Shown: one piece after another, positions 1 to 64,000 of the stretch
Layout: every line of letters begins with the position of its first letter
How positions within the stretch are numbered: the stretch's first letter is position 1
Assembly (NCBI GenBank): GCA_029582155.1
Contig: CM055903.1
Location: 42,113,769 to 42,177,768 of the forward strand
Length of the DNA stretch: 64,000 nt
Reading direction: 5' to 3'
DNA from: Panopea generosa
Taxonomy: Eukaryota; Mollusca; Bivalvia; Adapedonta; Hiatellidae
Translations under genes and position numbers: made by a program
Notes under the pieces: model-generated
Databases searched by the model: none
What the model was told of the DNA's origin: nothing
Seen by the model: the letters and a program-made list of their open reading frames with translations, nothing else

Positions 1-1090
1 CAGCAGACGTTGTTGGAATTGATATTCGTAAACAAAAGGTTTTGTTTGAACTGATAAATAGACATTGTCAGAATTATATTTTAGATCTGTATTATAAAAT
101 GACTTTCTAACTTGTGTCGGAAGACTAGCGACCAAACCCTATATAAGGGCGAGTTAAGAAATTGACTCTGGGCGCTGCCATATTGAAACGTCATGATCAC
201 GTGTTAAAAACACGGCATTCGCCACATGGAAGTTGCCATTGTTTTTCTAAACAGTTCATCATGAAAATGTTTGATGTTTCCGACTGTACTAGCCTGGCAT
301 TTCTTTTAATGTTTTTTCTGTGTTAAATGTATTTTTAATTTCATTTACTTTCGTTCTGTTCAATGGTGATTAGAACAGAACATGAACAAATACATTGTAA
401 ATGACTTTTGTGTATTTCATATTCTTAAACACAATCAAATGCAGTAATTAATATTTACCAAGGATCGGAGGGTCGTGTATACGATAACACATTCCGGCTA
501 AGAGGAATATTCAAATGCGGTGTGTGTAATAATTGATTGTGACGTTTTAATGCACTCATTGATATAACTATGAATAGTTCTTTGCATATTTAATCAGGAA
601 AAAAAATGATAATACCTTAAATCAAGGAATTTTCTAAAATTCCTTTCGTAAATGAGGTCTTGAAACTATCTTTTTGACAATTTATCGCCGTTTCTGACAG
701 ATTCCTACCGAGTTAATGTAAATAATTTTCAAATAACGATGTATTTACTTAATAATTATAATATGCTGAACCCAAAACAATAAAAATAATAACAAAATTA
801 AACAGCTATGTACAGTTGTTTATTTTATTAATATAAAGATAGTTTCCGGTGTGGCATATTTTCCGCACGTCGTCAGAATCAGATATATCGCCGAATACAT
901 AAGTTTTGGAAAAACAGTAATTTTTAACTGTTGTTTTTAAAAATGATATATCCACAAATTAATTTAAAATATGGATACGAATTATTTTAAAATATATTAT
1001 TATCACAGTAGTAAATTGTATAGAACAAAGCAGTAAGTACGTTAGACAATTATAAGGTAAGTTTTTTTTATAAATATGCAAATGGCGGGT
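1..1090. other. AT-rich flank without a recognised gene
   Basis: A short open frame (3-110) ends in TAA, but I recognise no family and cannot tell whether it is the end of a coding exon. A TATA-like CTATATAAGG occurs at about 138-147, followed by a short GC-richer stretch with CACGTG near 199-204, which could be a weak promoter. Nothing else supports a gene. Confidence 0.3.
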
Positions 1091-1099
1091 CTCACTATT

Positions 1100-1873
1100 T
1101 AGCGTCAAGAAGCGTCAAGAGCTTTATTATTAATAAAAGTTACCGTCAGGAAATAACCATGTGTATATTATACATATATAAACATATATCAGTTGATATT
1201 TTTAAATTCCATTCATTAATAAAGTCATAATTGAACTGTGTTTCTCCGTTGCAATACCGACAAGAAGATCCGCCATTTTGTTTATGCAAAGGATAGTAAC
1301 CAATTAGCGTCAAGAAGCTGTATTGGCGTATGTGATACCAGTGATAAACATTGTCTACACTTACACTTATTTTTCAATAAATTAATTACATTCCAATATT
1401 TTTTTTTATAAGTGTTGTGATTGCTAAAAAGCGTATCGGTACATGTTAACCTATTACAAAATATCAGCATCAAGAAATCTGATAACTAGCGTCAGGAGGC
1501 ATAGTTTTGTAAAAATCGTTTCAAAATATCAGCGTCAAGAAATCTGATAACTAGCGTCAAGAACAATCACGTTGAAGAAATAATAAATTGATATGTAAAA
1601 AAATCAACATGAAGCATAACCTTGTAAAAATTGTTTCAAAATATCAGCGTCAAGAAATCTGATTACTAGCGTCAAGAAGCATAACCTTGTAAAAATTGTT
1701 TCAAAAATCAGCGTCAAGAAATCTGATTACTAGCGTCAAGTAGCATAACCTTGTAAAAAGTGTTTCAAAATTTCAAAATATCAGCGTCAAGAAATCTGAT
1801 AACTAGCGTCAAGAACCATCATGTTGAAGAAATAATAAATTGATACGTAAAAAAAATCAACATGAAGCATAAC
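1100..1873 (+). repeat. GCGTCAAGAA tandem repeat array, left part
   Basis: The motif GCGTCAAGAA recurs from about 1100. From about 1465 it is organised in units of roughly 65-75 bp that alternate ATCAGCGTCAAGAAATCTGA and CATAACCTTGTAAAAATTG, with some units carrying GTTGAAGAAATAATAAATTG. The array is cut at 1873 by a LINE insertion and resumes at 4993. Confidence 0.75.
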
Positions 1874-4800
1874 ACTAACTTTATCTTTGAAGGACTCGTA
1901 GCATCAGTCAGATACTACTTAGATAAGTTATCTTTTCAACATTTATCATGCATTTGCCTTAACCCTTTAATACCATATATAATGTCAACAATCCTGAAAG
2001 ATAAAAAGGGCTGTATAACAATTTACCAACATTTCATGAATAAAGATTATATTCCAACTTCTAAAACAAAATGGGAGAATGATTTAAACATTCGAATTAA
2101 TCTGAGAGATAGTAAGTAATACGCTCTTCCTTTCAATGTCACTAAATACACACATTTACAATGGTTCCAATTTAGAATTAATTACAGAATTCTTGGAACA
2201 AACTCATTGCTTAAAAAATGAATATTAAAGAATCAGATGTATGTTCCTTTTGTCAAAGAAAAACCGAAATTATTAAACATATATTTATTGACTGCATAGT
2301 AACGCAACAATTTTTTCAAAGTTTTAAAAATTGTCTGAATGAAAAGTGCAATACAATAAAAACAGACTGGTCATCTTCAGACATAATCTTTGGCAGTATG
2401 AAATTCGAAACTGTTTTGAATAGGCTGCTATATACTGCTAAACACTTCATTTACTGTCAAAAAATGAAAAACAATATTCCTATTTTTGAACCATTCAAAC
2501 ACTATATTAAAATGTTGTATGAAACAGAACGATGTATTGCCAAAAATAACATTGAGGTGGAAATTTTTTATTTGTTATGGAACCTATACATTCCCCTTAT
2601 ATCTTAAAAATAAAGACTATTAATTTTACATTTTTCAGATTTATGTATTATAAAAGTTGCCCTCCAGGATGGCCTCTTTGCTAATTTTGTGGAGACATTA
2701 CTTTAGTGAAAATCTCCTGCTGCCTCGATTTTTTCTATTGTTGTTTTTGTTTTTTCTTTTTCTACATATATATTGTTTTATAATGATCCAGCTTCTTTTT
2801 TATTTTTCATTAAAAGAAAAGGAAAGTGTTTATGTAACAATTTTGCATCTGGTATCTTTGATATTTTTTTTTAATGTCTTCTTCTGGCTTTCAATAAACA
2901 CCACCAATTAACACACAAAAATTGTGTTTATAAACCATTCCAATTGTAGATACCTCTAATAAATATTAACACACAAAACAACCCCAATATAATTAAATTC
3001 ATGTAATTATTGCCACTATATCAGTGCTCCAAGAAAAAAAAATTGGGACTAGCCCTGGCTGAAAAATAACTTGCCCTGATCAACGGTTCACATGCCCAGA
3101 ATTTTATTACCAATACGCCTTGCGGTATAATATGAAATATGTAAAGATAGACTTAAATGTATTCATTTTATGTAGGGTTAGCTCCCCTTAACATTATGCA
3201 TGCCTAAATCACAAGTTTTAGAGTTTGAATTAGACAGGGAGAAGTGAGAGAATTTCAGGATAACTGACTACATCTCTATCAGAATGCCCAACTTATTATG
3301 TTGTATTTAATCTTTGTTCTTTATTGACTATCATTTCTATTCTGTCGATTCGGTGGCAGTGTGTGAGCAGAAGTATATTTAAAACATTATTTTAAATATA
3401 TTTCTCTTGTTTTCTAATTATTGCTGTCATAACATACAATAATAGCAATGTCTAGCCTACAAAGCTTTTCAATCTATCCGAGAGAGGCAATGATAAATAA
3501 ATGCAGTCTATGATAGCCTTCAGATATCTAGAAAGTGCAACTAGTCAACTATATTTCAAATATTAAAAAAAACCCTCATAATTCATCAAAATCATGTTTT
3601 CAATACTATATTTAAATCATGCCAAAGAAAATTATACACTGAAACTACACAACCAAAAAGCAATGTTTATTACTATAATACCCCACCTACATTTTTCTTT
3701 ACCGTAAACTCAATTTAAATATCAACTTTCACGTTTTCACAGAAGAAAATGTATATACATACAGTTCCAATTAATGTAAATCTACGAAATATTTTTAAAA
3801 TAACCAGAACCTAACGCTGACATTTTACATAACGCGATCGATCGCAAATTAGCTGCAAAAACATAATCAGATTTTAGAAATTGTTACCATTTTGGCAAAG
3901 GGAGGTAATTTTATACTCTTCATAAGGGAGAATTTGAGAGACACCCGCGAATTACGTCATCTTCTATTTATTTTTTTTTATCTTTGCTCGGGTAGGTGGT
4001 AAGAACCTACTTTGGTCATTGATATCCGCCCAATCAGAGCTGTTATTAAAAATAGATTGATTTATATTCAAAGCTATCCACCAATCACATTAGAGGAATA
4101 AATTACATAAATGAATATGCATGAAAGGTTTTCCAAAGTCGCATTATCGGGCATGTGGTTGATAAACACCGAAGGGTCAATTGTTTATACTGATTAGTTA
4201 CGGTCTTTAAACAACAGTTTGACCTGTTTCGTAGCGAATAGAGATATTTGCAGACCTGTGTGAAAACTAGTTGTCCGATTTTTAAGACAAGCCCGACGGG
4301 CAAGTAACATTGAAAAAGGCACATGCCCGGATCCAGATTAGACAAGCCCCGGGCATCGGTCTATCCTATTCTTGGAGCACTGCATATTTTTCTGTAGAAA
4401 GGGATACACCAAAATACATATTTGATATTTAGTAAGGTCCTACACCAAGCCAGCCACTATAGACTTAAGAGAGAAAAATCTCCTGAAGTCATTAGACAAC
4501 ATAATTTTCTTATACTATCATCTGCTGTGTCAAATTATATTTTATTTCTGTTTGATTTTTGTTTTAGCTCGAGCTACAGTCTATAACTTGTTGAGACTGG
4601 TGTGTCCCTTTAAGATTAATGTATATATGTGTATTCGGTGAAAGGAAAAAGAAAGTATTCATACCTATAAACGTCGACAGGTCAAGGAACAATAAATGTA
4701 TTGCATATAAATTTTGTATATTTATATTTCATCAAACTGTTAATCAAAAAACAAACATTTTATTCATTTCCAAGCAAAACAATAAGAAAAAATAAGTTCA

Positions 4801-4992
4801 TTTTTCCATCACATGGATAAACTAAGTCAATAATGAAATAATTTTAAAAACCAAAATGTATGCTTTCTTTTTCCTTTCAGTGTATATATATTTGTACGGT
4901 TTGTTGAGGGATGGCCCACCCCGACCCTCACAGACCTATTACGGGGTGATTAAAAGGATCAATTTTCAGTGATTGAAATTAAAAAAAACAAA
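1874..4992 (+). mobile_element. 5'-truncated LINE insertion (reverse-transcriptase C-terminal part), with 14-bp target-site duplication
   Basis: Two open pieces at 1862-2119 and 2218-2607 read like the C-terminus of a non-LTR retrotransposon ORF2. They contain LQWFQFRINYRILGTNSLLK and a CCHC-like CSFCQRKTEIIKHIFIDC. The frame has a TAA at 2117-2119 and a frame shift near 2218, so it is dead. The 3' end is an A-rich tail (about 4979-4992). ACATGAAGCATAAC occurs at both 1860-1873 and 4993-5006, consistent with a target-site duplication. The insert also hosts an inverted-repeat element (3022-4382). The clade is uncertain (L1/Tx1-like guess). Confidence 0.7.
3022..4382. mobile_element. hAT-like non-autonomous DNA element with 14-bp terminal inverted repeats
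   Basis: It begins CAGTGCTCCAAGAA and ends with the exact reverse complement. The CAGTG end fits hAT elements. Subterminal TTGCCC/CATGCCC motifs are mirrored on both sides. The flanking 8-mers CACTATAT and CATATTTT do not match well, so no clear target duplication remains. No transposase frame is seen. A related copy enters the window at about 63437. Confidence 0.7.
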
Positions 4993-5200
4993 ACATGAAG
5001 CATAACCTTGTAAAAATTGTTTCAAAATTTCAAAATATCAGCGTCAAGAAATCTGATTACAAGCGTCAAAAAGCATAACCTTGTAAAAAGTGTTTCAAAA
5101 TATCAGCGTTCAGAAATCTGATTACTAGCATCAAGAAGCATCACGTTGAAGAAATAATAAATTGGTACGTAAAAAATCAACATGAAGAAGCATATAACTT
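4993..5200 (+). repeat. GCGTCAAGAA tandem repeat array, right part
   Basis: The same units as at 1465-1873, starting with ACATGAAGCATAACCTTGTA. They continue the array exactly where the left part stops, after a 14-bp overlap that is the likely target-site duplication of the inserted LINE. Confidence 0.75.
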
Positions 5201-5206
5201 TTTCCT

Positions 5207-5528
5207 ATAACTATATAAAGTACCCATTACTTACCTTCAAACCCACAATCTATATAATAATTTAATCCAGCTTTGCACTTGTCATAATGATAAACTGTAT
5301 TCATATGATATTTTTCAACAGAGTGAAATTTTTTCATGAATAATAAATTCAGCTGGATTACAGGTATTGCGAGTTGTTTGTATGTTTGATTATATAATTA
5401 GATGTTTTGTTACTAAATAAATTGAATGCCTCAAAGATGCAAACAACGAAAACGGCGTGTACCTTATTTTAATTAGCTTTCTTTACAAACAAACACAAGC
5501 CCGCTTACAAGCGTGTAGCTGCTTGGAT
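5207..5528. other. AT-rich spacer, nothing recognised
   Basis: No coding frame or repeat family was recognised between the GCGTCAAGAA array and the palindrome. Confidence 0.4.
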
Positions 5529-5636
5529 GTCACTCTATACCTTTGCGTCCATGTTTTAATGATATTTATTGTAATCAATAACTGATCTGATTACAATAAA
5601 TATCATTAAAACATGGACGCAAACGTATAGAGTGAC
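5529..5636. repeat. near-perfect 49-bp inverted repeat with 10-nt loop
   Basis: The left arm 5529-5577 and right arm 5588-5636 are reverse complements with a single mismatch (ATACC against GGTAT changed to CGTAT). Both arms begin GTCACTCTATA when read outside in. The structure would form a long hairpin; it may be a short foldback element or an inverted duplication. Confidence 0.85.
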
Positions 5637-5799
5637 ACTCATCTTCGAAGTCCGGAGAATTACAATATATACATTATCTTTCATTTCTCGATAATCTGTT
5701 TCTTCCTAAACGAGAAAAGTCAAAACAAATAAATCATATTCACGCATGACTGCGTTATATTTATAAAGCCTCATGCGAATAAGAGGACACTTGACATCG

Positions 5800-5892
5800 A
5801 TCAATGCGGGCATTGTATATTGACACACAATAAAGGCGGGCTTTGTATATTGACACACGATAAAGGCGGGCTTTGTATATTGACACACGATA
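5800..5892. repeat. 30-bp tandem repeat, about three copies
   Basis: Copies of ATTGACACACGATAAAGGCG followed by GGCTTTGTAT occur back to back. They give a short repeated peptide on the minus strand that is not a gene. Confidence 0.75.
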
Positions 5893-5944
5893 AAAAGGGC
5901 ACTTAATTGATTTGATTCCCTGATTTCACGGTCAGGACATGATG

Positions 5945-7230
5945 TTACGATGAAGTGAATGCAGTGATAAAGTTATGATGTTACGATATGAAGTGACGAT
6001 ATACCGATACGACGTGATGTTACGATGCGAAGTGACGCTATTATCGTGCTGTAACAATGTGAAGTGATGATGTTGTGATCCAAAGTGAAATTGTTACGAT
6101 GCAAAGTGATGCTGTTACGATGCGAAATGACAATGCTACGATGCAAAGTGATGCTGTTACGATGCGAAATGACAATGCTAAGATGCAAAGTGATGTTGTT
6201 AAGTTGCAAAGTGACAATGCTACGATGCAAATGATACTGTTACGATGCAAAATGACAATGATACATTGCAAAGTGATGCTGTTACGATGCAAAGTGACAA
6301 TGTTACGATGCAAAGTGATAATGTTTCACAGCTGTTACGATGCGAAGTGACAATGTTACGATGCGAATGAGGATACCACGAAGCTGTTAAGATGCAATGT
6401 GACGATTCGAGGTATGATGCATAGTGAAAATGTTATGATACTACGATGTTACGATGCAAAGTGACGATGTTATGATACTGTTAAGTTGGGAAGTGACATT
6501 GTTACGGTGGGGAGTGACGATTTTGTTATACTGTTAAGATGGTAAGTGACATAGTTACGATGGTAAGTGACGATGTTGTGATCCTGTAAAGATGGGAAGT
6601 GACATTGTTACGGTGGGAAGTGACGATGTTATAATACTGTTAAGATGGGACGTGACATTGTTACGATAGGAAGTGACGATTTTAAGATGGGAAGTGACGA
6701 TGTTATGAGGCGAAGAGACGACGTCATAATACTGTTAAGATGGAAAGTGACATTGTTACGATGGGAAGTGATAATGTTATGAGGCGAAGTGATAATGTTA
6801 TGAGGCAAAGTGACGATGTTATGAGGCGATGTGAAGACATCATCATACTGTTATGATGGGAAGTGACATTGTTGCGATGAGAAATGATGATGTTAAGATG
6901 GGAAGTGATGATGTTTTGAGGCGAAGTGAGGATGTTACGATGCGAAGTGACAATGTTATAATACTGTTAAAATGGGAAGTGACATTGTTACGATGGTAAA
7001 TGACGATGTAACGATGGGAAGTAACAATGTTATGATGGTAAGTGACGATGTTATAATACTGTTAAGATTGGTAGTGACATTGTTACGATGGTAATTGACG
7101 ATGTTATAATACAGTTAAGATGGGAAGTGACATTGTTTCGATGGTAAGTGATGATGTTATGATAGTGTTAAGGTGGGAAGTGACGATGTAATGAGGCGAA
7201 GTGACGATGTAACAATGCTGTTACGATGAT
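5945..7230. repeat. degenerate minisatellite, core GATGTTACGATGCGAAGTGA
   Basis: About 1.3 kb of imperfect short units built from GTTACGATG and GAAGTGACGATG, about 18-24 bp each. The left part has GATGCAAAGTGA and the right part GATGGGAAGTGA variants, so it has evolved in subfamilies. Open frames here on both strands are repeat products. Confidence 0.8.
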
Positions 7231-8300
7231 AAAGTACTTAATATGACAGTCTAAATGGTTTATTTTTCAAAGCGTGTTTTTGAATTTTTTAACACCATGT
7301 TGTAATGCAAGTTTACCACTTATTCATATTTCCAATGCTGTTGCAACTAGTTTTAGATTTGTAGATCGATAAATAATAATCTGCAAGTTTTCTGAATATC
7401 ACAAAAGTTTATCTACAGTGACTTAGCTAACTGGGCCAGGCTAGATCAAAGAGAACATTGAAATCATAGGCGTCTAGATGCATTTCAATAATTGGAAGGG
7501 TGGGGGGCAACCTCGGAAAGTGTTGGAGAGTGTTTACCTGGGAGAGAACGTGGGAGTGATACACAGGCGGGTGTAAACGAGGATCTCTCCCGAAATTTTT
7601 TAATATTTTTAACACCAAATGCTGCATTCTAGTGAGGGTTTAGGATAAAAATATTAACATTATTTACTCCAATATTTTGTGACTTTTCATTGTTTTTTTA
7701 TAAAACATACAAACACACAACATCAAATGGTATTTAAAAATGTGAACCAAGTTTAAGACCGGTTTTATTATGCACTTATAAATTAAGATGTGCGGAAAGG
7801 GATGTCATTGTGGGGAGCGGGAGGCCTCCACAAGAGAAGTTTGATATCTTAAAATGCTGAAACCTAGTGAGTTTTTAGGATAACAATAGATACTTCAATA
7901 TTTTGTGACTTAAATGTTTTTATTAAACACACTGCCACACACACAAAAGAAAACCTTAGAAAAAAAAAAAATCAATAAATGTGAACCGCCACTGGGTTTC
8001 AAACCCTAATGCACTGTGAGACAAAACATGAGAGAGCGTGTGGATGAGGGCCTTCCCCAGTCCCACCGCCAATGACATTTACTCATTGTGTATCAACAAA
8101 TTAATGGAAATGTGACGGACTTTCACTGTTGAATTGTCCGAAATTTTATTGGTTGAAGAAACATGTTAAAATAACAATGTTTAAATAAACATTTTTTATT
8201 GAATTAACCTCGGCACATGTGACAGGAAACATGCCTGTATAGCTTCCTTTGATTATGTTTTGATCAGTTTATTACTTCATCACTTATATAGTTTTAACTA
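7231..8300. other. non-coding spacer with two related segments
   Basis: Segments around 7600-7700 and 7850-7920 share wording such as CTAGTGAG, TTTAGGATAA and ATATTTTGTGACTT, suggesting an old duplication of roughly 240 bp. No coding frame was recognised. Confidence 0.35.
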
Positions 8301-8389
8301 TATCTCCTAAGTATGACTTAAAAAACGTACGTAGAAAATATATTTCTTAGTTAAACATATTTTATTTTCAGTTAGTTCAGATAACCAAG

Positions 8390-8775
8390 TACAGTATACA
8401 AACTGAACAAAAGTTGTCAGAAGACAACAAAGCTCGCCGATGGGATAAAACTCACCACCTATGCAAAGATTGAGATTGGAAGCAAACACCAAAACTTAAA
8501 TGCAACTAAATGCGAAAGTTTAACCTGAGTGTCTACAGAAGAAAAATTAAGTCCAAAAAGGCCATAACTCTGCCAAAATGAAACCCTGAGTTATGGTTCT
8601 TGTCTCTGTGTGTTCTATCGATGATGGTGAACACACATGCTGCTTACCTACAGATGACGCTGACGCCATGGCAATAGCTCTCCTTGGACTTTATCCCGGC
8701 GAGCTAAAAAGGATTAGAACTACATTATGGATACCAAATCCCATTCAAAGAACCCAGACTTATTAAAAGAAATAG
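8390..8775 (-). repeat. dispersed mollusc-type repeat, copy 1 (minus orientation)
   Basis: It contains TTGTCAGAAGACAACAAAGC, GCCATAACTCTGCCAAAATG and TGGTGAACACACATGC. The same blocks occur inverted at 51480-52152. Short frames such as the one reading ALLGLYPGELK are shared by both copies and belong to the repeat. Confidence 0.65.
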
Positions 8776-9731
8776 ATGAAAAACAAAGAATTTCCCATTT
8801 TTCCCATAGTATTGGGGCTACATTCCTATGAAAAAAGTCACAAATTTTTTTCTGTAGCCATAAATATTTTGATACCGAATATGTGGGGCAGTAGTCACTG
8901 ACTTATTAGAAATGAGGTGCCTACCTGTAGTATTGATTTTCTGTCTAGTGAATTACAGGAATGACGATTAGGTGCGCTAACTACCATTATAGAACTAAAA
9001 TATTATTAAAAAAAGACTTAAATCCAATACAAAACAAAAAAACTTACTGGTCTAACTACTTCTTGTTTTATTTTTTTAAAACTGGTATTTAAAATAGAAA
9101 TTAACTATTATCAAATATTCAGATATCTATTTCATTTAGACAAATCCAAAACAAATGTTGATATGTACAATAACATTGTATCAATCACAATATCAAAACA
9201 TACACATTTAAAATCTATTTTAAATTATTTAAACTCAACACCATTTTCAGGTATTTGTAATAGTGAGCTAAATTCTTTCAGTAATAAACATTGAAATCTT
9301 ACTAGCTTATTCAAGGGTCACTTGTGAAGTTGTGATTCCTATGTGCAGTCTTCTTTGTAAGCCATGCACATCAGATAACGATGTTATTTAGGCCAGGCAG
9401 CATCTCATATTAGAAAATGTTTATTGAGCATGTTGAAGAACTATAAGATTAATGGTGACACAGATTTTGGGGTATACATTCTTACTTAATGATCTGCAGA
9501 GCTGTAAATGTGCTGCTTAAAATATAATGCATTCTTTTTGCGTTGGTTAAAAGTACACAGTGTACAAGTTTATCACCCCATTGCCATATTATTTCCCAGG
9601 CACTAATTACTTGAAAATGTTTCTCCTTTTGTTTATTTGCGGAAGGTTTGCCATGTATATAAAACTACTTAATTAGTGGTTTCACCCCATTGTACTGGAT
9701 TAAAATAAAAGTGTAATATTTGATTTTACAG
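8776..9731. other. intergenic, no gene recognised
   Basis: AT-rich sequence downstream of the UBA3 3' end. I see no coding frame or clear repeat here. Confidence 0.4.
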
Positions 9732-9913
9732 TACAGTCAAACCTGTGAAAGCAGTCACCTCTATGAAGCAGCCACTTGTCTTTAGCAGCCACATTGGCTA
9801 TATTCTACTTTAATGTTTTCAGTGCAAATTCACCTGTATAAGGCATCAACCTGTCTTAAAAAGCCACTTTTGCTTCTTCCCTTGACTGGCTGCTTAAGAC
9901 AGTTTTGACTGTA
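9732..9913 (+). mobile_element. MITE, TA-flanked CAGTCAAACCTG family, copy 1
   Basis: About 180 bp bounded by TACAGTCAAACCTG and the inverse TTTGACTGTA. The internal wording is AAGCAGCCAC and GGCTGCTTAAGACAG, so much of the element is self-complementary. It is one of eight copies in the window; Tc1/mariner-like ends are inferred from the TA flanks. Confidence 0.75.
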
Positions 9914-10630
9914 TTGTCCATACATAAATATCACAAAAATAAAAGATTTACACTTTTACTCACTAACATACTGATGAATCCCTCTGAGAAGAAATATGCC
10001 ATGGGTTTATGAAGTATAATGGTAAAGAGTACTAAAAGGCTTTAAAAGGAATATATCTGGATTTTTCAAAACTTTAAAACTGGCTAAAAAAACATTTTTT
10101 CCCAATATAGCATGCCTCTAAATATACTGACTGACCCTGTAATGCCAAATGGGTATATATTTAAATATGCCAAAACAATATATCGAAAAAGGATTTCCTA
10201 ACTTGGGCTATGCACCTAGGTTAGCCTAAAATAGATTTTCCGCTTAAAATTGTAACATATTTAATGACATATTAAATGACATGATTTCATTTGATCTGTC
10301 ATAAAAAAAAATGTTATACAGGTTTGCATGTAGTAAAAATTGTTTCCTCTTAGAAAGAGTCTGAATAATGAAGTGAAGGTTGTCCAGCAGTATTCAAGTG
10401 CTGTCTATTTTTAGAATGGGAATTTCATTTCAAGTTTACCATTTTTTGGTGGATTTGACATACTGAACCATTCAGATTTTATTCATTGATGACAATGAAA
10501 TTCTTTATATCCAATTCAATAATTATTTACTCCTTTTAAAGTGTTTAAACATAAATATATCTAATCACAATAGATTAAAAGAATGACCCATCAACTTCTA
10601 ACAACTACAACACGCAATGCATTAAACTTG

Positions 10631-10636
10631 TTTATT
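10631..10636 (-). terminator. candidate UBA3 polyadenylation signal AATAAA
   Basis: This is the first AATAAA on the minus strand after the UBA3 stop, about 195 nt into the 3' UTR. A second lies near 10478-10483. No direct evidence shows which is used. Confidence 0.35.
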
Positions 10637-10830
10637 ATCTGGAACTTACTTTAAATGAGTACACAATAATTATTAATCCTGGGTAATTTCTAGGTCACTA
10701 TTATTAAATGGTTATGCAGCGCTTGAGTTACTCAATCATGAACATTGACTGGTGCCCTGTCATGAACACTGGTTGGTGCCCCATCATGAACACTGGCTGG
10801 CCCCTTCATGAACACTGGCCAGTACCTCGC

Positions 10831-10928
10831 TTACTCCATGTTCGAACCTAGACTGAGTCTGAAGGTGAGTGTAAGGGGAGTTGTAGGGTCTGCAACATAC
10901 AGCTCCTGCCCTGTTGACAGTCCTAGCT
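10831..10928 (-). CDS. UBA3: UBA3 terminal coding exon 16
   Basis: 98 nt encoding [20 protein letters not shown], then [12 protein letters not shown] and a TAA stop at 10833-10831. Human UBA3 ends [20 protein letters not shown] and FKLHF, so the protein is complete here with a slightly longer tail. Confidence 0.94.
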
Positions 10929-13900
10929 CTGAAATACATACAATATATAATATATACTTAGTATTACATACAATATAATTACTGGTATACACACCTTTAT
11001 TGTATTTATTTTATTTGAATGTAGATATATATTATTTTAACACATGACAGTTTTTTTTTGCATACTTTTTTAATTAAGAAGACCCAAGGAGCAAGTATAT
11101 GATTTGATTTACAGAATCTGAGTAGAACCATGATTTATTGTAATTGCCAATATTTCTAACTTAAATTCTCTGGATGGATTACCAGCAACAAAAAGTAAGT
11201 GATCTTGAGACAGCGCCCTTAAGCCACACAGGACAAGATTGTATTTCGAAATATCCATTCTGTTGTAGGACCATAAATCTTTTATAGGGCTATCATTCTG
11301 TTGTAGGACCAATCATTCTGTTGCAGGACCATAAATCATCCATAGGGCTATCATTCTGTTGTAGGACCGTAAATCGTTCATAGGGCTATCATTCTATTGT
11401 AGGATCAATCATTCTGTTGTAGGACCATAAATCTTTCATAGGGCTATCATTCTATTGTAGGAACATAAATCTTTCCTAGGGCAATCATTCTGTTGTAGGA
11501 CCAATCATTCTGTTGTAGGACCAATCATTCTGTTGTAGGAACATAAATCTTTCATAGGGCTATCATTCTGTTGTAGGACCATAAATCTTTCATAGGGCTA
11601 TCATTCTGTTGTAGGACCAATCATTCTGTTGTAGGACCATAAATCTTCCATAGGGCTAATATTCTGTTGTAGGACCATAAATCTTCCATAGGGCTATCCT
11701 TCTGTTGTAGGATCAATCATTCTGTTGTAGGACCATAAATCTTCCATAGGGCTATCATTCTGTTGTAGGATCAATCATTCTGTTGTAGCCCATAAATCTT
11801 TCATAGGGCTATCATTCTTTTGTAGGAACATAAATCTTTCCTAGGGCAATCATTCTGTTGTAGGACCAATCATTCTGTTGTAGGACCATAAATCTTTCAT
11901 AGGGCTAATATTCTGTTGTAGGACCATAAATCTTCCATAGGGCTAATATTCTGTTGTAGGATCAATCCTTCTGTTGTAGGAATATAAATCTTTCATAGGG
12001 CTATCATTCTGTTGTAGGATCAATCCTTCTGTTGTAGGAATATAAATCTTTCATAGGGCTATCATTCTGTTGTAGGACCATAAATCTTCCATAGGGCTAT
12101 CATTCTGTTGTAGGACCATAAATCTTCCATAGGGCTAATATTCTGTTGTAGGACCATAAATCTTCCATAGGGCTATCCTTCTGTTGTAGGAATATAAATC
12201 TTCCATAGGGCTATCATTCTGTTGTAGGACCATAAATCTTCCATAGGGTTAATATTCTGTTGTAGGACCATAAATCTTTCATAGGGCTATCATTCTGTTG
12301 TAGGACCATAACTCTTTCATAGGGCTATCATTATCTTATAGGACCATAATCCTGTCAAAAACAATTAGAAACGACAAGGCTATAAGATATACACAAGAGG
12401 ACTTTATACGGCCTATTTCTAGCAAATGTTGTAGAAGTCTGATAAGGATCAAGGAAACATTTATATAGACTGTGTTTTAAAAAAGATGGCCCCTAACACA
12501 CTCATCAGATTGCAGAAAAGCACTTTCAACAACAGTAAAATCTGCCATATTGGATTTTTAGTGGTGGTAGGAAAAATAAATCTGAGAGTGCACTACAAAA
12601 ATTAAAAAGTAATTGTCATTTTTATGCATTTCCCTAGATAACTCGAGGCTTACACACTAAATATTTAAGAAGATGAAAAACACATAGTTTTGACCCAAAG
12701 AACTTTTCAGCATTGAATAAAGGATTTTCAGACAAGATCCTGTTTAAAATATTCTTTATTAAAGTAATTTTTACAAACAGTTGCCATATTGAATTTTTGT
12801 CAGCAACAAAAATAATATTTGACAGTTCTGCATCCTAGTAATGTTGTTAAATAAAGTTTTGTTAAAATTGGTAAAATGGTTCAGAGTAGTTGTGATTTAA
12901 ACATTTCCCTATATAGCTCATAGGAAACTTCATGACCCTGTGGCAACCATCTTGAACATTTTATGATAAAAAAATCAAACTTAAAAAATGTTGTCTCAAC
13001 ACTTATACAAATGAATTCTAATCAACATTTAATATGTTTTTTAAGAGGTGATATTGTTTGAAATGTTCTCAATTTTAGTTATTTTTTAGCAATGGTAGCC
13101 ATATTTGATTTCAGACAGGAACCAAAAATGTGTCCATATGACTCGGATGCCCAAGCCACATATTTAAGTAATAAATTTTACCAAAAATTAAGTCGGACAG
13201 GGGAAATCTATCCTGCAAAATTAGATCGATGCTGACAAATTTCAAACTTGATTTGTATTTTATAATTATAAAGCTTCAACCATCAATTGCATACATACAT
13301 CCTTCCAGAAATTATTCTTTAGAAACCACTTTGACGAATGAATGGATGGTAAGAGAGAGGTAATACTTCATACCACTTAACCATTCTCCGAATGGCGAGA
13401 ACAATATTTTTTCTAAAAATGCACAATATCATGACCAAGTTTTATGAAAATAAGGGCCATGATTTTAGAAACAAGTCAGTTATCAATTAATGGTGTGAGA
13501 CAACCCATCTAAAGGAATAATAACTTAACTATCTAGGCCTGGAACAAGGGTAAAATATGCGGAAGTAGACATCATGCCAACTGATACAATGTATTACCAC
13601 ATTTTGTCAAGGTGCAACGAAAGGTTTAGGAAGAGTATTTCAGACATGGCCAGCTGGACGTCTGTATGGACTAGGTGTACCTGGTCTAATTGTCATTAGA
13701 TTAGGTCATTATTATAAAGAAAAAGACAGTTGAAAAATTAACTTGTCGACTCCTTTATGCTATCAATTTTTCTGACACATGTGATGAAAATAGACAAAAG
13801 AAACACAAAAATAAACAAAAGAACCTCTCTATAAGTACTGTAAGGCAGCACTATATGCTTCCATCCCATACGCTTAATTTTGAGGGCATAAAAAACTAAG

Positions 13901-16900
13901 CATACATGGGCAAATAACTTATGAAATACACATACACTTTAACGAACATATGGATTCCACTAATGTAACACTACATATGCCTTCCGTATACAATGTTATT
14001 GATTTTGACCTACCTCCAAGTGTTTTCTTTAGATTTTCTCGCGTCTTCTCTTCAATCGACTTCACTGTCTGCATGTACAATGTCTTATTTTTACCATTTA
14101 CTGATGTAGTTAGACCTGGAGATTTCATTTGACTGAAATAAAAATCATGTGATGATCATGTGACAGGTGATGATCATATGACAATCATGTGATCAGTTAT
14201 TACGACATCCTGTTGTTAGTCATTAGTTACTAACTAATACTAATCAGGGTTGGATTTCACAAAATATTGCCATAAGTCAATTTTACAATTTCCTTGTTGT
14301 ATGTTCAAATTTTGATTGATGTTTAAGGAGAGTATATCAGGGAAAAAAATGCTAGGTAGTTTATAACATACTGTAGTTTGTCATTATGTACTTACTAGTC
14401 AGGACTCTCCACTAGGTAGTTTATAACATACTGTAGTTTGTCATTATGTACTTACTAGTCAGGACTCTCCACCAGGAAGTTTTTAACATCCTGTAGTTTG
14501 TCATTATGTACTTACTAGTCAGGACTCTCCACCAGGTAGTTTATAACATCTTGTATTTTGTCATTATGTACTTACTAGTCAGGACTCTCCACCAGGTAGT
14601 TTATAACATCCTGCAGTTTTTCATTATGTACTTACTAGTCAGAACTCTCCACCAGGTAGTTTATAACATCCTGCAGTTTGTCATTATTTACTTACTAGTC
14701 AGGACTTTCCACGAGGTAGTTTATAACATCCTGTAGTTTGTCAGATTCAGAAAATGTCACATTCTTAGGTATCTTGCTACAGGCCATGCAATCCTCCTGA
14801 AAATAAACAAACACCTTCGTGTGCTTCATTTACAAACACTACTAAAAATTAAATAGAGTTTAAAATAATCATTTTTGTCAGCTTGACTGCAATTAGATTC
14901 ACCGATATACTATAGTCAAAGATATCAGAAGCAGCCAGTCAAGGGGTAAAGTAAAACTGTCTTTTTAAGACAGGTTGTTGCTACATACAGGATAATGGGA
15001 AATAGCAAATGTGGCTGCTTAAGACAAATAACTGCTCAATAGAGGTGACCAGTTACACCAGTTACTGTATCATACTTGTGACAGTCAGTGTAAACAATAC
15101 CAAATACCAATAAATGTATGTGAAATCCAGAATGAAAAATGTCAAATTCCAAGCATGTGCCTAAATATGTATAATAATGCTCATCTTCTATATCAAATAT
15201 GAACAAATTGTGGCTATTCTGAGCTCTTTAAAGAAAGATTATTTTTGTAAATTTTTAAGTTTCACATTTTTAATACACCTCCCGTCTCCTAATGACTTCA
15301 GAGCCTCACCATTTGAACAAATTTCTATATCTCCCTGACACGACAATGCTTCTGATAAAATTTGAAGAACAAAATCCACTGGGTAAATTAACAGAATATG
15401 AGAAGAGAAACTCATCATCCTCGAGATGTTCTGTACCAAATTAGAACACATTTGGCTGTTATGGATTATTGAAACAATTTTTTATTTTTTTTAAATCCTC
15501 AAATTTAACACTTTTGATACTTCATAGTCTCATGATTTTAACAAATCTCTGACCCAAAAATTGAAACATTAAATGTAATTGGCACTTTAATAAAATATAT
15601 ATATATATTTTTTTTAATGCAGTTTAATGCCTTTTCAACACATTTCAGGTTATATATGGAATAACCAGTTTAACTGGTGGAGGGAGACCTCAGAATCAAT
15701 CTTGAGTAGAACCACCGTCCTTCTGCAAGTAACTGGTAAACTTTCACACACAAATTTAGGAGCGAGCGGGACTCAAACCTATGACCTTAGCAGTGACAAG
15801 TAAGTAATCTTGAGATGGCGCCTTAGACCAGGGAGGACCCCTCAGACAACAGAAAGACAGACACACATAATAACCAGAACAACTTTTGAGCATTTGACTC
15901 AGGTGAACAAAAAATACACATAACTCATAATAAACCCATATTACAATTTATGGTCCTCCGTGGCTGAGTGGTCAAAGACGCCGTCTCAAGATCACTTACC
16001 TCTCACCGCTAAGGTCGCAGGTTCAAGTCCCACTCTCTCTAAAAAAACTTTATGTGAGAAAGTTTCCAGTTACTTGCAGAAGGATGGTGGTTCTATTCAG
16101 TCTGAGGTCTTCCTCCACCAGGAAAACTGGAAATGCCATATGTAACCTGAAATGTGTTGAAAATGGCGTTAAACCCCATTAAAAAAAATAATAAAAAAAA
16201 CCTTCAATTAAATATAGTGTGGGGCTGCAAATAATGATGCACTAGCTATTACAACAGCTCTTTTGTTCTTTGAATAGTCAAGCTAAATATTGTTTAGAAA
16301 TAATGCATAGCATTGCTTTCATTATCTGATATACCTTTCTTTCTGCCTCAAATGTATAGGTGTATATCCCCTCGGTGTCATTAAAGTTCATGTAGTTATT
16401 TAATGGTAAACAGCAGCTGAAAATAAAATAAATATAAATTGTCAATCTACTGCAAACAAAAAAATAAACAGAAACAACTTTTTCTAGAGGTACTAAATCA
16501 TAAATCTTCCGTAAGCTAGCAAATACATGCATGTTATATTTTGTCAACTGAGCAAATGTAAGTGGGGCGGTAACAGCTATTGTAATAGATAGAGTGTTGG
16601 CCACTCACACCTCGATCCCCAGCTCAATCACGATGCCTCTCATAAAACAACACTCAGTTCTGGATCTACCCAGGAAGTGGACTCAGGAGCAGTCAATAAA
16701 GGCTCTGAGCTTTCATCGCAATTGAGCTTAAATAAATTAATATAGAGCTCAAATAAATTAATATAAACTAAATGTGAAAGAATAAAATAAATGGTATCTT
16801 TATTTTGGTAAGAGTATTTAAACAATCCTTTTAATGACCAGTACATAAAAACTGAAATGGGAATAATTCACTGATTCATATCTTCTGTTTTAACTGAAAA

Positions 16901-19900
16901 CAATGAAAATTACTGATCCAAAACATAATACAGTATGTAACTGATTAATTACATTTTTTATTTGTTGTGTTGAAAATGTATAGCAGTCACAAAATCATAG
17001 ATATTTTATTTTTCATATTTGATTTTTAATGATAATGGTACAAATGAATTAAAATAACGACTCAATGTGGCATAGTTTGATGTTATTGCAAATGTTTGAT
17101 ACGTTTATACTACAAATGAATCGAAAAAAAGACTCAATATAGGAAAGACGGTCTGTATGCTGGAATTTCAATTGTAACTAACCTTGTAGCGAGTTTGAAT
17201 ACCTCCGTGGCACAGGCAGCTGAAATGGAGTGTTAACATTTTAGGAATACAATCCATATTTCCCAGTATGTAAGTAACTATGTAAGTAACTATGTAAGTA
17301 ACTCTATGTAAGTCACTATGTAAGTAACTCTATGTAAGTAACTATGTAAGTAATTATGTAAGTAAACAGTTAAGCGTAATCCATTTTTCGCAGTATGTAA
17401 GTAACTATATAAGTAACCAGTTAAGCATAATCCATATTTCCCAGTATATAATATATATAATCTACATGTATGTAAGTAACCATTCAAGCTCAATCCATAA
17501 TCCCAGTATGTAATTATGTAAGTAAACATTCAAGCTCAACCCTTAATCCCAGTATGTAATTATGTAAGTAACCATTCAAGCTCAATCCATAATCCCAGTA
17601 TGTAATTATGTAAGTAACCATTCAAGCTCAATCCATAATCCGAGTATGTAATTATGTAAGTAACCATTCAATCTCAACCCATAATCCCAGTATGTAATTA
17701 TGTAAGTAACCATTCAAGCTCAACCCATAATCCCAGCATAAAACTATGTAAGTAACCATTCAAGCTCAATCCATAATCCCAGCATATAACTATGTAAGTA
17801 ACCAGTCAAGCTCAATCAATAATCCCAGCATATAACTATGTAAGTAACCATTCAAGCTCAATCCATAATCCCAGCATATAACTATGTAAGTAACCAGTCA
17901 AGCTCAATCCATAATCCCAGTATATAACTATGTAAGTAACCATTCAAGCTCAATCCATAATCCCAGTATTTAACTATGTATGTAACTATTCAAGCTCAAC
18001 CCATAATCCCAGTATGTAATTATGTAAGTAACCATTCAAGCAAATTCCATAATCCCAGTATATAATATGTAAGAAACCATTCAAACTCAATCCATAACCC
18101 CAGTATATAACTAAGTATGTAATTAACCATTCAAGTTCAATCCATAACCCCAGTATATAACTAAGTATGTAACTATTCAAGCTCAATCCATAATCCCAGT
18201 ATATAACTATGTATGTAACTATTCAACCTCAATCCATAATCCCAATATATAATATGTAAGTAACCGTTCAAGCTCAATCCATAACCCTATTTTATAACTA
18301 TGTATGTAACTATTCAAGCTCAATCCATAACCCCAGTATATAATATGTAAGTAACCAGTCAAGCTCAATCCATAATCCAAGTATATAACTATGTATGTAA
18401 CTATTAAAGCTCAACCCATAATCCAAGTGGATAACTATGTAAGTAACCATTCATGCTCAATCCATAATCCCAGTATATGATTAAGTATGTAACTATTCAA
18501 GCTCAATCCATAATCCCAGTATATGACTATGTATGTAACTATTCAAGCTCAATCCATAATCCCAGTATATAATATGTAAGTAACCATTCATGCTCAATCC
18601 ATAATCCAAGTATATAACTAAGTAAGTAACCGTTCAAGCTCAATCCATAACCCCAGTATATAATATGTAAGTAACCAGTAAAGCTCAATCCATAATCCCA
18701 GTATATAACTATGTATGGAACTATTTAAGCTCAATCCATAATCCCAGTATATAATATGTAAGTAACCAGTCAAGCTCAATCCATAATCCCAGTATATAAC
18801 TTTGTATGTAACTATTCAAGCTCAATCCGTAACAACAGTATATAATATGTAAGTAACCATTCATGCTCAATCCATAATCCCAGTATATAATAATTATGTA
18901 AGTAACCAGTCAAGCTCAATCCATAATCCCAGTATATAACTATGTATGTAACTATTCAAGCTCAATCCAAAACCCCAGTATATAATATGTAAGTAACCAG
19001 TCAAGCTCAATCCATAATCCCAGTATATAACTATGTATGTAACTATTCAAGCTCAATCCATAATCCCAGTATATAATATGTAAGTAACCAGTCAAGCTCA
19101 ATCCATAATCCCAGTATATAACTATGTATTGTAACTATTCAACCTCAATCCATAACCCCAGTATATAATATGTAAGTAACCATTCATGCTCAATCCATAA
19201 TCCCAGTATATAATATGTAAGTAACCATTCAAGCTCAATCCATAATCCCAGTATATAACTATGTATTAACTAAGTAACCATTCATGCTCAACCCATAATC
19301 CAAGTATATAACTAAGTAAGTAACCATTCAACCTCAATCTATAATTCCAGTATATAACTTTGTAAGTAACTATACAAGCTCAATCCATTATCCCAGTATA
19401 TAACTATGTAAGTAATCATTCAAGCTCAATCCATAATTCCAGTATATAACAATGTAAGTAACCATTCAAGCTCAATCCATAATCCAAGTATATAACTATG
19501 TATGTAACTATTCAAGCTCAATCCATAACCCCAGTATATAATATGTAAGTAACCAGTAAAGCTCAATCCATAATCCCAGTATATAACTATGTATGTAACT
19601 ATTCAAGCTCAATCCATAATCTCAGTATATAATATGTAAGTAACCAGTCAAGCTCAATCCATAATCCCAGTATATAACTATGTATGTAACTATTCAAGCT
19701 CAATCCATAACCCCAGTATATAATATGTAAGTAACCATTCATGCTCAATTCATAATCCCAGTATATAATAATTATGTAAGTAACCAGTCAAGCTCAATCC
19801 ATAATCCCAGTATATAACTATGTATGTAACTATTCAAGCTCAATCCATAACCCTATTTTATAACTATGTATGTAACTATTCAAGCTCAATCCATAACCCC

Positions 19901-22900
19901 AGTATATAATATGTAAGTAACCAGTCAACCTCAATCCATAATTCCAGTATATAACTATGTATGTAACTATTCAAGCTCAATCCATAATCCCAGTATATAA
20001 TATGTAAGTAACCAGTCAAGCTCAATCCTTAATCCCAGTATATAACTATGTATGTAACTATTCAAGCTCAATCCATAACCCCAGTATATAATATGTAAGT
20101 AACCATTCATGCTCAATCCATAATTCCAGTATATAATATGTAAGTAACCATTCAAGCTCAATCCATAATCCCAGTATATAACTAAGTAAGTAACCATTTA
20201 AGCTCAATCCATAATCCCAGTATATAACTATGTAAGTAACCATTCATGCTCAACCCATAATCCAAGTATATAACTAAGTAAGTAACCATTCAACCTCAAT
20301 CCATAATTCCAGTATATAACTATGTAAGTAACCATTCAAGCTCAATCCATTATCCCAGTATATAACTATGTAAGTAACCATTCAACCTCAATCCATAATT
20401 CCAGTATATAACAATGTAAGTAAGCATTCAAGCTCAATCCATAATCCCAGTATATAACTAAGTAAGTAACCATTCAAGTACAATCCATAATCCCAGTACA
20501 TGTATATAAGTAAAATTAAAGAAACTAAATTAACAGATTCTGTGGTAAAATTAGTATTTTAGCATCAGAGCTTTTCTTACATTATAGAAACTTAAATGTA
20601 CAATTTTATATGTATTAAAACTTTATTCTTAATAAGAATGAAGAGCTGCAGTCAATCCAGACTTCCAAATTTACTTTTAATATCAAAATATATGCCATTA
20701 AGTTAACAAACCATTTCATAGTTTGTGTTAAAAACCAAAACTTAGTAAAGAGCTGCAGTCAATTTCCAACCAATTCCTGATTGTCAAATTTAGTTTATCA
20801 AAATAAAGTCAAACTTTGTGAGTTGTCACCTGTATTTAACAACACCTTGTCTTAAACAGCCACATTTTCTTTTTACCATTTTTATAATTTTATTTATAAT
20901 TAACCTGTATTAAGCAACTATCTGCCATAAGGGCTCATATTTGCTTTTATTCTACAGTGGCTGCTTAAGACAGGTTTGGCTGTATATGCAATATCGTTAA
21001 CAAACCTGCAATGACAGCATTAGTAGAGGCTACCGCTGGGATAATTCTCTTCACCACTCCTGAAACAGACAGAAAATATGAATCTTAATACAGAAATAAT
21101 GTTAATTAAAATTATCTTCAGGTCTCAAAATAGTTGAATTTTGCCATAATTATGTCCTATATAAAATCCAAATGGAAAAGTTTTTTAAGTATTTTATTTT
21201 TCACAACAGAAATCCATTTGCTTATAAAAAATCACAATAACTGATGGGTTGACCAGCTTGTTTTTGAAGGACAGTGCAGTGTTTTTAATTGATTGATTGA
21301 TTGAATATTTAGCATCATTTTAATGCCATCGTAGGCTAACAGATGATCAGTTAAGCTAACCACTGTTTCCTGGGATTAACCAGCACTCTAGCACACCCCG
21401 TCTCTGCAAGTAACTGATAACTTTCCCACTTGAATCAGTGGTGAGAGACAAATGATAATGAGACACAATGTCATATATCAATCATCACGGAGACTGTTAC
21501 TGGACGGGGGATTCGAACTCACAACCCCTTGATTGATAGTCAGATGCGTAACCGACTGAGCTAATCGGGCCCGACTAAGTGTTTTTAAAAACATGCTCTA
21601 ACATACATCCATCTGTTAAATCCTATAAAGTTCCACAGATAATGTCCCATCCCACATGTGGGACTTCCCATATCTATGGCCGTGATATTTATAATGCGGC
21701 TTCATCTATATCGTAATCCAATTCTTTCCCGGGAACCGTAATGTATCGAGACCACAGCGTGTTTGTTTATATAAAGTTTCATAAAAAAATTCCAATTATT
21801 TCATAAAAAAGAGTCATTGCAATATTTTCTAGATTTTACTCTGGTCAATATGAAATATGTGCTATTTTTATCTGCACTAAATGACATTTACATAATTATA
21901 ATATTTAAAGTATAATTAAAGAGGCCTTACCTACATCACCGATATTTTTTCAATCTTAGCAGTAAAACTGCACATTTATATCGAACATCATATAATATGA
22001 GTTTTCTTATATTATATTTTGTCTCTGTAGTGTAAAATTCTTTAATTTTGTTGACCAAATACTAAATCGCAGCCTGTGACAAAGTCACTCATCGGCCAGT
22101 ATCGATTTTTGCTAAAACATTAAAGAATGAAATAAAAAATGTCAGCCTGTATATTAAAGAATTTCTCTTTAATAAGAAAAAATACAAGGACGAATCAACC
22201 ATTATCTTTGAATCTGACCTTTCTCTTTGTGATTCAATAAACTTTCCATCATTTACTGAACAGAAAGTTATTGGTAATGCAACTTTTAAGTTTAAGACAA
22301 CATTAATGGGGTCTAATGCCATTTAACACATTAAAGGTTATAAATATTGAATCCTGTTTTTTTTTGTAAAGGAAGGCCTCTGAAGAATCTGAGCAGATTT
22401 CCGTCCTTACACAACTAAGAGACCCTTATTATCAAAGCTATTCTTAGGCAGTTACCTACGTTTTGTAAAAGTGAAACTATAAATATGTCTGTCGACACGA
22501 ATATCACCACTTGTGATCAGAAACCAAGTTTTTACCGACAATTAACTTGAAAAGGTGCCATAACTCACAAATATTGACTGATTGGAAACCAATTTTTTAC
22601 TGGACCCACCGACGGACCATCGTCGGATACCCACGCGTAATCCATTTTGATACTCTCTGTTTATCACCTTTAGGATATTACACTAGCTTTGTGTCATTTC
22701 TATCAAGTCACAATGCAGTGATATGGTTCCTTCACGATTTCATGAAGGGAACGCAATCCAATCGCAACGCTAGTTTAATGCAAACGCTGTTTTGATAAGC
22801 ATTAATGTTAGCTGTATTTTTTTCTGTTCTGTTCAAATAAAACGACACAGATCTAGTGTAATTTCCCATGGGTGATGGATGGAGAGTATCAGAATTGAGA

Positions 22901-25900
22901 CCTGTGGGTATCAGACGATGCGGACGGACAAGCTAATACTTAATGCCCCTTCACCATTACTTGAAAGGCGGGGCAATAAAAAAGGCTTATTATCATTTTA
23001 TGGACTGAAACATGAAAATCACAAATGCAAACATTAACAGAACAATATGTAAAATTTCAATCATTTCATTTTTGCCATTCAAACTGATGAAGTGTCGTTT
23101 TTATTTATTGCTGGTATTAAAAAAATGAGAAGGTAAAAATGTTACCTTGTGTTAATCTGTATGTTATGCCTGTGATATTGAACTCCTCAGCTCTCTCCAA
23201 TGATTTATCAAGGATCCATTTTATATGGATTGGACTGTCTCCGTCTATGGCCACACCCTCTAACAAATGGTAAAATGAACTTTAAAATAGGTTTGTTTGT
23301 ATGTTTATGCCATTGAGGGCTAACAGAAGATCTGATAACCTGACCATTCCCGAGTTCATAGGTCAACTATAGATCTCGAGCACATCCATCTACGCAAGTA
23401 ACAAAAAAATTTCCCACTTAATCAACAGAGTAATGAATGACTATGAGACACAATGCTGTACAGTCAAACTTCAGTTAGTGGTCACCTTTATTAAGCAACC
23501 ACTTGTCTTAAACAGCCACATTTTCTTTTTAACATGTTTATAATTTTAGATTTAATCAATCTGTATTAGGCAGCCACCTGCCTTAAGGAGTCCTTTTTGC
23601 TCTTTACTTTGAGCGGCTGCTTAAATCAGGTTTGACTGTATATCGATTATCACTGAGGCGATTGGACTCGAACTCATGACTCCTGGATTGATAGACACAC
23701 TACCAACTGAGCTAACTGGGCCCGGCTCTTTAAAGAACATTATCAATTAAAGGCAGTGTGTTTTTAATTCAATAATCATGAATAAAATGAATCATGAAGT
23801 TTGTTGACAATGATTCTTTTGTTTTAAATGTTAACTGTAACTGATGCACATTAAAGTTACCTCCAAATGGTTCCTCTTTAGGCCACAGTAATATTCTGAC
23901 ATACTCTATACAGTGTTCTGGCAATCTTGGCGTATGGGCTATAGTACACAGCGGAAAGTTCACCTGCAACAAAATCACATACATATATCTCATATATGTC
24001 AAATGTTGACTAAACTGAAATGTTATTTCATATGTTATCAAAAAACGTTTCGACGATGAACACGGATGACCGAAATACAACGTATAGCTTGAACCACTTA
24101 CCTGGTCCTGGTCGAATTCCTATTTCAATGTACAATGTATATACATGTAGTTTTACACTTGTATGTACATGTTGAACAATACTTGGCTTAAACAACCCTT
24201 AACTTGAACTATTTTGTCCAGTCCCATCAGGTTCGAGCAATCAAATTTAGGCCACCAACCCATAAGTCAAATACACACAAATATCATTATAATACAACAC
24301 TGTGCCAAAAGGATAATGACAATACTAGGAATAGAAAAGAGAAAAAATTAACAAAGGAATTAACAAACATTGCGTGTCTAAATCGTTATATAAACCTGGC
24401 ATTTACAAGTGTTACTTGAATCCTATAAATGGTGTAGCATACTCATATTTTAGTTTGTGTCAGCTTGGACTTAAATAAAATATTTCCGTTTGTTGAATAT
24501 TTCTAGTAAAGTTTTATCAACAAATTAGCCTTTGTGTACGCACTGATTTATAGAACAGATTTAATCCATTATGATTAACATTCAAAAATTTGGATAAATA
24601 CTGATTATGTAAATTATTATAATAAGCACATTTATTATTTTAATTATAACATGAAATCCGTCCAGAGTTTAAAAAATGCATATTCTTTGTTTATATATGA
24701 TATTGTTATGCCTTCCGGTTTCAACTAAAATGACAATACATTCCAGGTATGTTTTTTGGTCGATGGACCTTATAATGGATTCTGATGAAAGTATTAATTC
24801 AAATTTTTATACCAGCCCAGTACATAAGACTTACATAGTCAAACGGAGGATGAAGCGCATGGTCCAGTGGGATTGGAGGGTTCTGGGTTCGATCTCCCAC
24901 CATGGCTACGTGTGGCGTTCTTGAGCAAAACACTTTATCAGAATATGCCTAGTACTGGTTCTACTAATGAAGACTTCGAAAGCGATTTGTCTAAGTTGTA
25001 AGAACTTGTTTTACAATCGATGTGAAATAAATAAGTTTGAATTAATGGTTCTGATGATTTGTAAATTGATAATTCGTTAAAAGAAACTATAGAATTGTCA
25101 AGTGAGACTTGGATCTTGGATCTTTTATCAGATATTAGTGGAAGCAACTTATAAATATATTCTTAAAAAAAAAAAAAAAGAAGAAAATTCTTCTTTTGAC
25201 TCAAGTGACCTTGACCATTGAGTGACATATCCCCTATGCCAAATTTTTGGAAATGAGTTATAAAAAAAATTTTAAGACTTGAACATTTTCTTTGTTTGAC
25301 TCAAGTGACCTTGACCTTTGAGTGGCATATCCCATATGCCAAATTCAGCTTTTAGCTTTCAATTCAATTGTGGAAAATGTACACAAAGACCAGTCATCAA
25401 ATAGCCCGCAGTTTTGTCACAATATACATGATTTGGCTAACAGTCAATGTTTAATTAAACCCCCTTAGACTGTAGGACCAGGTCAGCTCTCCTACTTGGG
25501 TCCATTACAATGAGATTTCAGCTTGCTGATTATTCAGTTGTTTCAGGGAAAGATTTATGACGTGTTCAATAGTAATGAATTGTGGAGAAGGCATAGAATT
25601 CCCTTCTTTTTTATTTGGGTTCAACAGACCTGATTCGGGAGATATCAGGGATTGGGATAGACTAAAACCATTGTCTTTTTCAATGGTCCAAAGACAAGAC
25701 ACACAAGTTTCTTACAGAAATTCAGTATATTAATGGTTATTAACTACCTGAGGTGGGTATAGATCCAGGGTACATTCTACACACGGTGACATGCCCGGTA
25801 ATATGACTCGGGCATTACCCTTGAACCCCTCCGTGCCACCATCTACCATTGGAATGAGGCTGCTCTGATCCAGTTCTTCGTCTTCGTATTGAAGCATACT

Positions 25901-28900
25901 TACCTAGAAATGTACAAAATCTCAAGTAAGTGTGGGATAAATTAGTTTCATCATGGTTACAGCATTATAATTGTGCATCTTTTTATAAAAATTGTCTATT
26001 AACAAAAAGTCTATGGTATGTCAAATATTTATCATAGAAAAACAAATGGTTAAAATATATACTGGTTTATTCAATTTTTTATGCCAGCTGATTATTTTCC
26101 TGGATATATAGTTATTCCCACCATCTTGAAGTGAAAGCGTAGAGGAGAAAGAATCAGCTAGTCAATTTTCTCTTTTCAGATGTAAAAAATAGTCGGGAAG
26201 GAATCTGTTAGCCTAATTCTTTATCCCCTGGGGTGAGGGGGTGGGCAATAAAGCCAAAATAAAGGGTTAGAAGGAGTTTTAAGACAATCTCAAATATAGA
26301 GGGAGAGGGTTGGACAAGGTGACAAACTATACCCCATATATCCCTCTGTAAGGTCAAAATATAGATGTCAGATCAGCCAGGCCAATTTTACCTTAATCAA
26401 ATGTCAAAATATAGTCATTTCTAACCCTCTTTAAAAGTCAAAATATAGGGAAAGGAAAACAAAGTTAATTAATTCTTCCACCCAACCAGAAAATCAAAAT
26501 AAAGATATCAGCCAGGTGAAGAAAGAATAAGCTAGCTAATTTCTTCCCTGTACAAAGAATTAGAAGGGGCGGGGGAAGAGAAATTGGCTGTTACATCTAT
26601 TCACTTTACATCTATAAAGCATTCATTTAGTTATCTTATGAATTACTTCTAAGATTTCAGTTTCAGTGCATACCTAACTTCAGTCAAGATGTTTCGCCAG
26701 ATTTTTATGTGATAAATAAATGCATTTCACTTTGAACAACATTCAACAACATTTTACATTGGTATCAGCCTACAGCCTACAAAAGTCACCTTCTTGTGAT
26801 ACAAAAATGCTGAACCAATTTCCAGACATAACGTACAAACACTCAAAACAATAACAGAAAGTCTCTTATCAATTTTAGAAATGGTATATTATTGACAAAT
26901 TATGAAACCCAGGTACACTGAATAATATAATTGTACATAATAAAGCCATACCAGCATCCCATTAATCCATCGTCTAGCAACGATTGAATCTAACCCACAC
27001 ACAACAATATGAAAATCTGAAATAAACATAAAATTATTATCTTATAATTCAGCAAAAATACCAGTGTTCAGTAGATGGTAACAAGATGCTTCTTACAAGC
27101 AGTCAAGATGTTCTAATTCTGCTGTCAAGATTAAGTTTAAACAACAAAAAAGGAAATTTAGAAATATAACTAACTCCAACACCCAGACCTTGTAGTTATT
27201 TCCCAGCAGTCAAGTCAAAGGTTTTTCAAACACACTCTCACAGTGCCTTATTCAGGCAAAGTGCTGTTAAAGCATGCTATACCCCATCTGAAGGAGATGT
27301 TAAGCTGTAAGTTCAGTGTGCAGAGAGAGCCTCCACTCTCTACAGATGTTTAACATCTCATTAAGCAGGACTTAAGTGTAGTGGATAGAATGCTGGACGC
27401 TCCTGCCAGAGGTAAAGGGTTCGATCCCCAGCTCGACCTGATGCCTATAAAAAAAACTACACTCAAGCAGTTCATATTAGCTTGAAGTTTTCTTCACAAT
27501 CAAGCTAAAATAAATTAGTATAAACCAAGGACTAGAAATGCGTCCATTGGACACAGATGCCCCCACTTTGTAACTACATTGTAGATGGCAGCTATCGCAA
27601 ATTTAAGCAAGCTTGACTATCGAAAGAGGACAGAAACTGTCAGCCAATCAGAGTCCAGATCACCTAATTAAAATGTGCCGATTCCGTCCATTGTTGAACT
27701 TGACCCGAGTCTCGTTGATACAAAGCCAAATATAAATTTTCATCCATAAATAATCGGTCCATAAATAAAGACTTTAGAGGTCGGAAACTATCAGCCAATC
27801 AGTGCCCAGAACACCTAATTAATAGGCAGAGATTTTGATGGAAATCGAACTTGAGCTGTAGTTTATCACCATACATCTTTCTACCAAATATGAATCAAAT
27901 CCATCCAATCCTTCAAGAGATATTGAGCAGAAACCAATTTCTTGACATTTGTCAATAATCTATGTCCAAAAAGGGCCATAACTCCATCAAAAATCATCAG
28001 ACCGGAACGAAATACTAACTTGACCTGTATTACCTGAATGTGAAGTCACACACACCAAATGTGGCTTAAATCTGTTCATTTAAACTAAAGATATAAGTCA
28101 GAAACCATTTTCGTACGTATGGGACATTACGTATGAACAGCTTTGATACTATATGCCCCCCGCCCATTGAAAATGGCAGGGGCATAAAAAGCAACTGATT
28201 GAGATGTTACAAATGCTCGTGTATTCACACAATATCTCGAGAAATCTTGTTTTCCAATATTCTTACTTCCATTCATCTCAGAAATACAAATCAAAATTTA
28301 TTCTTTGCACAATAAAATTTGCTGCAAAACGTGACTATTCCCCGCGAATTGTTGAAGTATTTATAATAACATGTATAAACTTTGTATACTGCAACTAAAA
28401 AATCAAGTAAGGTACTTGGAATTTTACATCAAACTGCATCATCTTAAATCCAATATTATCAAAGCCTGTAAATTAATCATATAACACCTAAGGTATACAT
28501 ACACCTTAAATTTTATGTAAAAGAAATCAGCTGCCTGTGAAATTTGAATATTTAATTTGCAAAGTTAATTATTCTTTTCATGTTGTTTTATCAACATTTA
28601 TTATAGAGATGCAATTTTCCCATCCTTCTATAAAAATCCATGTATAAACTAAGGTCTTATCAACATTTAAATTCTATGCCAATCAGAGATTTAAATGCCA
28701 ATTAACCTTCCCAAGAAACAAGACAAAGGGAAATAATAAGTTTATTAAATCATTAATTGGAAAACCAATGTTGTAACCATATAATTTACAACTGTATGGA
28801 AAACACATGTACATGATACAAAGTGTAATGTATACCATTTATATGTAACAAGTGTGAAGTTATCTTTTAAACTTCAAGTTACAAATGAAACAAATTTAAA

Positions 28901-31900
28901 ACATTATATAAATTTAAAATTAAATTATTAATTGGAAGCTGGGCCCAATTAGCTCAGTTGGTTACGCGTCTGACTATCAATCAAGGAGTTGCGAGTTTGA
29001 ATCCCCCTCCCGGCCACAGTCTCCATAATGATTGATATACGACATTGTGTCTCATTATCATTTGTCTCTCACCACTGATTCAAGTGGGAAATTTATCAGT
29101 TACTTGTGAGACAAAGTGTGCTCGAGAACTGGTTAATCCCAGGAAACAGTGGTTAGGTTAACAGATCATCTATTAGCCCTCGAAGGCTTAAACATGATGC
29201 TAAATATTGAATCAATCAACCAATCAATTTACTGGAAAACCAACATTGTATTCATATAATTTACAACTGTATGGAAAACACATGTACATGATACAAAGTA
29301 CAATGTATAACATTTATATGAAGCAAGCGTAAAGTTCAAGTTACAAATGAAACAAATTTAAAATATTATATAAATTTAATATTAAATTACTTTTGTAAAA
29401 TGACTCATCAAAATCTTGAATCTTGGCATAATGACTGAGACTGTTAAGGAAAATATACCATATTGATCCAGGTATTTTTCCAAAAATTTAATAAATTTCC
29501 GTTGAAGTAAACATTCCTATGTCTGGTACCACAATTAAATATACACATCACAGAGGGACATCAGCCTGAGGTTTAGATAGGAATTTATGCTAAGAGATAC
29601 CTGTGGTGATGGGAACCACTCTTTTTCTTGCATACCAAACACAATGATTAATTATTTTAAATTTATTCATTGTTCTTCTTATTTTTTTTACTTCGATTGC
29701 TTTAAGATATTAAATATTTATATTATTTATATAACATATATTTTGTGTGTGACATCAAAGTGCAAGGAAGACAGGAAAGGCGGTGGGAGGGGTGTGTGTA
29801 CTCAGCAGTTTCCGTACTTGGTAAAAAAAAATGGGAAATTCATGGTATACAAGAAAATGTCAAGTTTCTAATTCTCATGAATAGTGGTGGAGTGTAAAAC
29901 AATTTCTTAACTCCTCAACAGATAAAGATATACATGTGTCATTTGCAGTTTTGTGGTGCTTTAAAAGTATACAATAACTGGTACCATTATTGATTATTTA
30001 TCCGAACACAATCTTAAAAGTAGATTTTTAAGAGTTGAAGAATGTGTTTTCTGAACGATTTTCTTATTTCATTTTTATTCAACCTTTATAATGCTTAATA
30101 AACCTGTGTGGTTCCAGGTAAGAATAGAATCACTGTCGATTTCTTTAGAGGGGTAGGAATCCTCCGAATGGGTGTCATGTTCATTTTATCTTTCATGTCA
30201 TGTTCATTATTGCAGTTAAATTACCAACCTCTGTGTGGTTCCAGGGAGCCATACGAGTGATGGCAAGAATCAGATAACTGTGGCGCATGCATGTCGTAAC
30301 CAGCAACAATTTGAGTAATATGACAGATTTTGCTGAAACTCAAGATTCTACGTTCATTCTGCATAATATTATTCATTTGTTGATGTGCTTTTTTTAATCT
30401 GTATGTTAATTTGATGTTTTTGTACATGTAGAATGAACCTGGAATCTTCTTATTAGCGTCCAATAACCTACAATGTGTTGGTATGCCATAAAACCCCTTT
30501 CATTCTATAATGCTTGGTAACTGTTGATGAGGTATAAAACACTAAATATTCAGAGAATTTATAAAAAAAAACACTAGTCTGTCAGCATATATTTTCTCTG
30601 CTACATGTCAGTATTCTTCAAATTATGATTGTCAGAAAGGTTGTACTGCTTTATCAGCATGGCAAAATAACAGTTGCAAATATATACAGAATAATAATTA
30701 AATTACTGGTAATGAACATTTTTCTCTTTAGTTCTTTCAAATTGAAATTAAATCAGAATAATTATTAACAATATACAAAGTACAAAGTATATAACTTTAT
30801 GGTTTTGGGCTATACATTATTCAACGCATAAAAAACCCTGGACCTATATATTAAAGAATTTTGAAAAGAAAAATGGTTTTGAACTAAAAAATATGGTCGA
30901 AAACTGAAAGAAACAGTGATTTTAGAAGCTCTGATATAAAATACAACTGGACAAAATAAAAGAAATGTAGAAACAGGTATTATCAACTGATCAAAGTTTA
31001 TTCAAGGATACGGTGTAACATTTGTTCCTGGAATTCTTTTATTGATGAAGTCTGCCGCCACCTCTGCTTTGGCTCGCCCAACATCTGTCGATCTGAAAGT
31101 TGGAAATAAATTCATGTTACAGCATATAGGGCAGGAAAAATTACTGCCACAAGATACAAGATGTTTTATTGAGTATATGACAGCCTCTGGCCAAAAATAC
31201 AGCAATAATAATTGTTAATGACTGATGTTTTACCAAGACATCAAAATAGTAAAATCATGCAGATTGGAATAGTTAGAAATCTGCCTATTTCCATTCTATT
31301 TCTGTACCAGAACCAATTATTGTTCATTAATTCATTTTGGAATACCAGTAATGGGTTAATGGGTTTTACTTTTAGACTAAAGTGACTGCTTATACGGGTT
31401 TAACTGTATATCTATAAAACATTTTCTAGCAGATATTTAAATCCACTTTGATTGATTGATTGAATATTAACCTAACCACTGTTTCCTGGCTGGGATCCTG
31501 AAAGATTAACCAGTACTCGAGCACATCCGCAAGTAACTGATAACTTTCCAACTTGAATCAGAGGTGAGATGAATAATAGTAATGGGACATAATGCCGTAT
31601 ATCAATCATCACTGAGACTGTTGCCAAGCGGGGATTCGAAATCACGACCCCTGGATTGATAGTCAGACGCTTTACCAACTGAGCTTAATGGGCCACTTTG
31701 AAAGTCTTCTTTAATCAAGTTCCCATGATACTGTAACTAACAATATAAAAGCAATCCATGTTTCCATCCTACTAGAAAAACCTGCATAATAAAAATTGTT
31801 GAGCAATTAATATTTGAATGGTTAATTACAACAATACTGCCACAATTGGAAAATTCACATGTGACATATCTTTTATTATTATTTTTAAAGCATGATTACC

Positions 31901-32244
31901 ATATAGTTATCAAGTTAACAACCCACCTGAACAAGAACTGCCTGTTGAGGTTTGAAATGTCTATGGTGTCCATATCTATTATGTCGATGTTCTTAAAACC
32001 AAGTAATGCCTGAAAAGTCAGAAAACACTTCAATTTACACAAACAGTTGATACATCCAATCGCCTTATGTATTTAAGGTTGTGATTTTTTTTCGTTCAAA
32101 AGCTTCCTTTGTTGAGGTTTATATGAAACTAACATGCAGAACATGAACTTTAATAATAATGATTAAAAAATCATTATTACCTTAGAAATTTTATCTGAAA
32201 TTCTGATGGTTATGAACAATCAATATACAAAAGGGCACTACAAG

Positions 32245-32277
<33 letters not shown>

Positions 32278-35200
32278 GTCTTTATTTAAAGAGGAAACAC
32301 AGTTGGAATAATCACTTATCTTCCCTGAGGTCCTCTATTATATACATGGTAACAAAGTAATAACAAAATATATACAACAATGTATCTATTGAACATTTGT
32401 TTTTAACAGGAAAAAATAAAAAATCTGCACACATTGCTGTGGATTAGACAAACAAATGTCATTTCATCTTGACTCATGTAATAGATACATTTTTGTTTCT
32501 GATTTGAGTAATAATGAATACATGTGACAGCTATCGACCAATGATAATTGATGTCACGTATTCATGTACCATTAGGTGTTCTCATAGTTATAAGTCATAG
32601 CAAAAAATGACATAATAAGTCACCAAATGATTTATTAATACTAACTTATTTTAACTTGATTACAAAGAAAGCTCAGAACGCATAATTATGAACCACTCTT
32701 GGTCCACTTCCTGAATGAAACCAGTACTGAGTGTTCTTTTTCTTTAACCCTTTACTTCATATACACGCCTTTGGACACCTCTAATATAGACGCCATTGGA
32801 CACCTAATATAGAAGGCTTTTGAATTAATGGGTGAATTATGTTTATATTAACTGACAGAGTGAATAATAGTGCAGGAAGTGTACAAATTGCTCATTACAA
32901 ACTCTTTCTGCACTGTTTTCAAAGGCCTTCTGTGATTGGTGCGGGAACACACGTAAAGGGTTAAAGGCCATCAGGTTGAGCTGGGGATCACGTTGGCAAC
33001 CTCTAGCAAGAGCAGCCTACTCTTATCCTCTGCACTTCCACCCAGCTCTTAAAGCAAGTGATTAAACATAGAAAATGCAAGAATATCTTATGACTGGGAA
33101 GAGTAACTCGTTATGAAAATTATATTGAACAGGTATTAATATATCAATATATTACCATACTAAGCTTTCCACTGTTTACTGTTTTGCATATAGTGTATGA
33201 TTTTTTGTGCATCATTGTTTACAGATGTCTAAAATTATATTCAGTCTTAAACTTGGGAGTTAAAAATATTTATTTGTTCAAATCTTATTTTTCTATATAT
33301 ATATTTAATTGTATTGGAAACCTCGAGACACCGTTGTCTTTCTAGTGTAGTGAGAGTTTGAAAGAAGTAAAGTGTAAGCATTCATTTATCTAAGCTAAGA
33401 ATGACTCGAGTTACATAACCTAAGGAGTAAGTATTATAACTGTTGGATTCTACAATTTTCTTGAAAAGTTTTTTTTTCTGAGATTGTAATGTTTCACATT
33501 ATACTAAGACATGCTGGCATATTTCAGGATTCTGGTCACATAACTTACATGTTATCGAAATATCTGGGGCTGTTCTTAAAAAAATTGTTTGCTGACCTTC
33601 TAACTTAAAGTTGCAGCTACCCAAACTTTTTTATTAACTTTCAAAGCTGCTTTTTAAGCACTGAATTAATTTTTCTTTTCATGATTTCTGTCAATATTTG
33701 TTCAAAATGACAACCATAAATTATGTAAAATCAAAATATGGCATGACAAAACAAGAGGACCTGAACTCTACTTGCAACAGATGCTAACTGACTGTGAAAT
33801 ATCTAAGGTCTAGACCTTAAACTTTCAGAGAAATTTTTTTTTAAAATTATACTTAAAATGTGCTTAAAAACCCTGTCGCGAGGGCATTTGTGGCCGAATC
33901 ACGCTGGCGCAAATGTCGTCCTAGATATTGTAGTTATAACTGCTATGCAAGTTTGTTTAAGATTCAATGAAAAATGAAGGTACTATCGTGTCTACAACAT
34001 TTTCGCTATATAACTCTTTGTAAAACAGTTACCCCTGTGGTGCCCCAAATTTGACCTCAGCGACCCGACTTCAACAAATCTTTAAGAGGACCCCCATGCA
34101 ATGCTACATGTAAAATATCTAAGGTCTAAGGTCTATGCCTTGAATTTTCCGAGAAAATGTTTTTTAAAATTTCGCTTAAAATGTGCTGATTAGCCCTATG
34201 GTGGGGGCATTTGTGGTCGATTAACACTGGTTCAAGAACTTGTCTGAGATCTAATGGTTATATAATTGCTGTGCAAGTTTGGTTAAGGTTCAATGAAAAA
34301 TGAAGGTACTATCGCCTCTACAAGAAAAAGGTTAACAGACAGATGACGGACAATTTACCATGACATAAGCTCTGCTGGTCTTTGGCTAGTAGAGCTAAAA
34401 ATAAGTTACCTTAATTAACTAACCCACATGAAAACTACTGGGTCAGAGCACAATAAAGGATGGCCTGATTGCCATTTTGTGCATTCTGGTATGAATTCCA
34501 TTTATATCAATGCAATAGAGGTTAATCAGACAGGCAGGATAATTACTGTCCCGATTCTCTGAGGTTCCTTTCACCTTGAGAGTACAATAAAACCCTCTGC
34601 AATACATCAAGAGTGACTTGAATAAGCATTGCACATATAGCTTGTATGTTAAAGACATTTAAATTCTTGATATTGGCTGTATCATAATTATACTATACTG
34701 AATTACCAGATCTTTTAACAGCTCACATCCTAGTCCTCCAGCACCAATTATCAACAGTTTGCAAACATCTTGTAGGAATGATATTGTCTAAAATAAGAAA
34801 TAAAATACATTTATTAAGAATGGTATTTTAAGTGTCAACTGCACACACTAAAGTTTCACAGAAAGTGTGCCCATGGCATAGAAGCCATGTTTACTGAAAT
34901 AATTATCATTTTGATTTTATACAGTCATTTCAAACAGAAATCATGAAAAGAAATCATCACTTTGAAAGTTACTGGTAATATAAAAGTTTGGGTAACTGCA
35001 ATTTTGAGTGTCAGAGTAGGTAGGAGCACGGCAAACAGATATTTTTTTAAGGGAGGCCTGATTTATGTAATATTTTTGTACTTCAAGAGCATATTACTCG
35101 CAAAATAACATTTACCTTATCACAATAAATTTTGGATTAGACAGAAGATGAAAGTGCTATTGTGATGAAAAGTCCAAACTGAACAATTCAGGGGCCACAA

Positions 35201-35881
35201 TTCAGACGGTATATTGATCTATTTGAGCATTTCAAAAACATGTCAGAGATCTAACTGTTATATAACTAAGTTGTGTATATTTGGTCAAGACCCAATGAAA
35301 AATGATGTCACTTTAATGTACATGTAATAAAATAGCAAAACCATCATATTTTTACATTTACATTTCAAGGCCACATAACTGTGTCAACTCTTGACTAGAT
35401 TGAATAAAAGACATGACCAACACTTTGTGTCCATTTTATAATTTCATAAAAAATGATAAGGAACAAAATTAATAAAAGATGAAGACTATTGTGATGACAT
35501 CAAAATGTACATTTTTTTAAAAATTAAAGGGCCATTACTCAGTGAAGTATTAGTTGAATTTGGCCAGTTTAAAACTTTGAGATATTATGGTTTATACACA
35601 ACTACTGTGTAAGTTTGATAAAATTCCAATGAAAAATGGGTTGCTGCAGTGTACGCAAAGAAAATTTAACAGCCAGGAGCCAAACTGTGTCAAACACAGA
35701 GAAATCAGAAATGTTCACCTCGACCTTTAGCTCAAGTGATAGAGGTAAAAATATTGTTTTGCAAAGAAAATTGACATTAACAAACCTCACTACTTGGTTC
35801 AAAATCAGGATGTGCAAAAGGTCCTGTTCGTTCCAGAAACTTCTGTACATGATTCCATCTTCCTGCCCATTCTGAGGCCAT
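10831..35881 (-). CDS. UBA3: NEDD8-activating enzyme E1 catalytic subunit UBA3, 15 coding exons, complete
   Basis: UBA3 pairs with NAE1 (APPBP1) to adenylate NEDD8, form a thioester with it and pass it to the E2 UBC12, which drives cullin neddylation. Coding exons in transcript order: 35881-35786, 34787-34707, 32009-31927, 31092-31012, 29434-29391, 27016-26952, 25903-25748, 23963-23861, 23259-23146, 21059-21006, 17219-17183, 16416-16335, 14796-14696, 14132-14014, 10928-10831. All joins are AG/GT and in phase, giving 1314 nt and 437 residues; I recall human UBA3 as about 463. The nucleotide loop GAGGLG is at 47-52, [17 protein letters not shown] at about 71-87, the catalytic Cys at 208 in [10 protein letters not shown], and zinc CxxC pairs at 191/194 and 335/338. 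The C-terminal ubiquitin-fold domain that recruits the E2 covers about 340-437. The start is the first ATG after the exon 2 acceptor. The shorter N-terminus agrees with loss of the human extension. Function is by close family identity. Confidence 0.96.
11245..12350. repeat. compound minisatellite, 38-bp and 20-bp units, in UBA3 intron 15
   Basis: The main unit is about 38 bp: GGACCATAAATCTTTCATAG, then GGCTATCATTCTGTTGTA. A shorter form, GGACCAATCATTCTGTTGTA, lacks the middle. The two alternate irregularly over about 1.1 kb between the last two UBA3 exons. The left flank (about 11115-11245) resembles the tail-to-head wording of SINE family A, which may mark its origin. Confidence 0.85.
12351..13460. 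repeat. degenerate long-period dispersed repeat in UBA3 intron 15
   Basis: Three versions of GCCATATTGGATTTTT occur at about 12543, 12783 and 13088, followed by AACAAAAAT-like wording, spaced about 240-305 bp. It looks like an old tandem structure. No coding frame. Confidence 0.4.
13461..13918. other. UBA3 intron sequence, nothing recognised
   Basis: Plain AT-rich intron between the dispersed repeat and exon 15, without a recognised repeat or frame. Confidence 0.4.
14014..14132 (-). CDS. UBA3: UBA3 exon 15 (ubiquitin-fold domain)
   Basis: 119 nt encoding [20 protein letters not shown] and then [19 protein letters not shown]. It matches human [20 protein letters not shown] in the E2-recruiting domain. 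Acceptor TTTCAG, donor GTAGGT. Confidence 0.95.
14353..14740 (-). repeat. 60-bp tandem array derived from the 3' end of UBA3 exon 14 and its splice donor
   Basis: About 6.5 copies at exactly 60 bp. On the minus strand each unit is 47 nt of exon (GACAAACTACAGGATGTTAT ... GAGAGTCCTGACTA) plus 13 nt of intron (GTAAGTACATAAT). Copies differ at only a few positions. Donor GT positions on the minus strand start at 14695, 14635, 14575, 14515, 14455 and 14395. The copy next to the exon is the true one and has GTAAGTAA. Confidence 0.93.
14696..14796 (-). CDS. UBA3: UBA3 exon 14 (second zinc CxxC; its 3' end founded a tandem array)
   Basis: 101 nt, residues 333-365: [20 protein letters not shown], then [13 protein letters not shown] and the first two bases of Tyr366. 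CMAC supplies the second zinc pair. The donor at 14695 is TA/GTAAGTAA. The last 47 exon bases plus 13 intron bases are repeated downstream on a 60-bp period, so five further GTAAGT donors follow. Only the exon-proximal donor keeps the frame, because TAG is read directly after GAC if it is skipped. Confidence 0.93.
14911..15085 (-). mobile_element. MITE, CAGTCAAACCTG family, copy 2 (UBA3 intron)
   Basis: TATAGTCAAA at the left, GCAGCCAGTCAAGGGG, then AATAGAGGTGACCAGTTACA, with a diverged right end. It lies between UBA3 exons 13 and 14. Confidence 0.65.
15608..15838 (-). mobile_element. tRNA-derived SINE, family A, copy 1 (minus)
   Basis: Reverse complement has a tRNA-like head with TGGTCTAAGGCGCC, ATAGGTTTGAGTCCCGCTCG, then CTTCTGCAGA-type wording and a tail ending near GGCATTAAACTGCATT. 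It is a Leu/Ser-type tRNA head by its GGCTGAGTGGTC relative in copy 2. Confidence 0.75.
15951..16199 (+). mobile_element. tRNA-derived SINE, family A, copy 2 (plus)
   Basis: Box A CGTGGCTGAGTGGTCAAAG and box B CGCAGGTTCAAGTCCCACTC, then CTTCTGCAGA-like wording (TTGCAGAAGGATGGTGG), GAGGTCTTCCTCCACCAG, and a tail AATGGCGTTAAACCCCATT with poly-A. It lies inverted to copy 1 about 110 bp away in the UBA3 intron between exons 13 and 14. Confidence 0.8.
16335..16416 (-). CDS. UBA3: UBA3 exon 13
   Basis: 82 nt encoding [20 protein letters not shown] and then EAERK, matching human [20 protein letters not shown]. Acceptor TTTCAG, donor GTATAT. Confidence 0.95.
16560..16760 (+). mobile_element. tRNA-derived SINE, family D, copy 1
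   Basis: ATAGAGTGTTGGCCACTC with box B-like CCTCGATCCCCAGCTCAATC, then GATGCCTCTCATAAAACAAC and the tail GAGCTTAAATAAATTAATAT. It lies in the UBA3 intron just past exon 13. Confidence 0.6.
17183..17219 (-). CDS. UBA3: UBA3 exon 12 (37-nt small exon)
   Basis: Encodes [11 protein letters not shown] with split codons on both sides, matching human VCATEVFKIATS. Acceptor TTTCAG, donor GTTAGT. It lies at the edge of the large 46-bp minisatellite. Confidence 0.93.
17270..20510. repeat. 3.2 kb minisatellite, about 46-bp unit, in UBA3 intron 11
   Basis: Unit about 46 bp: CCAGTATATAACTATGTAAG, then TAACCATTCAAGCTCAATCC, then ATAATC, with roughly 70 copies. A 42-43-bp variant with TATAATATGTAAG alternates with the long form in many places, giving a two-unit higher-order pattern. 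The array fills the intron between exons 11 and 12. Open frames reading [12 protein letters not shown] are repeat products. Confidence 0.92.
20521..20803. other. UBA3 intron, nothing firm
   Basis: Two stretches, AAGAGCTGCAGTCAATCCAG and AAGAGCTGCAGTCAATTTCC (about 20641 and 20747), hint at a short direct duplication of about 105 bp. Nothing else is seen. Confidence 0.35.
20804..20983 (+). mobile_element. MITE, CAGTCAAACCTG family, copy 3, next to UBA3 exon 11
   Basis: AAAGTCAAACTTTG at the left and GGTTTGGCTGTA at the right, with the family interior. Its right end is 22 bases from the exon 11 donor. Confidence 0.7.
21006..21059 (-). CDS. UBA3: UBA3 exon 11
   Basis: 54 nt encoding [17 protein letters not shown], one of the most conserved stretches of E1 catalytic subunits. 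Its donor at 21005 lies only 22 bases from the end of a MITE copy (20804-20983). Confidence 0.95.
21289..21577 (-). mobile_element. tRNA-derived SINE, family B, copy 1, with 11-bp target duplication
   Basis: Read on the minus strand: CGGGCCCGATTAGCTCAGT box A, then TGACTATCAATCAAGGGGTT and GAGTTCGAATCCCCC box B, and a TTGATTGAT-type simple tail. AGTGTTTTTAA flanks both ends (21278-21288 and 21578-21588), a clean target-site duplication. UBA3 intron between exons 10 and 11. Confidence 0.88.
21589..22299. other. UBA3 intron, nothing recognised
   Basis: AT-rich with no recognised element. A small GC-richer segment at about 21640-21760 is not a known family to me. Confidence 0.35.
22300..22440 (-). 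mobile_element. SINE family A-like tail fragment in UBA3 intron
   Basis: AATGCCATTTAACACATTAA, GGTTATAAATATTG, then GGAAGGCCTCTGAAGAATCT and TTCCGTCCTT. It is a diverged inverse of the family A body. Confidence 0.4.
22480..22985. repeat. dispersed mollusc-type repeat with GGGGCAATAAA end
   Basis: Wording such as GATCAGAAACCAAGTTTTTA, GGTGCCATAACTC, ACGGACAAGCTAATACTTAA and the end TGAAAGGCGGGGCAATAAA resembles the block at 27535-28190, which ends GAAAATGGCAGGGGCATAAA. It lies in the UBA3 intron between exons 10 and 11. Confidence 0.5.
23146..23259 (-). CDS. UBA3: UBA3 exon 10
   Basis: 114 nt, residues 237-275: [20 protein letters not shown], then [19 protein letters not shown]. It is colinear with human [20 protein letters not shown] and what follows. 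Acceptor TGTTAG, donor GTAACA. Confidence 0.95.
23288..23727 (-). mobile_element. tRNA-derived SINE, family B, copy 2, split by a MITE
   Basis: Left part 23288-23458 has GCCATTGAGGGCTAACAGAA; right part 23641-23727 has the tRNA head ending AACTGGGCCCGG. CTTTAAA occurs at 23280-23286 and 23728-23734, a possible short target duplication. The interior is interrupted by MITE copy 4. Confidence 0.8.
23459..23640 (+). mobile_element. MITE, CAGTCAAACCTG family, copy 4, nested inside a SINE
   Basis: TACAGTCAAACTTCAG to AGGTTTGACTGTA. The sequences on either side are the two halves of one tRNA-derived SINE (23288-23727), joined at a TA. This fixes the element ends and the TA target duplication. Confidence 0.8.
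23861..23963 (-). CDS. UBA3: UBA3 exon 9 (catalytic cysteine)
   Basis: 103 nt, residues 203-237, beginning [20 protein letters not shown]. The Cys in FPLCTI (residue 208) sits where UBA3 forms the NEDD8 thioester; the family motif is P-x-C-T. The exon also encodes [14 protein letters not shown]. Acceptor TTGCAG, donor GTAACT. Confidence 0.96.
24081..24844. other. UBA3 intron, nothing recognised
   Basis: AT-rich intron between exon 9 and SINE family C copy 1. Short open frames lack any family resemblance. Confidence 0.4.
24845..25044 (+). mobile_element. tRNA-derived SINE, family C, copy 1
   Basis: GCGCATGGTCCAGTGGGATT box A-like, GGGTTCGATCTCCCACC box B, GGCTACGTGTGGCGTTCTTG, AGCGATTTGTCTAAGTTGTA, tail GTGAAATAAATAAGTTTGAA. 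Confidence 0.75.
25185..25350. repeat. short direct repeat TTTGACTCAAGTGACCTTGA
   Basis: Two copies, at about 25195 and 25296, each followed by CCTTTGAGTGGCATATCCC-like wording and ATGCCAAATT, about 100 bp apart. This is a known style of dispersed bivalve repeat. Confidence 0.6.
25748..25903 (-). CDS. UBA3: UBA3 exon 8 (first zinc CxxC pair)
   Basis: 156 nt, residues 151-202. It includes [18 protein letters not shown], then CVEC at 191-194 and TLDLYPPQ. The CxxC is the first half of the structural zinc site. The exon follows the acceptor TTTCTAG and ends at donor GTAGTT. Confidence 0.96.
26100..26600. repeat. degenerate AGTCAAAATATAG-type repeats
   Basis: AAAATATAG and GTCAAAATA recur at irregular distances, mixed with AATCAGCTAGTCAATTT and AATAAGCTAGCTAATTT. 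It is an old tandem structure in the UBA3 intron between exons 7 and 8. Confidence 0.45.
26952..27016 (-). CDS. UBA3: UBA3 exon 7
   Basis: 65 nt, encoding [20 protein letters not shown] plus L. This matches the conserved adenylation-domain segment [21 protein letters not shown] of vertebrate UBA3. Acceptor TTTCAG, donor GTATGG. Confidence 0.95.
27361..27530 (+). mobile_element. tRNA-derived SINE, family D, copy 2
   Basis: GTGGATAGAATGCTGGACGC, GGGTTCGATCCCCAGCTCGA, TGATGCCTATAAAAAAAACT, tail CAAGCTAAAATAAATTAGTA. It matches copy 1 throughout. A further inverse fragment with GAGCTGGGGATCACG lies near 32970-33030. Confidence 0.65.
27535..28190. repeat. dispersed mollusc-type repeat block
   Basis: Starts GCGTCCATTGGACACAGATG, has two copies of a CTATCAGCCAATCAGTGCCC-like segment (about 27635 and 27787), AAAAAGGGCCATAACTCC, and ends GAAAATGGCAGGGGCATAAA. 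No coding frame. Confidence 0.55.
28190..28645 (+). mobile_element. 450-bp MITE with AAGGACTT-type ends, copy 1
   Basis: GCAACTGATTGAGATGTTAC, then ATTCATCTCAGAAATACAAA, TAAGGTATACATACACCTTA, and TCCCATCCTTCTATAAAAAT. It matches 43006-43469 in order and sense and is the inverse of 50203-50700. Confidence 0.7.
28741..28938. repeat. 190-bp direct duplication, outer copy
   Basis: AATTGGAAAACCAATGTTGT ... ACATGATACAAAGTGTAATG ... ACAAATGAAACAAATTTAAA. The same text recurs at 29228-29390 with few changes. The copy nearer exon 6 runs straight into its donor. Confidence 0.85.
28941..29225 (+). mobile_element. tRNA-derived SINE, family B, copy 3
   Basis: GGGCCCAATTAGCTCAGTTG box A, GAGTTTGAATCCCCCTCCC box B, CTCACCACTGATTCAAGTGG body, and tail ATTGAATCAATCAACCAATC. 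It lies between two copies of a 190-bp duplicated segment next to UBA3 exon 6. Confidence 0.85.
29228..29390. repeat. 190-bp direct duplication, copy adjoining UBA3 exon 6
   Basis: ACTGGAAAACCAACATTGTA ... ACATGATACAAAGTACAATG ... ending AATATTAAATTAC, the inverse of the exon 6 donor GTAATTTAATATT. A SINE family B copy separates it from the outer copy. Confidence 0.85.
29391..29434 (-). CDS. UBA3: UBA3 exon 6 (44-nt small exon)
   Basis: A small exon encoding [14 protein letters not shown], matching human HFNKIQDFNDTFYR. Acceptor GTCTCAG, donor GTAATTTAATA. It is too short to stand out as an open frame but is required by phase: the split Pro before it and the split Asn after it both close correctly. 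Confidence 0.93.
29450..31000. other. UBA3 intron, nothing recognised
   Basis: AT-rich intron between exons 5 and 6. Short frames (for example 29587-29871) show no family resemblance. The phrase TGTGTGGTTCCAGG occurs at about 30105 and 30233, suggesting a short duplication of about 130 bp. Confidence 0.4.
31012..31092 (-). CDS. UBA3: UBA3 exon 5
   Basis: 81 nt, about residues 87-114, reading [19 protein letters not shown] and then IPGTNVTP. It corresponds to human [25 protein letters not shown]. The donor GTATCC is used before the frame would meet a TGA in the intron. Confidence 0.93.
31452..31692 (-). mobile_element. tRNA-derived SINE, family B, copy 4, with 9-bp target duplication
   Basis: Inverse tRNA head (CGCTTTACCAACTGAGCTTA, then ATGGG) and tail ATTGATTGATTGAATATT. 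CCACTTTGA flanks both sides (31443-31451 and 31693-31701). The middle is shorter than in copy 1. Confidence 0.85.
31927..32009 (-). CDS. UBA3: UBA3 exon 4 (adenylation domain, DMDTID...NLNRQFLFR)
   Basis: 83 nt, residues 60-87. It contains [18 protein letters not shown], the strongly conserved E1 stretch that contacts ATP and magnesium. Acceptor TTTTCAG, donor GTGGGT. The terminal Arg codon is split across the next junction. Confidence 0.95.
32248..32276. repeat. (TAA)n microsatellite
   Basis: About ten TAA units at 32248-32276, followed by AGTCTTTATTTAAAGAGGAA and TTCCCTGAGGTCCTC. A related segment with ATTATAATAATA and CCCTGAGGTCCTC lies at 43665-43740, so both probably end the same dispersed element. 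Confidence 0.8.
32744..32964. mobile_element. TTAA-ended MITE (piggyBac-like), copy 1
   Basis: TTAACCCTTTACTTCATA at the left; GTAAAGGGTTAA at the right. Contains ACAAATTGCTCATTACAAAC and CTGCACTGTTTTCAAAGGCC in inverse order to the other copies. UBA3 intron between exons 3 and 4. Confidence 0.75.
33680..34400. repeat. dispersed repeat with two internal copies of about 300 bp
   Basis: AAATATCTAAGGTCTAGACC and AAATATCTAAGGTCTAAGGT, GGGCATTTGTGGCCGAATCA and GGGCATTTGTGGTCGATTAA, and TCAATGAAAAATGAAGGTAC occur twice about 300 bp apart. The end CATAAGCTCTGCTGGTCTTT is typical of a dispersed element. UBA3 intron between exons 3 and 4. Confidence 0.65.
34707..34787 (-). CDS. UBA3: UBA3 exon 3 (ATP-binding glycine loop)
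   Basis: 81 nt, residues 33-59, containing [15 protein letters not shown]. This is the GxGxxG nucleotide-binding loop of the E1 adenylation domain. Acceptor TTTTAG, donor GTAATT. Confidence 0.95.
35100..35640. repeat. dispersed repeat related to the 33.7 kb block
   Basis: AGTCCAAACTGAACAATTCA, GGGGCCACAATTCAG, CCCAATGAAAAATGATGTCA and TTCCAATGAAAAATGG echo the neighbouring block. It abuts UBA3 exon 2. Confidence 0.45.
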
Positions 35882-35888
35882 GGCACGG
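35786..35888 (-). CDS. UBA3: UBA3 exon 2 (start codon at 35881-35879)
   Basis: Acceptor ACAG at 35892-35889, then CCGTGCC and ATGGCC. It encodes residues 1-32, including [20 protein letters not shown], which matches the conserved UBA3 N-terminal helix that precedes the adenylation domain. The donor GTTTGT follows 35786. Confidence 0.93.
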
Positions 35889-36747
35889 CTGTAAAATCAC
35901 ATATATATTTAATACATGTATATATATTTTATATTAAAAGAAGTAACATACCAGTACGTGAAAACTTTGTTATAAACTCCAAATTATCATCAGTAATTGG
36001 AAGACTATGGCATTATATATTTTCTCATGTTCTTCCATTCAAGAAGGATTAAATTTTGTACTGATAAAAATAACATTAATCTGCGATTTGTAATATACTA
36101 TACTTAAGTTTAATTTGTCCGAAAGCCATTTGTTGGGTGCTTTGTCTAAGGATTTTGCAAGATCCATGATGATAAGATCAGTTTATTTGTCTTTCATTAT
36201 TTGCTTTGTTGAGACTTAAGATTGCCTACTATGTCTGGCTGTTGTGAATGAACCGAACAAATTGCATTTCACAATATCACTTGTTCCTGAACCATATCAA
36301 AATCAACCAATTTTTTTTCTTGTCAGAAATTAACATAAACCAAACAACATTTAAGCTATGTTACAGTATGAATAGCTTTTAACCTGTATGATACCTGTAT
36401 GATGATTTGGGAATCCAAAGGAAGAGCCTTTAGGTCCTTTTTAAACCCACTGTGATGTGGCAACTATATAGCACTGTACATCTGTTGTTGTTGTAACTTT
36501 TAAAGTAACTAAGTCTGGTGACAGATTTTATATATATTTTTGCATCAACAACATGTTGTGGTAAACTGTTCCATGGATTTATACTTATGTGCCAAAATGT
36601 ATTAAGTGTGAAGGTAGTTTGACTTCAGGGTTTCTCTAATTTCAAAGTATGTCCTCGTAGAGATGCTTTCGAGTAAGTTAAGAATATATCAAATTCACAG
36701 TCATCTATTCCCTTAACAATTTTGAAAGTCTGAATTGCATTTTGCAG

Positions 36748-38121
36748 GAATGTAAGACAAAAGCCCTTTGGTCAAAAATTGTACTTGGTGAATTTGACAG
36801 GGTAAAGAAAACTCCCTTGGTAGATTTGAGGTGGACAAAACCCCATTCATTTGGTGAACTTTAGAAGGTGGACAAAATCCCCTTAATTATTTAAACAGAT
36901 ATTGTTAATTGTAAATTATGAATTTTACTCTACTGATGTTACATTCAGAATACAAACTAATTTATTAAGTTTTCAATCATAAAAAAACATTAAGAAATAA
37001 CATGTTTCCTTGTTTTTATTTATTTCCGTTCCATTACATTGTAATATATACTAAACAATAAATGAAATACATGTAAACAGTCAAAAGGCACTGTCAGTTT
37101 GCATTTATTAATTAACTAATTGATTGACTGGACTGTTGTAACTGATTACTAACACAATCAGCAGCTTAATTACTTTTCAGGTAATAAATTGAAATAAATT
37201 TAATATAAATGAAATAATATTAATTCAAAAGTACATATATTAGCTTAAAGGATCAGAAAACTTTTGAATTTTTCGTTTATTATCAAAGCTAGAAAGTGTT
37301 CCTTTAGTTCTTCAAATGTTTCCTTTATTATTTATGTGGAGACTGCCCTGTCATCCCTGGTGGGAACACTGCTTACTTTTTTTCTATTTTTCATCAAGTT
37401 TATTTTTGAGTGAAATTTTACTTCAGTTTTCTCTTCTGATATTATTACATCTTCATTTTCAGACATTTCTGTTGTAACTGTTTTACTGTTTCTTGACTTC
37501 TTCTTTGCTTCATTTTTCTTTTCTTTCTTTAACAGTTTTTTTCTGTTTTGTAGCATGATTTGTCAAAGGAAGCTCTCAAGCTACTTTTCAGATCACTGGC
37601 TCTCAAATTAAACTGCAGACATTGCTACGCAGTACACTTTCCAGACTGTTTTTAATTATTTATTATTTATGCATATAATTACTATATCGAAAATAGTCAT
37701 GTACTATGTAATGGCCGTGCCCTGTTCTGCCCAAATATCTCAATAACCTCTGGATGGTTTGCAATTAATCACATATATAAACGTCTAACAATAATATTTA
37801 ATTGATCTCTTTTCACATAAAATTATGGGCTTGGAAGTAATATCAATTGAAATAAATTATTAACTTCAAAACAACAACATTCAATTGATGGACAAGGGGC
37901 TTTTGTCCGCCGTTTCAAAATAATCAAAGAGCTTTTGTCCACAATTTCAAATCCAACAAGGGGCTTTTGTCCACATTGGCAAATTCCCGAAGGGACTGTA
38001 GTTCACCGTCTAAAATCTAGCAAAGGGCTTTTGTCCACCTTGTCATATTCACCATGGGTTTTTTGCTCATGTGTCATGCATGTGTACATTTTTTTTACCA
38101 AGGGACTTTTGTCTGGTTACA
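36748..38121. mobile_element. 1.4 kb inverted-repeat DNA element with arrayed GGACAAAAGCCCCTTG motifs
   Basis: The left end GAATGTAAGACAAAAGCCCT and the right end, inverted, ATGTAACCAGACAAAAGTCC pair with each other. Both arms carry several degenerate copies of GGTGGACAAAAGCCCCTTG at about 32-38-bp spacing, about 140 bp on the left and 250 bp on the right. TTTTGCAG lies just outside both ends, a possible 8-bp target duplication. The interior has only a Lys-rich 74-codon frame on the minus strand (37332-37556), not a transposase I recognise. It lies in UBA3 intron 1. Confidence 0.65.
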
Positions 38122-38485
38122 TTTTTGCAGACACAATATCTTAACTAATGTCAAACTATTAAGAGTTCACAATAGAATGGTTTGATAAAATGTATTTTGG
38201 GACAGAGGCCTCTATTTACGAAATCAAGGATTTGTATTGTATCATATTTGATTAACAATAATAAAATGTCCACAGTTTTAACTTATATAAATTATTCATA
38301 AGTTTCAAAGATTAGACGAATATATATCTTGTGAATCAACAGTTTTATGTTTACAATTTCACCAAGTACGAACAGGCTTGAGACGAATGATTGTAATAAA
38401 ATTTGTGATATTTTAAGATGACATAATGAAGGTAAAAATTCGTCTTTATCAGAAAACTGACAATAATAATGATATGTTTACATAC

Positions 38486-38560
38486 CTGGAGTTATTTTAT
38501 TGTAATACTATAGTGTTGTATATAGAATGCACGTTCACTTTCAATATCGGCGAAGTTCTG
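38486..38560 (-). other. UBA3: probable non-coding first exon of UBA3 (5' UTR), 5' boundary unknown
   Basis: On the minus strand a good donor, CTCCAG followed by GTATGT, lies at 38486/38485. The first coding exon begins with an acceptor seven bases before its ATG (35888), so an upstream untranslated exon is expected. No in-frame ATG is seen just before this donor. The transcription start cannot be placed; the coordinate given is nominal. Another upstream exon is possible. Confidence 0.4.
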
Positions 38561-38787
38561 ACCCTTTATGTGTAAGTACAATAAAATTATATGAGTGCTT
38601 ATAACATTGACAAAAAATAACACCCAAAAAAACGTGCGATTTTTTTAACTGTGAATAATTATTTCATTCATTCGGATTTAAAAAGTTTTGTTGAGATATA
38701 AAATATTTTTAAGAGTATTATTACAATTTTATGTTTTATATTTTAATTAGAATTTTCTAAGTTTTAAGTGGCCCAATTAATGACAAC
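38487..38787. promoter_or_regulatory. divergent intergenic promoter region between UBA3 and ARL6IP5
   Basis: About 300 bp separates the probable UBA3 first-exon donor from the ARL6IP5 start codon, and the genes point away from each other. The two promoters must therefore lie in or very near this AT-rich stretch. No clear TATA box was recognised; a few CpGs lie near 38540-38560. The role is inferred from gene layout. Confidence 0.5.
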
Positions 38788-38966
38788 ATGGCTGATGTTC
38801 AACTCGCTCCGCTTAGACCCATAGGAGATTTTTTATTGGAATCAGCTCGATTTCAGATTCCAAACATTAAAGACCCAGAGAAATGGGCAAACAGGGTCCT
38901 GAACAATCTCCTTTACTATCAGACAAATTACTTTTTAACTGCACTACTCGTGTTCCTTTTGATCGG
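38788..38966 (+). CDS. ARL6IP5: ARL6IP5 exon 1
   Basis: Residues 1-59 plus two bases of Gly60, ending before donor GTAAGT. It carries the cytosolic N-terminus and the start of the first membrane hairpin. Confidence 0.94.
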
Positions 38967-41900
38967 GTAAGTTACTTGAGCCGTGAGTATGACACAATTT
39001 TGGTCTTTTTTCTTCTACCTTCATCTTCTTCCATATAATGAGCAGGGATCTTAAAAGAACTTTTGTACCTCAACGAAACTCAGTACGGCAGTGTCTCAAA
39101 TGTTAATTTTTTAGATGGTTTACAGTGTTGTGTCTGTGAAAAAAATGTCGGGGGTGTTACTCCTCAGAGTCATCCAAGGTAGATGCAGATATTGTGCATA
39201 CAATAAATCTACAGTTACAAGTTTTTAGAAAACTTAATATTTAAGTATTGATTCTCTTGTTCCATGTTCATGATTTTCATCCAGGGAGAGTAGTCACTGT
39301 TTGAATGTGTCTACTGTACCAGACATGAAGCAGTGAATGAGTGATGGCATTGAGCTATATAAGACACTACAGTAAGACACAAAGCATCAATGTAGAAAAG
39401 CTCACACCACCTTTGTCTCAGATAATAGGAAAACCAAGAAGCTTTATACCTTCATAAAGCAGTTAGCATCATATATTAGTTATACAGTTAACTGAGCATC
39501 TCTTCACTTACTAATTTAGGCATTGCCCACTGTGAGTTGACTACCAATATACTGAACAACCAGTTCAGTAGTGGCTATGTAAAGGAAGTCTGCACCATGA
39601 TCCATCATAAAAAGGCATGCTATTTACCAATTTGTCTTGTAGTGGATTAAAAACTATAACTCTAACAGGAATAGCAGGTTTTGGTTGAAAAGTAATCTTC
39701 TGCACCAGTTTCCTCCAGTGTACCCCATGACTTACTGCTCTTCCTACTATATATTTATCAATGACATACCAGCCAGAGTCACATCCATCACAAAACTCTT
39801 TGCAGTTGACAGTTTGCTCTGCAGGAAAATCTAAACATCAGCCCTGCAAGATGATGTAAGTTGCCAACTTGGAGTCTTTTTTAACCCTCGAAGTGTGAGG
39901 TCATAAGAATCACCCACAAAAGAAGCCTTCTGCAGCACACCGATACCATCCACAGAATAGACCTTGCCATAGTGAAATACTTTGAAGTCACCAGTTCTGA
40001 TCTGTCATAGATACACCCAAAAAGGCAAACAATAGTCTGGCTTCCTTCAGTATAAATCTAACTAGCTGCCCATAATACAAAAAGGACCAATGGCACACAA
40101 ACCTAGTTGTCCTGGAGTATGCTTCCCCAGCCAGCAAAAGTACATGTTGCCTTTCCTCAGGACAAAATTCTACATACACTTATTCTGCAGTTTTTATCTG
40201 CACCCGTTTCGTGCCTCACGTTTATTTTTACATAAGGCACATTGTACAACAAAACTCCAGAGCGGGCTTTGTTATATACATGGGATTGGAAGAACAGAGG
40301 AAGAATACATGTAATGTAGGCAAATTGGGTCAGGGTCTTTGTTACTGAAATAGGAAAGAGTGTTTATGCTCAATAACTTTAGTTTCCTTTAAAATGTTTT
40401 GATAATATGTTGTATAAAAAGGAAGTTTCAGGTTAGTTTGAGGAGAATGGGGTCACGGTTAAGGTCACTGTTACAATAAAATAGAAAAATGGTTTCCACT
40501 CAATAACTTTAGTTTAAAAAGTTTTCATTATGATATTTCGATAAAATTTTGTATGTAGTTTGTGATTGATTTCAGGGGTGGATCCAAGATTTCAGTTAAA
40601 AGGGGGCAAACTTAGGGGGCATAACACAAAATCTGAATGGGCACACATGTTTTTCAGTATAAATATTGTGTTGTAGGGGAGAGCGTATACCGTGTTTTTT
40701 TAAAGAGTAGAGCCGCCATTTGGTTTTATGGTGAATCAATTCCCTGTCATAAAAAAACTTATTTCTGCCTAAATTGTTATCACCATCAAACCTTCAGTTC
40801 TTATCCAAGAAATTAATGATGATAAAATTTCATAATATTTCTTGAACTAGTCAAATTGAACCAGACCTGAATGAACAGTAGAAACTTGTTAGCCAGAAGT
40901 GCTTATGCGATGGCGCGTTGTCCATCGTCTGACGTATGTCGTCTGTCGTCTGTTAGCAGCACTTTCTCTGAAACCACTAGGCCAATTAAACTGAAACTTC
41001 ACATGGATATTTCTATTGCATAGGAGACTCTACAATAGATTTTTTTTTTCGATCTGTATTTCAAGATGGCTGCCGTTACTTTAAATAGTCCAAAACTTAA
41101 AAAATCTTCATATCATGAACGGCCCAACAGATTTTCAAAATGTTTACGTGGTTATGATGACCAACTATAGTTTTGTTAGATTTGTTCAAATGGTGTCCCT
41201 AGGGTTAAATATGACCCCGCCCCAAGGGTTCAATTAGGGGACACATGTCATTATAATTTTTTTTTTTTAAATGGAAATGATTTTGCCTTTATCTTCACAG
41301 AAGCATTATTTGGTGAAAGAGGTTCAGATTTGTAAAAATGACTGGGTTCCACTGTCTTAAGGGGTCAGGAGCGGCCCCAAAAGGGTAAAAAATGGGAATT
41401 ACTAAAATCGTTTTCTTAAGAACTGGTATGTCAGATTTGTTCATATTTGGCATAAAACATACCTATGTGAAGGGGTTTTATTGCAGATAAGAATTTAGTG
41501 GCTAAAATTTAAAGGGGCCCTGTTTTTTTTCACCATTTATTCTGAAACCACTAGGCCAATTAAACTGAAACTTCACATGGATGTTTCTATTGCATAGGAG
41601 ACTATACATAAGATTTTTTTTTTCTATCTAAAATTCAAGATGACTGCCTTTAATAAAAATAGTCCAAAACTAAAAAAATCTTCATCTCATGAACAGCCCA
41701 ACAGATTTTCAAAATGTTTGTGTAGTAATGAAGACCAACTAGAGTTAAAAATGTCCCCGCCCCGATGTTTCTATTGTGTAGGAGAATTTCAAAAAGTGCT
41801 ATGGCCACTATGAGTCAGTAGAGCGTCCTCAGGCCCTCTTGGGCCTCTTGTTTTTGTAATGCAATTAATTTCTTAACATTTTCAAGAAATGCATACATAT

Positions 41901-44900
41901 TATAATTATTTATAGATTTTATAGGTATGTGAACCACTGCAAATATTAAATTCACCATTAATCGGTGTTGTTATGACTTCAAATGTTTACTGTAGTTTAA
42001 TTTTCAATGAAGAGTATGAGTTTTCAGATTCACAGTGTTTACCGGTATTACCAGTGAAAAAAGCTATAAATGTCTTTAAAATATAAAATGGATACAAAGC
42101 ATCTCATCGTAAATAAATAAAATCCGAATCATCAGGTATGACAAATGCACCAAAAATGTCATTCAAGACCCTTTCTAAAATTAAGCAAATTTTATAATAT
42201 GTAAACCAGCATGACAGATCAAATCAAAATCAATCACGAATCATTGATATGTCACAAATTTGTTGCAATTTCAAGCATGAAATCTCTTTTAGTCTAAACT
42301 GAACTCGTAGGCCAAGTTAGGAAACCTCTTTTCAATATATTATTTGGCATGTTTACTGTAGATATCCTTATGGCAAGATGGGTTAGTGAGTACATAGAGG
42401 TATGATATAGTGGGAAAAAATATTTTAAGGTAATTTTAAAGTTTTGAAAAATCCTGATATATTCCCTTAAAAACAAAATTTCCCATTGAAATATTTTGAA
42501 TCTTTTGCAGGATAATTCATCCGGTAAAGATGGTTTGTGGATTCTGTGCAATATCTGTTGCATTTGGAGGATTTGTTTACTGTACAAGTTCTCGCTGGAA
42601 GGCACGAAGGTTTAAGAGGGACCATCCCATCATCAGTGTTGTTGTTATTCTGCTTGTTGGCTACCTGCTGGTGTATATGGTGGGAGCAGTCATTGTCTTC
42701 ATGTTTGGAATAGCTTTTCCTTTACTGTGTAAGTATTCAGCTTTTAGTGGAAACAGGGAGCAATACCATATTCCCTCGATTAAACAACCCCCATCCAATG
42801 TGAGTAAAAAAAATAATTGTTTGAAGCATTATCAGTAAAAGGAAACCTTAACGGTTATGTGTATTTGTTTGTAAACACAATATTTTCATTTGAAAAACTC
42901 TTCAGAAAAAAAAATCAGACTAAAATAAATGCTTCCCTTTGAAAAATACATCATCCCCAGGAATATATTTGACTTTATATATTTTTATTTGTTTTATTAT
43001 GTAAGCCAAGGAATTTTAGAGAAGGAAAAGCAACTGATTGAGATTTTGTGAACGCTCGCGTATTCACGCAAAACCTCGCAATATCTCATTTTTAATTATT
43101 CATTCATCTCAGGAACACAAATCAAAATTTCTTACATTGCAGAATGTAATTCTCATCAAAACAATACCATTCCCAGAAATTTGTATTTAAAATTGTTGAA
43201 GTACTTTAGAATACAAAATTTGTATGTACTGCAGTTAAAATTACGATAAATTTTCCTTCAAATCTCATATTTTTAATTCAAGATCATTTTGCTCATTTGA
43301 AACATGTTTAAACATCTAAGATTACATACATCTTACAGTTTATGTACAAGAAATCAGTTGCCTATGAATTCTGAATGATTAATTTGCCAAATAATTATTC
43401 CTTCATGTGCTATTTCATCAACATTTAGTCAGTTGATGCAAGTTTCCTATCCTTCTATACAAGTCCTTGTGTAAGCAAATCATATTTGGTGTGAGGACAT
43501 TTTATAACCTCTATGTATAGGAACATGGTCTTGATCGACTTCCTTAATTAATTTTTGTAATCAACATTCATGACTTAATCATGTAACTTCCCATGATGCA
43601 AGTTGGTATGAACATTATGAAACTGAAGTTGTTTTATTGTGTTCCAAGAAAATATGTTTAAAGATACATTATAATAATATTATAATAATAATACTGACTT
43701 TACCAGTTTGGACTAAGTCCAGTCTTCCCTGAGGTCCTCAGCAACCAATTATTTTAACCCTTTACTCCATAGATACCAATCACAGAAGGCCTTTGAAAAC
43801 AGTGCAGGAAGAGTTCAGATTGCTCGTAACGAGCAATCTGAACACTTCCTGCACTGTTTTCCACTTTGTCAGTTAATATTAACATAATTCACCCAATAAT
43901 TCAAAAGGTGTCTATATTAAAGGTGTCCAAAGGCGTCTATATGAAGTAAAGGGTTAAACAAGAACATAATGTGTTTAACATTAAAGGCATTGCAACATTA
44001 ATGACCATCATATCAAATACACTGATTTAGAAAGCCAATATAGAAATGATATAGATTAGTATCATATGTGGTAATTGTTTGGTATGCTATGATTGGCTAA
44101 ACTATCCATTATCTGAAGTTGATTTTGCCAGGTCTGTGATTTTTAGCTCAACTATTCAAAGAATAAGGGAGAACTTTTCTACTCACCCAGACTTTGGTCT
44201 CGCACCTTAGTTAAAGTTTTGCATGCAAGTTACAGTCTCAGTAACCATTGCATGTATTGGATTGAAACTTCGCACAACACTTCCCAGTCATCAAATCTAC
44301 TACAATAAATAAGTTAGATAACTCTTACTAGAATATAATGCAAATTATGGCCCTTGTTTGACTTACAAATTCTGGTTAAAGTCTCTATCTTAGCAGCAAC
44401 TGCAGGTATTGGATTGAAGCTTCATACCAGGTTTTGCAGTAAAAGACCTACTCAATTAAATAAGTTAGATCACTCTTGTTTACTTGGATTGGTCATCAGT
44501 CTCAATCAAAGTTTGTACTTTAGTGACAAATGAGTAGTCAACTTGAGAGTGCCGCCTTATGGACAGCTTTTGTCACAATTTTAGTGGTTGTAAATTCCTT
44601 GCATTGCTGCCTTTTAAACAACGCTGTCACTCAAATAGATAAATGTAAATTTGTAATGAGGCCATAATGCATATTATCGTAATGGCACAAATGAAGTATT
44701 GATAAATTGTGTTAATGTTGGACGCAACAGAATTCCCACTTTTTAGGATAAATTATGGTGAGGTAGTCAGTAGATTGGCAGCAATGATATAGAGGATATT
44801 TGTTTGTTTTGGTGTAAGATTGAATTATATTATATCAAGTGATCACCAAAAGTCTTATTACAAACGTGAAAATATCATTTTTGGTGATCTCGAGATGAAA

Positions 44901-45382
44901 TATCATTTGATCTTACACCAAAACAAACAAATTTTCTTTTTATTTTATGCATTTATATAAATTTTTGCTTATTTTGACCTCAATTCACCATTTGATACTA
45001 TTGGATTTATAAAATAATAATAAAAAAAAAATTTTCAATATTTTTTTTAAATTATATGCAAGGACAAAAAAATCAAAAATTTTTTTCTTCATAATTTCAC
45101 TGTTTAAAACAATAGATTACCATGAATAATCCACTTAGCAAATACCTATAATTCATCAAAAATCATAAAATAACTACTTATTACACTATCTACTGCATAT
45201 ACTGTATACAGCTGTTAATGGTTGGTGTTGTTTTATTTTCAGTGATTTTAATCCACGCATCACTGCGAATGAGAAATGTTAGGAACAAAGTCACCAATAA
45301 ACTCGAATACGTCGGGTTAAAACGAACCCCAATGGGAATCATACTGGAAGGGTTAGGCCAGGAACAAGAGGCAGGCTCATAG
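38788..45382 (+). CDS. ARL6IP5: PRA1-family protein ARL6IP5 (PRAF3/JWA), 3 coding exons, complete
   Basis: ARL6IP5 is an ER-associated PRA1-domain membrane protein. In vertebrates it binds ARL6 and the glutamate transporter EAAC1 and affects ER-to-Golgi traffic. Coding exons are 38788-38966, 42511-42728 and 45243-45382; GT/AG joins are in phase, 537 nt, 178 residues (human about 188). The N-terminus has [19 protein letters not shown] and [14 protein letters not shown], matching the human APLR and [10 protein letters not shown] signatures. Hydrophobic stretches at about 46-62 and 67-84 form the first hairpin. A basic loop [12 protein letters not shown] follows, and a second hydrophobic hairpin spans about 100-136. 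The C-terminus has [19 protein letters not shown] and [20 protein letters not shown], again close to human. The start ATG is preceded by an A-rich context and opens directly into the family N-terminus. Confidence 0.95.
39400..40300 (+). mobile_element. decayed LINE reverse-transcriptase fragment in ARL6IP5 intron 1
   Basis: In shifting frames the plus strand gives [20 protein letters not shown], which matches the LINE RT motif YINDLP...LFADD; here it reads FAVD, so the catalytic pair is damaged. Downstream pieces resemble NPxKCEV...THK and LEYASP segments that follow RT in Jockey/CR1-type elements. Several frame shifts and stops are present. The clade is not resolved and the ends are approximate. 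Confidence 0.65.
40301..40870. repeat. short tandem duplication in ARL6IP5 intron 1
   Basis: CTCAATAACTTTAGTTTCCT and CTCAATAACTTTAGTTTAAA occur about 130 bp apart with surrounding GGTCA-rich wording, typical of a dispersed non-coding repeat. Confidence 0.4.
40875..41855 (+). repeat. dispersed mollusc repeat ending GGGCCTCTTG, with a 580-bp internal duplication
   Basis: TCTGAAACCACTAGGCCAAT followed by TAAACTGAAACTTCACATGG occurs at about 40970 and 41550; each is followed by an AAGATTTTTTTTTT-like stretch and CAACAGATTTTCAAAATGTT. The 3' end is AGGCCCTCTTGGGCCTCTTG. A short relative lies at 56240-56360. Confidence 0.7.
42000..42290. repeat. dispersed repeat copy upstream of ARL6IP5 exon 2
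   Basis: ATAAAATGGATACAAAGCAT, AATATGTAAACCAGCATGA and TTGCAATTTCAAGCATGAAA have counterparts at 54540-54960 (TTTAAAATGGATATGAAGCA, AATATGTAACCAATACGATG, TACAATTTTAAGCATGAAAA). Confidence 0.5.
42511..42728 (+). CDS. ARL6IP5: ARL6IP5 exon 2
   Basis: Acceptor TTTTGCAG at 42503-42510. Encodes residues 60-132, covering most of both hydrophobic hairpins and the basic loop between them. The true donor GTAAGT at 42729 is followed by an open stretch that reads on into the intron, which is not coding. Confidence 0.94.
43006..43469 (+). mobile_element. 450-bp MITE with AAGGACTT-type ends, copy 2 (ARL6IP5 intron 2)
   Basis: CCAAGGAATTTTAGAGAAGG at the left and TATCCTTCTATACAAGTCCT at the right are inverted relative to each other. 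The interior matches copies 1, 3 and 4. Confidence 0.75.
43754..43957. mobile_element. TTAA-ended MITE (piggyBac-like), copy 2, with perfect internal palindrome
   Basis: TTAACCCTTTACTCCATAG to TATGAAGTAAAGGGTTAA. The middle (about 43800-43858) is CAGTGCAGGAAGAGTTCAGA facing its inverse, apart from one base, around ACGAGC/GCTCGT. TTAA targets are the hallmark of piggyBac elements. Confidence 0.82.
44140..44560. repeat. dispersed non-coding repeat in ARL6IP5 intron 2
   Basis: Two copies of TGTATTGGATTGAAACTTCG-like wording (about 44252 and 44408) followed by TAAATAAGTTAGATAACTCT-like wording, about 155 bp apart. Confidence 0.5.
44798..44932. repeat. foldback with 23-bp perfect arms in ARL6IP5 intron 2
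   Basis: The arms 44798-44820 and 44910-44932 are exact reverse complements containing TTGTTTTGGTGTAAGAT. A second nested pair, TGATCACCAAAA and TTTTTGGTGATC, lies inside. The structure ends about 310 bp before exon 3. Confidence 0.8.
45243..45382 (+). CDS. ARL6IP5: ARL6IP5 exon 3 and stop
   Basis: Acceptor ATTTTCAG ends at 45242. Encodes residues 133-178 with [14 protein letters not shown], then stop TAG at 45380-45382. The C-terminal tail is about ten residues shorter than the human protein. Confidence 0.94.
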
Positions 45383-45917
45383 ACGAAAACACCAGAATCT
45401 TATTTTTAAACTAATTAGTTAGTCATTTTCTTCTACATTTGTAGAGTTAATAAGATTATTTGCTAATGATTATTGTCTATATTATGCTATGAACACCATA
45501 AAAGTTTACCTAGTTTTCTTAGTTTTATGAACATACTAGTGTTGTTAAATTACAAAAAATGAATTTGATATTGACTCAAAATGGTTTCTTCAAACATCTA
45601 AGCTATTTTTGTCCCAACTTTAGGTAGAATAATTATGTAATGATTCAAATGTTGATTAACAGAACTAGAAACTAAACATTACAATGTATTTGTTAAAGTT
45701 GTGTAATGTTTAGTCAATGTTTAGTCAAAGCAAGAAATCCAATGTAACTTTGGGCAGATGGTCAGTTATTATGTAAATGAGTTGTATAATTATTTATGTC
45801 ATTGCGTAATATGTATACTTACAGTTTAATATGTCTTTCCTATTTAAATATTTTCACTTTAAAAAAATAATCGAGGTGTGTGTCATTCCTTTAAGACAAA
45901 AAAAAAGTAATTAAAGG

Positions 45918-45923
45918 AATAAA
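45918..45923 (+). terminator. candidate ARL6IP5 polyadenylation signal AATAAA
   Basis: An AATAAA about 535 nt after the ARL6IP5 stop, in a plain AT-rich 3' region. Its use is not shown. Confidence 0.3.
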
Positions 45924-46109
45924 AGATTTTACACTGGACACTGTTTCTATCGCACATATTGTATTGATGTTTGAACGAGTTTGGTGCAATGAAATGCCTT
46001 AAATATACAATGCATTAAAATTTGAAACTTCAAATAATACATGATATTCACGTTTTTACAACACACTACTACTAGGTAAACTGTGATCTAAACATGTTTC
46101 GAGCATACA

Positions 46110-46281
46110 TACAGTAAAACCTGTGTATGTGGTCACCTCTATTTAGCAGCCACCTGTGTTAAGCAACCATGTTTGCTATTTCCCATTTCTATGATTTCAG
46201 AGTAAATTAACCTATATTAAGCAACGACCTGTCATCTTTGCTCTTTCTCTTGACTGGCTGCTTAAGACAGGTTTGACTGTA
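46110..46281 (+). mobile_element. MITE, CAGTCAAACCTG family, copy 5
   Basis: TACAGTAAAACCTGTG to ACAGGTTTGACTGTA with the family interior TTAGCAGCCACCTGTGTTAA. Confidence 0.75.
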
Positions 46282-46334
46282 CCTATATTATACTGAAACA
46301 GATGTCATGAAACAAGCCTTACAAACCAGTCTCA

Positions 46335-46530
46335 CTGGAGCGCGTGGTCCAGTGGTAGAGCACCAAACCCATGATCGGAGGGTCGTGGTTTCGATCCTCC
46401 GCTACAGCTATGTGTGGTGTCCTTGAGCAAGGCACTTTTTACTGGTACAACCCAGGAAGACTTCGAGCGTGATTTGTCTAAGTTGTAAGAACTTGTTTCA
46501 CAATCGAAGTAAAATAAATAAGTTTAAAAC
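46335..46530 (+). mobile_element. tRNA-derived SINE, family C, copy 2
   Basis: GCGCGTGGTCCAGTGGTAGA, GGTTTCGATCCTCCGCTAC, GCTATGTGTGGTGTCCTTGA, AGCGTGATTTGTCTAAGTTG, tail AAAATAAATAAGTTTAAAAC. It is a better preserved head than copy 1. Confidence 0.8.
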
Positions 46531-47482
46531 ACCAGTTCAAAATTTTATGAAATATTTGTGAACATGAGAATATATTTTCATTCTAGATATGGTGTGTTAC
46601 ATTATTGTTGTTGTTGTTGTTTTTACATTACTTACACCATTGTAAGATCTGATATTGTTTGTACATGGATGAAAATAATTTTAGGAAGAAAACTTAGAAT
46701 TCATATTTTGTGTTGTTTGGTGTTTTTGGATACTAACATTAGATGATTAGATCAATATTGTACGGCAATCCTACAGCACATGTCGGATATGTTTTTGTAG
46801 AACTAAAGATGGTATAAAAGAAAAAAAAAATATTGTATCAATTCTAGATATGACATTAATGATAAACCAAGACAAAACTTTTAAACCTTGTTTTTTTTTT
46901 CAAAAAAAATTCCTTAAGTTTCATCAATTTAAATCACAGACTAAATGAATTGAATATGGTTTACATCTGTTAACTGATAAAAATGATGGCAAATCTGGGA
47001 TAAAGATATATTCAGTATTCAAAGACTTGCGCTTTTAAAGGCATTAAGTATAGATTTATTGATTCTCCATATTAAAGTACATTGTACATGGCTTACGTTG
47101 CACCAGTATTTTCTTAGATTCTATCTAAATACTTAAATCGACTGGTTCCTTTAGTGATTCAGTGACCAATTTTAGTACTGTAATAAAACGAGATGAAATT
47201 GTATCGCAGCCAGTCTAAAATCTGATCACATGGAAGGTTCACTTAGGATTTCACATTAAAATTTTGAAGTTGTTGAATATAATTAATATATACTTAAAAA
47301 TATTAGTGAAACTGAACTCTGAAAGAAGTCAAAGATCCATTATACTATCTCAATTTGTTTAATAGTATTTCCATTTTAAATTTATATACATTTTTTTAAA
47401 AGCATTATGTTTATATAGCTATGATAATTTGAATTTTTGGATACAGTTTGGCCCACGGTCACCAAATTTGGTCCAACGGTAT

Positions 47483-47654
47483 GTAGTCAAACCTGTCTTA
47501 AGCAGCCAGTCAAGGGAAGGAGAAAAAATGGTCTTTGAAAACAGGTTGTTGCCTAATACAGGTTAATTTGCTCTGAAAGCATAGAAATGGGAAATAGCAA
47601 ATATGGCTGCTTAAGACAAGTGGCTGCTCAGCTGTTTACACAGGTTTGACTGTA
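47483..47654 (-). mobile_element. MITE, CAGTCAAACCTG family, copy 6
   Basis: GTAGTCAAACCTGTCTTAAG to CAGGTTTGACTGTA, about 172 bp, in the opposite sense to copy 5 judged by the order of interior blocks. Confidence 0.75.
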
Positions 47655-48694
47655 CTTGTTTGTAATAAGAATATAAATACTCAAGACCATGCAGTATTAT
47701 TCTGGATAGATTTTACCTCTGCACTGAGATGATTAACTAACCCTAAGATACGTTGTATGTTTTTGTGTATAGCGAAGTTTCATTGAAACTGTTTGATCAA
47801 CTGTCAAAGGTCGCAGATTTGATCTTGGGCAGAAATGGAAAAGAGATTGATTCATATTATAAACACTGAGCTTACTTCGAAAGCAAGATGAGTAAATAGA
47901 TATAAACTAACCCAGCTTGGTGCTTGGATAAGTAATGAATTGGACTTCTCAAAATCAGGCACCATTATTCTGAATGACCTTGACAATTGACTTCACCTAC
48001 AAAATGTCATGAGTTTTCCTCAGGATCAACCGTATTTGGTCCCTAGTTGTTGAAGTAGTACCCAGTACTTCTCAAAACCATGTACTGTACTGTTATTTAT
48101 GACCTTGACTAATATGGATAAATAATTTAACCTTCAAAGTTTTTCAGTTGCTTCTGTTTATACAATACCTTTTTAACATCCATTCTTAGTCCAGATTGTG
48201 TAGAAGGTGTTTTAAAAAAAATAAGTGTGCAAAACCTTAACGTTGACATCATCGGACTGCTCTGGGTTGCCATTTACATTTATATTTTGTAACGCTATTG
48301 CTACATAATAGTATTGAATATGGCAATTGCATAGCAGAAATATTACTTTTCATGACAATACAATTTAAATTAAATGTTGATAATATTTCAGAAGTCCACA
48401 TATTTTGTTAACACACCATTATTACAGTGACCTTGAACTTGATCTCTATGACTACTATGCACATATCTCTGTTATTTATTGTAAATGAATTATTACATTA
48501 TTTGTCATGATATGGTGTTGCATCTTAATTTGAAGTAGTGTGTCCTTTAACCTTGCATTACTAGCTGGGCTTCTTAAATACTTTATGGTAAAGTGATACA
48601 GGCGAGATGTTTGTTCTACTGAATTCTCATGTTTTTATCAGAATAAATCAAACACTTTCCCAAACTTTCAACCTTGGATCTGCCCCTTGTAATA

Positions 48695-48990
48695 TCAGGC
48701 CTGGTTAGCTCAGTTATTAGTAGCACCTCTGACTATCAATCCAGGGGTCGTGAGGTCGAATTCAAGCCCAGTCACAGTTTCCTTGATGTTTGATATATGG
48801 CATTGCATCTGATTGTCATTTGTCTCTCACCTATAACTAAAGAGGGAAAGTTATAAGTTACATGTAATTGCTGAGATGGGTGTGCTCGAGTACTGGGTAA
48901 CCTTAAAAAAAAACAAGAAAGAGTTGATGTTAACTGATCATCTGTTAGCCTTCATTGGCATAAAATGACGCTAAAAATTTAAACAAACAA
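48695..48990 (+). mobile_element. tRNA-derived SINE, family B, copy 5
   Basis: CAGGCCTGGTTAGCTCAGTT, TCTGACTATCAATCCAGGGG, GAGGTCGAATTCAAGCCCAG, CATCTGTTAGCCTTCATTGG, and a tail AAATTTAAACAAACAAAC in place of the TTGA tail of the other copies. Confidence 0.8.
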
Positions 48991-49288
48991 ACGGCTATTA
49001 TCAGTTACTGAATGAGGATGGAGTTCTTTACAGTAAGGTTGTCATAATTATTTGCTGAACATCTCCGTATGTGTCTGATTCTGTTTGTTACAAGTGCTAT
49101 GTTTTTGTTGAGTTCATGTTCTACGCATTTTGTTTTTAAATTTTTGTGCCATTTCCTTGGAGAGCTATAAGTCATGCTGCTACAGTTTTACTTATGTTTA
49201 ATATGTGTATGTATAGGTTCATCATTTAAAACTCAACTGGAGAATAATGTATAATGGTTGTTAGTTTGAAAAAAATTACATTTATTGT

Positions 49289-49432
49289 ATAGTCAAACCT
49301 GTCTTAAGCAGCCATCCAAGGGAAAAAGCAAAAATTACCCCTTAAGATAAGTGGCTGCTTAAATAGAAAATGTGTCTGTTTAATATTAGTGGTTGCTTAA
49401 TAGAGGTGACCACTAATACAGGTTTAACTGTA
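49289..49432 (-). mobile_element. MITE, CAGTCAAACCTG family, copy 7 (internally shortened)
   Basis: TATAGTCAAACCTGTCTTAA to ACAGGTTTAACTGTA. It is about 40 bp shorter than the other copies. Confidence 0.75.
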
Positions 49433-49544
49433 CATGTATGTGAGGGAACAATTTAAATCAAGATTTTCTATCAGAGGCATTTTTGGTATTCAAATGTATA
49501 TAAATGTATGTTAATAAGTGAATTTAAACCAGTGTATTGATTAA

Positions 49545-49775
49545 CAATTCTGCCGTATCAAGATCACTTATCGGTACCTCTCACCGCTAGGGCCGTAAGT
49601 TAGAGTCCTGCTCGCTCCAAAAATTTATGTAAGAAAGTTTGCAAGTCACTTGTGGAAGGACAGTGGTTTTATTCAGTTTCATTCTGAGGTCTTCCTCCAT
49701 CAACAAAACTGGATATGCCATAATATTTTATAACCCGAAATGTGTTGAAAATGGGGTTAAACCCCATCAAAAAAT
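49545..49775 (+). mobile_element. tRNA-derived SINE, family A, copy 3
   Basis: CAAGATCACTTATCGGTACC, TCTCACCGCTAGGGCCGTAA, GAGGTCTTCCTCCATCAAC, and tail ATGGGGTTAAACCCCATC. The extreme 5' head (box A) is lost. Confidence 0.7.
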
Positions 49776-50202
49776 AGTATTTTCCAAGTCTCGACTGTCA
49801 GCATTACACTTAGTATTCAGCTTTTTTCTTCATAATCGAGGTGTGTCTGTTGATTTATAGTTCAACCACACATGTTTGTTGCACATAAAATCAACAGTAT
49901 ATACATATTTAGGTGGTAATTACAGCAGTTCCAAGTAAAACAGGGTTATTATTACCCATATACATATTATTGCCTGAATGTGCCGCAGTTAATTGCAGGC
50001 ACTTAGGCGATTTCTCTCTCTCTCGGATGAATTAACACAAGAGTAAATATCAGGCACTGGAGGATTGAACAATGATTCTGTTCTATTCCAATTACGTTGC
50101 CATAGAAACACTTTGATAAGAATAAGCCGGCTTATTTGAATCAGTAACTAGTATTTTACAAAGATTGTAATCAGTCATTTTATGTTATAGTAAGTACTTA
50201 CA

Positions 50203-50700
50203 TCAAGGACTTAAATAGAAGGATAGGAAACTTGCATCTCTACTAAATGTTGATAAAATACAATGTAATATGTGAAGAAATAATGATTTGGCAAATTAAT
50301 CATTCAAATTTCACAGGAAACAGATTTCTTTACTTTTGATGTAAGATGTATGTAACCTTAGTAGATGTTTTATGATTTTTAAAACATGCAAAATGATATT
50401 GAAATGAAAACATTGTGATTTGAAGTAAAAGTTCAAGTACCGGTATTCTCCTTTATTATTTTAGTGGCAGTATACAAACTTTGTAATCATAAGTTCTTCA
50501 TCAATTTTAAGCACAATTTACTGGGAATGGTCTCATTTTGTAGAAAATTTCACTGTACAAAGAAAGAATTTTGAGTTGTATTTCTGAGATGAATAGAAGT
50601 TAAGATATTTGAACATGAGTTTTCGCAAGATATTGTGTGAATATGCAAGCCTTCATTACATCTCAATCACTTGCTTATCCTTCGATATATAAGTCCTTGA
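50203..50700 (-). mobile_element. 450-bp MITE with AAGGACTT-type ends, copy 3
   Basis: TCAAGGACTTAAATAGAAGG to CTTCGATATATAAGTCCTTGA shows the family's terminal inverted repeats most clearly. Confidence 0.8.
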
Positions 50701-51460
50701 TTAAATGAAACTTCTTGATTTCTGAATAGGAAAATGTGTCCTTGAAAATAACAAGATCTTGTTTTTAAGTACGTTAAAATAAAAATGAAAAAAAAAAAAA
50801 TTCCCACCAACCTGTCAGTTGTTTGTTATTTTTAGTCTGTATTGAATTCAAAGTGCAATATATTTCAATACATTGCTTTGCAATGTTTAATGTATGTCAA
50901 AATGTGTGTACATACATGCATTTATTGTATAGCACATACATGTAAGTAAAAAATATTTTATTTGAGGGTGAAATCTTATTATGCAGAAATTGTCATTGTT
51001 TTTATTATGAACTTTTTTATGATACTAGTATTTGTATTCTCAATGACTATAATATAATAGACTCAATGTTTTACTTTGAACAAAATTTATTAGCATACTG
51101 TAGATAAAAGAGATTTGGGTTCATTTATGTAGTAAAATTGTCTATTAATCTTGCCATTTAACCATAAAAATTATGGATCCAGATCAGAATAGGAACACTG
51201 AACTGAAGACTGTATAACATTGAAAATGGATAGCATTTGTTGAAATTCTGTAGTTTTGTAGGTATGGATGTTCTAGCGTTAGTCTGCATTTTTATTTATT
51301 TTTTTTTCAATCTGTGTTGAACTTGTTTATAGGAAAAAAAAATGTCTTAAACATTTATATATATATTTTTTGGAAATACAATCATTTTAAGCATCAATAA
51401 AATTTGAACATACTCGTACAACAAAGAAGATGTTAAATTGACTTATGGCGATTTTTATTG
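50701..51460. other. intergenic, nothing recognised
   Basis: AT-rich with simple A and T runs. No frame or repeat family recognised. Confidence 0.4.
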
Positions 51461-51479
51461 AAAGTTATTTTGTGAAACG

Positions 51480-52152
51480 CTGGTTGTGCAGGAGAATAAG
51501 CTTTCTTCGTGTTGTTATCATGACCCTTTGTTTGGGTAGGTTGTTAGGCATAGTAAAAATATACATTGGTACCGCGGGCGTCAGAATCTCATTATCAATC
51601 ATATGCTTATAATTTATTAGCTCACTGGGATAAAGTCCAAGGAGAGCTTTTGTCAAGACCCCAGTGTCGTCCTCGTCGGCGTCTGTAGATACCCAGGTTA
51701 AACTTTTGCGTCTAAGTTCAAGATATCTATGCAACCACTCATGGGATGTGAATGAAACTTCACATGTGTTTACCATCATCATTGGAACACATACAAACAA
51801 GAACCATAACCCTGGATTGCATTTTGCCACAGTTACGGCACTTTTTTTACTTAATTTTTCAGGTTAAAGTTTCATATCAGGTAAGATATCTACGCAGCCA
51901 CTCATTGGATATGAATGAAACTTCGCATGTGTGTTCACCATCATAAATGGAACACACAGAGTCAAGAACCATAACTCAGAGTTGCATTTTGGCAGAGTTA
52001 TGGCACTTTTGAAGTTAATTTTTCGTCTGTAGACACCCAGGTTAAACTTTTTCATTTAGTTGCATTTCAGTTTTGGTGTCAAATCTCAATCTTTGCATGG
52101 GTGGCGAGTTTTATCCCATCGGCGAGCTTTGTTGTCTTCTGACAACTCTTGT
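51480..52152 (+). repeat. dispersed mollusc-type repeat, copy 2, with about 175-bp internal tandem
   Basis: Two units each with CACTCATGGGATGTGAATGA-like, AACACACAGAGTCAAGAACC-like and GGCAGAGTTATGGCAC-like wording, then GCGAGCTTTGTTGTCTTCTG. It is the inverse of the block at 8390-8775. A 121-codon minus-strand frame (51465-51830) overlaps it and is shared in part by the other copy, so it is treated as repeat. Confidence 0.7.
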
Positions 52153-54105
52153 TCATTTTCTTCCATAATAAATATTTGTTCTATTAAAAAAAACCCACCA
52201 TGTTTGAGAGAATAAGTCTATGGTAAAAGGCCCAATTATAAGAGAATCTCCAAAGGTGTAGTGGTTTATAAACTTTATAATTACATATCTATATACAACG
52301 GTACCGCTGCAGCATATCTTTTCGAGATTTAATAAACTGTAGATGCAGACTTCTACCTTATTGATCTAAACCATACAGTAAATTAATATACCATGTATAT
52401 ATAATTATGATTTATTTGTGTAATGCATAATAAACTAACTTATCATTCAATTCATTTTTGACTGGTTTTATTTTTGTGATTTTGCATATAACATTTGCTT
52501 TAACAATGAATACTTAACATAGAAATTTCATATAATTTCTCCTTCTCTGTTTTTTTAGTGTTTGTTGCTTGGTTTTATGCCATTTTCAACTGTTTAATGC
52601 CATTTTCGACACATAGAAGGTTATATATGGCATATCCAGTGCTAGATTTCAATGCCTAAGAGATGAGAGATAATGGGTCTTTTGCACCACTTGGAAATAA
52701 GAAATATATAGATGTTAGCAGTGATGGTGGCTTTTACATTTTGAAAAGCAGAAACATAATGTGTATTTCGCTATTGTAATAAATAATGCATTTCAAAGAT
52801 TTTTTTCCCTAATATTTTCAAGGAATATTATGGCAAACCAAATTTTTTTTTTATAATATACATGTACTTACACAACACTTGCACCACTTGTTTGCTTATA
52901 CAAATCTGGATTGCTTATATGTCAGTTACTCATAACATAAACTATTTCTATTGTGTTTAATTTAATTAAATCTAGAAAAGTGTGTATCCATAAATATATT
53001 ATATTTTCTGTAATGCTTCTCACCTGAATAAACAAAAATGGAAATCAGTCCACTTATAGGCAAGTCCCTCCATTTCACTGTTAAGTCCACCCGTTGCAAA
53101 ATTGTCAAGTGTGACTGCGTTGACGTACGATGTAGAAGTCATGTGATTGAATAGCAAAGGTGTTTGTCAAGTTCACACAAAGCAAGTCCATTCAAGTCAT
53201 TCAGGGTCACGTTTCACTAACAAATTTATTTTTTGCTTAACTTCCAGGGGATCATGATTTTAGACTGGCTACAGAGTGACTGTATTTGACAATGGTTTCA
53301 CTGCTTTTGATTAAAGATAATTTAGGTAACCAATTAAAATTAAGTTATGATTTCAAGTGTTTAAGTACTTGGTGAAACAGAACTCAGAGAACTTGTGTTA
53401 TTAAATGATTAAATGTTAGAAAAGAAATTTTATATTTATGGTTATTGAATGCCACCCAGTTAATGAAGATAACTATCAAATACTATGCAAGAGTAAATTG
53501 GTGATATTGTAATTCAATGATACATGCTGTATACTCAAACTGCAATTACATTTGGTTAGGTCCGACTTCTGCTTCATCAACGTACTTAATAAATACTCAA
53601 AAAACTTATATTAAATTTGACTGGTTACTTTTAATTTATATTCTTTAATCAATGTCAATGAAACTAGATGCAATTTTACTATCCAACAATTCATAGCAAT
53701 TAATTGCTTACTAAACTGTGCCATCATTCAAACTTTCTGTTGAATCAACTGACCAATCAATGATCTTAAATGTGGCTTTCCCACTATTGCTATTTAACGG
53801 ATCCAATCGAAAGAGCTGTGTTTGTTTAACAGACATGATCCATTATCATTACTTTTAAATTTTGATTGGCATCTTCATTATTTTATAATACTCTGTAAAT
53901 GTTGACAGATCTCTATCAAAATGCACTGGACCCAGTTTAAAATCAGAATCACTTAGAGGCTTTTTTCAAAACATAAGATTGAATCTAGATTAAAATAACA
54001 ACTTTTGTTTATTGTTAAAGCTGAAACTTGCTGAACATATATCGGTATATCTGACTGAAAACACTGTTTGTGCTGCTTTTTATGGTTATTTGTATAAAAT
54101 GTATA
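52153..54105. other. intergenic, nothing firm
   Basis: Only a SINE tail fragment was recognised. The stretch 53060-53215 has three CAAGTCCA/CAAGTTCA-type words but no clear element. Confidence 0.4.
52560..52650 (-). mobile_element. SINE family A tail fragment
   Basis: Contains GTTTAATGCCATTTTCGACA and GGTTATATATGGCATATCCAG, the inverse of the family A 3' part. Only the tail remains. Confidence 0.5.
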
Positions 54106-54508
54106 TCAAGGACTTACAGAGAAGGATAGGAAACTTGTATCTCTCGGCTAAATGCTGTTTAAATAGCATGCAAAGAATTAATATTTTGACAAATTAATCA
54201 TTCAGATTTCACAGGCAACTCATTTCTTCTACATAGAATGTAGGCTATGTGTAACCTTAGGTGTTTTAAAATGTTTTAAACATTGCAGTTTGAAGTAAAC
54301 TTTTCTTGATTTTTCAATTGAACTTTACAAATTTTGTAATCATAAGAACAATTTTAAACAAAATTCACTGAGAATGGTCTCGTATTATAATTTCAATGTG
54401 CAAAGAAATTTTGATTTGTACTTCTGAGATGAAACCAGATTTCTGTGAGATTTGCAAGCATGCTTAACATCTCAATCAGTTGCTTTTCCTTCTGTATGTA
54501 AGTCCTTA
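54106..54508 (-). mobile_element. 450-bp MITE with AAGGACTT-type ends, copy 4
   Basis: TCAAGGACTTACAGAGAAGG to TTCTGTATGTAAGTCCTT. Slightly shorter than copy 3. Confidence 0.75.
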
Positions 54509-54539
54509 AAATCAAACATAGTTTGTATTCTGTGGAGTA

Positions 54540-54960
54540 AGTGTTAAAGGCACTGTATCAGTAAAAATCGCTATTAATGTTTGATGTAAAAATAAAATAA
54601 ATTTAAAATGGATATGAAGCATCTACAATGTTATTTACATTTTTAACTTGGAACTACGAATTATTTGAAATGTCAAATTACCAAAAAGTGAAAAAAATAA
54701 ATATTTTAATCAGAGTGCTGAAATAAAAAGTGAATCCCAATTTGAAAAAATATCACGCACTTACTGTTTGACGATCTCAACTTGTCATTTGGACCGTATC
54801 AAAGATGAAGAAAATTTAACAATATGTAACCAATACGATGGACCAAATCGAAATTTAATTGAAGACACATAGCTCATTTGATAATCATAAAATATATTAC
54901 AATTTTAAGCATGAAAATTGGTCTTACATTTCGGCACATTTTAAAAATGCAATTTTAATG
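54540..54960. repeat. dispersed repeat, second copy of the 42.0 kb element
   Basis: Colinear with 42000-42290 but with extra sequence in the middle. No coding frame. Confidence 0.5.
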
Positions 54961-55171
54961 GCAACAAGGGCTCAATGAGAAAACTGGATTTTTTATACTA
55001 GCTGCCTTTAATATTACTATTATGTTTTTTCTTTGTTTAATAACATATACATCAATGTGCAATGTGGATCTTGGTCAGTCATGCCAAGTACTTTTGTCCA
55101 AATTATAAAATTGTTTGAACTTAAAATGTATTTTGATTTTAATTCTTTTCTCAAATTGATACTTTTCCACA

Positions 55172-55356
55172 TACATTAAAACCTTTATTAAGCAGCCAGT
55201 CAAGGAAAGAAGCAAAAGTGGCATTTTAAGATAGGTTGTTGCTTAATACAGGTTTATTTGCTCTAAAAGCATATAAATGGGAAATAGCAAAATTTGTAGC
55301 TATTTAAGGCATGTGGCTGCTTAATAGAGGTGACTGCTTACACAGAATTGACTGTA
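55172..55356 (-). mobile_element. MITE, CAGTCAAACCTG family, copy 8
   Basis: A diverged left end (TACATTAAAACC), then AAGCAGCCAGTCAAGG, and right end GAATTGACTGTA. It sits just before another SINE. Confidence 0.65.
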
Positions 55357-55393
55357 TTGGAATAAAGTTAGATAATGGCGTTATTGTTTGATG

Positions 55394-55663
55394 ATTGAGT
55401 ATCTAGCATAATTTTTATGCCATTCAGGGCTAGCCAATGTTTCCGGAGATCCTGAAAGATAAATCAGTACTGGAGAACACACCATCTCCTCAAGTATTTG
55501 ATAACTTTCCCACTTGAACCAGCGATGAGAGACAAATGACAATGAGAACAATGTCATGTATCATTCATTATGGAGACTGTACATGTGGCCAGACAGGGAT
55601 TCAACTCAATGCACCTGGATTGATAGTCAAGATGCAACACCGACTTATTGAACTGGGTCAGGG
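55394..55663 (-). mobile_element. tRNA-derived SINE, family B, copy 6
   Basis: Tail TTTGATGATTGAGTATCTAG and body GCCATTCAGGGCTAGCC, then the inverse tRNA head with GGATTGATAGTCAAGATGC and ending GAACTGGGTC. Diverged. Confidence 0.7.
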
Positions 55664-55967
55664 TTTTTGCCAATAGTTATCCAGAATTTAACTGTATAAA
55701 ACAATAGTATTTAAATGACAAAATTCGCCAGTTAATCAAATGTTCAGGGCATTGCTTTCAATCTTGCGTTAACATGTCATGATGATATGAAAATAATGCA
55801 CCTCATTTTGATACAATCATTTTTTACTAAAAATATGAAACACCCTTTTCTCAACTTACACAAGTTATTTGCAGAAATGATAAATCATTTGGGTTCATGT
55901 CTCCAAACATGTCTTAAAATTTTAACTTGGGCATCTTTTAGCTTTGCTGGCCAAAAGCCAGAATGGC

Positions 55968-56208
55968 TTAACCCTTCACTCCATAGATACGCGTTTTCCC
56001 GTACCAATCACAGAAGGCCTTTGAAAACAGTGCAGGAAGAGTTCAGATTCCTCGTAACAAGCAATCTGAACACTTCCTGCACTGTTTTCCACTCTGTCAG
56101 TTAACATAAACATAATTCACCCAATAATTCAAAAGTCTTTTATATTAGGTGTCCAAAGGCGTCTATATTAGAGGTGTCCAAAGGCGTCTATATGAAGTAA
56201 AGGGTTAA
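55968..56208. mobile_element. TTAA-ended MITE (piggyBac-like), copy 3
   Basis: TTAACCCTTCACTCCATAG to TATGAAGTAAAGGGTTAA, with the same central palindrome and a duplicated GTGTCCAAAGGCGTCTATAT unit near the right end. Confidence 0.82.
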
Positions 56209-56701
56209 ATGTGATTGCACATTGGCAATTATCTGTCATCATTCATTAGCAGCACATTCTCTGAAACTACTTGGCCAATTATACCCATACTTCACATGGA
56301 TGTTTCTCATGTATGTGAGATTAATACACAAGACCTTTTTTTTTATCTAATATTCAAGAATGACTACCGGGGTATGTTGTTTTCTTTAATAACATTTACA
56401 TCAATGTGCAAACTACGTCAAAAACTTTTGTCAAAAAAATAATGTTGTTTGAACTTTAAAGACCTGAAACCTGTTTAAGATTCTCATAGTATCTTCCAAA
56501 AATGCTGTGGGAAGGCGTAGGGATGCACAGTAAACTACAGACACATAATTATCACAAAACCTCATCTTGATCCTTTACAATTCAATAAACAAAAGTAGAG
56601 ATTCATTTTTTTATATTGAAAATTTTAAAAACAATTAAATACAAAATTGCAAAATGTATCAAAACCTAGCCTGAGATCATATTTTCAGATAAAGAATAAG
56701 T

Positions 56702-57352
56702 TCATTTCTTTTTCTTCGGAGTTTTATCCTCATCATTGTCTTCATTATTTTCTTTTGACTTACAGAACCACAACTTTTTGGATTTCTTCGGGTTGTCATG
56801 GGCAGTAGGAACCATTTCCTTAAAACGTTTCACATCACACCTGGACAGCATATCTGCTGCAATGTTGTCAATCCTAGGCACATATATGCCAACCAAAGTA
56901 ATGTTGTTGTCGTAACATATTTGCGATAATAACATATACAGACTATGATACGGACCTTTCTGTTTCTGTCGCTTGGTGTTGCTGATTGCGTATAACCCAT
57001 TATTCACTAAATTTATTGAATGTTTGCAGTCAGAATAACACAAAACCTTTTTATTGCTAAATTTATGTCTCCATGTATAACATGCAGTTACTAAGGCATA
57101 AAATTCCCCTGCAGTACTATGTAACTTTGGATCGAATCCAAGTTTATCTTTGACCCATGGATCAGAAATCCAACGAATCTTTTCATCATCTTTTGTCAGA
57201 AGGTACGCACCCATACCAATTTTAGATGAGTCGACAAAGATCTCAAAGTCCGGATTACAAATACTGCGTTGCTCATATGGAATATCATATCTTTCCAAAC
57301 TGATCAGTATGCCCTTGTTCAGATTGTTACGGGCATCCAGGTAACCCAGACT
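56702..57352 (-). mobile_element. RNase H-like segment of a DIRS-type (tyrosine-recombinase) retroelement, partial
   Basis: One open stretch of about 217 codons ends in a Lys-rich tail. It resembles the RNase H region of DIRS-like retroelements: EIFVDSSKIGMGAYLL near the start, AGEFYALVTACYTW, CYSDCKHSINLVNNG, and VPRIDNIAADMLSR. It is read as a fossil piece; the rest of the element is not seen in the window. Its upstream edge coincides with a good splice acceptor (TTTGTTTCAG), so it may be the last exon of a spliced, retroelement-derived gene that begins outside. Age cannot be judged from one copy. Confidence 0.6.
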
Positions 57353-57725
57353 CTGAAACAAAACACACATCCTGTAATTTGTATATTACTTATATAGGTT
57401 ACATACTATTAGTTAGTTACATGCATATTTGCATACATAGAAACCAAGCTAGAGACATAGTTATGTGCATAGTAACATACTAGTTACTAGTTCCATGCAA
57501 TAACAAACAATATTACCTAGTACATAGTTACACATAGATGAAAACAGTAGCTGCATATATAGTTTTAGGTTGCATTTCACAAAAATTCTTACAATTAAAA
57601 CCAGTCATCAACGTAAGGTAAGAAAAATGCATAACATTTTTCATAGTCGTCCACATGAATTTAAGTCTTTTCAGAAAACATATGGCTTTTTTTTCAATAA
57701 AATTTGCTCTCATTTGGATTAATAT

Positions 57726-57903
57726 TCAACCCTTTACTCCATAGATACGTAACGAGCAATCTGAACACTTCCTGCACTGTTTTCCACTCTGTCAGTTAAT
57801 ATAAACATAATTCAACCAATAATTCAAAAGCATTCTATATTAGGTATCAAAAGACGTTAATATTAGAGGTGTCCAAAAGCATCTATATGAAGGAAAGGGT
57901 TAA
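57726..57903. mobile_element. TTAA-ended MITE (piggyBac-like), copy 4, lacking the left palindrome arm
   Basis: TCAACCCTTTACTCCATAG to TATGAAGGAAAGGGTTAA. The left half of the central palindrome is deleted, so only ACGAGCAATCTGAACACTTC remains. Confidence 0.75.
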
Positions 57904-58059
57904 ACATTATGAAAAATACTTTCTTTACGTTTACGACCAATTTTTAGTGTATGTTTCATTGTGAAATGCAACCCTGTTATACACTGAAAAACTTGAATAA
58001 ACAGCAATACATGGAGTTCTAAAGCGATTCTTTTTAAAAAAAAACTAGACCTATCACTG

Positions 58060-59615
58060 TAGTGATGAATACCCCCGAACGCCGCCATGACAGAAAATGG
58101 TTAACCATTGTATGAAGTTTTATTAAATTATATCCAATAGTTTTAAAGTAATGCTCCAGACAAAAGAAATTCTTAATAAAAGAGAATGTTATGGATTGAG
58201 TTGTTTGTATTGTTAATTTTTTTATGGTTTTGTTAAAATTAAAAACGGTCTTTTTAATTATTGTGCAGTGTACAAGCTTTCATGGCAATCAATAAATGTT
58301 ATACTTTTTCGAGTTATGTTGAGGGACAACAATTTTATGGATAAGAAACAAACAAGAGCACTAGGAATACAATATCGAACCTGCTTTGCTCGAACTCCAT
58401 GTATTCATCAACTTGGTTCTTTCATGAACTTTATTAAACTGTTATCACTGATGGCTTTAAAAGTACTTTAAAAGTACTGCACCAGACAAGGGAAATATAT
58501 CAAAGGGCAATAACTCTGTAATTAGCAAGAATAGAGTTATGTTTCTTGTACACTGCACTTCCTGTCATTATATTCTACCATTGTATGAAGTTTGATGAAA
58601 TTCCATCCAGTACTTTAAAAGTAATGCTCCGGACAAGAGAAATATATCAAAGGGCAATAACTCTGTAATTAGCAAGAATAGAGTTATGTTTCTTGTACAC
58701 TGCACTTCCTTTCATTATATTCTACCATTGTATGAAGCTTGATGAAATTCCATCAGGTACTTTTCAAGTTATGCTCCGGACAAGAAAAAATATCAAAGGG
58801 CAATAACTCTGTAATAAGCAATAATAAAGTTATGTTTCTTGTACACTGCACTTCCTCTCATTATATTCTACCATTGTATGAAGTTTGATGAAATTCCATC
58901 CAGTACTTTAAAAGTAATGCTCCGGACAAGGGAAATATATCAAAGGGCAATAACTCTGTAATTAGCAAGAATAGAGTTGTGTTTCTTGTACACTGCACTT
59001 CCTGTCATTATATTCTACCATTGTATGAAGTTTGATGAAATTTCATCCAGTACTTTAAAAGTTATGCTCCGGACAAGGGAAATATATCAAAGGGCAATAA
59101 CTCTGTAATTAGCAAGAATAGAGTTATGTTTCCTGTACACTGCACTTCCTCTCATTATATTGTACCATTGTATGAAGCTTGATGAAATTCCATCAAGTAC
59201 TTTTCAAGATTTGCTCCGGACAAGAAAAAATATCAAAGGGAAATATATTAAAGGGCAATAACTCTGTAATTAGCAAGAATAGAGTTATGTTTCCTGTACA
59301 CTGCACTTCCTCTCATTATATTTTACCATTGTATGAAGCTTGATGAAATTCCATCCGGTACTTTTCAAGTTATGCTCCGGACAAGAAAAAATATCAAAGG
59401 GCAATAACTCTGTAATAAGCAAGAATAGAGTTATGTTTCTTGTACACTGCACTTCCTCTCATTATATTTTACCATTGTATGACGTTTGATGAAATTCTAT
59501 CCAGTACTTTTCAAGTTATGCTCCGGACAAGGAAAATTGCGGACAGACCGACCCACAGACCGACCTCAGGGTGACTCCAGTATACCCCCTCAAAACATCG
59601 TTTGTCGGGGGTATA
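58060..59615 (+). mobile_element. element with 147-bp tandem core and ATACCCCCGA inverted ends
   Basis: The left edge has GAATACCCCCGAACGCCG and the right edge TCGTTTGTCGGGGGTATAAT, short inverted repeats. Between them are about ten units of 146-147 bp: AAAGGGCAATAACTCTGTAA ... TTGTACACTGCACTTCCT ... ATTCTACCATTGTATGAAG ... ATGCTCCGGACAAG. The last unit leads into GACAGACCGACCCACAGACC. The layout (unique ends, tandem core of about 150 bp) resembles pearl/Helentron-type elements of bivalves; that assignment is inference. Confidence 0.7.
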
Positions 59616-59659
59616 ATTATTTGAAAATAACATCTTTCTACCTTTCCTGGAAATTTTCA

Positions 59660-62600
59660 TTTAAATCTATAAAGTCAAACATCATTACATACATAGTTAT
59701 AGACATAGTCACAAGCACAGTTACATACATAGTTATAAACATAGTAACAAGCATAGTTACATACATAGTAACAAGCATAGTAACAGACATAGTAATATAC
59801 ATAGTAACATACATAGTTATAGATATAGTAACAAGCATAGTTACATATATAGTAACATTCATAGTAACATACATAGTTATAGATATAGAAACAAGCATAG
59901 TTACATATATAGTAACATTCATAGTTACTGTAATATACATAGTTATAGACATAGTAACAAGCATAGTTACAGACAAATTAATATACATAGTAACATTCAT
60001 AGTAACATACATAGTTATAGATATAGTAACAAGCATAGTTACAGACAAATTAACAATCATAGTAACATACATAGTAACAAGCAAAGTTACATACATAGTT
60101 ATAGACATACATGTAGCAATAAACATAGTTACAGATATAGTTACAGACATAGTAACATACATAGTTATAGACATAGTAACAAACAAAGTTACAGACATAG
60201 TTATAGACATAGTAACATTCATAGTAACATACATAGTTACAAGCATAGTTACAGATATAGTTATAGACAAATTAACATTCATAGTAACATTCATAGACAT
60301 AGTAACATGCATAGTAACAAACACAGTAACAAGGATAGTTACAGACATAGTTATAGAGCTAGAAACATTCATAGTAACATACATAGAAACAAGCAAAGTT
60401 ACAGACATAGTTATAGATAAAGTAACATTAATAGTTACATACATGATAGTTATAGACATAGTAACAAGCATACAATGAAGTTACAGACATAGTAACATTC
60501 ATAGTTACATACATAGTAACAAGCAAACTTAAATACATAGTTATAGACATAGTAACATGCATAGTAACAAACACAGTAACAAGGATAGTTACAGACATAG
60601 TTATAGAGCTAGAAACATTCATAGTAACATACATAGTAACAAGCAAAGTTACAGACATAGTTATAGATAAAGTTACATTCATAGTTACATACATGATAGT
60701 TATAGACATAGTAACAAGCATACAATGTAGTTACAGACATAGTAACATTCATAGTTACATACATAGTAACAAGCATAGTTACATACATAGGAACAATCAT
60801 AGTCACATACATAGTAACAAGCAAAGTTACATACATAGTTATAGACATAGTAACAAGCATAGTTACAAAGTAACAAGCAAAGTTTCATCCATAGTTATAG
60901 ACAAATTAACAAGCATAGTTACAGACATAGTAACAACAAAAGTTATATACAAAGTTATAGACATAGTAACATGCATAGTTACATACATAGTTTTAGACAT
61001 AGTAACACACATAGTTACATGCATAGTAACAACAAAAGTTATATACAAAGTTATAGACATAGTAACATGCATAGTTACATATATAGTTATAGACATAGTA
61101 ACACGCATAGTTACATACATAGTTATAGACATAGTAACAAGCATAGTTACAGACATAGTAACAACAAAAGTTATATACAAAGTTATAGACATAGTAACAT
61201 GCATAGTTACATACATAGTTATAGACATAGTAACACACATAGTTGCATACATAGTAACAACAAAAGTTATATACAAAGTTAAAGACATAGTAACATGCAT
61301 AGTTACATATATAGATATAGACATAGTAACATGCATAGTTACATACATAGTTATAGACATAGTAACACACATAGTTGCATACATAGTAACAACAAAAGTT
61401 ATATACAAAGTTATAGACATAGTAACATGCATAGTTACATATATAGTTATAGACATAGTAACATGCATAGTTACATACATAGTTATAGACATAGTAACAA
61501 GCATAGTTACAGACATAGTAACAACAAAAGTTATATACAAAGTTATAGACATAGTAACATGGATAGTTACATACATAGTTATAGACATAGTAACACACAT
61601 AGTTACATACATAGTAATAGACATAATAACAAGCATAGATAAATACATAGTTATAGACATAATAACAAGCATAGTTACATACATAGTTATAGACATAATA
61701 ACAAGCATAGTTACATACATAGTTACATACATAGTTATAAACATAGTAACAAGTATAGTTACATACATAGATATAGACAAAGTAACACGCATAGTTAAAT
61801 ACATAGTTATAAACATAGTAACAAGCATAGTTACATACATAGTTACATACATAGTTATAGACAAAGTAACAGGCTTAGTTAAATACATAGTTATAAACAT
61901 AGTAACAAGTATAGTTACATACATAGATATAGACAAAGTAACACGCATAGTTAAATACATAGTTATAAACATAGTAACAAGCATAGTTACATACATAGTT
62001 ATAAACATAGTAACAAGTATAGTTACATACATAGTTATAAACATAGTTACATGCATAGTTACATACATAGTTATAGACAAAGTAACAGGTTTAGTCAAAT
62101 ACATAATTATAAACAATGAAATAAGTATAGTTACATACATAGATATAGACAAAGTAACACACATAGTTAAATACATAGTAACAAGCATAGTTACATGCAT
62201 AGTTACATACATAGTTATAAACATAGTTACATGCATAGTTACATACATAGTTATAGACAAAGTAACAGGCTTAGTTAAATACATAATTATAAACAAAGAA
62301 ACAAGTATAGTTACATACATAGATATAGACAAAGTAACACACATAGTTAAATACATAGTAACAAGTAGTTACATACATAGTTATAGACAAAGTAACATCC
62401 ATAGTTAAATACATAGTAACACGCATAGTTTCATACAAAGTTATAGACAAAATAACAAGCATAGTTACATACATAGTTACATACATAGAAACACGCAAAG
62501 TTATATACATAGTTATAGACATAGTAACATACATTGTTACATACATAGTAAGTAACAATCATAGTTATAGAAATGGTAACAAGCATAATTACACACAAAG

Positions 62601-62840
62601 TTACAGACATAGTAACAGTCATAGTAACAGACTTAGTAACAGACATAGTGAAAATATACTTACAAACAAAGTAACAGACATAGTAACATACAAAGTTACA
62701 GATATAGTTACATACATAGTTACAAACATACTTACAGACATAGTTACAAACATAGTACAGACATAGTGAAAATATAATTAGAGACATAATAAAAGACATA
62801 GTTACAGACAGAGTTAATATATAGTAACAGACATAGTTAG
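59660..62840. repeat. 3.2 kb satellite of 12-bp units (AGTTACATACAT type) with higher-order blocks
   Basis: Units such as AGTTACATACAT, AGTTATAGACAT, AGTAACAAGCAT follow a 12-bp period. Since 12 is divisible by 3 and the consensus lacks stops in certain frames, long open frames arise on both strands (about 571 codons on plus at 60693-62408 and 497 on minus at 60863-62356). Higher-order units are visible: a 250-bp repeat (60301/60551) and 96/132-bp blocks marked by AACAACAAAAGTTATATAC (60931, 61027, 61159, 61255, 61387, 61519). Confidence 0.93.
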
Positions 62841-63436
62841 GCCACACTTAAAAATATCTCTGTTTCCCCTTGCCCGACCCTAGATTTTAGAACTGGGTAG
62901 GTAGGTAGGCTTTTTTTTTTTTTTTTTGAAATCCATAAAAAACATACATGTATTGATAAACAGAGAAACTCAACATCTTATTACCTGATATGGCTATTCC
63001 AATACAACAACATAATTCATATTACATGTATTTAATGTGCTCAATACTAATTGCATTGCTTGTAAAAGTGTAGGATTGAAAACTAAGAAAAACTGTAAAA
63101 ATGAATAGTATTTGTATAACATTTATATATAATAAACTGTACTGTGTTTATTTTGATTGACAAATGAAACTGTATACAATATCACTAGTATTAGTAAATC
63201 GGACAGCAGTTACTTAAACTGTTTGCATTTAAAAATGCCTACAGAACTATATCAAAAAATGAAACTGTATATAGAATAATAAGTATTAATCTGTTGGCAT
63301 TATTTAATATAATTTATTGGCATTTTTAAATGCAACAGTTTTAGTAACTGCAGTCAAATTTTCTAGTATTAGTCATTCTATATAATAATACAGTTTCTGA
63401 ACATTGTTTATCAAAATAAACTACCAGAAGTAGTAC
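62841..63436. other. spacer between satellite and hAT-like element copy
   Basis: Contains TTGCCCGACCCTAGATTTTA, a GTAGGTAGGTAGG run and a T18 tract near 62911, then an AT-rich stretch with a loose inverted pair (GAAACTGTATA ... TACAGTTTC, about 63166 and 63393). No gene. Confidence 0.4.
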
Positions 63437-64000
63437 TAACTTGCCCTGATCAAAGATTCACTTGCCCAGATTTTTATTACCAATACACTTTGCGGTAAAA
63501 TATAAAATAATTAAACATAAATAGACCTACATGTAAATGTATTAATATTTATGTAAGGGTAGCTCCCTATAACATTATGCATGTGTAAATCACAAGTTTT
63601 AGAGTTTGAACAAGACCGGGAGAAGTGAGAGAAATTCAGGGAGAACTGACTTTGTCTCTATAAGTATGACCAACTTATTAAGTTGTATTTTGTCTTTGTT
63701 CTTTATTGACTATCATATCTGTTCTGTCACTCTGTGGCAGTGTGGGAGCAGGTGTTAATTCGAATCAATATTTTAAATATCTTTCTCTTTTCTTACGATA
63801 ACTAAATGTCATAACACACAATAATGGCAATGTCAAGCCTACAAAGCTATTCAATTGGTCCAAGAGAACTTGGCAGTCTATGATCTAGAAAAGTGCAACA
63901 AGTAAACTATATTTCAAATATTAAAAAGACAATTTATCTTAATTGTTTTTTTTCAATACTATATTTAAATCATGACATGACTGCCAAAGAAAATTATACA
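63437..64000 (+). mobile_element. second copy of the 3 kb hAT-like element, cut by the window edge
   Basis: From ACTTGCCCTGATCA onward the sequence tracks 3069-3640 with small changes (for example ACAAGTTTTAGAGTTTGAA in both), in the same orientation. The left terminal repeat seen at 3022 is not evident here, and the right end lies outside the window. Confidence 0.7.

Follow-up and report, generated by a model that had tools for sequence, protein, structure and literature searches.

The UBA3 gene of Panopea generosa carries a 60-bp tandem array that spans the border between coding exon 13 and the following intron, and presents six near-identical splice donors in a row, only the first of which keeps the reading frame. 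We consider it most probable (approximately 0.72) that a tandem duplication captured this exon edge, with the first donor staying in use and the remaining donors being mostly silent decoys. The array lies in a stretch of 64,000 nt (hereafter the window; positions given below are those of the window unless stated otherwise), which falls within contig C10 of the 1.47 Gb assembly (39 contigs) that was searched.

UBA3 gene model

With human UBA3 as a tblastn query, residues 33-463 were matched by exon blocks running from position 35872 down to 10843. These yield 15 coding exons separated by GT-AG introns, which together encode a 437-aa protein with no internal stop on the minus strand (coding span 10831..35881). 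The first ATG in the earliest exon matched is the presumed start codon, and the position of the stop codon was read from the sequence letters. Pfam analysis of the joined protein identified a ThiF domain (7.2e-54) and an E2_bind domain (1.6e-26; residues 347-431 of 437), and the piece around the array has the NEDD8-activating enzyme catalytic subunit as its top match among solved structures (phmmer E 1.7e-37). The assignment to UBA3 made in an earlier note on this DNA thus stands on both the domain content and the structure match. The E2_bind family has a single matching place in the whole 1.47-Gb assembly. UBA3 is considered essential in animals.

By homology, the exon that ends in the array is coding exon 13 of 15 (14696..14796, minus strand; 101 nt with the proximal donor), with its last 48 nt forming the first unit of the array. 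It had been numbered exon 14, a count that may hold if one upstream non-coding exon exists. Such an exon is possible because an acceptor-like AG precedes the start codon in the ATG exon. Coding exon 14 follows at 14014..14132 (minus strand; placed by homology and exon joining).

Tandem arrays occupy 4,613 of the 25,045 bases of the UBA3 span. Two of these are found in other introns: a 46-bp array of ~66 copies (17469-20498) in the intron that separates coding exons 10 and 11, with a consensus unit containing a plus-strand GTAAGT that is antisense to UBA3, and a 38/96-bp array (11256-12349) in the intron before the last exon. Elsewhere in the window, a 3-kb array of a 12-bp unit (59685-62839) has long open frames in several frames, and a 227-aa open frame on the minus strand (56702-57385) resembles, by eye, the RNase H portion of a retroelement.

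The array and its units

Tandem Repeats Finder (TRF) identified the array at 14354-14743 with a period of 60, 6.5 copies, 94% matches, 0% indels and a score of 682, and both this and the unit alignment confirm that ~6.5 copies of 60 bp cross the end of coding exon 13 and its donor. Six whole units are present in gene orientation (minus strand), the first beginning at 14743 and the others following every 60 nt. Each consists of 48 nt of exon and 12 nt of intron; a 47+13 division fits equally well, because one T can be placed on either side. The unit had previously been described as 47 nt, GTAAGT and 13 further bases. The 47/13 split is sound, whereas the literal sum is 66, so the 13 bases must include the donor.

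Compared pairwise, whole units are identical at 55 to 58 of 60 positions (2 to 5 differences, 3-8%). The partial seventh unit (14353..14383, minus strand), which ends before the donor, is identical to the sixth over 31/31 nt; this is either the most recent addition to the array or the place where an error in copy number is likeliest, the count coming from one assembly with a single matching locus. Further into the intron, a decayed unit segment (14205..14236, minus strand) retains 27 of 32 nt, with the donor now reading GTTAGT. The local score of this fossil segment is 39; the highest score among 500 shuffles is 28, and 574 other stretches of the window reach 27 at most. The repeat therefore probably once extended further, and loss of an extra donor can occur.

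A 120-nt dimer of the unit consensus found no match elsewhere in the 1.47-Gb assembly, using a search that skips very common words. With the UBA3 locus the sole match under that setting, membership of a dispersed satellite family was rejected. Relative to the unit consensus, the exon copy shows 2 synonymous codon changes and 0 replacements, while the five intron copies together carry 6 replacements and 4 synonymous changes (two units having one of the synonymous changes in common). This is the direction expected if the proximal copy alone is coding, with numbers too small for a test.

Six donors and their reading frames

Six aligned donors with a spacing of exactly 60 nt are confirmed: read on the minus strand, their GTAAGT hexamers begin at plus positions 14695, 14635, 14575, 14515, 14455 and 14395. 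The proximal donor (14690..14695) ends the 101-nt exon. Use of extra donors 2 (14630..14635), 3 (14570..14575), 4 (14510..14515), 5 (14450..14455) or 6 (14390..14395) would extend the exon to 161, 221, 281, 341 or 401 nt respectively. The upstream intron measures 1538 nt and the downstream intron 563, 503, 443, 383, 323 or 263 nt for donors 1-6.

Exon 13 ends in CCT GAC TA|GTAAGT, and splicing from the proximal donor to the TCAAATG of the next exon (14132) forms TAT, with the first T of exon 14 completing an in-frame Tyr codon. Read unspliced into the intron, the same exon continues TAG TAA. Donor 2 includes this in-frame TAG and would give a 365-aa product ending ESPD, for which E2_bind finds no match at E 0.001; donors 3 to 6 all lie beyond the same first TAG. 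Both claims made for the frames are thus upheld: the proximal donor alone keeps the frame, and any later donor leads to Ser-Pro-Asp followed by a stop, with loss of most of the E2-binding domain.

The six donors are nearly equal in predicted U1 pairing, with 8/11 matches each and energies of -7.2 kcal/mol for donor 1 and -7.0 kcal/mol for the other five. All five extra donor hexamers are intact, with 12 distinct differences from the consensus located elsewhere in the six whole units (hand count). The chance that 12 differences spare the 30 of 360 nt concerned is ~1 in 3 (by hand). Selection on the extra donors was therefore dropped as an argument: 12 differences are too few, and sparing of the five hexamers is often expected.

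Local folding was predicted in six window settings. At 37 C, five of these make the proximal donor ~10 to 21 times more open and one shows no difference; at 15 C the six ratios range from 2.8- to 156-fold. When the letters of the units were shuffled around a retained 15-nt donor block (single setting, 37 C), the median was 4-fold, and 14 of 100 controls reached the tested 21-fold ratio. Openness was accordingly rejected as specific support and is treated here as a general edge effect of any array. Folding of the whole array is little better than that of shuffles (z -1.59; 6 of 100 shuffles equally good).

Copied exon ends elsewhere in the genome

The earlier note considered a minisatellite across an exon-intron border in an essential E1 gene unusual, a view that needs qualification within this genome. 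We sampled 20 stretches of 10 kb at round coordinates (L006-L025), counting arrays with a period of at least 20, at least 2.5 copies and a score of at least 150. Arrays cover 37,711 of 200,000 bases (18.9%) in 46 merged arrays, and the 64-kb window contains 10 arrays with 15.7% cover. Around 26 proteasome exon matches, arrays cover 1,288 of 78,000 bases (1.65%) of the 1.5-kb flanks and 0 of 4,092 bases of the matches themselves. Arrays therefore look depleted near proteasome exons, the two samples being small and differently chosen.

The census of exon ends started from tables of matches for four families and covered all 26 of the proteasome (1.5-kb flanks), 2 of 47 for chaperonins (250-base flanks) and none of the 136 for kinases or 135 for helicases. 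Four pairs among the proteasome exons are 98-100% identical, leaving ~22 independent exons. The members of each pair (L031/L032, L036/L037, L042/L043 and L045/L047) lie on one chromosome, ~0.2 or 0.8 Mb apart, and represent either recent gene duplicates or unmerged haplotypes.

One clear case of a copied exon end and donor was found among the 26 proteasome exons, or 1 in 28 exons outside UBA3. The exon belongs to proteasome alpha type-3, PSMA3 (best match 7e-18), and its end and donor have been copied twice into the following intron with an ~80-bp period (L040:1500-1830; G000:C4:57782033-57782363). The copies show 82.7% and 86.5% identity with small indels; the donor is lost at 1707 (GGAAAG) and intact at 1785, and use of the latter would run into a stop. 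This stretch occurs once in the genome. As the PSMA3 copies are absent from the TRF output, TRF under-counts copies of exon ends.

No copied exon end was seen at the two chaperonin exons (250-base flanks) or at 14 of the 15 UBA3 blocks. Three further hits were not counted as cases: one of 19 nt with 15 inside the exon match (L051), one of 28 nt in the UBA3 intron next to block 29440, and, at L047, a weak hit of 27 nt obtained under relaxed settings only. UBA3 was the starting locus and so contributes to no frequency estimate. With one further case in 28 other exons, the capture of exon edges through tandem duplication is perhaps common enough here to count. The earlier description of the UBA3 array as unusual is thus tempered both by the abundance of arrays and by an event of the same kind at a PSMA3 exon.

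A much broader proposal can be framed, in which exon ends and their donors are captured time and again by tandem duplication in this minisatellite-rich genome, as at UBA3 and PSMA3. Many essential genes would then bear ladders of identical donors, variable in length from one individual to the next, that set a tunable share of poison-extended, decayed transcript. This would amount to copy-number-based variation in expression, with exon definition letting the ladders persist. We regard this proposal as decidedly improbable.

Origin of the array and choice between donors

We infer a tandem duplication of a 60-bp stretch that took in the last 48 nt of coding exon 13 and the first 12 nt of the intron. 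The copies would then have multiplied by slippage or unequal exchange in a minisatellite-rich genome, placing five further copies in the intron that follows exon 13. With both the coding sequence and a donor retained in the adjoining copy, the exon would have remained intact. In the cell, U1 would face six near-identical donors. Flanking introns exceed 250 nt for all six, and splice-site pairing across the exon is therefore expected; the first donor, which defines the shortest exon (101 nt), would be used almost always. Donors 2-6 would act as decoys, occasionally giving a poison extension that contains the TAG. Such a transcript would either be removed by nonsense-mediated decay or yield the 365-aa protein without the E2-binding domain.

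First-donor dominance at UBA3 is what we would expect by analogy with human-type systems, as opposed to this animal, described in Carranza 2022 (PMC9225289). That study places the change from intron to exon definition near 250 nt and finds that, of competing donors equal in strength, the upstream one is preferred in 60% of human events, particularly where the introns on either side exceed 250 nt. Five minigenes that combined identical strong donors with 365-nt introns were spliced exclusively from the upstream donor. Before the equal-strength filter, the same source reports a preference for the downstream donor in about 60% of events overall, and minigenes with larger exons skipped the exon when donors were weakened. 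It also summarises the older intron-proximity rule of Reed and Maniatis, whereby the donor nearest the acceptor, i.e. the most downstream, wins.

In strength, the UBA3 donors fall between the two test donors of that study, and the 263-nt intron of the last donor is close to the 250-nt switch, which counts against first-donor dominance. If the upstream preference for equal donors between introns over 250 nt applies here, the array would be nearly silent. The altered donor of the fossil unit and the one broken extra donor at PSMA3 fit decay without constraint.

The best-surviving alternative is that the array regulates UBA3, as the earlier note had proposed for donor choice or UBA3 level. A regulated share of transcripts would use donors 2-6 and decay, with array length setting the level of UBA3 and hence neddylation. 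All six donors are intact and near-equal, and downstream repeat units of human IFI6 are reported to act as donors (PMC4526556). Use of donor 2 would also put a stop in exon 13, ~60 nt ahead of the exon junction, and the later donors lie past the same TAG. The preference for pairing across the exon nevertheless favours the first donor, the hexamers show no conservation beyond what so few changes would lead one to expect, and the donor of the fossil unit has changed. A stop ~60 nt before an exon junction makes a decay substrate under the usual distance rule. By the best rule available, an analogy, the putative regulatory role would be less likely than a tolerated, almost silent array, and we consider regulated poison extension unlikely.

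The extra donors could also be useful without splicing, as intronic landing sites for U1 that protect the transcript from early polyadenylation (U1 telescripting provides such protection) or that aid donor 1 through U1 crowding. Five extra sites with U1 pairing nearly that of the real donor lie within 300 nt of the intron, in keeping with this possibility, which we nonetheless hold to be very unlikely.

Even less credence is given to the array being partly an assembly artefact, in which a shorter array was inflated or a longer one collapsed. The copy count could slip at the last unit, because the partial unit is identical to the one preceding it over 31/31 nt. Against this, the differences between whole units (2 to 5 of 60 bases) and the decayed unit beyond the array argue against assembly stutter, and the same kind of event is found in an unrelated gene, PSMA3. 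Finally, the classical cross-intron proximity rule (as summarised in PMC9225289) would favour a distal donor carrying the main splicing and make this UBA3 copy a hypomorph or null, which is the least probable reading of all given that E2_bind matches one place in the assembly only, the matched remainder of the gene is open over 437 aa and UBA3 is considered essential in animals.

Relation to known systems

A minisatellite in the human interferon-induced gene 6-16 (IFI6), reportedly described in 1995 by Turri as supplying several splice donors, is the nearest case in the literature; its unit is said to be 12 nt and to add a few in-frame residues. According to PMC4526556, two downstream repeat units act as donor sites, giving three mRNA species. 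The UBA3 array resembles this case in being a tandem array at an exon end with units that carry splice donors: it overlaps the 3' end of the exon together with its donor, and GTAAGT is intact in 6 of 6 whole units. It differs in having a 60-nt unit (48 nt of it coding) and in a later donor adding a stop. Moreover, use of later donors is reported for IFI6 and hypothetical for UBA3.

Tandem duplication is also a route to new introns, as described for a potato RdRp gene (PMC4974935) and for Drosophila (PMC2891723). As in UBA3, the duplicated segment brings splice signals with it, and in potato it crosses an intron-exon border. The potato duplication copied the acceptor side of an intron, whereas UBA3 copied the donor side several times. 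In Drosophila, coding sequence with a proto-splice site was copied, in contrast to UBA3, where the 15 exons join without a new intron. No new intron is needed at the array, since the coding exons join in frame across the old one. CTRCAG occurs in six of the seven units (the fourth being the exception), with a pyrimidine tract ahead of it in none, as judged by eye.

A further parallel lies in the same genome. At PSMA3, as at UBA3, an exon end and its donor were copied into the next intron and a later intact donor meets a stop; the PSMA3 event differs in its ~80-bp period with indels, its two further copies and its one lost donor. Literature searches that combined minisatellites and tandem repeats with exon-intron boundaries and splice donors matched no paper, and among the matches listed by broader searches none concerned a UBA3 array. 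The array is distinct from the known kind in its long unit, the captured coding sequence, the stop ahead of every later donor, its location in a housekeeping gene and the presence of a second example in the same genome.

Six near-identical, evenly spaced donors after one exon constitute a natural test of spliceosome choice, setting pairing across the exon against pairing across the intron. The choice made among the six donors of UBA3 is directly readable from RNA-seq of Panopea generosa.
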